In this document: piece after piece, positions 1-64,000 of the stretch | Numbering within the stretch: position 1 is the first letter of the stretch | Layout: each line of letters starts with the position of its first letter | From: Zygnema cylindricum | Taxonomy: Eukaryota > Streptophyta > Zygnematophyceae > Zygnematales > Zygnemataceae | Direction of reading: 5' to 3' | Length of the DNA stretch: 64,000 nucleotides | Assembly: GCA_037447655.1 (NCBI GenBank) | Contig: JBBHKE010000672.1 | Coordinates: 137,001-201,000 of the forward strand | Notes under the pieces: model-generated | What the model was told of the DNA's origin: nothing | Databases searched by the model: none | What the model saw: only the letters and a program-made list of their open reading frames with translations | Translations under genes and position numbers: made by a program

Positions 1-480
1 GGCATTGTCACATCACATCACATTTTTGTCTTTGCGCTTTGGTTTGTCTTGTTGCATGATATCACATCCTCTCCTATAATTTCGTCTTGGGACTTATTGG
101 ATTTAGAGGGTAGGGTTTTTCCTCCCTATTTAATCATTTATTTTGCGCTTTTCTTAATGGCTCCGCTGTGTTTTCTGTTTGGGTTAAAGTACCAAGGGAA
201 ATGTTAGAGAAATATTTTTGTAGATGGGATCAAATTGAGTATTGTGGACAACTTATACTCACATAATCACACATATGGTTGATATTCAGAGTACCTACTG
301 GTTGTTGAAGATATGTCAATTTTACTTCTTCTTTGGAATCGTCCACTTCTTTCATGCCATCACTTCTTGGTTTGCATTTTTTTCCTTGGAACGAGAATTG
401 TCAAACTTTAAATGTATTGCCATCATCCGCATGCGTTCAGTGTTCGTAAGAAACTAATTCCTAAATCTCTGCTGCTGCAG
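1..480 (+). other. Upstream intron or 5' flank of kinase gene
   Basis: No convincing coding sequence is seen. The stretch ends in a pyrimidine-rich tract followed by CTGCTGCTGCAG at 469-480, a good 3' splice acceptor directly before the kinase coding sequence. It is therefore most likely the last part of an intron, with the earlier exons outside the window. A 71-codon open frame at 242-457 has no recognisable features. Confidence 0.55.
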
Positions 481-2100
481 GCTGACAGCTCCTCCTCCGG
501 AGACATGTGGCTCATCACCGCAGATGATATTGCAGCTGCGACTGACAACTTCTCTTCTTCCAACAGGATTGGAAGTGGAGGCTTCGGTGAAGTTTTTAAG
601 GGGCGTCTCATGGGAATGGATATAGCTGTGAAAAAGATCCTTCCTGGAAGAATAGTAGATGACAAGTTTGAACAAGAAATTCGACTTCTGAATACCTTCA
701 GGCACCCGCATATCCTGCTTCTGATTGGTTATGAACCCAGTGGACCCTGTCTAGTGAGCGACTACATGTCAGGAGGCAGCCTCCAAGACTACCTTGGAGA
801 AAGGGAAGGTGCCTTAACTTGGAAGGACAAAGTGCGAATTTGTCGAGAAATGGCGTGTGCTGTGGCGTACATGCACAAGCGAAATGTGGTGCATCGAGAC
901 TTGAAACCAGTGAATGTGCTTCTCGACGACAATAAAAAAAGCAAAATATGTGATATGGGTCTGGCCAAACTGTGTGAGGGGAACCAGGTGAATGTGTCTG
1001 GCCTATGTGGAACATTCGGCTATATAGATCCTTACATCTCAAGATCCGGTCGTGTGGGTCCCCCTTCGGACACCTATGCACTTGGACTCATTATTCTGCA
1101 ACTGCTGACAGGGATGAAACGTATCCAAGATGTTCATAAGTTGTTAGATGAACTTCAGAAAATTTCTCCAGTAAGCCGATGGGGGAAAGACGACGTTGTT
1201 TTTAACGAGATTATTGTACATTTCTGTACAAAATTGGATCCAAGGAGCTCTGCGATGCCCAGAGAGGCCTTACAGAAGACTGTGGGGCTCCTGCTTAGGT
1301 GTTTGGAACGCACGTGGGAATATCGGCCCGACCTCGATGTCTTCCTGTCATCCCTAGTAGAGCTGGAAGGTTTGGCCAGCAAAGGGGAAGTTGGACGGTT
1401 GGTACAATCTGTGGAATCTGAATATGTATTGCAGTTGGCAGCTGAAGAAAGAGAAGCTGATGAAAAAAGGAAAATGCTGCAGGAGACTTCTGCCAGGTTG
1501 AGGGCAAAATTAGAGGTGAGATATTGTTTTTTGCAATCAGAGGATGATTAAACGAATTACATTACGTTAAGAAAATTGTTACAGTTGTTGTCATATAGTA
1601 GGTAATGTTTGCCCTAATCGCTTGGCATTGTCTTGCAGGCTGGATTTGTGGAAGATGCATTTTCCTTGGGCAGTCCATTTGTTATTCGTTTGCAAGATGT
1701 ACAGTCTGGTTTTCTTAATTTGTTAGATTTGGCTACCTGAAACTTTACACTATTCTGAAATATCAGTTTACTTTTGGTGTTGCAGATGATGGTTGCTAAA
1801 CGAGAAAAGCTAAACCAGGACTTTTGGATTGCGCAAGAGCGTGCAGAAACGTCGAAGAAAAGCATGTCAGAATTGCAACAGAACATATCGTTCGCAATGA
1901 GCTCTCAGAAATTTGAAGATCTCGCACGCCTCGGAGATGATGTGAAGCATTTAGGACAGACTATCATTGCGGAGGAAAAGGAGAAGTTAAATCTACAGTC
2001 AGAACTGGAGGCGGTGGAAAAGGACATTACAGAAATGGAAACTATGGCTTCTCGTTTTGATAAAGCGAATGCCGACGAGAGGGAGACGGCCATGGCTTGA
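481..2100 (+). CDS. Receptor-like cytoplasmic kinase with C-terminal coiled coil (5' partial, two exons)
   Basis: A Ser/Thr protein kinase of the plant RLCK / U-box-kinase type. Exon 481-1515 is joined in phase to exon 1786-2100; the intron 1516-1785 has GTGAG donor and TTGCAG acceptor. Visible motifs are the glycine loop GSGGFGEVF (571-597), the ATP-binding Lys in AVKK (625-636), the catalytic loop HRDLKPVN (892-915), DMG in place of DFG (952-960) and the activation segment GTFGYIDPY. After the kinase lobe come about 170 residues rich in Glu, Lys, Arg and Leu, predicted as coiled coil. Related plant proteins usually place a coiled coil before the kinase and a U-box after it; I see no U-box here. 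The metal-binding Asp of DMG is kept, so activity is plausible. The reading frame stops at TGA 2098-2100, but coiled-coil-like sequence continues in the same frame (next entry). An alternative acceptor at 1639 leads to a stop at 1738-1740. Confidence 0.8.
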
Positions 2101-2289
2101 TGTGAGAGGCTTCGAATGGAGGCTGCGAATAAGAGGCGGGAAATAGTTGCGGCAGTAAATGGGGAACATATCGTGGATCTGCATTTGTTGTTAAGAGAGG
2201 CACGACTAGCCGATGGAAAAGCAGATGAGTTGCAGAAAAAGTATTCGTCAAAAGATGCAAGGTTTGGGCGCCACGATGTTAAGAATTGA
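2101..2289 (+). pseudogene. In-frame continuation of the kinase coiled coil after a TGA
   Basis: Read in the frame of the preceding exon, the 62 codons after the TGA at 2098-2100 are open and have the same Glu/Arg/Lys/Leu/Ala composition (for example CERLRMEAANKRREIV). They end at TGA 2287-2289. The simplest reading is a former CGA arginine codon mutated to TGA, a CpG-type transition, which would make the gene slightly truncated or the locus a young pseudogene. It could also be a real terminus with chance downstream similarity. Confidence 0.5.
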
Positions 2290-2930
2290 TGATTTTGTTT
2301 GGAAAAATTGGTCATAAACGAATAGTTGGTGATTCGAAGTGTAGTAGGTTCCGAGAAGCTGTTGGAGAAGGAAATTTTTCTTGTAAGTCTAGGGAGTGTG
2401 ATTAATTTTTTGGGCTGACCACATTGGTCGGTCTTACTCACTCAACGTTTAGAATGTGATAGGCGATAAAGAGGTTTGCAAGATGTGATGGTACTTAAAT
2501 TTTTAACATGACAGACATAGACATAGAAAACTGACGTTAGAAGACAAAAATGTAAAAAGGTGACAAATATGTAAAAAGGTGACAAAAATGTAAGAAGGTG
2601 ACGATAACAGGAGGATATCGTAACCATGCCCACATTTACAATCATTTTTTAAAAAGTCGTCTCGGTGGAGGGAAATGCATTCACATGTCATTCCTGTTTA
2701 ATTAGCGTTAGTTACTATAATCTCGACTGTTTCTAAATAGTGTAAGGTACAAAATGTGGCCGTCCGTACTAAAACTGCTCATTATTTCATACAAACGCAC
2801 AAAATAAGACTGAGATAAAGGCGTCGACATGGGAAAGTGAGTGCGCCGCCACTTAAAAGCGTACTCAGATTTGATTCCAAGTCATAAAGACGAGGGAAAT
2901 ATGCGAGAACTTGTTCTGACATGTTCAAGC
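2290..2930. other. 3' flank, no gene seen
   Basis: AT-rich non-coding sequence. The only structure I see is the 19-bp tandem repeat listed separately. No recognisable exon or U-box coding sequence follows the kinase. Confidence 0.5.
2543..2599. repeat. Tandem repeat, three 19-bp units
   Basis: Units begin at 2543, 2562 and 2581 with the form gacaaaaatgtaaaaaggt. The second and third differ from the first by one base each. A minor local repeat. Confidence 0.9.
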
Positions 2931-2934
2931 ATCG

Positions 2935-3101
2935 AATATGTGAACACACTATCACGGCTCAATCCAAATTAGTGTTAGGTGTATATTTAGCGTTGATTTT
3001 TTGTTGGTGTTAAGCCCTTGAGCCTAAAATAGAGTTAATAACACTAATTGTTTCTTTACACTAATTATTTCTTAACTCTAATAGTGATTCACAGTGTACT
3101 T
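2935..3101. mobile_element. Degraded member of the 'ctaatagcgatt' MITE-like family
   Basis: The right end at about 3078-3101 reads ctctaatagtgattcacagt followed by gtac. This is a variant of the terminus seen twice, perfectly inverted, at 20533-21019. The interior has the family's repeated ttagtgtta and cactaattgtttc words. The left end is too diverged to place with certainty. Confidence 0.45.
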
Positions 3102-3439
3102 TCAACCCTTTTTAAAAAAATTCCATGTAATGTATCCATACACAAAAAGTACATGCATTTTAAGAAAACACGATGATAGATTATTTTGACTACCTAAGAA
3201 ATAATTTTGTTGAGATGTACAATTTTGATTTTCAAGCAAGTCTCTTTAATACAAAAATTGCACGAATGCAAATCCAAATTCTTGTTACTTCTCATTAATG
3301 TTTTTATGCAACGACTGCAAATCATCCAATAAGGAGATAATTCCCTGGTCATCTAATGACAAGCTGTCGTTCCAACTATCTTTATTTTTCTTCGTGGATG
3401 TTTGATGGGTTCAATTCATAGAGAGCACCATAGAAGAAA

Positions 3440-3525
3440 AAAGACGAAAGAGAAGAGAGAGAGAGAGAGGACAGAGTGGGGACATATTAGGGCAGATTCA
3501 CAAGAAGGGCAGATTCACAAAAATG
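3440..3525. repeat. GA microsatellite and 17-bp duplication
   Basis: A (GA)n tract at about 3452-3470 is followed by two copies of a 17-bp unit containing gggcagattcacaa at 3491-3525. Confidence 0.8.
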
Positions 3526-3639
3526 GCAGACGTTATAATGCTTTCTGCCTTAGGTGTCAAGAAAAATCATAAATTTCAAGCATCGATTTTTTCCTTTTTT
3601 CAATATTTGACCAAAAAATATATATATATTGAAGTCCTA

Positions 3640-4025
3640 CCAAGCCAAACCTTTCTTTTTCCTACCTCCATCTCCTCCTACCCCCTCCTCTTTTCCTCCC
3701 CTCCCTCCCTCTCCTCCATCTCACTCCTTTCTCCTTCCTCCCTCTCTCCCCTCCCTCTCCATTTCACTCCCTCTCACCCCTTTCCTCTTCTCTCTCCCTC
3801 TCCTCCTCCCTCCTTCCCTCTTCTTCCTCCCTCTCCTCCCCTCGTCTCTTCCCTCCCCCACAACCGTTTTACTGTCCTAAAATAGCGTACGACTTCCGCC
3901 ACGTGGTAATGCGTGGACTGTCGATCTATTATCACAATCAATATTTTTGTCGCGAAGAACCAACAGATGGACCAATATCTGTCCACCCTCAAAGGGAGAG
4001 AGGGAGGGAGGGAGGGAGGGAGGGA
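3640..4025. repeat. Polypyrimidine tract and (GGGA)n microsatellite
   Basis: Bases 3650-3860 are almost pure C/T on the + strand. After a short unique stretch, 3993-4025 is a (GGGA)n array. Open frames here encode only Pro/Ser/Leu low complexity and are not genes. Confidence 0.9.
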
Positions 4026-4291
4026 ACTAATGTACACAATACGTGAAACGCGGGTCACCCAAAGACCTCTCCAAACTACGACAACCGTCCATAACCGGTA
4101 ATCCTAAACTGAATTATTCTCTATGATACTTTCATCTATTTTTAAAGGTTCACACTATTAAAGACGCAATTCACGCGGGGACCACAAATGACTTAAGCAC
4201 TCCGTGTCGTATACTTTATCACCGACACATACTTGAAATAGTGAAACTTCTAGGCTCTTTAATCATTGACAGCCTTTTGCTGTGATCGCAG

Positions 4292-4886
4292 GAGTCGCAT
4301 GCACTTTGGGTGTTTTGGGCGATGCGGAGAAACGATTGGATATGGAAATTTTCAGTGGACCCTGAAAATGACTTATTATTCCTGGACAAAACTAGACTCA
4401 GTCAATGTTAGTGAGCTTAAAAGTCAATGTGGTAAGAGAATCGTGTATTTTAGTTTCTGTTGTTCATTGAAAATATCCGCTGTGATGCCCTATGGTTTAC
4501 ATTTTTTTTTGCAGTCTAAAACCTGTGATTTTACATCTTGTTTCTCTTGTTTCATGGATGGCATTTTCAATCAATTTTGCGATTATTGTTTCTTCAGTTG
4601 TCTTTTCAGTTTTGATAAAAGTATTTTGGAAAATGCCACCTGACTGCAGCCAACTCATGGAATATAACTGTGTTGGATGGCATTTACTGACATCATGTTT
4701 TATGTCACACCATGATCTGAAGTATATTGCACAGATAGCTTATGAAATTTTGTTATATTTGTGAATTTGACCTTCAGTAGCTCATTTTGTCTGTGATTTT
4801 TTTATTTACTTTATTTTTGTTTATTTGCAGTTGCCTGTTTAGATGAATTTTTGGACAAGGAAATAAACTCAATTCATCTCAAACAA
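4292..4886 (+). CDS. Possible two-exon fragment of an unrecognised gene
   Basis: Exon candidate 1 (4292-4406) follows a GATCGCAG acceptor. It is open for 38 codons in one frame, including DPENDLLFLDKTRLSQ, and ends before a GT at 4407. Exon candidate 2 (4831-4886) follows TTTATTTGCAG, encodes ACLDEFLDKEINSIHLKQ and ends at CAA|GTGAGT. The phases fit: one base left over from exon 1 plus two from exon 2. Together they make 57 codons. I do not recognise the family, and no further exon is obvious on either side. It may be a gene fragment or a chance pair of splice sites. Confidence 0.25.
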
Positions 4887-6355
4887 GTGAGTTTTTGATG
4901 AAAATGTATATATGCCAGAATTTTGTAGGCGTGTTATTTTGATGCAAATCTTCGATGATCTCTAATGCTTCAAGTATTTTATTCAGGAGAAATGACGGGC
5001 TAGCCAGAAGAAATTATTCAAATTATTTGTGTGTTGAAATGAGTTCTCCACAAATATAGTCTCACAAATTCAATGCAGCATAGTTGTTCAGTGCTTGCAA
5101 TGCTACCGAATTTTCATTTTGGAGTGGATAATTCAGTCTTAGAGCACAGTATTACTAACATTGAGATTTACTAGCATCATTATTAACAAGAAAATGAAGA
5201 AAATGTATACCGTGTTCTATATTTCGCTATGTGTCTTCAAAGTAAACATGATATCATTGTGAACTTACTTTAGAGTGTTTTGAAAGACATGCTCAATCTA
5301 CTGAGAAACATGAAATAGGATCTACGGCATACACCTTCAGATGATAGTGGAAATGGTGGGACACGTGGTGAATCTGTGTTCTAGTTATAGAAGATCTGAT
5401 CATGATGTATAAAAAAACTACATAAAAATGGAATGATGAACATCCAATCAAGTCAATTTAGTGTTTGATGTACTTTTTGCACCTTTAATGTTTGCTTGAT
5501 ATAATGAGCTTTCAGTTGCACATTACAGAAACATAGGAAAGTACCATGGGTGAGAGTCTTGGTTTTTGAAGAATTCATTGATCTGATCAGTACAGGGGAC
5601 ATGAGATGATAACTAAAGAGCCAGCAATACTAGGCAGTCATTTACATTGTCTCCAACAGTCACACAAGCGACCAGCTGAAATCTGTGGTCCTCTCGTCAA
5701 CTTTATGTCCACAACACGGAGGCATGTTAGTTACTACAAATATCTTCCTTCAGCAGCATGCCAGTTTGATGTTTCACATATGAAATACAAAGCAGAATAA
5801 ATTAAAAAGCACGATGGTAAACCATCTGAGTCTAGGGGTACAAAAGGGGTGGCATGACCAACACTGAAAAACAACAATAAAAAACAAAAAGAGCGACAAA
5901 AACACACCCTAAAAAAGGAAACAACAAAAAGGAAAATAAAAGCACCCTAACTCAAATGAAAAACACGGCAACTCAAGTAAATATAAAATGATGCTTGCAT
6001 CAAATGTTATAAACCAAGAGCAAAAATAGAAAGTGGAACCACGATGATAATTATTTTTCACCATTGGATCTGAGGGTGCTGAGGACAATTCACTTGCACG
6101 AGCAGAGGTCGTGTCGCAAAAGGAAAAACATCCCCCTCCAAGAGAAGTTCGTTGCTGCTCCAAAAACGACCTCGGCTTAAGCATTCTTTACGTAGATATC
6201 AACATTTCATTGCAGTAAGGTGCAAACCTCAAGCTCTGCAGTAACTGCATGGATGGAATTTCAAAAGGTCCACTAAAAAAAAATCGAAGCAAATTATTTT
6301 CTACGTCAGTGTGAATAATAACTATATCACATTATCCACTTTGGCAAAAAAAGTA
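4887..6355. other. Intergenic, no gene seen
   Basis: AT-rich sequence with scattered short open frames (for example 5606-5800) that lack recognisable domains or splice context. No repeat family is identified. Confidence 0.5.
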
Positions 6356-6578
6356 CTTCACCGTGTATCACAATTAGTGTTAATGTTTTTTTTGCCTCTT
6401 AAAACATCTTTTCTACGTACACGCTTGTCGGATCATGGATCTGATGGTTGCGATTGAAATCTTAAATTTTCACCTTCCGGTTGATGGCCTCCATGTGAAA
6501 ATCAGACAAATATGTACAGAAAAAAATCGTTTTAAGTGGCAAAAAAAATATGAACACTAATAGTGATACGCGGTGTAG
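6356..6578. mobile_element. MITE-like element with terminal inverted repeats
   Basis: The left end (6356-6381, caccgtgtatcacaattagt core) and right end (6553-6578, cactaatagtgatacgcggt core) are inverted copies with only a few mismatches over 26 bp. The 223-bp element has no coding capacity. It belongs to the family seen at 20533-21019, and its right end is duplicated (next entry). Confidence 0.75.
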
Positions 6579-6720
6579 TGCACAATTTCTTATTTGACAA
6601 ATGCACCCAAGCTTTTACATATACACAAAAAATCCTAATAAGTGATACGCGGTGTAGTGCACAATTTCTAATTTGACAAATGCACCCAAGCTTTTACATA
6701 TACACAAAAAATCCTAATAA
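6563..6720. repeat. 79-bp tandem duplication spanning a MITE end
   Basis: Bases 6563-6641 and 6642-6720 are nearly identical (one clear difference, tctta versus tctaa). Each unit begins with the terminal gtgatacgcggtgtag of the MITE-like element. The second copy therefore carries an extra element end without an element. Confidence 0.9.
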
Positions 6721-7779
6721 GGGAAGAAAGTCAAATATAAAAGAAAGATATTACCAAAGGCTTTCCAGCACTTACTATCGCATTTAAGCCTGTGTGAGGC
6801 AAAACCTATTCCCTATTCAATCAAGTTTGTGGTTTACGCCAAAATGCTAAAATAGAGAAAAGTATTGGATTAGAAAGTAAACCACATCATGATTTAGTAA
6901 GATGCCTATGTGCCAATAATTGGCTCTTTCTCCTACTGATAAAAAGGATGGGTTTCGCTATTTCCTCATTTGCCCTTGCAAAGACTATAGTTGAGTTTGG
7001 TGGATACATTTCCAATCCCTCTCATTCTTACGACATCATCAATAAAGTGCACAATTAGAGTAGTTTAGTATGCATACCTTCATAATGGTGGTTGACCAAG
7101 TTTGAGAAATTCCACCATAAAATTGTTAGAGTAAAGAAATTATTAGTGTGGGTTTTATACTATGCTCATCGTTCCTAGCGTTAATAACACTAATTCGGTC
7201 GCAACTTTTTTGGTCAAAAATCACAAAATAGAGTTTGACAACATTATTTAAGGACGTGGACTACAATCTGCCACGTCTCCTTGCACTAAATTAATATTAT
7301 TAATTCTACTTTCGCATTAACATTAATAAATCTTTGACACCAATAACAATGAGCAGTGAAGTGTTATTAATTCTCATTCTGCTTTGCTTTCCAACTGTTT
7401 AGAGAATTAGTATCAAGAAATAGCCAGTTAGTGATCAGAACTATTAGGTTTAAGGGCCAGAACACCAATATAGTGTTATAAATGCTAACAACGAGTCACA
7501 CCGTATCTTCTTGGGTCATACAGAAAATCGAGTCTGCTAAACAACTATTGAACCATTCGTCAAAATAAATGTCAAATCCTTTTTGTAAACTTTCACATTT
7601 TATCGTCTTAAAAGAAGCACAGACTAAAAGGATTTTATTTCCGTTAAGAAATTCCAAACATAGGTTTTAACATAAAAATACAATTCCTCTTTATAGATAA
7701 AAGAGTGACAAAGGACAAGTTGTTAAACTACGTAATCATAGTTACTCTTTGTAGCTGATACTCCAGTAGGCTTGTGTTC
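6721..7779. other. Intergenic, with traces of the MITE-like family
   Basis: No gene seen. Words such as gcgttaataacactaattcgg (7179-7199) and gagtcacaccgtatc (7492-7506) suggest a further diverged copy of the MITE-like family at about 7150-7506, too decayed to bound. Confidence 0.4.
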
Positions 7780-10041
7780 TTACAGAAACTTGCCGTAAAG
7801 TGAATATGTAAATTTTGTCATATCGCATACCCGATTTCGGGTTGCCTCATAGTCTTCACTACCGGAAATGAAAAAAAAAAACAAATGCAAAACATACGCT
7901 CCCGCTGATTTGGCATCATTCCCATGGCTAAGGTTACAAAAACATGTAGGATAAAACCTAATTTCTATTCCTCTTCTCCCAAACACATAATTGTGGCCAA
8001 AGGCATCAACTGAATATTCACTCTTTGAAGGTGTCAAGTCTCTCGTATCATGTCGAGGACCAATTTTCACTATGACCTTATCATCTACAGTGGCAACGTA
8101 AAGATTATTTTCGGCCGCGTTAATGAAACACTTCCTACACGCGTTGATACCATTCTGTTTGCGGACCTGAATGAGAGCTTTGATTTCGTCTTTGTGACCC
8201 CAATCGAAGAAGTGATCGTAAAACTACAACAGCAGACAAAGAGTTGTTTTTTAAGATCTCGTGAACTTGCCAATGGTGTAACTGAATTACATTTTAAATA
8301 CCATACAAAAACTCATTTTTTCTACAATGGCCACTATACTTGAAACAAAATCACATAAAATCATAATGATGAATCTGCTGCAAATGTTGGTATACTCACC
8401 ACACAGGGTACACCAGGATGTGTGGGAATGTACGCATAGTCTTGTATCACTTTGTCATTCGGGAAGGGCCAATGTCCCTCTGTGGACCCCATATCGTGAC
8501 TCTCGATGAAAGTCACAGCCTTCTCAGGCCAATATCCAATCATACCTGCAAAAAATCTATCCAATCATACCTGCAAAAAATCTCCCCGTTGACATTCTCA
8601 GTAACGCTCATTTCCAGTGAGTTTTGGAAATCATAGCCAACATTTACTTACAAGCATTTTCAACTGATGGACAAAGAATTATCCTAGAATGCAATGCCAT
8701 TACTTGGAGACCATTTAACAACATCGTTGGAGGTTTTATTGGTACCTTTTTCTAATTGTTATTGTTCTAGCAATTCCGCCTACCTGGAGGATTGGTGTTA
8801 GTGTCTCGGAGTAGCCATAACTGCCCGTTGACAGCCTCTTAGAAAACACCTTTGGTTGTTAAAATCAAAAGTTGTTGATTTCCCCTGTGTGGCATTTACC
8901 CAATCCAGAAGCAGCTGTCTGTGACCATCTTGATTGTAATCAACGCCACCTCCGCCATAGCTAAGAGTTGTCCAATATTCCACTACAGAAAACAAGGGCC
9001 CTGTCCGCTCATTGTAAAGTCCTACAAAGTATCCTCCAAATCCCTTCACAAAGTCATATCGCCAACCATCAAAACCAATATCTATTTTTAGCCAGTTCAT
9101 CCAGCTTGCTAGCTCATTCTGTACACATTCATTTGTGTGGTCAATGTCTGGAGGAGCGCCATAATCCTCTCAATCCTCTACTGTATCTTGTTGACCTCTT
9201 CCTTTGTACTCAAGGTCGCCTCATACTATTGCCCATGGGCCCAAATCTAAACGCTCATCCGGAGTGCCTCTTTCAAATATGTTCCACACACCATGATCGT
9301 CTTGCTTATCTCCACACATGTGGTTGATGACAATATCTCTAATGCAACGAAAAACTGTTTTGTGCAATTTGTCGATCCCTAACTTCAACTACTCCTCGTT
9401 TCCATACTTTGACGAATTTAGGTTATATAGTTGATTAAGCTATTATCCTACACACAAAAAAAATGAGCTATCTTGATTGATTACAACTCCAAGAGCACAT
9501 GGTAAAGGGAAAAGCAAAAAAGATAATTTTCTCGCTCTGCGCGAATAAAAACAACTGTACACGAACTTAAAACATTCTAAAAATTCCTTAATGCCAAGTC
9601 AATCTTGCAAAAGACTTGTCCAATGAGTTGAAGATGAAGAGCTTCAGGCTAACAAGCTAGCTGCGATTAGTATTGTTACTAAATATATGAAATTTGTTCG
9701 CACACCAAGATTAACGACAACAGATACCAATTCTACCTTTCCTACCCTGCTTGCACAATTTGTTTCCACCATCTGGTTCTAGGGAATTTTATTTTTTTGT
9801 TGAAAGCAGAAAGTATTTCTTCAATTAAACTTCGCATATTTATTTGAATGAGTGAACACTTCTAACTGTTCGACAAAACCACTGCCTATGACAAGACCCG
9901 CACCTTACGACGCTACGAAATGGCTTGGAGGAGGCATCCACACATCAGTAATACCTGCTAACGCGATTTCCTCAGTGAGCTTTGCAAGTACATTATACCA
10001 ACCATTTTTTCATTATAGCAAGACTCCCAGTTGAAACTTTC
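7780..10041 (-). pseudogene. AMY: Plant alpha-amylase (GH13) pseudogene, four exons
   Basis: An endo-1,4-alpha-glucanase of starch breakdown. Exons read 10041-9904, 9447-8784, 8545-8400 and 8223-7780, all with GT-AG borders in compatible phase; boundaries match those I remember for plant AMY genes. Recognisable stretches are FNWES and VWMPPPSH in exon 1 and LNSSKYGNE, DIVINH and GFDGWRYDFVKG in exon 2. Exon 3 has [15 protein letters not shown] and exon 4 has YDHFFDWGHKDEI and VKIGPRHD. The catalytic triad codons survive: Asp at 9053-9055, Glu at 8978-8980, Asp at 8493-8495. The gene is broken by stops at 9905-9907, 9389-9391, 9221-9223, 9170-9172 and 8839-8841, and by frameshifts near 10010 and 8860. 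The normal C-terminus near AFGHNYVF runs on for about 50 extra codons. No signal-peptide exon is identified with confidence. Confidence 0.92.
8536..8583 (-). repeat. 25-bp duplication of the amylase exon-3 splice acceptor
   Basis: The segment ccaatcatacctgcaaaaaa plus five bases occurs at 8536-8560 and again from 8561. On the - strand this duplicates the TTTTTTGCAG|GTATGATTGG acceptor. It is probably a slippage product after the gene lost function. Confidence 0.85.
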
Positions 10042-11160
10042 CTATGGCAGCAAAGAGTAAGACCACTTAGTAACACAATACATCATAGATTCACATACAT
10101 GATATATGGAACTATAAATTTTGTTAAAATCATGAGCCCTTATTTCAATGATTTTTCTTGCTTGCTTTATAGATTCAATATCCCATCAATATTTTAACTG
10201 TGAATCCTATTTCAATTTAGAGCCAAAATAGCCAGGTCTTTAATTGACAATGCGAATTGAACCGTACCAACACAAATGAGTACTCCTACAAACGAAGGAA
10301 TAATATATGAACAACTGCGGTGGCTCCATATGGCATTACACATTATGATTTAATTAAAAATCCAGGATTGTAATTAAGGATAAGAAAAACTGAAGGCCTT
10401 AACCAAACTTTCACATTTTACACTATGCAGTGTACCTGCAGCATTATGACATGCTTATTATCGATCTTTATGTTCCCACATCATGAAGCTAATTTTTTTT
10501 CAGCTGGAGCGTCCGGTTTTTTTTGCACTGACTTCTGGAGCGCAACTGCTTTTGCACTTGCCGTCACGCTCTATCCGCCAAATGCGTAACATCCGCCCAC
10601 TTTTTGAGCTTGCAAGTGACCAAAAGAAGTCTTTCTCACAAAAGCCTTCCCTTTATAGTCAGATAAAGATACATTTCTCTCATGATTACTTTCCACTAGA
10701 TTGTGTTTCGTGGATATAGCCTGAGAGGTCGCCCGGACGAATTGCGTCGTACCAATGGCAACCATAGTTATTGAAAGAATAAACAAAAGTTGAAGTTCAG
10801 GAAATTATAATAGACGTGACAAATCCCAACAAATTTCTTCTATGTATATTTTTCAAACGCAAAGCGCGACGGCGCAACAGTCATGGACATACAGACACAT
10901 GGCAGATGGAAGAGCTAACAAGATCGTTCGAGGGTACCACGTGTTAATAATTATGAAAAAAAATTCTAAGTGGAGAGTTATAAGTGGCTAGAGATCTAGT
11001 CGGAAAACGCGTGGCAGGAAAGTATAATTGACTTTACGAATTTTTAAGCATGAGTTATATGTGGCAGCTCAAGGTGCTTTCGGCGTTTTGTGGATCTAAT
11101 CATCCAGGAGATTTCCTTGTGCGCTAATGATGAACAGTAGCTGTATCGTAACTATTTATC
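10042..11160. other. Upstream of amylase pseudogene, no gene seen
   Basis: This would have held the promoter and first exon of the amylase gene. A 71-codon open frame on the - strand (10571-10786) starts hydrophobic, but it begins at TTG and shows no amylase match, so I do not call it. Confidence 0.45.
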
Positions 11161-11856
11161 ACGTTGGCGGCGGCGTGAAAGAAGCGTTATAAGACTGGTG
11201 CGCGAAATGTCGCCCCACAACTGGGGGAGCGACACTAAGGGAGCCAAGCCAGCCAAAGCGCCTCGCTTCCTTTCCCCTAGGCCAGACGGTCGTAGCTCGC
11301 TTGCCAAACAGCAAGGAGACACGCGGATTTACTTGGGCCGCGCATCCCACGGAGGCTCCTCCATTTCCATCTCTTTTGATCCCCCTACCGCGGTGCTCTC
11401 CTCACCAAACTCTCCAAACCCAGAGCCCCATCAAACCCCCTCCCATCCCCTTCCGTGCTCCTGCCCCCTCACCCCTCTGTCTGACTCCCCTCCCTCCACC
11501 CCCTCCCGCGGCCTCGCCTCCCATCTACCGCCCCCCTGCTTTGCCCATGTGTGTCCGACATCGTGGCCATGTGTGTATTTTGACGTGGCAGTGTTCTTTT
11601 GACATCACCTCCTACATGTCCCTCAATGATCCCGCGCCTACAGCAGCAACCCCCTCCTCCAAAAGTGCGCCACGGGGGCTCTTTTGTGCGGCGGTCGGGG
11701 CTGCCGCGTTTGGCTCAACAGGTTGTCTAACGCGTTTTGCCAAGTGTTGGATCCAAACACGTGAATGGGCCGGCAAGGGGGTGGGGGGAAGAACAAGGGG
11801 GAAGAGGGGGCCGCCGGTGGGGGCTGTAGTCGAGGAGAAGAGCTATGGAGAGGCTG

Positions 11857-11891
<35 letters not shown>

Positions 11892-12780
11892 GCATGGAAG
11901 CGAACGCGGGGCCAAGCGCTAACCTCATGGAGGGGGAGAGGGTGGAGTGTGACGCTGTCGTCACGGCCAAGGGGGGCGAGTTGTGGGGGGTGGCGCAGGC
12001 CGTGCCGCGTGGCGCTCAACTCTATCTCTCTCTCTCTCTCTTGTCTCTCTCTCTCTTCCTCTTTCTTCCTCTCCCTGGGATTGTCTCAGGGGCCAGGGGG
12101 AAGTCCGAGGACATGTGTTCGGTGGGCGGCGGCTCTAGTGAGGCGGCTGGCGGAGGCGTTAGCTGGAGGGTTGGGGCCATTGGGGAGAGTCAAATTGATA
12201 TGAGGAGGGAGGATGGGAGAGTAGGGAGGGAGAGGACCAAATAGGGGAGGGGGCGAGAGGGAGGAGGGGAGGGGGCGAGAAAGAGGAGGGGAGGGTGCGA
12301 GAGGGAGGGGAGGAACAAGGGGAGGGAAAGAGAGGAGAGGGAGAGAGGGGGGAGAGGGAGATGGAGTGGGATAATAGAGAGAAAGATAGAGTGCCAGCAA
12401 GGGAGAGAGATCGGGAGGCAGAGAAGGAAGCAATGGTGCCAAGGAGATTGTCGCTTATGGGAGGAGGGAGAGGGGGAGACTTAAATAGGGAAGAGAGGAG
12501 GGACGAGAGAAGGGGCGAGAAAAGTGAGAAGGGAGAAGCGAGGAGAAAGAGAGAGAAGAGGGAAGGGAGCTAAGGGAGAATCAAGAAATAGAATGAAGAT
12601 AGAAAAAACCGGGGTGAAAATAAAACAGAGAGGGTTTAGAAAAACATAATATGAGAATTGTTAGGGGGGAGGAGCTGAAGAGCGACAAAGGAAGAGTGGG
12701 AAAAGGGGTGGAGGAGAGGGGGTACTTATGTGATACAGAAGGAGAGTTAGGAGGATAGAAATGATGATGCATTCCCCCCC
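11160..12780. repeat. GC-rich, strand-skewed low-complexity block
   Basis: Bases 11350-11560 are C/T-rich, 11760-12000 are G-rich, and 12190-12580 are nearly pure G/A (gagggagg motifs). A short CT microsatellite lies at about 12020-12070. The long open frames here (for example 11301-12203) are artefacts of composition. The block abuts the 3' end of the methyltransferase retroelement at about 12780. Confidence 0.85.
11859..11890 (+). repeat. Homopolymer run of 32 G
   Basis: Uninterrupted G from 11859 to 11890 inside the G-rich block. It could form G-quadruplexes. The true length may differ because assemblers handle such runs poorly. Confidence 0.9.
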
Positions 12781-12784
12781 CCAG

Positions 12785-13800
12785 CTGGTTGAGACGGATG
12801 GGTTTCTGCGTAACGACCTGCTGCAAATCCGAGGCCTAAAACAAATGAGAGAGATTGATGGTCAATGACACGACCTAAAAAAATGCAACGTTGCCATTTT
12901 GTGAGACCGTGGGCAGCTGTAGTGTTGGGAAGGAAATGCATAAGGTGTTCTTTTTCTGTGGCTATAGGCTCATCTAGGCCGTCTGTGTGAATATTTCTGA
13001 AGAGCCGGGCCCATCGTTGGAAAAAACGTGAGAATGTGGGTAAGACACTAGAGTGCGAAGGACTTTGAGTGGTTGACCTGAGACGTTAATGTTGTAATTC
13101 GATGGGTGATCAGACTGGAGACATGTTTGGACTTTGTAGAAGGGAAGTAGGGTTGTCTGAATATCGATAAGATATGGTTTGAAAGAAAGATTTTCTTCTC
13201 GTAGGCGACCAATATCGATCACATTGGTCCATTTAGAACGTAATCGATGGGCTAAGAAACCATGGCAAGAGCCATCAATTATAAGAGGAGTGTCAATTAA
13301 TGCCTATATTCGCTTATAATCAGATATAACTCTAGGTTGAGGATCGTTATATGCTGCCACAATTTCCAAAAAATATCCTAAGGGTCAATCTTATGATTGC
13401 TCAAAATGGATATTCCGAAGTAGTTCAAAAAATAGTTTAGTGCGGGGATCAACCAAGCTGAGACCTTTGCCTGCTCGTGACAGGCCCTGACACTCCCAAC
13501 CGGCAAAGAGAAGATCAATTTGTTGTACATCAAAAAGGTGTTGATTTCCTATCAAACGAATGTCTTTAGGTAAAGATGTGTGCTTGTGAGCATAGGCAAA
13601 TTTTGGGAAAACATGCGGATATTGTCCGTGTAAGAGGTGTATCTGGGCTTTCCGATCTAAAGGGTAAGTGTCGACTGAGTAGTAGTGCTTGATAAGTAAT
13701 TCGTTGCTAAGGCATGAAAAAAGGGAAGTAGCTATGCTTGCGAATAGATCTAAAATGACTAGATTGTTTTGATGAGGGTTGAGCTGAGTTGGTTCCTAAT
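12785..13800 (-). pseudogene. C5-cytosine DNA methyltransferase domain of a retroelement (decayed)
   Basis: Reads 13800 down to about 12785. Family motifs appear in order. Motif I is DLFASIATSLF (DLF at 13742-13750), followed by an acidic VDTYPLDRKAQ segment. Motif IV is AGWECQGLSRAGKG, with the catalytic Cys codon at 13490-13492 in ECQ rather than PCQ. Next is DPRTKLFFELLR. The ENV-like motif is YFLEIV (GAA at 13364-13366), and a motif-VIII-like segment is AHRLRSKWTN. After a frameshift near 12990 come MHFLPNTTAAHGLTK and the motif-X-like FLGRVIDHQSLSFVLG. Stops lie at 13796-13798 (upstream), 13391-13393, 13385-13387 and 13304-13306. It lies directly downstream, in the same orientation, of a retroviral-type protease and gag, so it was part of a retroelement polyprotein. 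The family transfers a methyl group from S-adenosylmethionine to cytosine C5. This copy cannot be active. Confidence 0.82.
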
Positions 13801-13899
13801 TAATGGGAAGAAAACCGGAAGGATCTACTGAAATGAGAGGGGGAAGAGGGACTCGGGATAGGGGAATCTTGAGTGTGTATTTATAAATGTGATCAAATT

Positions 13900-14645
13900 C
13901 ACGAGAATCAATCACAAATCGTGGGTAATTGAAAAGGTCTGGCATGGCGAGGATGTTGGGCAAAATTTTCTTCGCTGATAGAGAATGGAAATTTCATATC
14001 CTACCGAATTTCTAGAGTAAGCAGGGACAAATTTGGCAACGTGAGCCATAATGGGTATGGGTTGTCAGGCGGAAATTAGAGGTAGACAGATTTTCTTTTC
14101 TCGATAGTTGGTAGAACGGTAGGAAAATGATTAATCATACATGTCAATATCGCCTCCTACTCTGAAAATCATATCTTGTCCCACAAAACACTCGTATCAC
14201 TACACTTGGTGACCAACGCGTGAGCACGGACCTCTGCAATATTAGATTCTGTACCATTTTGTAAGCTAAAACAGAGTGGACCTTTGGTAATGCCCAAAAT
14301 TTGTTCGGTAGTTCACGCTGAGGTGAGTAAATGTGTGGTAGTCGACTGAAGTTTATTGGTTGTCAAACGTAGTTTTAGTGCAAAAGATGACCCCAAAATA
14401 ACTGGTTTTGCACAGGTGTCTATAAGTGGTTATGACGGTGTGACACCATTGACTAAAAATGCACCCTTCCCATTATCCAAAAAACTGATGTGTAGGTCAA
14501 GTGAACTACGTTTTTCGGTAGAGATAGGCCTAAAAGCTTCCAGATTAAGGTACATTTGCAAAGCTTGTAACGCTGCAGATGGGACGGATGAGACTGCAGA
14601 TTTAGGGTTGCGACAATCGAAAATCATAGTAGATAAAATGCACAA
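13900..14645 (-). pseudogene. Retroviral-type aspartic protease region of the same retroelement
   Basis: The active-site region reads PLIDTCAKPVILG, with the Asp codon at 14418-14420; the canonical DTG has become DTC. A second protease segment, ALVTKCSDTSVL, then after a one-base shift GQDMIF, matches the later part of such domains. Stops at the junction and in the spacer (about 14430, 14310, 14130) show decay. The segment connects gag (upstream) with the methyltransferase (downstream) in the same orientation. Confidence 0.65.
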
Positions 14646-15503
14646 TCTTTGCTAAACCCTATAACTACGGTCAAGGATAGTGAGTGCTTTCGCCGTGATG
14701 GAGAAAGCTGTTTCGGGCCGATTGCTTAGTGTCTTTTTGGAAAATGAGAATGGGAGACGGGTGGTAGACTGTTTATCCTCACGATTATGATCAATCGTGC
14801 CCTTTTCAAACATGGTTGCCCATTTTTGGATGGTCGAATCTCGTAAAACTCGATCAGCTAGTGTGGGATGATGGACAGCTGTACGAGCCATGCCAGTTAT
14901 GTGAGTTGGCGGTTTCATTTGAGCCATAAGGGCTGCAAATTGGTCTTTGATCATGGCGGCCATTTGAGTTTGCATTTCCTCCCTCTCTTTCTCTTTTCGA
15001 GACACTTTAGGTGGAGAATCTTTTTCACGCTCTTTAACTAGTTGGACTAGTTTGGCCAATCTAGTTAGAATTCGGCCATTTCGAATCTAATTTTGATATG
15101 AAAATCTAGGGTTTTTATATGTGACAGCGATACACAAAATGGCCAGTCAATTTGCACTGTGTACAATTCGTAGATTTATCCGGACAGGTTTGAGCATCGT
15201 GCCCAATCTTGCAAAATCGGAAATAAATACGATTGGGTGGTTGATTTGGTCAGGTTTCCATGGCTGGAACCTTTGGTGACTGATTATTTGGCCTTAAGTT
15301 ACGGGGGTTTGGTAGATTGAAAGGGATAGCTTCTTTTTGAGGTGCTTTTGGCCGATCCTGGGCCTCCCAATAACAATTTGTCATTTCGTATTCTACTGCC
15401 TATTGAGCTGCGTAGTCAAAGGTAAATTTGAGACCGTATGTTTATGTAAGATGACTTTGAATAAATTTCTTCGATTGGAAAGGAAATTGTCCAACAAACA
15501 TCT
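14646..15503 (-). pseudogene. gag with two zinc knuckles, methyltransferase retroelement
   Basis: Reads 15503 down. The 5' part contains FPFQSKKFIQ and a segment typical of the end of a retrotransposon gag. Two zinc-knuckle motifs lie at about 15184-15222 (CKIGHDAQTC, first Cys replaced by Phe) and 15124-15165 (CTQCKLTGHFVYRC, a perfect CX2CX4HX4C). A charged Lys/Glu-rich region with KERE and KEKEREE follows (14652-15059). The frame is interrupted by stops and at least one shift near 15060. The upstream gag is cut at 15503/15504 by an LTR. Reverse transcriptase and integrase are not present downstream, so the element is truncated. Confidence 0.7.
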
Positions 15504-16846
15504 TGAAACTCTGAGACCTCCATAGGTCCTCAGAAGGAACAGCTTGCAAGAAGCCTCTAGGATAACCCTGACCCTTTTGTGTTTCAGCAAGAATAACTGC
15601 CACCCCAGCAGACAAAAACTCTGACCACCTTCACCCCTGTAAAGGCAAGACTCCCGTGAGTCGATAGCAAAAAGAATCTATGAATTTGCTCCCCTGAGCA
15701 GTAAGATATGGAGGGTCAAAGTTGACCTCTTGTACATAAACACTTTGGGAGAGAGGGTCCTATCTACCAATTTTTCTAAGTCCAATCTCTCTCACAAACT
15801 CTATCTACTGATATACGAAACCAATCATATTGATCTTCCGTACACAAAAGTACAGCTGTCGGTGTACTTTATGTACGAATACTGTACGACATGGCTAAAA
15901 TGTCGACACGTGGTATATCTGGATTTGCTCCTTTAATCCTCAAAGATGTCGCGATCCAAAGTCATTCTGCCACGTGTCATCCGATGTGGCGATGACTAAA
16001 AACCGCATAAATCCTCTTTCGCGATCTCGACATGCATTCCGGCCGTCTGATTAAATGCAGATTTAATCGTAGCGGTAATAAATACCTGCGCGGTATTCAT
16101 TTCGCTATCGAAACAAATGCGCAGTACTAGTTTGCTGCCCGTACCCTAATCCGTACATTTACATAACCGAACCTATGTATCCTGTAAATAGTTCCCGTTA
16201 AATAAATTTGTCAGCGTAGTAATGTTTATCTAGTTATCAAACACTATATTCTATAACACTAGTCTTAGACTAAATGGATAGAGCTAACGGTTATCGACGG
16301 ATTTAACGGCCGGTAGGTACCAGGATCAAATCTTGGATCCGACAGCTATCCTTTTAGTAAATCAGTTAATTTACTACGAAAAATCAACTAATCTACTACC
16401 CGTAAATCTCAGGATAGCATATGCAGCCATGGCTCTAGCTTCATCTCCAACTTTCAGTGACTGCAACAAGTGTGGGAGTTGAAGGGAGAAGTTAGAGGCA
16501 GACTGCCTTGGCTTCTTTTCTGCATTTTATTTTAGACCTAGAAAATACTAAACGAACCATCAATTTCTACACTCCCCTTATTTTCTAGTCAATCTTCAAT
16601 TTCAGACCACACTTCTCCCTGCAAAAAATTAGCTTAGGGGAAGGCACAGGTTTGGTCATCATATCTGCTACCATCTCGCTATCTGGTCGGTACTCTAAAC
16701 TGATTATTTTGTTTTCTACTTTCTCTCTAACAAAGCTGAGTCTAATGTCCATGGGTTTTGCTTTAAAATGATGTTAAGGATTGGCAGAAATAGCAATTGC
16801 TGCCTGATTATCACAAAAAAAATAATGCACACCACTTTTAAGGTGA

Positions 16847-16856
16847 NNNNNNNNNN
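16847..16856. other. Assembly gap (10 N)
   Basis: Ten undetermined bases inside the Copia element, at the point where the RNase H coding sequence stops. The true missing length is unknown. Confidence 0.98.
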
Positions 16857-17104
16857 GGTGGGAGATCCCATGCTTAAAAATTACCTTGATCGAAGTATAT
16901 GATCCTTTCATACTACTATCCTCGAGATACGCTTTTTTCCAAAACCCCCTCTCACTCACCTGTTAACCCCGTACGTAGTTCAGAAGCTTAAGGAGGCCCC
17001 AAACTTCCTTCGTATAAATGTTTCTTTCGTCCAGGTAGAAGTTGTCTCCTCTGTTTCCTTCTTCTCCTCCACCTGTTTCCTTTCCTTTTCCTCTGCTGGT
17101 GTGG
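16857..17104 (-). other. Unrelated sequence inside Copia element E
   Basis: It replaces the expected gag/pol sequence between the gap and the gag fragment. On the - strand it is open and joined in frame to gag, and it contains a good splice-donor-like CAG|GTGAGTGAG near 16964. It has no match to the other Copia copies here. It may be captured host sequence or an unrelated piece joined at a deletion. Confidence 0.4.
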
Positions 17105-18530
17105 TAATCGTTGAAGTGCTTTGCCGCCATATTGTTGAAATCCCAGGTTTCAGTATCATTCTTCTCGTTCCTCGGAATTGGTGACATGAATGTTGTACAT
17201 ATTGCTAATGGTGTGGTCGTCTCCTTTTCCTTTCCTTTGTCCACCTCCTCTTCTTCCTTTGTCTCCTCTGTTGAAGATGGACCTGCTTTCTTTGTAAATA
17301 TGCTTCCTTCAAACCCCGGAGGAATTCGAAGACTTGATGCATGCCCCAATTGTCCACTCACTCTCCCCCAAAACCTTTTTTCGCATAGAGCTCCTATCAT
17401 CATACTTTCCTAGTATATGAAGCTAGTTCCATTAAAAATTCGTACCCTAGAGGGTGGGCCCATAACCTGTAACTCTGAGACCTCCATAAGTCCTCAGAGT
17501 GGACAGCTTTTAAGAAGCCTCTAGGATATCCCTGACCCCTTTGTGTTTTAGCAAGAACAGCTGCCACCTTGGTAGACAATAACTCTGACCACCTTCACCA
17601 TTGTAAAGGCAAGACTCCCTTGAGTCGATAGCAAAAAGAATCTTTGAATTTGCTCCCCTTAGCAGTAAGTTATGGAGGGTTAAAGTTGACCTTTTTGTAC
17701 AGAAGCTCTCTGGGAGAGAGGGTCCTATCTCCTAATTTTTCTAAGTCCTATCTCTCTCACAGATTCTATCTACTGATGTACGGAGCCAATTAGATTACAC
17801 TTCCGTACACAAAGGTACAGCTGTCGGTGTACTTTATGTACGAACATTGTACAACATGGCCTAAATGTCGACACATGGTATATCTGGATTCGCTCCCTTA
17901 ATCCTCGGAGAAGCCGCGATCCAATGTCATTGCGCCACTTGTCATCCGATGTGGCGATGACCAAAAACCGCCAAAATCCTCTTCCGCGATCTCGACGTTT
18001 AATTCCGACCGTTCGATTAAATTCACATTTAATTGTAGCCTTAATAAATACATACGCGGTATTCGTTTCGCTAAAAAATTAAATGCGCGGTATTCGTTTC
18101 TAATCCGTACTATAATCCGTACTTTTACATTAATAGATCTATGTCTCCCGTAAACAGTTTCAGTTAAATGAATAATCCTACGTTGTAATGTTTAATTAAA
18201 TATCAAACCATATAGTATGTAACACTAGGTTTAGACTTAATGGATAAGGCTACCGGCTACCGGCAGCTTTCCTTCCGCTAGGTACCAAGATCAAATCCTG
18301 GAGGCATCATGTATTATTTTAGTAAATAAACCCCTAATGATAAATAAACTAATATTTATATTCGTAAACCTCTGGATAGCCTAGGTAGCCATGGCTCTAG
18401 CTTCTTCTCCAATTTCCCAGTGACTGCGACAAGTTTGATAGTTGGAGAGAGAAGTTAGATGTAGACTGCGTGGGCTTCTTTCTATATTTCTATTTAGACA
18501 TAGAAAATACTTTAAAAGGACCATTAATTT

Positions 18531-19181
18531 CTACACGATACACCTCGAAAAATGTTGCGGAAACTTCTTGACAGTCCTAAGGATGAGTAGTTCTTTTCCA
18601 TTCGCGTGACAATCGACGATCATCCAATTGATTACCCGAAGTCGAGTAATCTTCGTTGAAACTTGCTTAACTTTCCGGATCGACACCTGGACGTTCACGT
18701 ATTTATCACACGGTGGGTCCAAATTTTCGGTAGCAACGCCTTCCACGAGAGGATCCACGTCGAGTGATCCCATTTCCTGTGTCGAATGGTCGGGTCCTTG
18801 GTCTTCAGTACAATCCACGTCCTTTTCAGCTAAAGGTGGTAATAAACCCTCCGTAGCAGTGTTTTTCGCCGCAAAAAATGTGGTAATATGTGAAGTAATA
18901 GGCCACATATTGCAAATAATAGAGCTCAATTTTTGGCCAAAAGACGATACAAAGCAAATAATAGAGAAGCAAAAGTCAAGGTAACCGAAGAATGCGGAAA
19001 GACAGTGCCATTGTTGGACCAAACGCCGAATATATATACGAAAAGAAATAAATTTGGTGGGAAAAGGGGAGGGAAACCATTCCCCATACTTTTGGTCATC
19101 AAAATTTAAAATTTTAACATTTTTCGTATCAAAATTTGAGACGACACAAAGAAGGCGGGAAAGTTTCAAAAAGTTCGTCAA
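18531..19181 (-). CDS. Unrecognised 216-codon open frame, cut by an LTR
   Basis: The frame is open from 19181 to the border of Copia element E. The downstream half looks protein-like: acidic (EKDVDCTEDQGPDHSTQE), then RKVKQVSTKITRLRVINW and ANGKELLILRTVKKF. The N-terminal third is hydrophobic and less convincing, so translation may start near 18914. It has the same orientation as the gag-protease-methyltransferase remnant on the other side of element E, so it may be the 5' gag of that element. I found no matching target duplication to prove this. The function is unknown. Confidence 0.35.
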   Translation of the reverse strand: MTNFLKLSRLLCVVSNFDTKNVKILNFDDQKYGEWFPSPFPTKFISFRIYIRRLVQQWHCLSAFFGYLDFCFSIICFVSSFGQKLSSIICNMWPITSHITTFFAAKNTATEGLLPPLAEKDVDCTEDQGPDHSTQEMGSLDVDPLVEGVATENLDPPCDKYVNVQVSIRKVKQVSTKITRLRVINWMIVDCHANGKELLILRTVKKFPQHFSRCIV

Positions 19182-20532
19182 TTTTGAGAGGGGGGATATG
19201 CACTTGGTAAGTGACGACGATTTTCATGAAAGAGACATGGTAACTGCCTGCTTCTATTAGAATCTACGGATCGGCTTTTGATTGGCGACGGGTATGACAA
19301 GCGCTTGGGGTGACGTCGTGCTGGAACGGTAATGTTTGCGTGGATATAAATTTGTCTACGTGTAAATTTTGGCGACCAATCAGGAAACGCTTGAGATGAG
19401 GTGCTTGCCGAGATCGTACAGTTGGGACCAATTTAGAATAAAATTTACTCTAATACGTCATTACATTAACGATAATACCGGTCACAAGCTGGGGAGACGG
19501 AAGTGCATCCATTTTAAAATTAACACACATATTAGTATGAATTCACTCTAAATAAAACAAAACGTCACGACATTATTAGAGTAAAGATCCCTTATTAACG
19601 TACATTATCGCGGTAAAACGGACAAGTGCAAAACCGTTGACACAACAAGCGTTGCTTAAACGTTAAATCCGTACAAATTACACTTCGTACAACTGTATCA
19701 AATTTGTATAATTAACGGCGAATAGCTGACGCTTAACTGCGGTGAAATATTCTGACATGTACACTGGAATGATTTACATTGTTACGTGACGGCGTACGAT
19801 TTGAATTAAATTGTACGGTTACCTTTATTACTGTAAGCATGGTTGCGACCGACATTTCTTTTTGTCAAAGACCCAAATTAGCGTTAGTAAACAATTAGAG
19901 TGTATGTTTTTTTGCGAAAATCTGAAATTCTCAAATAGCGTACACCATTGTAATTGGTTGTATACGCTAATGAAACCTACACGCTAATAGCGATTGGCGG
20001 TGTACTGTACATTATAGAAACGTAAAGTACAGGAAAATTTCAATTTATGACGTAAGCGTAAGTGCTACAAAGGTTTGTCCTGTCAATTTTAGGTCCGATA
20101 TTTGCATTTGATACTGTAGCTCTCGCATCGACGGTTCAGATTTAGTAATTTTAAATGCGATTTCACCCGTCATAAAAATCCAGACAGAAAAGCTCACTTA
20201 AGCCCGAATTCGCGTCCTTGACTTCGCACGAAAAGCGCAGGAGTTGTATTTTAAGAAAACTAAACAATTTTTCCGAGAAGGAAACTCGAAGAATTGCAAA
20301 GCTGAATTTATTGCCAACCGTACTACAATACAAGTACTGTACTGCATTTTGATCAAAGGTTCTGACATCTGCGCGATAACCCTGGATATCGCCCCACGTG
20401 AGACGGTAAATAGCAACAAAAGCAAAGGATAAAAATTGCTGACCCGGATTTTGGTCTCACATGGTCGGCCAGATCGGCAAAAGGAAATGATAAGGGCCGA
20501 TGACGTGGATTTTTATCCGGATGGGCCGAAGA
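19182..20532. other. Non-coding, MITE-like family sequence
   Basis: No gene. About 19780-20013 is a member of the MITE-like family. Its right end at 19989-20013 reads acgctaatagcgattggcgg followed by tgtac, and its interior (cccaaattagcgttag at about 19871) matches the copy at 21740-21897. Confidence 0.5.
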
Positions 20533-21019
20533 GTACACCGTGAATCGCTATTAGCGTACATGACGCTAATTGGGGTACATCTTTTTTTGGGGCAAATTCT
20601 CAAATAGAATAAAGTACGCTAAATGTTTTTGCACGTTTTTTGAGGTACCCCGCTCAATACGGTTCATAACTGTAATTTAGTGTCCTTTCAAATAGTGTGG
20701 TGTACGGACTGCCAGATCTGTACTATTCCGTACCTTTTTAAATTTAAAAGTACAAAAAAGATAATATTATATAATTGCGTAAATAGTTTCCGGCATACGC
20801 AGATGTCAAAAAAAAGCGACGGCGAACAATTTGAACAATTTCGTACATATGCATGTTTTAGTGTGGACATATTATGTGCCGAAAATTTCAGTTTACAAAT
20901 TAGAGTACATGACAAATTAGTATCATGGTGTACCCGAAAAAACACAATTTACCGTAAAGTACGCTAATTGTTTCATTACGCTATATATTCTATTACGCTA
21001 ATAGCGATTCACGGTGTAC
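20533..21019. mobile_element. MITE-like element with perfect 26-bp terminal inverted repeats
   Basis: Bases 20533-20558 and 20994-21019 are exact inverted copies, with core caccgtgaatcgctattagc. The 487-bp element is AT-rich and has no transposase. The same termini, with changes, occur at 6356, 6578, 20013 and 39070. The interior repeats the terminal word (tacgctaattgtttcattacg). The non-autonomous type is inferred; the superfamily is not determined because no target duplication is clear. Confidence 0.85.
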
Positions 21020-21030
21020 CGTTGGAGAGG

Positions 21031-21119
21031 CCATAAATTCTGCGGCTCGCCGCTGATATAAAAATACGCGTGTGAGAACCCATAAATTCCGCCGCTCGCC
21101 GCTAAGATAAAAATACGCG
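21031..21119. repeat. 49-bp tandem duplication
   Basis: Two units start at 21031 and 21080 with ccataaattc and continue with ctcgccgct...ataaaaatacgcg. They lie directly beside the 26-bp inverted-repeat element. The word acgcgcgcgcaaatgaagc then recurs at about 21113 and 21240. Confidence 0.85.
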
Positions 21120-21639
21120 CGCGCAAATGAAGCGGAAATGCAAAACTGAAAAGTGCAACGAACAAGCGACAAGCGGCGGAATCTACGGCGTCTGCAACGG
21201 CGACTTCCTTCTGAAGACGGAGTGGAGGACACAAAAAATACGCGCGCGCAAATGAAGCAATTTTTTTTTTAGTGTCCGTACAATTTTTCGTACAGTGTGA
21301 GACGAGCAAAATTTACGAAAGCTACGAAACAAAACGAATTCTAAGTAGTTTTCATAAAAAAGTCCAAAATCTGTACGAATGGGACATCTATGCTATTAGC
21401 GCATTGGACGCTAATTCGGTTCCCTCAAATTTTGAAAAAAATCCAAAAATAGCATTAATAATTATATTTTTCCTTTACGCCATTTAGGGTTTGTTCCAAT
21501 TACTGTAACAAACGAAACACACTGTGATTTTAATAGCGTGGTGTACGGTTAATGTCACACTGTACAAAATTGTACATTTCTAAGTGAAAAAAAACAGAAA
21601 AAAATTTAACATATGCACGCGCGCATGTGAATGAGCACT

Positions 21640-21897
21640 GGAAAAAAGTGAAAATTTAACTCACATAAAATAGTCTAGCAAGTACGGACAGTAAAACTAC
21701 GCGACAACGTACAATTTCAAAGATTTTGTACGGATACCTATACTAGTGAAAGCATGTTTAGGGATTTTTTTCTATTTTTTTGAAAAACCCAAATTAGCAT
21801 TAGAAAAAAATTTAGAATATATGTTTTTTTTTGAAAATATTCAAATTCCCAATTAGCTTTGATAACGTTAATTATTTTTATACGCAAAAAAAAAAAT
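21640..21897. mobile_element. Left half of a MITE-like element split by Copia element C
   Basis: The sequence matches the family copy at about 19790-19980 (gtacggata...gtgaaagcatg and cccaaattagcattag). It stops at the border of element C at 21897 and resumes at 39040. The outer left end is not precisely placed. Confidence 0.6.
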
Positions 21898-23026
21898 TGT
21901 TGAAATTTAAGTATTTTTTGTGTTTGTGTTAGGATAGAAAAGAGAAAAAGCAGCCTGCCTCTAACTCCTTTCTCCAAGCCCTCACACTTTTTGTAGTCAC
22001 TAAAGGCTGGATAGGGAGCTAGAGCCATGGTTACCTAGGCTTTCTAAAGAGACATGAGTAGTTTCTTGTAGATTTACCAAAAGGGGGATTTACGACCCAG
22101 GATTTGATCTTGATACCTACCGTCCATCAAAACAGCCGGTAGCCAGTAGCGTTATCCTATAGTCTAGGAACTGTGATAGAATACATGGGGTTTGATACAT
22201 ATTTAAACAGGTATATATTGGACATTTCATTTAACTAACGAAACTTACGGTGGAAAATAGAACGTGTCGAATCCTATTGTACCGCATGAAATAAATGGTG
22301 CGAACATTTATTTCAAGAGCTTATTTTAAAAGGCGATGTAAACGGACGGCTGTGGTAAGCGCCGGCGTCGCGGGAAGTACATTTTGGCGGTTTTCAGACG
22401 TCGCCATTCTGGATGACACGTGGCAACATCTTACAGGTTTACGGAATCTTCGAAGCGCACGATAACAAATCTTAATGTGACAGATGTCATTGTTTTTGCC
22501 ATGTAGTACAAATGCCATGTAGAAAGTACTCCGACATTTGTACTTTTATGTACGATACAATCCTCTGATTAGTCCGCACTAAAGTACTAGGGGGTTTAGA
22601 GAGGGGTTTAGGACTAAGATTATATTGGTAGATAGCCGCCTCTCTCCCACAAAGCATCTGTATAAAAGGCTAACTTTGAGCAGCCATATCTATCAACTTA
22701 GTTGACCATTTTTAGTGATTCTTTTTGCTACGGACTCAAGGGTGTCGAAGCAACACACGTCAGATTTTTTGCCAGCGAGAGAGGCTGCATTTTGAAGGGA
22801 AAGTAAAAGTGGGTGAATGTGTTCAAAACTCATATTCTAACATTGCATTCTGTGGTGGAACTGAGCACACAAATAGTCTTATTTCACAAAGGTGAATTGG
22901 TATTGGGGTTTTGATTGTAAAAGGGTCAATCATTTGGGTTTGTATCAACTTGGAATCGACACTAACTAGATAAGCTTCTTTAGACGTGCGAATTCTGTGG
23001 GGTAATGGACCATATATAATTAGACA
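21898..23026 (+). repeat. 5' LTR of Copia element C
   Basis: A 1129-bp LTR. It holds a T-arm-like hairpin at 22097-22113 (- strand reading) and a TATA box (TATAAAAG) at 22661-22668. This places U3 at about 21898-22690 and leaves about 340 bp of R/U5 before the primer-binding site. Confidence 0.85.
22661..22668 (+). promoter_or_regulatory. TATA box of element C LTR
   Basis: TATAAAAG on the coding strand of the LTR, about 360 bp before the LTR end; the likely RNA polymerase II core promoter of this element. Confidence 0.6.
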
Positions 23027-25040
23027 TTATAAGCCCACCATCTAGATTGCCTATGTTTGATGGAACAGACTTCACTTATTGTGAGTTTACGATGGAGGGA
23101 TTGTTTTTTGAAAAGCACTTATAGGGAATTGTTTCGTGACAAGTGAGGTGTCCACCACTGGGCTTTTGAGGAGTTTACTATGGATATTCATCTGGAGCTT
23201 CTCAAAAAACCAACCGGAGTTTTGATGCAACGGAAAGTGAAAGGAAATTCATTGCCATGGAAGAGGGAAAAAAGGAGAAGGGATAAAGAACACCTATAGT
23301 AAGGGGAGCTAGACTCTCGGCTTCGATTCCACATGTACGGGATATAAATGAACAAAAAATTGAAGAAAATATCAGGAAAATTTGGGAGGACAAAAATGTT
23401 ATAGCAAAACATCTCATACTTAGAAACATGTCTAAGTCCATAGCCATCACTCTTATAAACCTAACCAAGTCTTCACAAATCTGGGAAACACTAATTCAAA
23501 TTTATAAGAGTGAGACTATACAAAGGCAGCAGGTAGTAAAATAAGAAAAAGAGGCCTATGTTTATAAAGGCGGTAGCATGATAGAGTTTTGGAATGATAT
23601 TGCTGCGATATATGTTGAGCTTGCTAGTGCGGGATATGGAGAATCTGAGGAAGAAAAGATTAACACAATAATTATGAAACATCTAGATGAGTACGAAGGC
23701 ATAATTTACCGTATACAGGGAATGAATCACTTCTCATGGACTTGAAAAATTACCATGGGGATGATTCTTATGATAAAAGCAGTTTGGAGCTTCGTAGGGG
23801 AAGTGACACGTAAATGCATTAACAACTGGTGGTGACAGGCGGAAGCGTGATGAGAGGAATGACCGTGACGAGCGGAAGCGTGATGAGAGGAAGAAAGACA
23901 AAGGTAAACCTTATCAAAACTTTGGTGGAAAGAGAGAGAGCGAGAGGAAAAGAAAGGGGAGCTTTGAAAAAATGGGTTTGCTGCGGTTGAAGGAAACCGG
24001 GTCACTATATGGAGGAGTGTTGTTAGGAAGAACTTAGAAGTTGGTATGTGAATGAGGAGGAAGAAGGGGAAGAGGAGAAAGAGGATAAAGGTATTTTGGA
24101 GCTTCTTCACATCGGTAGAATGGAGAAGAAAGTAAAGCACACAAAAATTCCTTATAAACAACAATGTGCTTTTGGAGGTTTAACGGAAGTAAAGGAAAAG
24201 GAGGTACTTGAGGGAGTAAGACATGATGAGGATGTCAAAGAGTGTATAATGTATGAAATCGAAATGAGAAAGTTAGATATAGGATCCATCATTGAAAAAG
24301 GGACAAATGAAAATAATGAGGATAATTTTATAGATATTTGGAAACACAAAACTGGTCGAAAAAAGAGAGTTCAACAGATTTTGAGGAAATGGGAGAAGTA
24401 AACTTAGAGTGGTTTTTAAAGGATAGGGGAGAAAAGGAAAAATTAATAAAAGGTTTAGGGAAGGAGAATTATTTATTGGGAATAATATTAGAAAATGATA
24501 GTGGAAAAAATTATATGGGAGAGAGTGAGGAAAGTTCAAAAAATGGGGTGAGTATCATGGATAAAAATATGAGTAAGGAAGACGTAGATCTTATGAGAAA
24601 CTTAGTGGGGACACTTGTTTTTTGGGAAAATTTGGTGGAGATTGTATTTGACATCAATTATAGAAGTGATGCCATTTATGAAAGTGTGCCTGTAAAAGGG
24701 TTACCATCTGGGTACGTGCTACGGGTTGGGGATGGGGCTAACTGTTTGAACTGCAAGTGAGAATCTGGATTTTGCTCGAATGAAAAAGGGATGAGGTGGA
24801 TAAAGTCCTTGCTCCAAGAGCCCGAATTTATGAAAAATGGCATGCAAAATAAAATGTGTGATGGAATTATTATTTCGGTTCATCTAGTACACTGTTTCAA
24901 ATACGACGGTATTTTCTAAAAGTTTAATGAAAAGAAAAGAAAAAGAAAAAGAAAAGGGGAGGGTGTTTGTTGTTGTTTGTATTTTTTTGTATGTGATTAA
25001 GTGTGAGTTGAAAGAAAAGTAGACTAGAAAATAAGAGGAG
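23027..25040 (+). pseudogene. Defective gag-pol of element C with foreign middle
   Basis: It begins with a degenerate primer-binding site (TTATAAGCCCACC) overlapping the gag start. Gag similarity and a broken zinc knuckle (about 23970-24010) follow, then the region before protease (KIPYKQQCAFGG, about 24140-24180). At about 24190-24600 a Glu/Lys/Asn-rich open frame unlike any Copia domain takes the place of protease, integrase and reverse transcriptase. Copia RNase H similarity resumes with LPSGYVLRVGDGANC (about 24700-24755) and KSLLQEPEFMKNGM (about 24800-24845). The element could only move with proteins from other copies. Confidence 0.6.
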
Positions 25041-25184
25041 TGTTGAAATTGAAGTATTTTATAGGTCTGTGTAAGGATATAAAAGAGCACAGGCAGTCTG
25101 CCTCTAACTCCTTTCTCCAAGCCCCCACACTTGTTGTAGTCACTTAAGGCAAGATAGGGATCTAGAGCTATGGTTGCCTAGGCT

Positions 25185-26203
25185 TCAAACTGCGAGACCT
25201 CCATAGGTCTTCAGAATGGACACCTTGCAAGAAGCCTCTAGGATATCCCGGACCCTTTTGTGTTTCAGCAAGAATAATTGCCACCCTGGCAGACAAAAAC
25301 ACTTACCTCCTTCACCACTGTGAACACAAGACTCCCTTGAGTCGATAGCAAAAATAATCTCTGAATTTTCTCCCCGTAGCAGTAAGTTATGGAGGGTCAA
25401 AGTTGACCTTTTGTACAAAAGCTCTCGGGGAGAGAGGGTCCTATCTACCAATATTTCTAAGTCCTGATGTACGGAACCAATCTTGTTACTATAGCGTACA
25501 CAAAAGTACAACTGCCGGTGTACTTTCTGTATGAATGTTGTACGACATGGCCTAAATGTCGACACGTGATATATCCGGATTTGCTCCCTTAATCCTTGCA
25601 GATGCCGCAATCTAATGTCAATCAACCACGTGTCAATAGATGTGGCGATGACCAAAAACCGCCGAAATCCCCTTCCGCGATCTCGACATTCATTCCGGCC
25701 GTCTGATTAAATGTAGATTTAATCGTAGCCGTAATAAATACTTGGGCGGTATTTTTTTCGCTATCAAAACAAATGCGCGGTACTAGTTTCTTGTTCGTAC
25801 CCTAATCCGTACATTTACATAACCGAACCTATGTATCCTGTAAATAGTTCAGTTAAATGAATTTGTCAGCGTAGTAATGTTTAAGTATTTATCAAACACA
25901 ATATACTCCAACACTATTCATAGACCAAATGGATAGGGCAACCAGCTAACGGCGGGTTGACGGTCGGTAGGTACCACGATCAAATCCTGTATCTGACATC
26001 TTCACTTTTTGTAAATCTACTAATCAACTACCCGTATATCTCAAGATAGCTTAGGTTGCCATGGCTCTAGCTTCATCTCCGACTTTCAGTGACTGCAACA
26101 AATGTGGGAGTTGAAGAGAGAAGATAGAGGCAGACTGCCTTGGCTTCTTTTCTGCATTTTATTTTAGACCTAGAACATACTAAACGAACCATCAATTTCT
26201 ACA
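25185..26203 (-). repeat. 3' LTR of Copia element B
   Basis: A 1019-bp LTR bounded by tcaaactgcgagacc (mutated TG) and tttctaca on the + strand. The T-arm-like hairpin is at 25974-25990. Confidence 0.85.
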
Positions 26204-29200
26204 CTCCCCTTATTTTCTAGTCAATCTTTAATTTTTGACCACACTTCTCCCTGCAGAAAATTAGCTTAGCAGAAGGCACAGGTTTGGTCATCATATCTGC
26301 TACCATCTCGCTATTTGGTCGGTACTCTAAACTGATTATTTTGTTTTCTACTTTTTTTCTTACAAAGCTGAGTCTAAAATCCATGTGTTTGGCTTTAAAA
26401 AGATGTTTAAGATTGGCAGAAATAACGATTGTTGCGTGATTATCAGAATTTTTTTTTTGCACACCACTCTTAAGGTGATCAAGCTCGCCAAGCAAAGACT
26501 TGACCCACATCAATTCTTTTACAGCAGAGCAAGAGGCCATATACTCATTCTCCATGGTGGACTGAGCAATAACCTGTTGATGTTTGCTACTCCAACAGCA
26601 AGCCCCATCACCCACTTATAATACATATCCAGAAGTTCATATCCTCATTGGAGCATCACTATAAATGGCATCACTCCAAGTAGTGATGTCAGTATTCTCC
26701 CCACCCAAATGCAACCCTAGATCCCTAGTTCCTATCAAATATCTAAGGACTCTCTTAGTTGCCTCCCAATCCTTCTTAGTGGGAGCATTTATACATCTAC
26801 TCTGCATTCCTACAGCTGCAACTAAATTTGGCCGGGTACAATTCATAAAATAGATTAAACTTCCCACTACTTGCGTGTATGGAATAGTCTGCATGAAATT
26901 ATGTTCTTTAAGAGATAATTTAACGTCTAAGACTATGAATCCTTCTTCCTCACTCCCCTCACTTCCATTCTTTAACTCCATTGGAGTTGTACAACTATTA
27001 ACTTTATCCATCTGAAATTTTTCAAGCATGTTCCCTATTGCTTCGTTTTGAGTCAATCTTATAATCTTTCTTTTTCGATCTCATTCTACTTGAATTCACA
27101 AAATACATTTTGCTTCCCCCATATCCTCCATTTCAAATCTCCCTTTAAGATCAGTTTTCAGTTTATTAATTTTTTCCATTGATTTACTTAAAATAAGCAA
27201 ATCATCAACATAAATTGCAATAAATATAACACCTTCCTCATCTTCAAAAACATAGATTGAGTGATCTGAGCTGATCCGGCTGTATCCTAGACCGGTAAGA
27301 AACTCATCAAGCTTCTTATTCCACTGTTGAGGCTCCTGTTTCAAACCATAAAGAGATATAATCAGCCGACATACCTTACTCTATTCTCCTTCCTCCACAA
27401 ATCCTTGGGTTGTCGCATGTAGATCTCCTCTTCCAATTCTCCATGCAAAAAGGTTGTCTTGATGTCGATCTGGTGCACCTCCATGTCTTCCGCTGCTGCG
27501 AGACTGAGAAGTATGCGGACGGAGGAAAATCTGACGACCAGGGCAAAGGTTTCCTCGTAGTCAATACCCTTATTTTTTGTAAATCCTTTTACCACTAATC
27601 GTGCATTGTAGCGCTCAATCTTGTTATCAGGGTTCAGTTTTAATTTGAAAACCCACTTACAACTCATTGGTTTTCGGTTAGGTGGACAATCCACCAGCTC
27701 CCAAGTATCGGCTGCCATAATTGAGGCCATCTCCTCATTGATGGCTGTCTTCTTTCAGTTCCTTTCTAGACAAGTCATCGCCTCTCCATAAGTTTGAGGT
27801 TCATCTTGATGAGATAGTTTTGTTACATTGTTATTAACCTGTTTTTCTTGCAATCTTTTGCTACTTCTCCTTCCCCCTCAAAATCTATTACCGGAATAGA
27901 TGTTTCTCGTGGGTTCTTTCGAACAATCTCGGCTTCTCCTCTATCCGTTGATTCCAAATAAATTTCCACCACGTCTTCCGCTTTCGGGTAGAGTTGTCAC
28001 TGGAGTTTCCACAGCTGAGTCCTTTTTGGTCTGATTTGTACCTGCAAGAATGTCATCTTCTCTAAAACCTGGATAGTTAGGAAAGTCATCAGAATTTTTT
28101 GACTGAAATCTGATTTTTACTGACTTCGTATACTTGAAGGGATCCACATACTTTCCTTCATCCATAACTACTAGATGCTTTACTAAGATTATATCTTCCC
28201 TTTTTAGATCATAAACTCTATATCTTTTCACATCCTCATCATATCCTAATAAGTATCTCGGCTTTCCTGTAGGATCTAGCTTGCAATTAGACCGATATGT
28301 GTCTAGACTGAATACTTCACTGCCGAAAACCTTTAAGTGAGATATGTCTGGTTTTTGACCTCTCCATCTCTCATAAGGTGTTTGATCTTTTATAGCTGAA
28401 GTAAGAACTCTATTTTTAAGGTAATTAGCACAGTTCATTGCTTCTGCCCAAATCCTTTTTCTTATCTTCTTATGTGACAACATTCTTCTAGCACTATCAC
28501 TTAGTGTCCTATTTAATCTTTCAGCCACCCCATTCTGTTACGGGTTTTCTAGAATTGTCTTTTGGCGTTGGACTCCATCTTCCCTCATAAAATCCTCAAA
28601 CTGGTTAGAAGTATGCTCTCCACCATTGTCATTCTTTATTCTCTTGATCGGAGTTTCATGGAGTTTTTTCGCTCCATGCTTTATATTGTCTAAAAGAATC
28701 CTGAGTTTTTGACTTGTTTTTCAAAAAATACACCCTGGAATACCGAGACCAATCATCAGTGATAGTCATCATAAATCTTTTCCTCCCCGGTGAGGGCACT
28801 TTGACAAGTCCTCAAATATCTGTGTGTACTAGATCTAGATTTTTTTTTTCTAGATAAGTGGCTGTTTTGGGAAAGGGTAATCTGTGTGCTTTACCTTGAG
28901 CACATCCACTAAAATCACTTATATTATCACTCTCACTGAATTGAATCTCTTCCACCACTACCATATTTTTCATCTCTTTTAACTTATCTGGATTCACATG
29001 CCCAAGCCTCTTATGCCACATCATAATATCATGAACACCAACATAATAAAGTTTATTTGTTTCATTACTTAAAATCAGCCTAAACATCCCTTGGCTACCT
29101 TTCTTAGCAATGAAAAATATCTCCTCCTCAAAACTAGCAGTAAAGACTCCTTCCCTAGTGCTAGTGAAAAAACCCTTATCATCTTATACAGATGTAGAGA

Positions 29201-30545
29201 TGAGGTTTTTGTTCAGCTCCGGAATAAACAAAACATCGAAGAATGTTACTATGGATGTCTTTCTTCTACTAACACTTTCAGATCTACCAATCCTACAAGA
29301 GTAGAAGTGATTATCCTCCCATCCCCGTACTCTATCTCTAGGGTGGGAATCTTTCTTATCTTAGTGAAGAGGTGCTTATCGTTACACATGTGCATGGAGG
29401 CACCTGAATCTACAATCCAACCTACTTCACCTTTCAATCCACCGAAATCACATTTCTGCCTTAGTGGAATTTCGACCTCGTTTTTCGCCATCAACTCCTT
29501 GTTGAAGAGAAGCTCATCGTCCTGGGATTTCCGCCTCATGCACCTGTGTCACAAGGGCCTTTTTCTTTCCTCTCGTGGTTCCACCGGTCTGCCCCTCCTT
29601 TAATCGAAGCTCGGTTAGCTTAGTGCACTCCGCCATATAGTGCCCCGGTTTCTTACAACAATGACAAAAACCTTTGGGAGCCTTTTGTTTCAAACTCGTC
29701 GGTTTGATTTTTCAGCTCCCTCCCCCTATAATTTTCCGACCGGTCTTCGAGAATCCTTGTTCCTCCAATCAATCGCAGCTGCTAAGGCTTGCCCACTCTT
29801 TCCTCCCCTTCGGATCTCAATCGTATTCTTCCAAACGAGAATCACCCCTACCACTTAAATCCATATCCACCTTGAGTCCGGCAAGTCTTGCACACGGTTG
29901 ACTATGTTCTCGAACTCATCGGGTAACTTCATCAGTAAACAGTTAACCTTTTTTTTTTCACTAAAATCTTTTCTCGCACTCTCTAGCTCCAGGAAGAGTG
30001 TAGCAAGCTCATTGCAAAAATCCAACATCTTCCCCCCTTTGTATACATACTTCTTAACTTTCTGATCAGCCAACTGTTGTTGCTGAATCATACCATTTCG
30101 GTACATCTCTATGAGAGCCATCCAAAGATCGGATGCCCTTCCTACCTACAAATGAGGACATGCAAGCCCTTGAGTAAGATGGTGGAGGATGAAGTGCTTT
30201 GCCGCCATATTGTTGAAGTCCCAAGTTTCAGTATCATTCTCCTCGTTCCTCGGAATACGTGACATGAATGCCGAACTAGTTGCTATTGGTGTGGTCGCCT
30301 CCTTCTCTTTTCCTTTGTCCACCACCTCTCCTTCTTTTGTTTCCTCCGTTGAAGGTGGATCCTCTTTCCTGGTGAATCTGCTTCCTCCAAACCCTGGAGG
30401 AATTCCAAGACTTGATGGCCGCCCCACTCATCCACTCACTATCCCCCAAAACCATTTCTCGCATAGAGCTCGTGTCATCATACTTTCCCAGTATATGAAG
30501 CCTGTTCTATTAAAGATGGGTACCCTAGAGGGTGGGCCCATACCC
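26204..30545 (-). pseudogene. gag-pol remnant of Copia element B
   Basis: Domains remain recognisable in order from 30545 down. These are gag (30146-30427), protease (SGASMHMC, about 29370-29400), the pre-integrase domain (HKRLGHVN, about 29020), the integrase end (27941-28528), reverse transcriptase (27096-27730, YVDDLLILS) and RNase H (26217-27056). At least ten stops or shifts separate the open pieces. A degenerate primer-binding site (ggtgggcccataccc) lies at 30531-30545. Confidence 0.88.
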
Positions 30546-30792
30546 TGAAACTCTGAGACCTCCATTAGTCTTGAGAATGGACAGCATGGAAGAAGTCTCT
30601 AAGATATCCCGAACCCCATTATGTTTCAGTAAGAATAACTGCCACCCTTGCAAAACTCTGACCAACTTCACCCTTGTGAACAAAAGACTCCTTTGAGTCG
30701 ATTGCAAAAAGAATCTATGAATTTGCTCCCCTGAGGAGTAAGTTATGTAGGGTCAAAGTTGACCTTTTGTACTGAAGCTCTCTGGGAGAGAG
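30546..30792 (-). repeat. 5' LTR of Copia element B, left part
   Basis: It begins tgaaactctgagacctcc and runs to the insertion point of element A in a gggagagag sequence. The rest of this LTR is at 37248-38039. Confidence 0.88.
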
Positions 30793-31841
30793 TGAAACTC
30801 TGAGACCTCCATAAGTCCTCAGAGTGGACAGCTTCCAAGAAGCCTCTAGGATAATCCTGACCCCTTTGTGTTTAAGCAAAAATAACTGCCACCCTGGCAG
30901 AAAAAAACACTGACCAACTTCACCCCTCTGAAGACAAGACTCCCCTGAGTCGATAGCAAAAAGAATCTCTGAATTTGCTCCCCTGAGCAGTAAGTTATGG
31001 AGGGTCAAAGTTGACCTTTTGTACAGAAGCTCTCTGGGAGAGGGGGTCCTATCTTCTAATTTTTCTAAGTCCTATCTCTCTCACAGACTCTATCTACTGA
31101 TGTACGGAACCAATCAGAATTGAGTTCCGTACGCAAAAGTACAGCTGCCGGTGTACTTTATGTACAGACACTGTACGACATGGCCAAAATGTCGACACAT
31201 GTCAAATTCGGATTCGGTGCCATAATCTCCGGAGTTTCCACAATCCAACGGAATTTTGCCACGCGTCATCCGATGTGGCGATGGCCACAAACCGCCGAAA
31301 TCTTCCTCCGCGATCTCGGCGCTAATCCCGGCCGTCCGATTAAATTCGGCTTTAATCGTGGCCGTAATAAATACATGCGCGGTATTTGTTTCATTTACGA
31401 AACAAATGCGCGGTACTGATTTATGTCCGTATCGTAAGTCGTACATTACATATTACTGGATCTATGTATCCCGTAATTAATTCTAGTTAAATGGTTTATC
31501 GCTTGTATACATAGTTAAATAATTATCAAACTATATGCTTGGTAACACTTCCGCTAGATGAAACGGCTAAGGCTACCGGCTACTTCGTGTCTGCCGGCCG
31601 GCAGGTACAAGGATCAAATCCTGCCGCCGGCACATACATTTTAATTAAATATATAAACCCTAATATAAAATTCCCGTAAACCTCAGGATAGCCAAGGTAG
31701 CCATGGCTCTAGCTTCCTCTCCAATTTCTCAGTGACTGCGACAAGTTTGAGAGTTGGAGAGAGAAGTTAGAGATAAACTGCCTCGACTTCTATATTTCTT
31801 TTCAGACCTAGAAAATACTAATAAAACCATTAGTTTCTACA
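30793..31841 (-). repeat. 3' LTR of Copia element A
   Basis: 1049 bp, TG...CA. The tRNA-like hairpin lies at about 31601-31627. A TATA-like TGTACAAAA is found near 31017-31023 on the - strand. Confidence 0.93.
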
Positions 31842-31854
31842 CTCCCCTTATTTT
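31842..31854 (-). promoter_or_regulatory. Polypurine tract of Copia element A
   Basis: AAAATAAGGGGAG on the element's coding strand, between the gag-pol stop codon and the 3' LTR. The same sequence stands at the corresponding place in elements B and E, and a variant in K and J. It primes plus-strand DNA synthesis. Confidence 0.85.
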
Positions 31855-34800
31855 CTAGTCAATCTTTAATTTCAGACCACACTTCTCCCTGCAAAAAATT
31901 AGTTTAGGGGAAGGCACAGGTTTGGTCATCATATCTGCTACCATCTCACTATCTGGTCTGTACTCTAAACTGATTATTTTGTTTTCTACTTTCTCTCTAA
32001 CAAAGCTGAGTCTGATGTCCATGTGTTTGGCTTTAAAATGGTGTTTAGGATAGGCAGAAATAGCGATTGCTGCCTGATTATCACAAAATATTTTCTGCAC
32101 ACCACTCTTAAGGTGACCAAGCTCACCAAGCAAAGACTTGACCCACATCAATTCTTTTACAGCAGAGCAAGAGGCCATATACTCAGCCTCCATGGTGGAC
32201 TGAGCAATAACCTTTTGCTGTTTGCTACTCCAACAGCAAGCCCCATCACCCACATATAATACATATCCAGAAGTACATCTCCTCATCGGAGCATCACCAT
32301 AACTGGCATCACTCCAAGTAGTGATGTCAGTATTCTCCCCACCCAAATGCAACCATAGATCTCTAGTTCCTACCAAGTATCTAAGGACTCTCTTAGCTGC
32401 CTCCCAATCCTTCTTAGTGGGAGCATTTAGACTTCTACTCAGCACTCCTACAGCTGCAGCTAAATCCGGCCGGGTACAATTCATAAAATAGATTAGACTT
32501 CCCACTACTTGCTTGTAAGGAATAGTCTGCATGAACTTCTGTTCTTCAGGAGATAATTCCTCGTCTAAGACTATGACTCCTTCTTCCTCACTCCCCTCAC
32601 TTCCCTTCTTCAATTCCATTGGAGTTGTACAACTATTAGCTTTATCCATTTGAAATTTTTCAAGCATGTTCCCTATTGCTTCCTTTTGAGTCAATCTTAT
32701 AATTTTTCTTTTTCGGTCTCTCTCTACTTGAATTCCCAAAATATATTTTGCTTCCCCCATATCCTTCATTTCAAATCTCCCCTTAAGATCGGTTTTCAGT
32801 TTATTAATTTTTTCCATTGATTTACTTAAAACAAGCAAATCATCAACATAAATTGCAATAAATATAAAATCTTCCTCATCTTCGAAAACATAGATTGAGT
32901 GATCTGAGCTGATCCGAATATATCCTAGACCGGTAAGAAACTCATCAAGCTTCTTATTCCACTGTCGGGGCGCCTGTTTCAAACCATAAAGAGATTTAAT
33001 CAGGTGGCATACCTTACTCTCCTCTCCTTCTTCCACAAACCCTTCGGGTTGTCGCATGAAGATCTCCTCTTCTAATTCTCCATGCAATAAGGCTGTTTTG
33101 ATGTCCATCTGGTGCACTTCCATGTCTTCCGCTGCTGCTAAACTGAGAAGTATGCGGACGGAGGGAAATCTGACCACCGGGGCAAAGGTTTCTTCGAAGT
33201 CAATTCCTTCCTTTTGTGTAAATCCCTTTGCCACTAATCTGGCCTTGTAGCGCTCGATTGTGTTATCTGGGTTCAGTTTTAGTTTGAAAACCCACTTACA
33301 ACCGATTGGTTTTCGGTTAGGTGGACAGTCCACCAGCTCCCAAGTATCGGCTGCCATGATTGAAGCCATCTCCTCATTGATGGCTGTCTTCCACCGGTTT
33401 CTTTCTGGACAAGTCATCGCCTCTCGATAAGTTTGAGGTTCATCTTGATGAGATAGTTTAGTTACCTTGTTATTAACCTGTTTTTCTTGCAGTCTTTTGC
33501 TACTTCTCCTCCCTCCCTCAAAATCTGAGGCCGGAATAGATGGTTCTTGTGGATTCTTTCGAACAAACTCGGCTTCTCCCCTATCCCTTGATTCCGAATC
33601 AATTTCCACCACGTCTTTCGCTTCGAGTAGAGTTGTCACTGGAGTTTCCACAGCCGAGTCCTTTTCGGTCTGATTTGTTCCTGCAAGAATGTCATCGTCT
33701 CTAAAACCTGGATAGTTAGGAAGCTCAAACTCATCAAAATTTTCTGACTCAAATCTGATTTTTACTGACTTTGTATATTTGAAGGGATCCACAGACTTTC
33801 CTTCATCCATAACTACTAGATGCTTTACCAAGATTATATCTTCTCTTTTTAGATCATAAACTCTATATCCTTTAACATCCTCATCATATCCTAATAAGTA
33901 TCCCGGTTTTCCTTTAGGATCTAGCTTCCAATTGGACCGATCAGTATCTAGACTGAATACTTGACTGCCGAAAACCTTTAAATGAGATAAGTCTGGTTTC
34001 CGGCCTGTCCATCTCTCATAAGGTGTTTGATCTTTTATAGCTGAAGTAAGAACTCTATTTTTGAGGTAATTAGCACAGTTCATTGCTTCTGCCCAAAACC
34101 TTTTTCCTATCTTCTTATCCGACAACATACTTCTAGCACTATCACTTAGTGTTCTATTTAACCTTTCAGCTACCCCATTCTGTTCGGGATTTTCTGGCAC
34201 TGTCTTTTGGTGTTGAACCCCATCTTCCCTCAAAAAATCCTCAAACTGGTTAGAAGTATACTCTCCACCATTGTCACTCCTTACTCTCTTGATTGGAGTT
34301 TCATGGAGTTTTTCGCTCCATGCTTTATATTGTCTAAAACAGTCCTCAGCCTCTGACTTGTTTTTCAAAAAATATACTCGGGAATACCGAGACCAATCAT
34401 CAGTTATAGTCATCATAAGTCTCTTCCCCCCCGGTGAGGGCACTCTAGCCGGTCCCCAAATATCTGTGTGTACTAGATCTAGAAGTTTTTCTCCCTTGTA
34501 GGTGGCTGTTTTTGGAAAGGGTAATCTGTGTGCTTTACCTTGAGCACACCCACTACAATCACTTATATCATCACTCTCACTGAACTGAATCCCTTCCACC
34601 ACTCCCATCTTTTTCATCTTTCTTAACTTATCTAGATTCACATGCCCAAGCCTCTTATGCCACATCATAATATCATGAACACCAGCATAATAAAGTTTCT
34701 TCGTTTCATTACTTAAGATCAGCCTAAACATCCCATGGCTACCTTTCTCAGCAATGAAATAGACATCCTCCTCAAAACTAGCAGTAAAGACTCCTTCCCT

Positions 34801-36213
34801 AGTGCTAGTGAAAAAACCCTTATCATCTAATACTGATGTAGAGATAAGATTTTTGTTCAGCTCCGGAATAAACAATACATCGGAGAATGTTAATATGGAT
34901 GTCTTTCCTTCTACTAACACTTTAAGATCTACCGATCCTACAAGAGTAGTGGTGACTATCCTCCCATCCCCGTACTTTATCTCTACGGTGGGAATCTTTC
35001 TTATCTTAGTGAACAGGTGTCTATCCTTACACATGTGCATTGAGGCACCTGAATCTATAATCCAGCCTGCTTCACCTTTCACTCCACCGTAAGCACATTT
35101 CTGCCTTCGTGGAATTTCAACCTCAGTTTTCGCCTCCAACTCCTCATCCAAAAGGAGCTCATCGTCCTCGTCCTCGGATTCCGCCTCAAGTACCTGTGTG
35201 ACAAGGGCCTTTTTCTTTCCTCTCGGGGTACCACCGGTCTGCCCCTCCTTTAACCGAAGCTCGGTTAGCTTGGTGCACTCTGCCATATAGTGCCCAGGTT
35301 TCTTACAAAAATGACATAAACCTTTGGGAGCCCTTGGTTCGAACTCGCCAACCTGTTTTTCCCGCTCCCTACCCCCATAGTTTCTGACTGGTTTCCGGGA
35401 ATCCTTGTTCCTCCAATCGGTCGCTGTTGCCAAGGCTTGGCCACTCTTTCCTCCCCTTCGGATCTCAATCGTATTCTCTCGAACGAGAATCATCCCTACC
35501 ACTGAGTTCCATATCCACCTTGAGTCCGGCAAGTCCTGCACACGGTTGACTATGTTCTCGAACTCATCAGGTAACTTCATTAGTAAACAGTTAACTTTTT
35601 CTTTTTCACTAAAAACTTTACCCGCACTCTCTAGCTCCATGAAGAGTGTAGCAAGCTCATTGCAAAAATCCAACATATTTCCCACTTTGTATACATACTC
35701 CTTAACTTTCTGATCAGCCAACTGTTGTTGCTGAATCGTACCACTTCGGTACATTTCTATGAGAGCCATCCAAAGATCGGATGCCCTCTCTACCTGCAAA
35801 TGAGGACATGCAAGTCCTTGAGTGAGATGGCGTAGGATGAAGTGTTTTGCCGCCATATTGTTGAAGTCCCAGGTTTCAGTATCATTCTCCTCGTTCCTCG
35901 GAATAGGTGACATGAATGCTAAAGCAGTTGCTATTGGTGTGGTCGCCTCCTTCTCCTTTCCTTTGTCCACCACCTCTCCTTCCTTTGTTTCCTCCGTTGA
36001 AGGTGAATCCTCTTTCCTGGTGAATCTGCTTCCTTTAAACCCTGGAGGAATTCCAAGACTTGATGGACGCCCCAATCGTCCACTCACTATCCCCCAAAAC
36101 CTTTTTTCGCATAGAGCTCCTATCATCATACTTTCCCAGTATATGAAGCCAGTTCCATTAAAGATTGGTACCCTAGAGGGTGGGCCCATAACCTGAAACT
36201 CTGAGACCTCCAT
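31855..36213 (-). CDS. Copia gag-pol polyprotein, intact (1452 aa)
   Basis: A single ORF. Gag is residues 1-330, with a zinc knuckle at 300-313 (CHFCKKPGHYMAEC). The protease has D387-S-G. The pre-integrase zinc motif is H519, H524, C553, C556. The integrase triad is D584, D647, E683, with exactly 35 residues between the last two. Reverse transcriptase spans about 950-1190 with YVDD at 1122-1125. RNase H has D1302, E1342 or E1344, and D1378. No frameshift separates gag from pol. The ATG (36211-36213) is inside the 5' LTR, 20 nt from its end, and codons 7-12 overlap the primer-binding site. The stop lies 13 bp before the 3' LTR. Every catalytic residue is present, so the polyprotein is probably functional. 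Confidence 0.95.
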   Translation of the reverse strand: MEVSEFQVMGPPSRVPIFNGTGFIYWESMMIGALCEKRFWGIVSGRLGRPSSLGIPPGFKGSRFTRKEDSPSTEETKEGEVVDKGKEKEATTPIATALAFMSPIPRNEENDTETWDFNNMAAKHFILRHLTQGLACPHLQVERASDLWMALIEMYRSGTIQQQQLADQKVKEYVYKVGNMLDFCNELATLFMELESAGKVFSEKEKVNCLLMKLPDEFENIVNRVQDLPDSRWIWNSVVGMILVRENTIEIRRGGKSGQALATATDWRNKDSRKPVRNYGGREREKQVGEFEPRAPKGLCHFCKKPGHYMAECTKLTELRLKEGQTGGTPRGKKKALVTQVLEAESEDEDDELLLDEELEAKTEVEIPRRQKCAYGGVKGEAGWIIDSGASMHMCKDRHLFTKIRKIPTVEIKYGDGRIVTTTLVGSVDLKVLVEGKTSILTFSDVLFIPELNKNLISTSVLDDKGFFTSTREGVFTASFEEDVYFIAEKGSHGMFRLILSNETKKLYYAGVHDIMMWHKRLGHVNLDKLRKMKKMGVVEGIQFSESDDISDCSGCAQGKAHRLPFPKTATYKGEKLLDLVHTDIWGPARVPSPGGKRLMMTITDDWSRYSRVYFLKNKSEAEDCFRQYKAWSEKLHETPIKRVRSDNGGEYTSNQFEDFLREDGVQHQKTVPENPEQNGVAERLNRTLSDSARSMLSDKKIGKRFWAEAMNCANYLKNRVLTSAIKDQTPYERWTGRKPDLSHLKVFGSQVFSLDTDRSNWKLDPKGKPGYLLGYDEDVKGYRVYDLKREDIILVKHLVVMDEGKSVDPFKYTKSVKIRFESENFDEFELPNYPGFRDDDILAGTNQTEKDSAVETPVTTLLEAKDVVEIDSESRDRGEAEFVRKNPQEPSIPASDFEGGRRSSKRLQEKQVNNKVTKLSHQDEPQTYREAMTCPERNRWKTAINEEMASIMAADTWELVDCPPNRKPIGCKWVFKLKLNPDNTIERYKARLVAKGFTQKEGIDFEETFAPVVRFPSVRILLSLAAAEDMEVHQMDIKTALLHGELEEEIFMRQPEGFVEEGEESKVCHLIKSLYGLKQAPRQWNKKLDEFLTGLGYIRISSDHSIYVFEDEEDFIFIAIYVDDLLVLSKSMEKINKLKTDLKGRFEMKDMGEAKYILGIQVERDRKRKIIRLTQKEAIGNMLEKFQMDKANSCTTPMELKKGSEGSEEEGVIVLDEELSPEEQKFMQTIPYKQVVGSLIYFMNCTRPDLAAAVGVLSRSLNAPTKKDWEAAKRVLRYLVGTRDLWLHLGGENTDITTWSDASYGDAPMRRCTSGYVLYVGDGACCWSSKQQKVIAQSTMEAEYMASCSAVKELMWVKSLLGELGHLKSGVQKIFCDNQAAIAISAYPKHHFKAKHMDIRLSFVREKVENKIISLEYRPDSEMVADMMTKPVPSPKLIFCREKCGLKLKID
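36179..36193 (-). promoter_or_regulatory. Primer-binding site, half-tRNA-iMet type
   Basis: GGTTATGGGCCCACC on the element strand starts at the first base after the 5' LTR. All 15 bases are complementary to the anticodon arm of plant initiator tRNA-Met as I remember it (GGUGGGCCCAUAACC). They are not complementary to the tRNA 3' end used by most plant LTR elements. Confidence 0.75.
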
Positions 36214-37242
36214 AAGTCCTTAGAGTGGACAGCTTCCAAGAAGCCTCTAGGATAATCCTGACCCCTTTGTGTTTAAGCAAAAATAACTGCCACCCTGGCA
36301 GACAAAAACTCTGACCAACTTCACCCCTGTGAAGACAAGACTCCCCTGAGTCGATAGCAAAAAGAATCTCTGAATTTGCTCCCCTGAGCAGTAAGTTATG
36401 GAGGGTCAAAGTTGACCTTTTGTACAGAAGCTCTCTGGGAGAGGGGGTCCTATCTTCTAATTTTTCTAAGTCCTATCTCTCTCACAGACTCTATCTACTG
36501 ATGTACGGAACCAATCAGAATTGAGTTCCGTACGAAAAAGTACAGCTGCCGGTGTACTTTATGTACGGACACTGTACGACATGGCCAAAATGTCGACACA
36601 TGTCAAATCCGGATTCGGTGCCATAATCTCCGGAGTTTCCACAATCCAACGGAATTTTGCCACGCGTCATCCGATGTGGCGATGGCCACAAACCGCCGAA
36701 ATCTTCCTCCGCGATCTCGACGCTAATCCCGGCCGTCCGATTAAATTCGGCTTTAATCGTGGCCGTAATAAATACATGCGCGGTATTTGTTTCATTTACG
36801 AAACAAATGCGCGGTACTGATTTATGTCCGTACCGTAAGTCGTACATTACATATTACTGGATCTATGTATCCCGTAATTAATTCTAGTTAAATGGTTTAT
36901 TCTTTGTATACATAGTTAAATAATTATCAAACTATATGCTTGGTAACACTTCCGCTAGATGAAAAGGCTAAGGCTACCGGCTACTTCGTGTCTGCCGGCC
37001 GGCAGGTACAAGGATCAAATCCTGCCGCCGGCACATACATTTTAATTAAATATATAAACCCTAATATAAAATTCCCGTAAACCTCAGGATAGCCAAGGTA
37101 GCCATGGCTCTAGCTTCCTCTCCAATTTCTCAGTGACTGCGACAAGTTTGAGAGTTGGAGAGAGAAGTTAGAGATAGACTGCCTCGACTTCTATATTTCT
37201 TTTCAGACCTAGAAAATACTAATAAAACCATTAGTTTCTACA
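36194..37242 (-). repeat. 5' LTR of Copia element A
   Basis: 1049 bp. It includes the first 20 nt of the gag-pol ORF at its 3' end. The tRNA-like hairpin lies at about 37002-37028. Confidence 0.93.
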
Positions 37243-37247
37243 GAGAG

Positions 37248-38039
37248 GGTCCTATTTACCAATTTTTCTAAGTCCTATCTCTCTCACAAACTCTATCTTG
37301 TGATGTACGGAACCAATCATGTTACTGTACCGTACACAAAAGTACAGCTGCCGGTGTACTTTCTGTACGAATGCTATACGACATGGCCAAAATGTCGACA
37401 CGTGGTATATCCGGATTTGCTCACTTAATCCTCAGAGATGCCGCGATCCAATATCAATCAGCCACGTGTCATCCGATGTGGCGATGACCAAAAACCGTCG
37501 AAATCCTCTTCCACGATCTTTGCATTCATTCTAGCCGTCTGATTAAATGCAGATTTAATCGTAGCCGTAATAAATACATGTGCAGTATTCGTTTTGCAAT
37601 CGAAACAAATGCGCGGTACTAGTTTCTTGTCCGTACCCTAATCCGTACATTTACATAACCAAACCTATGTATCTTGTAAATAGTTCAGTTAAATGAATTT
37701 GTCAGCGTAGTAATTTTTAAGTATTTATCAAACACAATATACTCCAACACTATTCATAGACCAAATGGACTGGGTAACCGGCTACCGGCGGCTTGAGGGG
37801 CGGTAGGTACCAGGATTAAATCCTGTATCCGGCATCTTCACTTTTAGTAAATCTACTAACCTACTACCCGTATATCTCAGGATAGCATAGGCTGCCATGG
37901 CTCTAGCTTCATCTCCAACTTTCAGTGACTGCAACAAGTGTGGGAGTTAAAGTGAGAAGTTAGAGGCAGACCGCCTTGGCTTCTTTTCTGCATTTTATTT
38001 TAGACGTAGAAAATACTAAACGCGCCATCAATTTCTACA
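37248..38039 (-). repeat. 5' LTR of Copia element B, right part
   Basis: Continuation of the LTR broken at 30792. It carries the T-arm-like hairpin at 37810-37826 and ends in tttctaca. Confidence 0.88.
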
Positions 38040-39039
38040 AGGATTTCTAGAGAGACATGAGTAGTTTCTTGTAGATTGACCAAAAGGGGGATTGACGACC
38101 CAGGATTTGAACTTGGTATACATGGTCTGTCACAATAGGTGATAGCCGTTAGCATTATCCTATAGTCTCCAAACTCTGATAGAGTACATGGGGTTTGATA
38201 TATATTGAAACAGTTATTTTGTAGGACATTTCATTTAACTAAAGAAACGTACGGTGGAACATAGAACGTGTCGAATACTATTGTATCGCACAAAATAAAT
38301 GGCGCAAACATTTATTTCAACGACTTATTTTAAAAGGCGATCTGATCGGACGGCCGTGGTAAGCGATGGTGTCGCGAGAAGTACATTTTGGCGGTTTTCA
38401 GACATCGCCACTTTAGATGACACGTGGCAATATCTTACGGGTTTACAAAATCTCCGTAGCGCACGACAACAAATCCGGATTTTGATAGATTTAACTGTTT
38501 TGGCCATGTAGTACAAATACCATACATAAAGTAATCCGGCACTTCTACTTTTATGTACGCTACAGTCCTCTAATTGGTCCGTACCTTAGTACTATGGGGT
38601 TTAGAGAGGGGTTTAGGAATTAGATTATTTTGGTAGATAGATGCCTCTCTCCCAGAGAGCATCTCTATTAAAGTTTAACTTTGAGCAACCATATCTATCA
38701 ACTGAGTTGACAATTTTCAATGATTGTTTTTGCTGCGGACTCAAAAGAGTCGAAGCTACACAATGGTGTAGTCGATTAGAGATTTTCTTGCGAGGGTGGC
38801 TGAATTTTGAAGGGAAATTCAAAGTGGATGAATGTGTCCAAAACTCATATTCTAACTTTGCATTCTGTGGTGGAACTGAGCACAAAAAAAGTCTTATTTC
38901 ACAGGGGTAAATCGGTATTGGGGTTCTGATTGTCAAGGGGTCAATCAGTTTGGTTTGTATAAACTTCGAGTCGGCACTAACTAGATAAGCTTCTTTAGAT
39001 CTGCAAATTCTATAGGGGAATGGACCTCATAGAATTACA
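38040..39039 (+). repeat. 3' LTR of Copia element C, right part
   Basis: Resumes the LTR broken at 25184 and matches 22040-23026. It ends in aattaca. Confidence 0.85.
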
Positions 39040-39070
39040 AACATTAACGCTAATAGCGATTTGTGGTGTG
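39040..39070. mobile_element. Right terminus of the MITE-like element split by element C
   Basis: ttaacgctaatagcgatttg followed by tggtgtg matches the family terminus. Together with 21640-21897 it shows that element C landed in a MITE-like copy. Confidence 0.65.
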
Positions 39071-39760
39071 AAATACTCCCTTGGCGATAAATTTGTCGTA
39101 AAAGTTGACGGAACTTCCAAAAAAAATATATGGTAGGATTTTGTGTCGGACGATGGGGACTGCTCGCGTCCTAATTTGTTGAAAATAACGCCACGTGGCA
39201 CCCTCAAATTTGGACCTTCAAAAACCAGACAACCTCGACCAACACATTCTGTGGGATTTTATATGTATACGGTTGCGTACAAGTATGGTACAACTGAGAA
39301 GTACATTGTCGTTTTGAATACCATGTGGAGCTTTTGCGCAATTTTAAAGAAAACGACAAAATAGTATTAAAATGTCGGCGGGCGTTTTTGATTCGCTCCG
39401 ATCGAACACTCGATCTCCGGTAAGAATCGACACAAATTTTGAGCTGCGCAGTCAAAATGTTTCCTAGTCGTCGACAAAAGCCTTAAAACAAATTTTTTTT
39501 TTGGCTTATGGAGACGTGGCACAAAGGAAAAGAGGCACAAAAGGTGGAGGCATCATAGATGTGCCATTTGTACGGATTTAGATATTTTTACAAAATTTTG
39601 TTAATTTTTTCAGTTTTTGAATATTTCGTAAAATGCGTATTCTTTTTGTACGAATATACTGTATGGGCTAGATGTACGAAAGATTCAAAAAAATAGACGT
39701 GGCTTCATTTCCGCGCGCGCAAAGACCCAGAGAAACAAGCTAGAAAAGATGATTTTTCAG
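39071..39760. other. Non-coding, nothing recognised
   Basis: No gene or known element seen. The word cgcgcgcgcaaa (about 39713) also occurs near 21113 and 21240. Confidence 0.5.
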
Positions 39761-39950
39761 TCCACTATGTGTTGTTATATGACAACTAGTACAAGTGGAG
39801 CTGGACTGATGCTAGTCATAAGAATGCTCCAATGAGGAGGTGTCCATCTGGGTATGTGTTCTATAATGGGAACGGGACTTGTTGTTGGAGAAACAAGCTA
39901 GAAAATGTGATTTCTCAGTCTAGTATGTGTTGTTATATGACCACTAGTAT
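39725..39950 (+). pseudogene. Copia RNase H fragment (+) with local duplication
   Basis: Translates to a piece like the RNase H of the other elements (WTDASHKNAPMRRCPSGYV, then NGTCCWRNKLENVISQS). A segment of about 60 bp (gagaaacaagctagaaaa...tatgac) occurs both before (about 39731) and after (about 39886) it. Confidence 0.65.
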
Positions 39951-42335
39951 AGCTGGAGCTGCAGCAGTAGTTGTAGAAGTAGAGATGACTATAACAAAAG
40001 CTTAACGAGAATCTTATCAAATACCAGTTTTTCACTCACTAAAGAATCTGATTCACTTGTCTAATCTACACCAAATTCAGCATTCAACTAAATCACCATA
40101 GATACTGTCAACTCCCAAAATTAAAACACAATTGAACTAGTAAACCATAAGATATGGAATTTGTAAATTTCCAAAATAATGTATTTAAATTTCCATATTC
40201 CTATAACAGGATAGCAAAATTTCTCTAAGTCCTAAACTTTATAAACTGAGTGAGTATTTACTGCTCACTAGCAAATCAAATGCCAACACCTGGTTGTGTA
40301 GATCAAATCAGATGTTGACACGTGACACTGTAGTACTATACTATAAAATGACAAGGTACCTAAACTGTACGTCACTTTACACAAAGTAATTTTAAACCTG
40401 TATTTGCTACTAGTCGTAATCTTTATAGTGAAAAACAATTTAATAATGAGCTAAACTACAACAAAGTGTATTCACGTATTTACAAAATAAGAAGCCATAC
40501 AAATAATGTTATTGTCCCTTAGTCTTCGTCTGTCATAAAAGTTCAGGCAACTATAGTTCTGAAGTACGGAGCACATGAGTACGTACATGGTGCTTAGTCA
40601 ATTGTGGTCCCTGCTCGAATCGTGTGTGTCAACTTGATTCGTATCAACGATTCTTTATTGTTCCGTACATTTTTCCTAGATGTTTGCTTTCTACTCCGTC
40701 TGTCCTATTCACAGAGTTCGCTCGTTCGATGATTAACATGTGAAAGTTAGTGTCGGCGCCTTTCCAAAATATTTGCTCAATCCTCTAATGCCGACGTTTG
40801 TCCCTCTAGAAGTAGAATACACTCTATTGTCTTTTTGCTATTGCAACACTAACAAAGGTAGTTGGGATTGTAGGTGATGGCAATTGTTGCCAGGTTGTCA
40901 CACCTGATGACCTAGGGTCTAGTTTGCATGTATCATAATTCCAATGAAAGTGCTTTTACCCATAAGAGTTCTTTGAGGGCAAAATTTGCTACCATATATT
41001 CTTACTCTATTGCTGACAGAGTTGTGACCTTCTAAAGCTTGCTGCTCCAGTAGCATGTTCCATTTTCAATTTGCAAAACAAAGTTAGCTATCGATTTTTT
41101 CTAGGCATATCGCCATAGCTAGTATGGCTCAAAAATTGCAGTTTCACTCCGATTCCTTGCCAAGTATCTCAAAAACCTTTTTGCAGCTTCCCAGTCTTCC
41201 ATTTTCGGATTTTGCAGACTTCTACTTTTATCAAGCCTCGTACAATTCACATAAAAGATGAGGCTTCCAAAAACCTTCCTGTATGGTTTTGAGGCCACTA
41301 AATCCTACTCCGTTGACCCTAGATTCTCACTGACAATAATACCTGAATTTGAGTCACTTCTCCTAATTTTTGCCTGATCTCCATAAGAGTTACATTCCCT
41401 TTAACATCCTTCATTTCAAACTTTTCAAGCATATTTCATATAGCCTATTTTTTAGTCAACATAATCAGTTTTTTATTTTTATCTCTCTCTACTTATATCC
41501 CTAAGATATACTTGGCCTCACCGATGTCCTTCATCTCAAATCTAGATTTTAATGCTACTTTAATGCAATTTATTTCACTAATATTTTTGCTGATAAGTAA
41601 CACATCATCTACATATAGAACAATATAAAGTACTCAATCCTAACCTTGCAAAACTTGTAGAGAGTGATCTAAACTAATTCTTTTGAAAGCGAGTCTAGTT
41701 AAGAATTCATCCAATTTCAAGTTCCATTGTCTACGGGCTTGTTTCAGCCTATAGAAAGATTTCAACAATTTACACACTAACTTCTTTTTCCTTTTATCTT
41801 ATAAATTTCCAGTTGCTGCATATAGATAGTTTCCTCAAGATCTCCTTGCAAAAAATATATTTTGACATCCATTTGATTAACTTCTATATTTTCAATTGCA
41901 ACTAGACTAAACAAAATTTTGACAATTGGAAACCTTACCACAAAAGAGAAGGTCTCCTCAAAGTCAACCCTTTCTTTTTGATTGTACCCCTTGGCCACAA
42001 GTCTGGCCTTGTACCTTATATTTTCAATGGTACTGTCTGGATTTAACTTCACCTTGAGCACCCATTTGCTGCTGATGGCTGTTTTGTCCACAGGAAGATC
42101 TACCAACTCCCATGTTTGTGCCTCCGTTATGGATTTCATTTCGTCATTGGCTGCCTCAATCTTGTGGGTTCTTTTGAATGATGAAAATACTTCTCGTTTA
42201 GTCTGAGGTTTTCCAAAGACAGCAGAGTTGGCAAAGTGTGAACTTGCTTGTAGACAGCAACGAGATCTCTTTCTCCCCGGAAATTCTGAGGTTGAGATCG
42301 ACAAATATCTTCTGTTCATCTTCTGTTTTTTAACT
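39950..42335 (-). mobile_element. Copia element G1 (-), truncated
   Basis: An LTR of the H/G subfamily (about 39950-40860) is joined by a deletion to RNase H (about 40865-41300). Reverse transcriptase remnants follow at 41400-42319 (WVLKVKLNPD, RLVAKGYNQ). Everything 5' of reverse transcriptase is missing. The RNase H here preserves the uninterrupted version (gagggcaaaatttgctacc, about 40975-40993) of the site that holds the 1.33-kb insertion at 49530. Confidence 0.7.
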
Positions 42336-43187
42336 TGTTGAGTATGCTTCGCGAGTGGTTCAACATGCTACATGTATGGTACTTTAATTTCTCTGTCCTA
42401 AAATTTATGCACTTTGTGAGTATCTACTGCTCACTATCAAATCAGATACTAACTCTTGGCATTGTAGTACTGTACTATAAAATGACAAGGTACCTTAACC
42501 ATACGTCACTATACTCGAAGTAATTCCAAAAGACCTTTTTGCTACTAGCCCTAATCTCTATAGTGAAACATAATTTAATAATGCGCTTAACTGCAACAAA
42601 GTGTTTTCACGTATTTAGAGAATAGGAAGCCGTACAGATAATGTTATTGTTGCTTGGTCTTTATTGGTCATAGAAGTTTAGGCGATTGTGGTCCTAAAGT
42701 AAAAAGCACCTAAGGACGTATAGTGTCTTTAGTCACTTGTGGTCCCCGCTTGAATCGCATCATTCTACTCGATTCATATCAATGATTCAATATTGTATGG
42801 TACAGAACATTTTTCCTAGATGTCTGCTTTTGAATTCATCCGTGCCATTATCAGAGTCCGCTCGGTCGATAATTGACATTTGAAAGTTAATGTCGGCGCC
42901 TTTCCAAAATATTTGCTCAATCCTCCAATGCCGACTCTTGCCCCTCTAGAAGTAGAATACACTATGTTGTCCTTTTGCTATTGTAACATTAGTAAAAGTA
43001 AGTATTACAACTGACTTAGACCAAAATTATTCTAAGTCCTTAACCTCTCCTCACATCCCTCTTTATTGAGGACAAAGATTTTAAATCCAACACTCCCCTA
43101 GAGCTTTAGACTTAGATATTCACTTAGCCAAATAACATCTCTGCAGAATTGTAATTATGGTGCAGGTAGAGCTTTATTTAGCAAATT

Positions 43188-46100
43188 TGCAATTTTGTGT
43201 CCTCCATTAGACTACAAAATTCAAGAAGCCTCTAGATATTTTTTAACTAACCCACTTCAAGCCACAACCACAACTGCCCAAGAAGGTAAACAAACAGTCT
43301 GATTGCATTCTTGTCTAGCTTAAACTCCTCTGAGTGCATAGCAAAAAAAACGTTGAAAACGGCCAACCAACCGTTAAGTTATGGGGTGGCAAAGATGCCT
43401 ATTTTATATAAACACTTAAGGGGAGAGGTGAATGTATCTCAAAAACACTAAGTCTTGAATCTCTCTAATAACTCTTATCTAATTAGGTACGGACCAATCA
43501 AATTTCTGTACCGTACCAAAAAGTACTACCGCCGGTGTACCATTTGTACGACCAATGTACGACAAGACCATTACGTGGATGCGTGCCTCAGTTTTACTCG
43601 TCCATAGGTTCCTCGGAATTCCCGTGACCAAATGTCATCTCTCCACATGGCGCCACTTCATGCCATGTCACAAAACGCCAAAGTGACCACTTCGCGATCT
43701 TGGTGACGATGTGCGCCGTTGGATAACATCCAAAATGAAATCTCAGCCGTCATAAATTCTTACGCGATATTTGTGTCGTTGACGCAACAAAATGCGTAGT
43801 ATCCATTTGGAAATCGTAACGTACTCCGTACTGTACAAAATTGTATCTATGCACGTTGTATATAGTTTCAACTAAATGAATTACTTCGATCATAAATAAA
43901 TAAATATCTATTAAACCCAATAACATTTAGCACTGGTCATAGACTAATATAATAAAGCTAACTGCTACCGGCCAACTTGACGAACGGCAGGTACAAGGAT
44001 CAAATCCTGGGTTGGTCAAGTATCTTTTTAGTAACCTAGTAAAAATAACCGCGTGTTGAACTAAGGCAACCATGTTCCAACCACTCTCTTTATCCTTCGG
44101 TGACTACAACAAGTATGGTGGCTAGAGAGAGAAGGTGGAGGCATGCTGTCTGCCCTTTTCTTTTCCTTTTTATACTGATATATTTAGACCTTGAAAATAC
44201 TCTATAAATCTAGTAATTTCAACACTCCCCTTGTTTTTTAGTCTAACTCTAACTTCAGTTTTAGTCCACATTTTTCTCTGCAATATTTTAATTTGGGAGA
44301 AGGCACTGGTTTTGTCATTATATCAGCCACCATTTTCTCATCATATCTATATGCAAGATTCACAATCTTATTCTCAACTTTTTTTCTCACAAAACTCAAC
44401 CTTACGTCCATATGCTTAACTTTGAAATGATGTTTTGGATAAGCTGGAATTCTAATGGCTGTTTGATTATCACAAAACACTTCATGCACTCCATTGTTCA
44501 TATACCCCAGTTCTTGCAACAAGGACTTGACCCACATCAACTATTTCACACCAGAAGAAGAGGCCATATACATAGCCCCCATAGTAGACTGAGCATCCAC
44601 CTTTTGTTGCTTACTGCTCCAGCAGCAAGTACCTTCCCCACATACAACACATACCCAGAAGTTCATCTTCTCATAGGTGCATCCCCATAACTAGCATCAC
44701 TCGAAGTAGTGATATCAGTGTGCTCCCCTCCCAAATGCAACCATAACTCTCTGATTCCTACCAGATATCTCATGACTCTCTTGGCTGCCTCCCAATCTTT
44801 CTTCCTAGGATCGTTAAGACTCCTACTGAGGACTCCTTTTACTGCCGCTATGTCCATCCTTGTATAGTTCCTAAAGTAGATCAAACTTCCTACGACCTCT
44901 TTATAAGGTATTAACTTCATAAACTCTCTCTCCTCTGGACTCATGTGATCATCTAAGAATATAACTTCTTCTACAATCCCATCACTTACTTTTTTCAATT
45001 CCATGGGAGTGTCACAATTGTTTGCCCTTTCCATCTGGAATTTCTCAAACATATTACCTATTGCTTCTTTTGGAGTAAGTTTGATAATCCTTTTCCCCTA
45101 TCTCTCTCCATTTGGATCCCCAAAATATACCTTGCCTCCCTTAAATCTTTCATATCGAATCTGCTTCTAAGATCTTTGTTTAACTTAATGATCTTTTCTA
45201 AAGATTAACTTAACACAAGTTGATCAACCTCATAAATTGCAAATAAAATGACACCATTCTCATCTTCAAACATATAGATAGAACGGTCAAAGCTGATTCG
45301 GATATATCCCAGACCGGTGAAAAACTCATGTAGTTTCTTATTCCAGTGTCTGGGAGCGTGCTTCAGTCCATATAAGGACTTTATGAGCCTGCAGAATTTG
45401 CTCTCTTCTCCTTCCTCTACAAATTCCTCCGGCTGCCTCATGAAAATTTATTTCTCTAACTCACCATTAAGAAAGGCAGTCTTGATATCCAACTCGTGTA
45501 TTTCTGTGTCTTCCGCTGTTGCTAGAGTGAGGAGAATCCACACTGATGGGATCGAACAACGAGAGCAAAAGTCTCCTCATAGTCAATTTGCTCCTTTTGG
45601 GTAAACCCCTTTGCGACCAATCGGGCCTTTTATCTCTTTATGGTATTTTCTAGGTTTGGTTTTAGTTTAAACATCCATTTAAAGCCAATCAATTTTTTTG
45701 TCCAAAAGATAATCCGCTAGTTCCCAAGTATTTCCTTCCGTGATGGAGGCTATTTCATTATGTATGGCTCTAATCCATCTGTCTTTCTCCGGACTTTTTA
45801 CTGCCTCGGAGTATGACAAAGGCTCATCTGGGTGAGATAGCTTAGTTACCTTGTGAGCGGCCTATTTTTTCTTAATCCTTTTGCTGCTCTTTCTCCCCCC
45901 TTCAAACTCCGAAGCTGGGATGGAGGGAATTCTTGGATTTCTCCTTATTGTCTCATCTGCTCCCTTATCCATAGAAGCCGGTTCCGGTTCCTCTTCTTTT
46001 GTCTCCTTGAAGTCCATAGGAACATGTGATGTTTTCGGAAAATCTTTTGTGTCTTAGATCTCCCCTGAATTTGCAATACCTGCTTCACTCATGTCCTTTT

Positions 46101-49100
46101 CGAGAAGGACGACGTCCTCCTCACCTTCAGACTCAAATCTGATTCTTATATTCTTAGCATATTTAAAAGAGTTTAATGAATTTCCTTCATCCATGATAAT
46201 TAGGTGTTTAACCAAAAAGATATCTCTATTTGCTAAGTCATAGACTCTATATCCCTTGACATCCTCATCATATCCTACAAAGTATCCAAGTTTTCCCTTA
46301 GCATCTAGTTTCCAATTTTTCTTATCCGTGTCAAGACTATAAACTTGGCTACCGAATACTTTAAGGTGAGAGATATCTAGTTTCCTTCCAACCCATTTCT
46401 CATAAGGTGTCATAATGTAGTTGGCAGAATTAATGGCTTCTGGCCAAAATCTCTTTCCTATTTTCTTGTCAGCCAACATACTGCATGAACTATCTCCTAG
46501 TGTTCGGTTTAACCTCTTAGCTACCCCATTTTGTTATAGATTATATGGTACGGTTTTTTGGTTATAAACTCCCTCATCTCTGAAGTATTCCTCAAACTGG
46601 TTAGAGGTATATATTCCCCACCATTATCACACCTTATTCTCTTAATGGGGGTTCCATGCAACTTCTCACTCCAGGCTTTATATTCTTTGAAGTAAACTGA
46701 TAGTTCAGACTTTATTTTTAGGACTTCTTTTCATTACTCACGTTAAGCTTAAACATTCCTTAACTACCCTCACCTGCCGTGAAGTAAACTTCATCCCCAT
46801 ACTTAACTGTAAAGACTACCTTTTTAGTGAAGGTATCAAACTCTTTGTCATCCAAAACATACGTAGAGACAAGATTTTTACTCTCTTGAGGATTTTAGAG
46901 TACACCTGAGAAGGTGAGTATAGAAGTCTTTCCGTTCACTAAGACTTTAAAATCAACAATCCCACTTGATTTGTTGTAACCACTCTCCCATCCCCATACT
47001 CTATCTCTACATTAGGGATTTTTTTTAGCTTAGTAAAGTAATGCTTATCACAACACATATGCATGGATGCACTGAGTCGATTATCCATTCTTCCTGTGGA
47101 GCTTCCCGAATTGCTCCGAAAGACCACTTCTGTTTCCGAGGGATCTCCTTCACTTCAAAGTCTCGTCAAGAAGAAGCTCCCTATCCTCCTCCTCAGAGGA
47201 CTCATCCTTGGTCTCTCCATTTACTTTTGTGATCACAAGTGCCTTCTTCTTCCCTCTGGAAAAACCCCCTCCACGATTCTTTTTGAGCCTCACCTCCGAC
47301 AGCGTGACACAATCTGTTATCAAGTGTCCCCGCTTCTTGCAAAAATGACTAAGGCCCTTTGGAGAATTCGGTCCTCCAGACTGATCACTTTCCCCTTTGT
47401 ACGATTTCTTTCGATCCTGCCCCTTTCAGTCCCCTCTTGCAGCTAGAGCTTGAATGCTCTTTCCTCCTCTCCTAATCTCTATGGTGTTTTCTTGCACAAG
47501 TATCTTCCGGACCATTATATTCCACTTCTATGAACTATCAGACATTTCGTGTACTCGGTACACTATGTTCTCGTACTCGTTTGGTAACTTCATGATGAGA
47601 GTGTTAATTTTCATTTTCATTGTACCTCTCCACCCGACACTTTCCATCTCCATATACAAACAAGAAAGATCATTACAATAATCAAACATCTTTCCCTTTT
47701 TGTTAGTGTAACTCACTTGCTTCTACTCAGCCAACTGGAGCTTCTGAATAGTACTAGCTCTATAGATCTCCACCAAACTCACCCACAACTCCTTGGCCTT
47801 GTAAATGTGAAGGTGTGGGGTGGCGAAAGCTTCAGTGAGGTGCCTTAGAATGAAGTTCTTGGCAGCTATGTTTACGTTTTCCCACATTTGAGTATCTTTC
47901 TCCACGGTTTACACATCCGCCGCTCTGGTGCCGTGGCAATAGGAGTGAGGGGTGTCTCCTTCCCTTTTCCCTTTTCGGACAAACTGCTGTCCCCATCATC
48001 TACCTCCTCCGTTGAAGCAGTCGGTGCTGTAGGAAACCTTACTCCTCCAAATCTTGGTGGAGTTCCCGAAGGTGGACGTTTCACTTGTCCACTGACGATA
48101 TCCGTGTATCGTTTTTTGCACAAAGCCCCGATCATCATGGATTCCCAATAGATGAATCCATATCTATTGAAGGTGTGCACCCTAGAGGGTGGGCTCATAA
48201 CCTGCAATTCTATGTCCTCCATTGGACTACAGATTTCAGAAAGCCTCTAGCTAGTTTTAACTAACCCACTTCAAGCCAAAAGAACAGCTGCCCAATAAGG
48301 CAAACTGATTGTCTTATTGCACCTTTGTGCAGCTTGAACTCCCTTGAGTCCGTTGGAAAAAGAATTAGTAAAAACGGCCAACCAACCGATAAGTTATGGG
48401 GTGGCAAAGATGCCTATTTTATACAAACCCTCAAGGGGAGAGGTGATTATATCTCAAAAACACTAAGTCCTGAATCTCTCTTATAACTCTTATCTAATGA
48501 GGTACGGACCAATCAGATTATTGTAATGTAACGAAAAGTACTACCGCCAATGTACCTTTTGTACGACCAATGTACGACAAGGCCATTATGTTGACGCATG
48601 CCTCCGTTTTACTCGTCCATAGGTTCCTTCGAATTCCCGCGATCAAATGTCATCTCTCCAAATGGTGCCACGTCATGCCATGTCACGAAACGACAAAGTG
48701 ACCACTCCGGGATCTCGGTGACGATGTGCGCCGTTGGATAACATCCAAAATGAAATCTTAGCTGTCATAAATACTTGCGCGATATTTGTTTTGTTGACGA
48801 AACAAAATGCGTAGTATCCATTTCGAAACCGTAACGTACTCCGTACTTTACAAAACTGTATTTATCCACGTCATATAGAGTTTTAATTAAATGAATTAGT
48901 TTGCTCATAAATAAATAAATATCTATCATACCCTATAGTATTTAGCATTAGTCCTAGACTAATAGGATAAAGCTGACCGCTACCAGCAAATTTGACAAAC
49001 GGCACGTACCAAGATATAATCCTAGGTTGGTCAAGAGTCTTTTTAGTAACCTACTAAAAATAACTGCCTGTTGAACTAAGACAACCATGGTCCAACCACT

Positions 49101-49242
49101 CTCTTTATCCTTCAGTGACTACAACAAGTATGGTGGCTAGAGAGAGAGAAGGTGGAGGCGGGCAGTCTGCCATTTTCTTTGCCATTTTATATTGATATAT
49201 TTAGACCTAAAAAATACTTTATAAATCTACCGAATTTTGACA
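43188..49242 (-). mobile_element. Copia element K (-), degraded but complete in outline
   Basis: 3' LTR 43188-44224 and 5' LTR 48203-49242, about 1.04 kb each. Target duplication aaatt / atatt (four of five). Primer-binding site 48188-48202 (14 of 15 bases as in element A). A TATA box (TATAAAA, - strand) is present in both LTRs at 43402-43408 and 48417-48423. Confidence 0.88.
44225..48222 (-). pseudogene. gag-pol remnant of Copia element K
   Basis: From 48222 down: gag (47528-48222, starting MEDIELQVMSPPSRV), protease (SMHMCCDKHY, about 47030-47060), integrase (46054-46740), reverse transcriptase (45205-45650) and RNase H (44238-45052). Compared with element J, about 340 bp of pre-integrase and integrase are missing near 46725. 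Many stops. The ATG is again exactly 20 nt inside the LTR. Confidence 0.85.
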
Positions 49243-49520
49243 ATATTTGCTACCATCTTTACATCAACTAAATAACACAATTTTATGACTTTGGCAACCA
49301 CCTTTTCTCGAACAAAATGTAGCTTGACATCCATGTGCTTACTTTACCTTTTCTCGAACAAAATGTATCTTGACATCCATGTGCTTCCTCTTAAAATGAT
49401 AGCTAGGTATGGAGGCGATGGGAATGGTTGCGTGGTTGTAACACTAGTTGACCTAGGGTCCAGTCTGTATGTATCATAATTCCTATAAAAGTGCATTTAC
49501 CCATAAGAGTTCTTTGAGGG

Positions 49521-50869
49521 CAAAACTTGTTGTTCTTTGGTCTAAAATAGACCGCAGAAGCGACCCAAACTATCATGCAAGAAGCTAAGCAAAAATAGGT
49601 CGACGAACAATCATATGAAATGCATCCTCCATATGCGTACACAGACGCAACAAACAACATTTAGGGTTTCATGGAATAATCAACATAAATAAACCCTATG
49701 ACAACATCTAAGGTTTGATGGAATAATCGACATAAACAAACCCTAGGACAAATGCATAAATAATGCATATCAAACAAACATAAAATAACATAAATAAATA
49801 ATAACAAAAAGAGTCCAATCTCACATAAACATTAGATAAACAAAAGTATATCAATAAACATATTACACAAATGCATGACCTAATCGGCAACCCTAAAAGT
49901 CTACATCTTCGGTCCCTACTTTTCTAACCAGCATTGATGATTAAATTCCTAACAAAGCTCATTCCTATATATACACTTGTGAGCTGTCAATGAATCACTA
50001 AGTGTCAAAATAACCAAAGTAAATTACATAACTGTCACTAAATCAAACTAATCGTAAGCGTACACCTGAGAGTCAAGCAATCGTAAGCGTACACTTGTCT
50101 ACAAGTATGATATTGTACACACACAAATTAAACTATCAAAACCCTAATTGATCACTTAAATATAAACATCATAATCAACACTAATTTATAATAACGCAAA
50201 AGACAAAACAATGTTACTCCAAATATTTACACCGACGCATCCACATATCCGCGTCATAAGTGACAACTTGCTTAGTCACTTGTCGATAAGTCCACGTAGT
50301 GAACCGACATCGCATATGTACGGTCCACTAGATAATGTGTCATAAAAACAATGTGGTCCCTTAAAAATATCGGCGGACGTCGTCCGCCCTCCACGTGTAC
50401 CTCGAACAACTTGCCGAAATCAATTCGTACGATCCAAATCCTGTCCGTACCGAAATCACGTACTTCGTCATAAATGCGCCTTGTCGCATTTAAGGTACAC
50501 GTCATTTTCGATAAATGCATGTCGCAATAAGCGACAACTTAAAGTACACCTGTCAAATACGACGCTCCGTACCGGCGGCGTCCCATGTAATAAATTTCAT
50601 CTGTCGCATTATGTTTCGTACGTGCGACGTACCATTTTATCTTCGTCGATTATCTCACGTCGGATTGCTTCGCGATCCGCCGTCCATTTCCTCTCACATT
50701 TCGCGCCACTCAATTACTCCATTAATTTTATGTGTACATTTAATTCCCCAATCCATAAATCCTTTCGAACCTCCACAATATATCGCGTAAATGCGTACGC
50801 ACGAAACATCGCGTACGCACGAAACGATGTGTTCGCACGAAACTAACTTTTCAAAAACAACAAAACTTG
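49521..50869. mobile_element. Unclassified 1.33-kb insertion with 9-bp flanking repeats
   Basis: The perfect direct repeat caaaacttg flanks it at 49521-49529 and 50861-50869; the insertion itself is 49530-50860. Its outer bases are TTGTT...AACAA. No coding sequence is recognised. The left half is AT-rich with a repeated segment (atggaataatc...acataaa) at about 49669-49745. The right half carries about three copies of a cgcacgaaac unit at 50796-50842. A 9-bp duplication fits Mutator-like elements, though TG and CA near the ends would also suit a solo LTR. Confidence 0.7.
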
Positions 50870-51148
50870 CTACCATATATTGTTACTCCATTGTTGACTA
50901 CGTTGTGACCTTCTGAAGCTTGTTGCTCGAGCATCAAGTTCCGTTTCCAATTTACAAAACAAAGCTAGTTGTCGATTTTATGATAGGCATGTCGCCATAG
51001 CTAGCATCGCTCCAAGAATGCAGTTTCACTTATTCTTCTCCAAGAACCAGTTTGAGGTTCCATTCCTCCCAAGTATCTTAGAACCCTCTTTGCACCTTCG
51101 TAGTCTGCATTTTATGGATTTTGCAGACTAATACTTAGCAGCAGCAAT

Positions 51149-54100
51149 AACAATTATGTGTCATTCATTAGAGCACAGAATGCAGGAAGCCTCTAGATAG
51201 TATTTAACTAACCCACTCGCAATGGCAACCACTACCCAAACAGACAACCAGATAATGTGACTACACCTCTGTGCAACATGGACTCACTTGATTTCGTAGG
51301 AAAAAGAATCTATGAAAATGCCCAAACAGGCGATAAGTTATGAGGCAATAAAAATGCCAATTTGTACAAACTCTCAAAGGGAGAGGTGACTACGTAGCAA
51401 ACTTTTCTAAGTCCTGATCCCCTCTAATAACTTCTATCTACTAGAGTATAGACCAATCAGATTACTGTACCGTACCAAAAAAGTACTACTGCCTGTGCAC
51501 CTTTTGTACGGCCTATGTACGAAAAGGCTATTAAGCGGACGCGTTTCTGCTTTTCACTCGTCCGTACATTCCTCGGAATTCCCATGACCGAATGTCATCT
51601 CTCCACATGACTCCAAGTCATGCCACATCACAAAACGCCAAAATGACCACTTTGAGATTTTGGCGATGATGTGCGCCGTTGGATTTGCAGCGAGACGCAA
51701 TCTTAGCTGCTATAAATATTTGCACGACATTTGTTTCGCTGTTAAAGCAAAATGCGTGGTATTCGTTTTGAAATAGAGTCTTACTTCGTACTTTTATAAA
51801 ACTTTATCTATGCACGCCGTATAGAGTTTTAGTTAAATGGATTTGTTCCTCCCTATATATATATATCTATTACATACTATAGCATTTAGCATTGGTCCTA
51901 GTCTAATAGGATAAAGCTGACCGCTATCGACCAACTTGATGAACCGCAGGTACCGAGATCAAATCTCGGGTACGTCAGGTATTTTTTTAGTAACCTACTA
52001 AAAATAACTGCTTGTTGAACTAAGGCAGCCATGCATCAACCACCCTCTCTATCCTTCAGTGACTACAACATGTATGGGGGCTAGAGAGAGGAGGTGGAGG
52101 CAGGCTGTCTGTCCTTTTTGTTTTTCTTTTATACTAACATATTAAACCTAGAAAATACTCTTAGAAATCGATTAATTTCATCACTCCCCTCATTTTCTAG
52201 TCTAATTTAAATTTTCCTTTCAACCCGCATTTTTCTCGACAATATTTTAATTTAGGAGAGGGCAGAGGTTTGTCATCATGTCAACCACCATTTCTTCATC
52301 AGGTCTATACACAAGATTTAAAATTTTATTTTCAACTTTTTCTCTTACAAAACTTAATCTTAAGTCCAAATGTTTTGCTTTGAAATGGTGTTTGGATTGA
52401 CTGCAATTGCGATTGCAGCTTGATTATTGCAAAAGATTTCATGCACTCCCTCCTTCATATATCCCAGTTCTTGCAACAATGACTTCACCCACATTAGTTC
52501 TTTTACAACAGAACAAGACGCCATACACTCAGCCTCCATAGTAGACTGAGCAACCACCTTTTGTTGCTTACTGCTCAAACAGCAAGCACCTTCCCTCACA
52601 TACAAAACATATCCAGAAGTGCATCTTCTCATAAGGGCATCCCCATATCTAGCATCACTCCTAGTGGTGACATCAGTGTGCTCCCATCCTAAATGCAACG
52701 ATAATTCTCTGGTTCCAACCAAATATATCATGACTCTCTTGGCTGCCTCCCAATCTCTCTTCCTAAGATCATTTAGACTCCTACTTAGTACTCCAACTGC
52801 TGCCGCTATGTCTGGCCTGTTAGAGTTCATAAAACAGATTAAACTTCCTACAACCTGTCTATAAGGGATAGACTTCCTAAACTCTATCTCCTCTAGACTC
52901 ATCTGATCGTCTAAGATTATCACTCCTCCTTCTACACTCCCATCACTTACTTTTTTCAAGTCCATGGGAGTGGTACAACTGTTAGCATTTTCCATCTGGA
53001 ATTTCTCAAGCATATTACCTATTGCTTCTTTATGAGTAAGTCTGATAATCTTCTTCCCTCTATCTCTCTCCATTTGGATCCCCAAAATATATTTTGCCTC
53101 CCCTAAATCCTTCATATCAAATTTGCCCCTATGATCTTTCTTTAGCATATTGATCTTCTCGAAAGACTTACTTAACACAAGCAGATCATCCACATAAATT
53201 GCAATAAAAATGACACCATTCTCATCTTCAAAAATATAGATAGAATGGTCAGAGTTGATACGGATATATCCCAGATTGGTGAGAAACACATCTAGTTTCT
53301 TATTCCACTGTCGGGGAGCCTGCTTCAGTCGATATAAGGATTTTATGAGCCTGCAAACTTTGCTCTCTTCTCCTTCTTCCACGAACCCCTCGGGTTGCCT
53401 CATGAAAAATTCTTCCTCTAACTCACCATTAAGAAATGCTGTCTTTAATTCCATCTGATGGATTTCCATGTCTTCCGCTGCTGCCAGACTGAGGAGAATC
53501 CTTACTGAGGGGAAACAAACAACTCGAGCAAAGGTCTCCTCATAGTCAATCCCCTCCTTTTGGGTGAACCCCTTCGCTACCAATCGAACCTTATATCTCA
53601 ATGGTATTATCTGGGTTCAGTTTTAGTTTAAATACCTATTTACACCCAATAGGTTTTCTCACTGTGGGCCAATCCGCTAGTTCCCAAGTATTTGCTTCCA
53701 TGATAGAAGCCATCTCATCATTTTTGGCTCTAATCCATCTTTCTTTCTCTGGACTATTCACTCCCTTTGAGTAAGACTGAGGCTCATCTGGGTGAGATAG
53801 CTTAGTTACCTTATGCGCGGCTTGTTTTTCCTGTATCCTTTTGCAGCTCCTCCTTCCTCCCTTAAACTCCGAAGCTGGAATAGATGGAAGTCTTGGATTT
53901 TTTCTCACTGTCTCATCAGCTCCCTTGTCTATGGAAGCCGGTTCTTGTCCCGCTTCTTCTATCTCCTCGAAGTCCATAGGAGTATGTGAGGTTTCCGGTG
54001 AGTCTCTTGCATCTTAGATCTCCCCTGAATCTGCAATCATGGTTTCACTCATGTCCGTTTCGGGAACGACCAAGTTCTCCTCACTTTCGGACTCAAATCT

Positions 54101-56574
54101 GATTCTTATCTTCATTGTATATTTGAAGGGGTCAAATGACTTCCCTTTATCCATGACAACTAAGTGTTTGACAAGAATGATATCTTTCTTTGCTAAGTCA
54201 TAGACTCTATATCCCTTAACATCCTCATCATATCCCACAAAGTATCCAGGTTTTCCCTTAGCATCTAGTTTTTTGTTTTTCCTATCCGTGTCAAGACTGT
54301 AAACTTGGCTACCGAATACTTTAAGGTGTGAGATATCTGGTTTCCTTCTAAACCATCTCTCATAAGGTGTTAATCCATTTATAGCTGAGGTAAGGACTAT
54401 ATTCTTTATGTAGTTGGCCCAGTTCATTGCTTCTGCCCAAAATCTCATTCCTGTTTTCTTGTTTGCCAACATACTGCATTCACTATCTTCTAGTGTTCAA
54501 TTCTACCTCTCATCTACTTTATTTTGTTCCAGGTTATATGGTACAGTTTTCTGGTGATGCACTCCCTTATCACCTAGATATTGCTCAAACTGGTTAGAGG
54601 TATATTCCCCCCCATTATCACTCCTTATCCTCTTAACGGGGGTTTCATGCAGCTTCTCACTCCAGGCTTTATATTCTTTGAAGTAAGTTGATGCTTTAGA
54701 CTTTGTTTTTAGAAAGTAGACTCTAGAGTATGAAGACCAATCATTGGTTATCGTCATCATAAATCTCTTTCCTCCAGTTGAAGGTAATTTTTCTGATCCC
54801 CAAATATCTGTGTGGACCAAATTTAACACTTTCTCACCTCTATATGTGGCGGCTTTGGGAAAGGGAAGTCTATGAGCCTTACCTTGAGCACAACCACTAT
54901 AATCATCCATCATTTCATTATCCCCAAACTGAATGCCTTCTACTAACCCAAGCTTTTTCATTTCCCTCAACTTATCAAAATGCACATGCCCCAACCGCTT
55001 ATGCCAAATCATCAACTTAGGAACACCAACATAATAAACATTCTTCTTTTCATTACTGAGGTTAAGCCTAAACATTCCTTGGCTACCCTTATCTGCCGTG
55101 AAATAAACTTCATCCCTATACTTTGATGTAAAGACTACCTTCCTAGTGAAGGTATCAAACTCCTTGTCTTCTAGCACAGACGTAGAGACATGATTTTTAC
55201 TCAGCTGAGAAACGTAGAGTACATCTGTGAATGTAAGTGTAGAAATCTCACCCTCCACAAAGACTTTCATATCTACTGACCCCACTAGATCTGTAGTAAC
55301 CACTCTCCCATCCCCATACTCTATCTCTACAGTAGAGATCTTTCTTAGCTTAGTGAAGAGTTCTTTATCGTGACACATATGCATGGATGCACCCGAGTCG
55401 ATAATCCATCCTTCCGGTGGAGCTTCCCGAATTGCTTATAGGGCACACTTCTGTCTCCGAAAGATCTCCTTCTCCTCCAGACTCTCGTGAAGAAGAAGCT
55501 CCCCATCCTCCTGATAGGACTCATCCTCGGTTTCTCCTATCCCTTTTGTAACCAAAAGTGCATTTTTCTTCCGTCCGGAAGAACCCCCTCCACGGTTCTC
55601 TTGGAGCCTCAGCTCTGAGAACTTGACACAATCTGCGATGAAGTGTCTTGGTTTTTTGCAAAAATGACAAATACCTTGTGGGTGCTTTGGTCCCCCATAA
55701 TGATCTCTTTCGCCTATGTAAGGTTTCTTCGAGCCCTTCCCCCATCGGTCCCCTCTTGCAACTAGACCTTGAATACTCTTTCCTCCTCTCCTAATCTCCA
55801 TTGTGTTTTCTTTCACAAGTACCATCTTGACCACTGTGTTCTATTCTATGAACTATCAGGCATTTCTTGTGCTCGGTACACTATGTTCTCCAACTCATAT
55901 GGTAACTTCATGATAAGGGTGTTAACTCTCATTTTCATTGTACCTGTCCACCCGACACTTTCCATCACTATATACAAACAAAAAAGATCATTACAATAAT
56001 CTAACATCTTTCCTCCTTTGTAAGTGTAACTAGCTAGCTATTGCGTAACCAACTAGAGCTCCTGAATAGTACTAGCTCTATAGATCTCCTCCAAACTCTC
56101 CCACAACTCCTCGGCTTTGTAAATGTGAAGGTGAGGGGTAACCAAACCTTGAGTGAGGTGTCTTAGAATAAAGTTCTTAGCATTCATGTTTACGTCTTCC
56201 ACCATTTGAGTATCGTTCTCCACGGTCGTCACGGCTGCCGATCCTGGTGCCATGGCAATAGGGGTGAGGGGTATCTCCTTCCCTTTCCCCTTTTTGGACA
56301 CACTGGTGTCTCCATCATCTGCCTCCTCCGCAGAAGCAGTCGCTACTGCAAAAAACCTTACTCCTCCAAATCCCGGCGGAATTCTCGAAGGTGGACCTTT
56401 CACTTGTCCACTAACGATACCCCAGTATCGTTTTTCGCACAAAGCTCCCATCATCATTGCTTCCCAGTAGATGAACCCAGATCTAATGAAGGTGGGCACT
56501 CTAGAGGGTGGGCCTATAACGTACAATATTGTGTCCTCTATTGGATCACAGAATACAAGAAGCCTCTAGATAGA
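51149..56574 (-). mobile_element. Copia element J (-), 5' LTR truncated
   Basis: 3' LTR 51149-52183, internal region 52184-56521, and only 53 bp of 5' LTR (56522-56574) before an abrupt switch to Ty3/gypsy sequence. The primer-binding site at 56507-56521 matches element A at 13 of 15 bases. The T-arm-like hairpin at 51953-51969 has a changed but still paired stem. Confidence 0.85.
52184..56526 (-). pseudogene. gag-pol of Copia element J, few lesions
   Basis: Long open pieces from 56526 down are gag (56053-56526), zinc knuckle CHFCKKPRHFIADC (55436-55834), pre-integrase and integrase core (54503-55384, with HKRLGHVH and RSDNGGEYTSNQ), integrase end (54014-54472) and a linker (53636-53977). 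Reverse transcriptase plus RNase H follow as one 413-codon frame (52360-53601, YVDDLLVLS). About six stops or shifts separate them. It is less decayed than K. Confidence 0.88.
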
Positions 56575-56819
56575 ATTTTGAGGGGCTGGTGGTCCGTAAT
56601 AAGGGTGAAATGTACTCCATAGAGGTAAGTCCTGAAGTGCTGGATGGCCCATACTGCAACGAGTAATTCCCCGTGGTTACTACTATTATTCCCCTCGGCC
56701 CTGTTATTGCTTTGGCTGGCGTAAGCCACTACGTATTCAGCCCCTGCATCGTCCAATTGAGCCAACACTGCTCCCAATCCGAACTTGCTCCAATCAGTGT
56801 AAAGGAGAAAAGGTCGCTG
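56575..56819 (-). pseudogene. Ty3/gypsy RNase H fragment (part of element I)
   Basis: Encodes LGAVLAQLDDAGAEYVVAYA and FTLITDHQPLK, typical of Ty3/gypsy RNase H, preceded by FLLYTDWSKFG. It is the direct continuation of the reverse transcriptase at 62971-64000, with Copia H inserted between. At 56574/56575 it ends in mid-domain against the Copia J LTR, without any gypsy LTR. Confidence 0.85.
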
Positions 56820-59800
56820 TGTTGTTACACAACCACAGCAGCAGGTGGAGGTCCACTAGTAGTAGTGGATGTAGACATAGACTTCAACAAAAGCAACCAG
56901 AAATACTATCAAACAACCAACTTTTATATAACACAAAAAGTCCTCACAGTTTTCAAATATCACCAAAATCCACAATAATACAGTATTAGATGCAGTTTGC
57001 CAGTTCCCAAAATTGTAGCACAATTGAACCAGTATACCATAAGGTAGAACACTTGGAAGTTTCCCAAAAATTGTTTCATAAAGAGTTAGATCTCAATACT
57101 TGATAATTACAATTTTGGCTAAGTCCTAACTTTATACTTAAAGAGAGTATCTACTGAAAACTAACTAATTCGATGTCTACACTTAGAACAACAGTATTGT
57201 ACTACACTTACGACAAGGTATGGAATCACTAGAGTATTTGTACTGTGAGTACGTCCAAACCCTATTTGACTACTATACAAAAATATACTTATTGGAACAC
57301 TACATTCTAATCCGCTAAGTTCAAACTATTGTGTTTCAGATATGCAAATGGATTCCCATACAATAGTGTTCAAGGTGCTTAGCCAGCTGTGGATGCTAGC
57401 GTCCAGCCGACTGTTGATCAAGTGCTTCAAGCCACCTGAGATCGTACAAAGTGATGAGTCATTTGTGGTCCCACGCGAATCTCGTCCGTTCACTAGATTC
57501 GCATCTACGGTCGTTGTTGAATGTTGTACCACTATCTTCGCGGACAATCGGTTGAGTCTCCGTTCGTCTGATTCTTCAACAATATTTGTTTGATATGTGA
57601 CGTGTGGTAAAGTGTGTCGGCGCTTTCCCGAAAAACTCGTATGATGTTTTTTTTCTGACGCGTGTCCCTCAGAAGTACAATTCACTCAAAAGTACTACTG
57701 CTACTGTCACACTAAATGAGGTAAGTATTACAACTTATCTATACCAAAAAATACTCTAAGTACTTGGTCTCTCTTCACAGCTCTGTTTAGTGAGTATTAA
57801 GATTTCTTATTTCAACACTCTCCTAAATCTTTAGACTCGCTTACTCACTTAACCCAACAGTCTCTCTACAATACTTCAATTTAGGAGCTGGAAGAGCTTT
57901 AGTCATCATGTTAGCCACCATCTTTTCATCCGGTAAATAAATCATTTTTATCACTCTTGCAAGCACATATTCTCTCACAAAGTGTAGTATGTCATCCATA
58001 TGTTTGCTTTTAAAATGATGACTAGGGTTAGAGGCAATGGCAACCGTTGCCTGATTGTCACACCAGATAACTGAGGGTCGGTTTGCATATATCCAAGTTC
58101 CTGCAAAGTGGCCTTAACCCATAGGAGTTCCTTGAGGCCAGAGCTGGCTGCCATATATTTTGACTCCATCGTGGACTGAGCTGTGTACTTCTGTAATTTG
58201 CTGCTCCAGCAGCAAGTTCCATTCCCAATTTTCAGAACAAAACCGGTTGTTAATTTCCGGCTTAGCATATCTCCATAGCTGACCTCGCTCCAAGTTTGTA
58301 ATTTTACCTCTCCTCCACCGCGTATAAGTTTGAGGATTTGAGTACCTGCCAGGTATCTCAAAACCCTCGTTGCTGCTTCTCAATCTGCTCTTTTAGGATT
58401 CTGAAGGCTCCTACTTAAGACTCCTAGTGCTGCAGCGATGTGAAGCTTCGTAGAATTCATAAAATGAATAAGACTTCCCACTACTTGTTTGTATGGCTTT
58501 GTAGCCATAAACTCTTCCTCCCTTGACTCTAAGCTTTCACTAACTATTATGCTTGAGTTTGATTCACTTCCCTCCAACTTTTGCCTAGCTTCCATGGGAG
58601 TTACAAATCCATTCACATCTTTCATCTCAAATTTTTCCAACATGTTCCCTATAGATTCTTTCTGGGTTAGCATAATCAATTTGTTATCTCTATCTCTTTC
58701 AACTTGAATGCCCATAACATATTTAGCCTCACCGATGTCTTTTATTTTAAACTTAGACCTCAAAGCTGTTTTAATACGGTTTATTTCATCTATGGATTTA
58801 TTTATTAGTAAAAGATCATCCACATATACAGCGATATAAAGAATCCCATCTTCCCCTTGTAAGACATATACTGAGTGATCTGAGCTGATTCTTTTGTATT
58901 TTAAACTAGTCAAAAATTCATATAGCTTTAGATTCCATTGTCTGGGGGCTTGTTTCAAATCATACAAAGATTTTATAAGTTTACAGACTGACTTTTCTTT
59001 TCTTTTTTCTTCGTACATTTCAGGCTGCTGCATATAAATAGTTTCTTCTAACTCTCCATGCAAAAAGGTTGTCTTAACATCCATTTGATGAATTTCCATG
59101 TTTTCTATAGCAGCTATACTCAACAAAATTCTTACAGTAGGAAATCTAACGACTGGGGAGAAGGTTTCCTCAAAGTCAATACCTTCTTTCTGGTTGTACC
59201 CTTTGGCCACAAGTCTGGCCTTATATCTTTTGATAGTTATTTCCGGATTGAGTTTGACTTTGAAGACCCACTTGCTTCCAATGGCTTTCCTCCCTAAAGG
59301 CACGTCCACCGACTCCCATGTCCGTGCCTCCATAATCGAGTTCATCTCATCGTTGGCCGCCTCATTCCAGTGGTTTCTCTCCGGTGATGAGAAGGCCTCT
59401 TTGATGGTCATAGGCTACCCTGATGTTGGAGAAAAAACAAAGTGAGAACCGGTTTGCAGACGACTGCTAGATCTTCTTCCCCCCGGAAATTATGAGGCTG
59501 AAATGGTCGCTAATCTCCGATTTCGTGTTACTGAAATTGCCGCTGGATCCGAAGTAGTAGCCGTCTGTTCCTCCGGAGTTTGATGCAATGGAGAAGAATC
59601 CGTAGCATGAACAAGCGGTGTAGTAGCAAAAGGTGTTATGGGAGGGGATTGCACCGGAAAATACACCTGATGTTGTTGGTGAAAGATGACATAATCTTAT
59701 TTGTTGTTTTTGGTCACCTCATCTGTGACTTTGAACAGATCAACCGAATCCTGTTCATCTTTAACTGAATGTTCCGAGACACAAATATTTTTTGTTTATC

Positions 59801-62800
59801 TAAGACATACACTATGTACCTTTTTACATTATCATCATACCCCAAGAGAATTCTTGCTAAGCCTTTGGCTTCCATTTTCCACTTATCTCGTGAGTTATCT
59901 AAAAAAAAACACTTACTTCCAAACACCTTAAAATGACTAACATCTGGTACTTTTCTTTCCGCAGCTCATAAGGGGTAGAGCTGACAGATCTAGATGGAAC
60001 TCTATTATTTATATATACCGCACAGTTAAGTGCTTCAGCCCAAAATTTTAGATCTATACCTTTGTCTGCAAGCATGGATCTAGCAATTTCTATGACTGTC
60101 CTATTTAGTCTTTCAGAAACTCCATTCTGCTCTGGAGCAAATGGAACTGTCAGATTGTGACTTATACCATCATCAAGTAGAAATTGCTTGAACTCATTAG
60201 AGGTGTATTCACCTCTATTATCCGATCTGAACTCCAAGATCGGAACTTCGTGTAGCTTCTCCACCCAGTACTTGTAGCGCTTGAAGTGAGTGAACACTTC
60301 ACTCTTATTTTCATAAAATAAACTTTGGTGTACCTGGAGAAATCATAAGTGAATGTGGCCATATATTGAACTCCTCCAGCCGATGCTACTTGGGATAGTC
60401 CGAGGACATCCGAATGAATGAGTTGGAGGACTCTTGTATATATGTTTCTGTCTCCTGTGGAAATGGCAACTTATGAATCTTGCCTAGTTAGCAGCCATCA
60501 CATGTTTTCATAGATTGAGATGTGAGAGAAACACCTTCAACTTTCCCAGCATTCACCATCTTTTTCATATTTTCATAATTAATATGTCCTAACCTTTTAT
60601 GCCATAATTCATTCTCAAATGACACACTTGAATACAAAACATCTTTTTCTTAGCATTCAGCCATGTCTATCCTGTACATCTTACAAGCATCTCTAGTTCT
60701 TGTTACTGCTATTTTGCCTAGCTTACTAACTTGTCTCCCCCCTTTAAGGGTGACTTCAAAACCTGTACACTCTACTAATGATGTAGAAAAGAGATTCTTT
60801 TTAAAATTTGGAATATGTAAAACATTGTGGAAAGAATCTTTCTACATATTTTCCCCCCACATCTACCATTAGAGATACATCCCCCCGGGCCGATGACAGG
60901 ACACTCATGCCAGAATTATAATAGATATTTTTCGGAGGAGTTTGCTTTAAATTTGTAAAAATGGCTTTGTCCCAGCACATGTGGGCCAATGCCCCAGTGT
61001 CCATGATCCATCCACCGTCTTTGAGACCCTCCATTGCTGCCGCCACAGCAAATAACTCCGCATCCTCTTCATCATGGAAGCTCATAGATGAATTTGCATC
61101 ATCTGCAACCGCTGAAAAAAGTGCATTTCCTCGTGATGGATTGCCACAAAAGCCATGGTGAAACTGGCTTTGTTGCCATCTAAGCCTATATAAACCAGTT
61201 TCATTTGCCTTTTTCAGTTTTGGACGGTACCTATAACCATGTCCCCTCTCAGAACGATAAAAGCAAGCGTTAGAAGACTGTCTATTTGGCCTCCCTGATT
61301 AAACTGGTTCTAATTCTGATTAAACTTGTTTTGAGTCTGGTTAAATGGGTTTCTGTTCTGATTAAACTGATTTTTCTTATAAAGGCTTTATTGAAAGCCT
61401 CTAATTTCTATTCACCATCAAGAACCTTACTTGTAGACTCTTCCTCCAGTATAAGATTGTAAACTTACTGAAAAGTCCAGTTAGACTTATTATGCCCTTT
61501 CAAAGTTGCGGTCACTCCCTTCATATGACTAGGGAGACCTCTAATAAGTAAATCAGCTTGTTGGAACTCTGGAAAAACCCCACCAGCACAAGAGTGTGCA
61601 TCAATGAGTCCTCTAAACTTATCACAATACTCGGTCATAGATCCCCTGGAGTATTTGTAGTCCCAGATCCGGGCATCCACCAAAAGCTCCTCCTGGACGT
61701 TCGCCTTTTCGTGGGAAATTTTTAGTGAAGTCCAAATCTCGCTCGCCTTTTTCATCTTGAGCCGAGACATAACCAGACTCTATGAGAGAGAATGAATCAA
61801 ATTGTTTCAAGCAAGAGAGTTCTTCTTAGCCCAGCTCGAATCCGTTTCAGCAAAAGATACATCCAAGACCCCCATCAAGTCAGCAGTTTCAAAAGATGAT
61901 TGAACCATAGCTGCCCAGTATGCATATTTCTAGCTGTTGAAGGTAGGAATTTTGGACAAAAGGCCCATAACCTATTGTTCCACAACCACAACAGCAGTTG
62001 GAGGTCCACCAGTAGTAGTGGATGTAGACATAGACTTCAGCAAAAGCTATCAGAAATCCTATCAAACAACCAACTTTGATATAACACAAAAAGTGCTCAC
62101 AGTTTCCAAATATTACCAAAATGCAGAATAATACATTATCACATGCAATCTAGCAATTCCCGAAATTGCAACACCATTGAATTAGTATACAATAAGATAC
62201 AACACTTGGAAGTTTCCCAAAAACTGTCCCTTAGAGAGTTAGATCTTAATACTCGATAATTACAATTTTGGCTAAGTCCTAACTTTATACTCACAGAGAT
62301 TATCTAATGAAAACTAATTAATCCGATGTCTACACCTAAAACAGCACTACTGTACTACACTTAGGACAAGGTACCGATTCATTACACTAATTGTAATGTG
62401 AGTACGTTAAAACCCTATTTGACTACTAATAAAAATATACTTAGTGGAACACTACATTCTAATCCGCTAAGTTCAAACTATTGTGTTTCAGATATGCAAA
62501 TAGATTCCCATACAGTAGTGATGAAGGTGCTTAGTCAGCAGTGGATGCTAGCGTCCAACCGGCTGTTGATCAAGTGCTTCAAGTTACCTGAGATCTTACA
62601 AAGTGATGAGTCATTTGTGGTCCCACGCGAATCTCGTCCGTTCACTCGATTCACATCTATGGTCGTTGTTGAATGTTGTACGACTATCTTCGCGGGTAAT
62701 CGATTGAGTCTCTATCCGTTCGATTCTTCAATAGTATTCGTTTGATGTGTGACGCGTGGTAAAGTATGTCGGCGCTTTCCCGAAAAACCCGTATGTTATT

Positions 62801-62970
62801 TATTTTTTGACGCGTGTCCCTCAAGAATTACAATTCACTCAAAAGTATTACTGCTACTGTCACACTAAAGGAGGTAAGTATTTCAACTTATCGAGACCAA
62901 AAAATATTCTAAGTACTTGGTCTCTCTTCACAGCTATATTTAGTGAGTATTAAGATTTCTTATTTCAACA
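56820..62970 (-). mobile_element. Copia element H (-), second lineage
   Basis: 3' LTR 56820-57817 and 5' LTR 61973-62970, 998 bp each. Target duplication cgctg / tgctg (four of five). It is inserted in a Ty3/gypsy element. The primer-binding site at 61962-61972 keeps 11 bases of the half-tRNA-iMet match (ggcccataacc on the + strand). Confidence 0.9.
57818..61970 (-). pseudogene. gag-pol remnant of Copia element H
   Basis: From 61970 down: gag (61465-61770), protease GGWIMDTGALAHMC (about 60960-61030), pre-integrase and integrase (59899-60362, with SDNRGEYTSNEF and PEQNGVSERLN), reverse transcriptase as a 343-codon frame (58380-59411, YVDDLLLINKS) and RNase H (57975-58361). Several stops and shifts. 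It differs from the A/B/E/K/J group throughout and represents a separate Copia lineage related to G1 and G2. Confidence 0.87.
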
Positions 62971-64000
62971 TGCTGGTGATCAGGCATCTGGAGCACCAGA
63001 TGCTGCTTGAGGGAATCTTTCAAAAACTGGAAAGTGATTTGGTGATCTTTTGTCCACTGCCACTCGTGGTCCTTTTGCAATAATTGATTAAATGGCAAGG
63101 GGTGGCTGCTGAATTCGGGAATAAACCTCTAGTAATAGTTTGCAAGACCTAGGAAATTGCGGAGGGGAGAAATGTCTTGCGGGGGTGGAAGTGCGTTAAG
63201 AGCAGCCACCTTAACCATGTGGGGACCCACTATCCCTGGAGTCACCTCAAGACCCAGATAAATAATTTTCTGCACCCCAAATATTCCCTTCCCCGGATGG
63301 CACTTCAACCGCGTTGCTTGGAGAGCGCGAAGAACAATTTGTATATTCTCCAAGTGTTCTTTGAATGTCTTGGAGGAAATGATTACATCGTCGATGTAAC
63401 ACCATGCGCAATCAATTCCTCGAAGGGCCTCGTCCATAGACCGTTGGAATTTTGCAGGCGCATTTTTGAGACCAAATGGCATGTACAGCCACTCATACAA
63501 CCTAGACCCTGCCCAAAAAGCTGTCCTCTCTCGATGCTTTGGCTCCATTGAAATCTGGTGGAATCCATCCTTCATATCCAATGTAGAATAAATGGTGGCT
63601 CCAATAAGAGAATCGAACATCTCTTATGGGGTAGGCATTGGATAACGATCGGAGACAGCTGCCATGTTGAGCATCCGATAGTCTCCACACATCCAGAAAT
63701 CTACAATTTTCCTCGAAAGAGTCTTTCTTTGGCGGGAGCACTGCTAGAGAAGCAACCCATGTAGCCCGGTTCTCTCCTGCACAAGCCCTGCGCCCACCAA
63801 AGTCTATACCATTACGGTGATGAACTCCTTCTCCTTGAAGCTGAGAGGGTACTCTTTCTGCCAAACAGTTGACTTCTCATCGGTTAGATCTATCAGAAAT
63901 GGGGTCCTCTTATAGATTCCTATATCAGTGTCACACCAAGAGAACACCTGCCCGTTCTCCTCTAACAGCTTTGAGAGCCGAGCCTTCTGATGTGGATCTA
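62971..64000 (-). pseudogene. Ty3/gypsy reverse transcriptase (element I, continues past window)
   Basis: Reverse transcriptase with LDMKDGFHQI, MPFGLKNAPAKFQR and the catalytic YIDDVIISS (63129-63620). The upstream part (63502-63864) is in another frame, and a stop lies near 63624, so it is damaged. The connection region towards RNase H (WQWTKDHQITFQFLKDSL) reaches the border of Copia H at 62971 and resumes at 56819. The upstream protease and gag would lie beyond 64000. Confidence 0.87.

Follow-up and report, generated by a model that had tools for sequence, protein, structure and literature searches.

The closest described system is KnitGypsy-Dnmt3, an LTR Gypsy element of Klebsormidium nitens that carries a Dnmt3 within its Pol, so that DNMT-bearing Gypsy elements are, as a kind, already known from a charophyte; a DIRS-like repeat structure is also reported for this element (PMC5890265, as far as its available text goes). 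The same text describes SymbioDIRS-Dnmt3 and SymbioLINE-Dnmt of Symbiodinium, which likewise combine a cytosine methyltransferase with a retrotransposon, of the Dnmt3 class in the DIRS elements; the precedent that the earlier note on this DNA had mentioned, methyltransferases in retrotransposons of a dinoflagellate and a charophyte, is therefore real (PMC5890265). These are other classes of element than the one presented here, the former being a DIRS with a tyrosine recombinase and the latter a LINE, and no gag-aspartic protease part is described for either in the available text of PMC5890265. DIRS-like elements with Dam-like methyltransferases are likewise retroelements joined to a DNA methyltransferase, which in their case is an N6-adenine enzyme, structurally unrelated to the C5-methyltransferases (PMC5890265, same text). 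In the accessible parts of two further papers, a hypothesis of 2019 states that Ty3/Gypsy and DIRS elements coding Dam- or Dcm-type methylases occur in a large number of eukaryotes, green algae and charophytes among them, and are absent from land plants such as tracheophytes (PMC6338049), and a study of 2025 reports members of DNMT3 in streptophyte and dinoflagellate retrotransposons, naming the LTR Copia and DIRS families (PMC12344493). By title and abstract, no second plant case of a methyltransferase-bearing retrotransposon was found in the open-licence literature. Outside the retroelements, the phage C5-methyltransferases of AP013541.1 and MZ892991.1 share a DPRS.LFFE..R stretch and the core with the present enzyme, at about 30% identity; unlike it, they are free-standing genes with a PCQ loop, coding a protein without retroelement domains.

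The window, that is the whole 64-kb stretch of DNA analysed here (GC about 40%), contains a decayed pol fragment of an LTR retrotransposon with a C5-cytosine methyltransferase (MTase). Like KnitGypsy-Dnmt3, it appears to be a gypsy-type LTR element from the plant lineage whose Pol contains a Dnmt3-like MTase; unlike that element, as far as its published description goes, the window copy is dead, and it lies in DNA of about 40% GC. The K. nitens genome has about 52% GC, and on this difference the host is probably not Klebsormidium. With a probability of about 60%, a figure that strikes a balance between a nearly certain anatomy and a self-methylation judged less likely than not, the locus is read here as a dead fragment of a green-plant Ty3/gypsy-type element in which a Dnmt3-like MTase, placed between protease and reverse transcriptase (RT) in Pol, would have methylated the element's own cDNA. 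What is added to the known cases is probably one more plant genome beside Klebsormidium and, as read from aligned sequences, the junctions protease-MTase and MTase-RT in Pol, together with an ECQ loop in motif IV that is shared with three related proteins, P0001, P0002 and the distant P0006.

The pol fragment and its setting

Three-frame translation of the minus strand from 15503 to 12758 gives a gag tail, an aspartic protease, a linker and the MTase domain (Table 1), with the gag knuckle and the protease lying upstream of the MTase in one orientation. Both ends of the fragment are truncated, and it stops short of the RT, which the fragment itself lacks. Its upper edge, 15503, is the end of a Ty1/copia LTR, as in the span 12785..15503 given by the earlier note; the lower edge lies nearer 12758 than 12785, according to the alignment of P0003. 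The same note had called the copy dead, and indeed stops occur in four out of five reading pieces (4, 3, 2, 4 and 0 per piece, with the protease piece taken from 14660 and one gag stop being the last letter of the gag piece), in addition to several frame changes.

Table 1. Features of the fragment and of the element that adjoins it, in window coordinates.
Feature	Position	Strand	Evidence or remark
Internally deleted Ty1/copia element	15504..18535	-	its 3' LTR borders directly on the fragment, at 15503
gag C-terminal remnant	15113..15477	-	frame-tracked translation
Degenerate knuckle, first Cys missing	15225-15184	-	translation
Canonical CCHC knuckle	15165-15124	-	pattern count and random control
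Retroviral-type aspartic protease, decayed	14134..14531	-	tblastn with P0002 and P0005
C5-cytosine methyltransferase domain, Dnmt3-like (by sequence likeness), decayed	12758..13873	-	PF00145; tblastn with P0001, P0003 and P0007
Motif I, VILDLF	13742..13759	-	translation and alignment
Motif IV region, IDLLFAGWECQGLSRAGKG...DPRTKLFFELLRNI	13404..13519	-	ECQ for PCQ at 13495-13487
Motif VI, FLEIV	13358..13372	-	translation and alignment
Motif VIII, AHRLRSKWTN	13223..13252	-	sole AHRxRxxWxN match in the window
Motif X-like end, HGLTKWQRCIFLGRVID	12861..12911	-	translation and alignment

Two gag zinc knuckles had been proposed; one is indeed a canonical CCHC knuckle and the other is degenerate, so that the claim of two intact knuckles does not stand, and the gag piece as a whole matched no Pfam family. 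The pattern C-x2-C-x3-GH-x4-C has three matches across the window, of which the two besides this knuckle (29666 and 35316) belong to copia gag, and none in 60 Markov-1 random windows. The proposed aspartic protease motif is borne out by tblastn of P0002, which aligns at 14531-14184(-) with 32% identity (E=8.6e-14); P0005 aligns to the same protease with E=7.3e-12, and the Pfam model Asp_protease_2 gives E=0.032, under its cut-off. The active site has decayed, reading LIDTCAKP for LIDTGAKP (DTCA where the catalytic sequence is DTGA), and the frame changes near 14190.

In the MTase domain, a stop-to-stop open reading frame (ORF) of 134 amino acids at 13391-13795(-) matches PF00145 with E=1.8e-7 (31.3 bits versus a cut-off of 22). 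The read-through of the domain, which is interrupted by stops and by a frame change at about 13004, gives 29.1 bits with the same model (E=8.6e-7) and 30.8 bits with NCBIfam TIGR00675 dcm (E=2.3e-7, under the model cut-off of 100.65). By tblastn on the unedited window, P0001 aligns at 13873-13004(-) with 38% identity (E=2.3e-53), its continuation at 13004-12927 being weak alone (E=0.058), and the end of the domain is matched by P0003 (to 12758), P0007 (to 12795) and P0009. Motifs I, IV, VI, VIII and X, in the usual numbering, which is also that of the accessible part of PMC2729998, follow one another in family order in the translation and the alignments; the DLF motif I, Cys-Gln loop, FLEIV, AHRLRSKW and motif X-like end, announced in that order from the bare sequence, were all recovered by frame-tracked translation. 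The description of the domain as full-length is accurate for motif coverage and does not hold for a readable gene. Motif VI reads EIV in the window, ENV in five of the six relatives that cover it (P0001-P0004 and P0006) and KNV in P0008, and the motif VIII pattern AHRxRxxWxN is absent from 20 random windows. Chance, or over-reading of motifs, was ruled out by the PF00145 score, the tblastn alignments of P0001 and P0002 and the random-window controls. The observation behind the claim of a retroelement with its own C5-MTase is thus confirmed by the PF00145 match and the alignments of these two proteins to unedited DNA, and the claim itself is supported by the fused relatives described below.

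The copia element that adjoins the fragment has LTRs at 15504-16572 and 17468-18535, 82% alike, and no target-site duplication was found at 15504-18535; for this reason the sequence above 18535 is not claimed as the missing 5' part. Ten N at 16847-16856, inside this element, are probably an assembly gap. On the other side, just 3' of the MTase fragment and within 11859-12784, the DNA is of low complexity and pyrimidine-rich on the minus strand, with a run of 32 G at 11859-11890. Elsewhere in the window, an intact-looking Ty1/copia element at 30793-37242(-), with an unbroken ORF of 1454 amino acids and the target duplication CTCTC on both sides, sits inside the LTR of a further copy and is probably a recent insertion, since one 300-base stretch of its LTRs is 99% alike. 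Several more diverged copia copies lie in the same orientation at 41300-60500(-), and the older copia stretch 52360-55840 has a CpG observed/expected ratio of 0.36 versus 0.66 for the intact element. At the window edge, 62943-63998(-) codes a gypsy-type RT with a few frame breaks, and what lies upstream of it, where an MTase would be expected, falls outside the window; the RT of P0009 aligns to it at 63998-62943(-) with 37% identity (E=2e-62), a value that seems ordinary between gypsy RTs. This RT, some 48 kb off and with many elements between, is not claimed as part of the MTase element. The window also contains, at 8798-9169(-), a plant-type alpha-amylase exon whose closest match is barley alpha-amylase (E=1.4e-35; the Pfam match is under cut-off), as well as a kinase that matches best, among PDB chains, a LysM receptor kinase of plants. 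These two genes mark the host as a green plant.

Related proteins and the Pol fusion

A protein search with the 134-residue ORF alone gave no match, and one with the read-through, in which the MTase part was scored, yielded a single match among 4701 candidates, P0001 (503 amino acids, E=9.3e-53, 37% identity over 80%). A search with a two-row alignment, scoring only the 7997 candidates that share most words, returned nine relatives at E<=0.01, P0001 included; the source is 'ena' for seven of them and 'jgi' for two. The earlier note would have been refuted had no copy joined the domain to gag/pol; among the nine proteins, seven combine MTase sequence with that of a protease or an RT within a single ORF, four on the protease side (P0001, P0002, P0005 and P0008) and three on the RT side (P0003, P0007 and P0009). 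P0001 is one ORF running from within a retroviral-type protease into the MTase, the protease end being recognized by alignment and not by Pfam. In P0002 both PF13975 (4.2e-7) and PF00145 (1.3e-7) are over cut-off; P0005 has Asp_protease_2 over cut-off (2.4e-5), followed by an MTase start identified by alignment, and P0008 has PF00145 at 4.4e-9 with protease models at 1e-4 and 3.5e-4, under cut-off. On the other side of the domain, P0009 carries RVT_1 (E=3.5e-26) in frame with an MTase end seen by alignment only, while in P0003 and P0007 the MTase end is likewise seen by alignment only and the RT start by alignment with P0009. P0003 and P0005, each on a 9099-base contig, may be one element. The remaining two are P0004, an MTase alone and without motif I, and P0006, in which the MTase is recognized at PF00145 E=0.025, under cut-off, plus a tail.

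These one-ORF junctions in seven relatives make it almost certain, as judged from aligned sequences, that the order protease-MTase-RT is the element's own anatomy and not a chance neighbourhood. It is extremely improbable that an ordinary host methyltransferase gene, or a retrocopy of one, landed beside an unrelated gag/protease fragment; such an accident would suit the position of the fragment, which has a copia element on one side and low-complexity DNA on the other and lies in a window crowded with nested elements, but it was ruled out by the fused relatives, in which, barring gene-calling or assembly errors in every one of them, both kinds of junction recur within single ORFs of other proteins, and the protease and MTase pieces of the window both align to one protein, P0002. 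The class, Ty3/gypsy-type rather than another kind of LTR element, is inferred from the RVT_1-type RT of P0009, an integrase not being reached by any of the nine relatives.

The relatives are readable ORFs and at most putative working genes, not all of them whole. P0001 and P0002, which are 55-64% identical depending on the alignment, may be damaged copies too, to judge from their sequences: P0001 is without the motif X end, and P0002 stops before motif X and reads HPLR at a site that is HRLR in most of the others. Of the two jgi proteins, P0008, on the longest contig (143388 bases), is a protease-MTase with PCQ and P0006 an MTase with ECQ; from these two, the family of MTase-bearing retroelements seems wider than one alga. 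Pattern searches for relatives gave 2 and 19 matches in IMG/VR and 191 in GTDB genomes, none of them confirmed. P0001 matched 69 of 50,697 phage records, all below 60% identity and none covering 80% of P0001; among the matches listed (ten of the 69), the annotations are DNA methylases or methyltransferases.

Class and donor of the methyltransferase

Searches of PDB sequences returned DNMT3A or 3C first for the read-through (E=2.4e-4), P0001 (1.7e-5), P0004 (1.3e-8) and P0008 (2.2e-5), followed by HaeIII or HhaI. DRM2 was matched by P0004 (E=0.0034), and weak matches were given by P0008 to a DRM-type chain (1.7) and by P0004 to DNMT2 (0.65); no DNMT1, MET1 or CMT chain was present in the PDB lists of these four queries. 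With the 134-residue ORF alone, HhaI came first (E=0.053) and DNMT3A last (E=0.84), all these matches being weak. A fold search with the low-confidence P0001 model gave DNMT3A/B/C in all of the best 50 of 83 matches at E<=0.001. The sequence searches, with the low-confidence fold search in support, thus suggest a Dnmt3-like MTase, for which the closest solved structures are those of DNMT3.

In a ten-row tree, the window copy groups with P0001, P0002 and P0003 at 95/95 (92/95 once the residue in motif IV is masked); P0006 joins this group at 81/86, a position lost after masking. A second tree, with five phage MTases and without P0003, exhibited a 99/98 split between six retroelement MTases and the DNMT3 and phage enzymes together; it is unrooted, based on 132 columns, carries a long-branch warning and leaves out plant DNMT3, DRM, MET1 and CMT.

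Trees and identities are compatible with two donors, and the MTase may have come from a host DNMT3 or from a viral enzyme. That it derives from a phage- or virus-type enzyme, which the element then carried among algae and plants, would agree with the 99/98 split, and with the identities over motifs IV-VIII in the tree alignment, where the window copy, P0001 and P0002 share 28-33% of residues with all but one of the five phage MTases and 23-30% with DNMT3A/B/C. However, in another alignment the same three sequences are 26-33% identical to DNMT3A/B/C, so the difference depends on the alignment, which lowers the odds of a viral donor; the fifth phage MTase is only 23-24% identical, and the tree, unrooted, short and with long branches, is one without plant DNMT3 or DRM. 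In addition, the published tree, in the available text, assigns the elements of Klebsormidium to a divergent clade of Dnmt3 (PMC5890265). Altogether, a viral donor is considered unlikely, at perhaps one chance against several.

Motif IV loop and proposed function

In a living element, the MTase would be cut free by the protease within the virus-like particle, along with the rest of the Pol products. The enzyme could then methylate the new cDNA, either ahead of integration or directly afterwards, and the copy would pass for host DNA with its normal methylation. In this scheme we infer the cleavage by the protease, the activity of the enzyme, its substrate and the benefit. Self-methylation of cDNA, as a part of the main reading, is put forward tentatively, as somewhat less likely than not, by analogy with the same proposal made for SymbioDIRS-Dnmt3; the Symbiodinium DIRS Dnmt3s gave de novo CG methylation in yeast, while KnitGypsy-Dnmt3 gave no methylation there, a result that its authors call inconclusive (PMC5890265, available text). 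The fragment shows no CpG depletion that could be taken as a methylation footprint: the observed/expected ratios, given without a significance test, are 0.79 for the fragment, 0.69 for the window, 0.66 for the intact copia element and 0.78 for the deleted one next to the fragment, and TpG is slightly raised in the fragment (1.18 versus 1.10).

Against self-methylation stands, besides this lack of CpG depletion, the ECQ loop, which may abolish or alter catalysis. DNMTs have a Pro-Cys dipeptide in motif IV (PMC2729998, accessible part), and the activity of the MTase is uncertain because ECQ here replaces PCQ. Glu-Cys is found in four of the six sequences that cover this position (the window copy, P0001, P0002 and P0006), and PCQ in P0004 and P0008; the position lies outside the coverage of P0003, P0005, P0007 and P0009. 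PCQ was also present in six of six phage MTases read, from the ten listed among the 69 matched records, and DNMT3A/B/C have PCN. ECQ is common to the window copy, P0001 and P0002 at 38-64% identity, so that the loop is, on this comparison, not a product of decay in the window copy alone. Cys-Gln, ENV and AHRLR are all intact in P0001, the catalytic Cys and the ENV Glu are retained in P0001, P0002 and P0006, and the conservation of Cys-Gln and ENV at the protein level in both P0001 and P0002 suggests selection. The P0001 model has a mean pLDDT of 47.9, and its residues 279-297, including the odd Glu, are under 50.

The branch of plant or algal gypsy elements that includes the window copy, P0001 and P0002 might have fixed a Glu next to the catalytic Cys and kept it during divergence, with a changed chemistry or substrate (for example an RNA-DNA hybrid) or with a non-catalytic role in packaging or in the choice of the integration site; this is rather improbable, and its odds are lowered a little because P0001 and P0002 may themselves be damaged copies. 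A competing explanation, doubtful and still deserving some weight, is that the ECQ branch is no longer a normal methyltransferase and would serve as a module that binds DNA or RNA or recruits partners, or act by another chemistry or on another substrate. In mammals, DNMT3L is a comparable kept module. The replacement of an active-site Pro by Glu in four of the six covering sequences, next to the Pro kept in P0004, P0008, the phage enzymes and DNMT3A/B/C, speaks for such a change, as does the negative, though inconclusive, yeast test of KnitGypsy-Dnmt3 (PMC5890265, available text); on the other hand, the catalytic Cys and the ENV Glu are still present in P0001, P0002 and P0006, and P0006 is a long branch of unsure place in the tree.

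For the Dnmt3-like MTase of a Ty3/gypsy-type element, which is the reading preferred here, the separate proteins reveal the place of the domain within Pol. Should the enzyme of Klebsormidium share the ECQ loop, this could bear on its negative result in yeast. DNA methylation is a main weapon of plants against transposons, and for an element that supplies a de novo-type methyltransferase of its own the question is whether it would use the enzyme to disguise itself, to silence itself and thereby spare its host, or for some other purpose.
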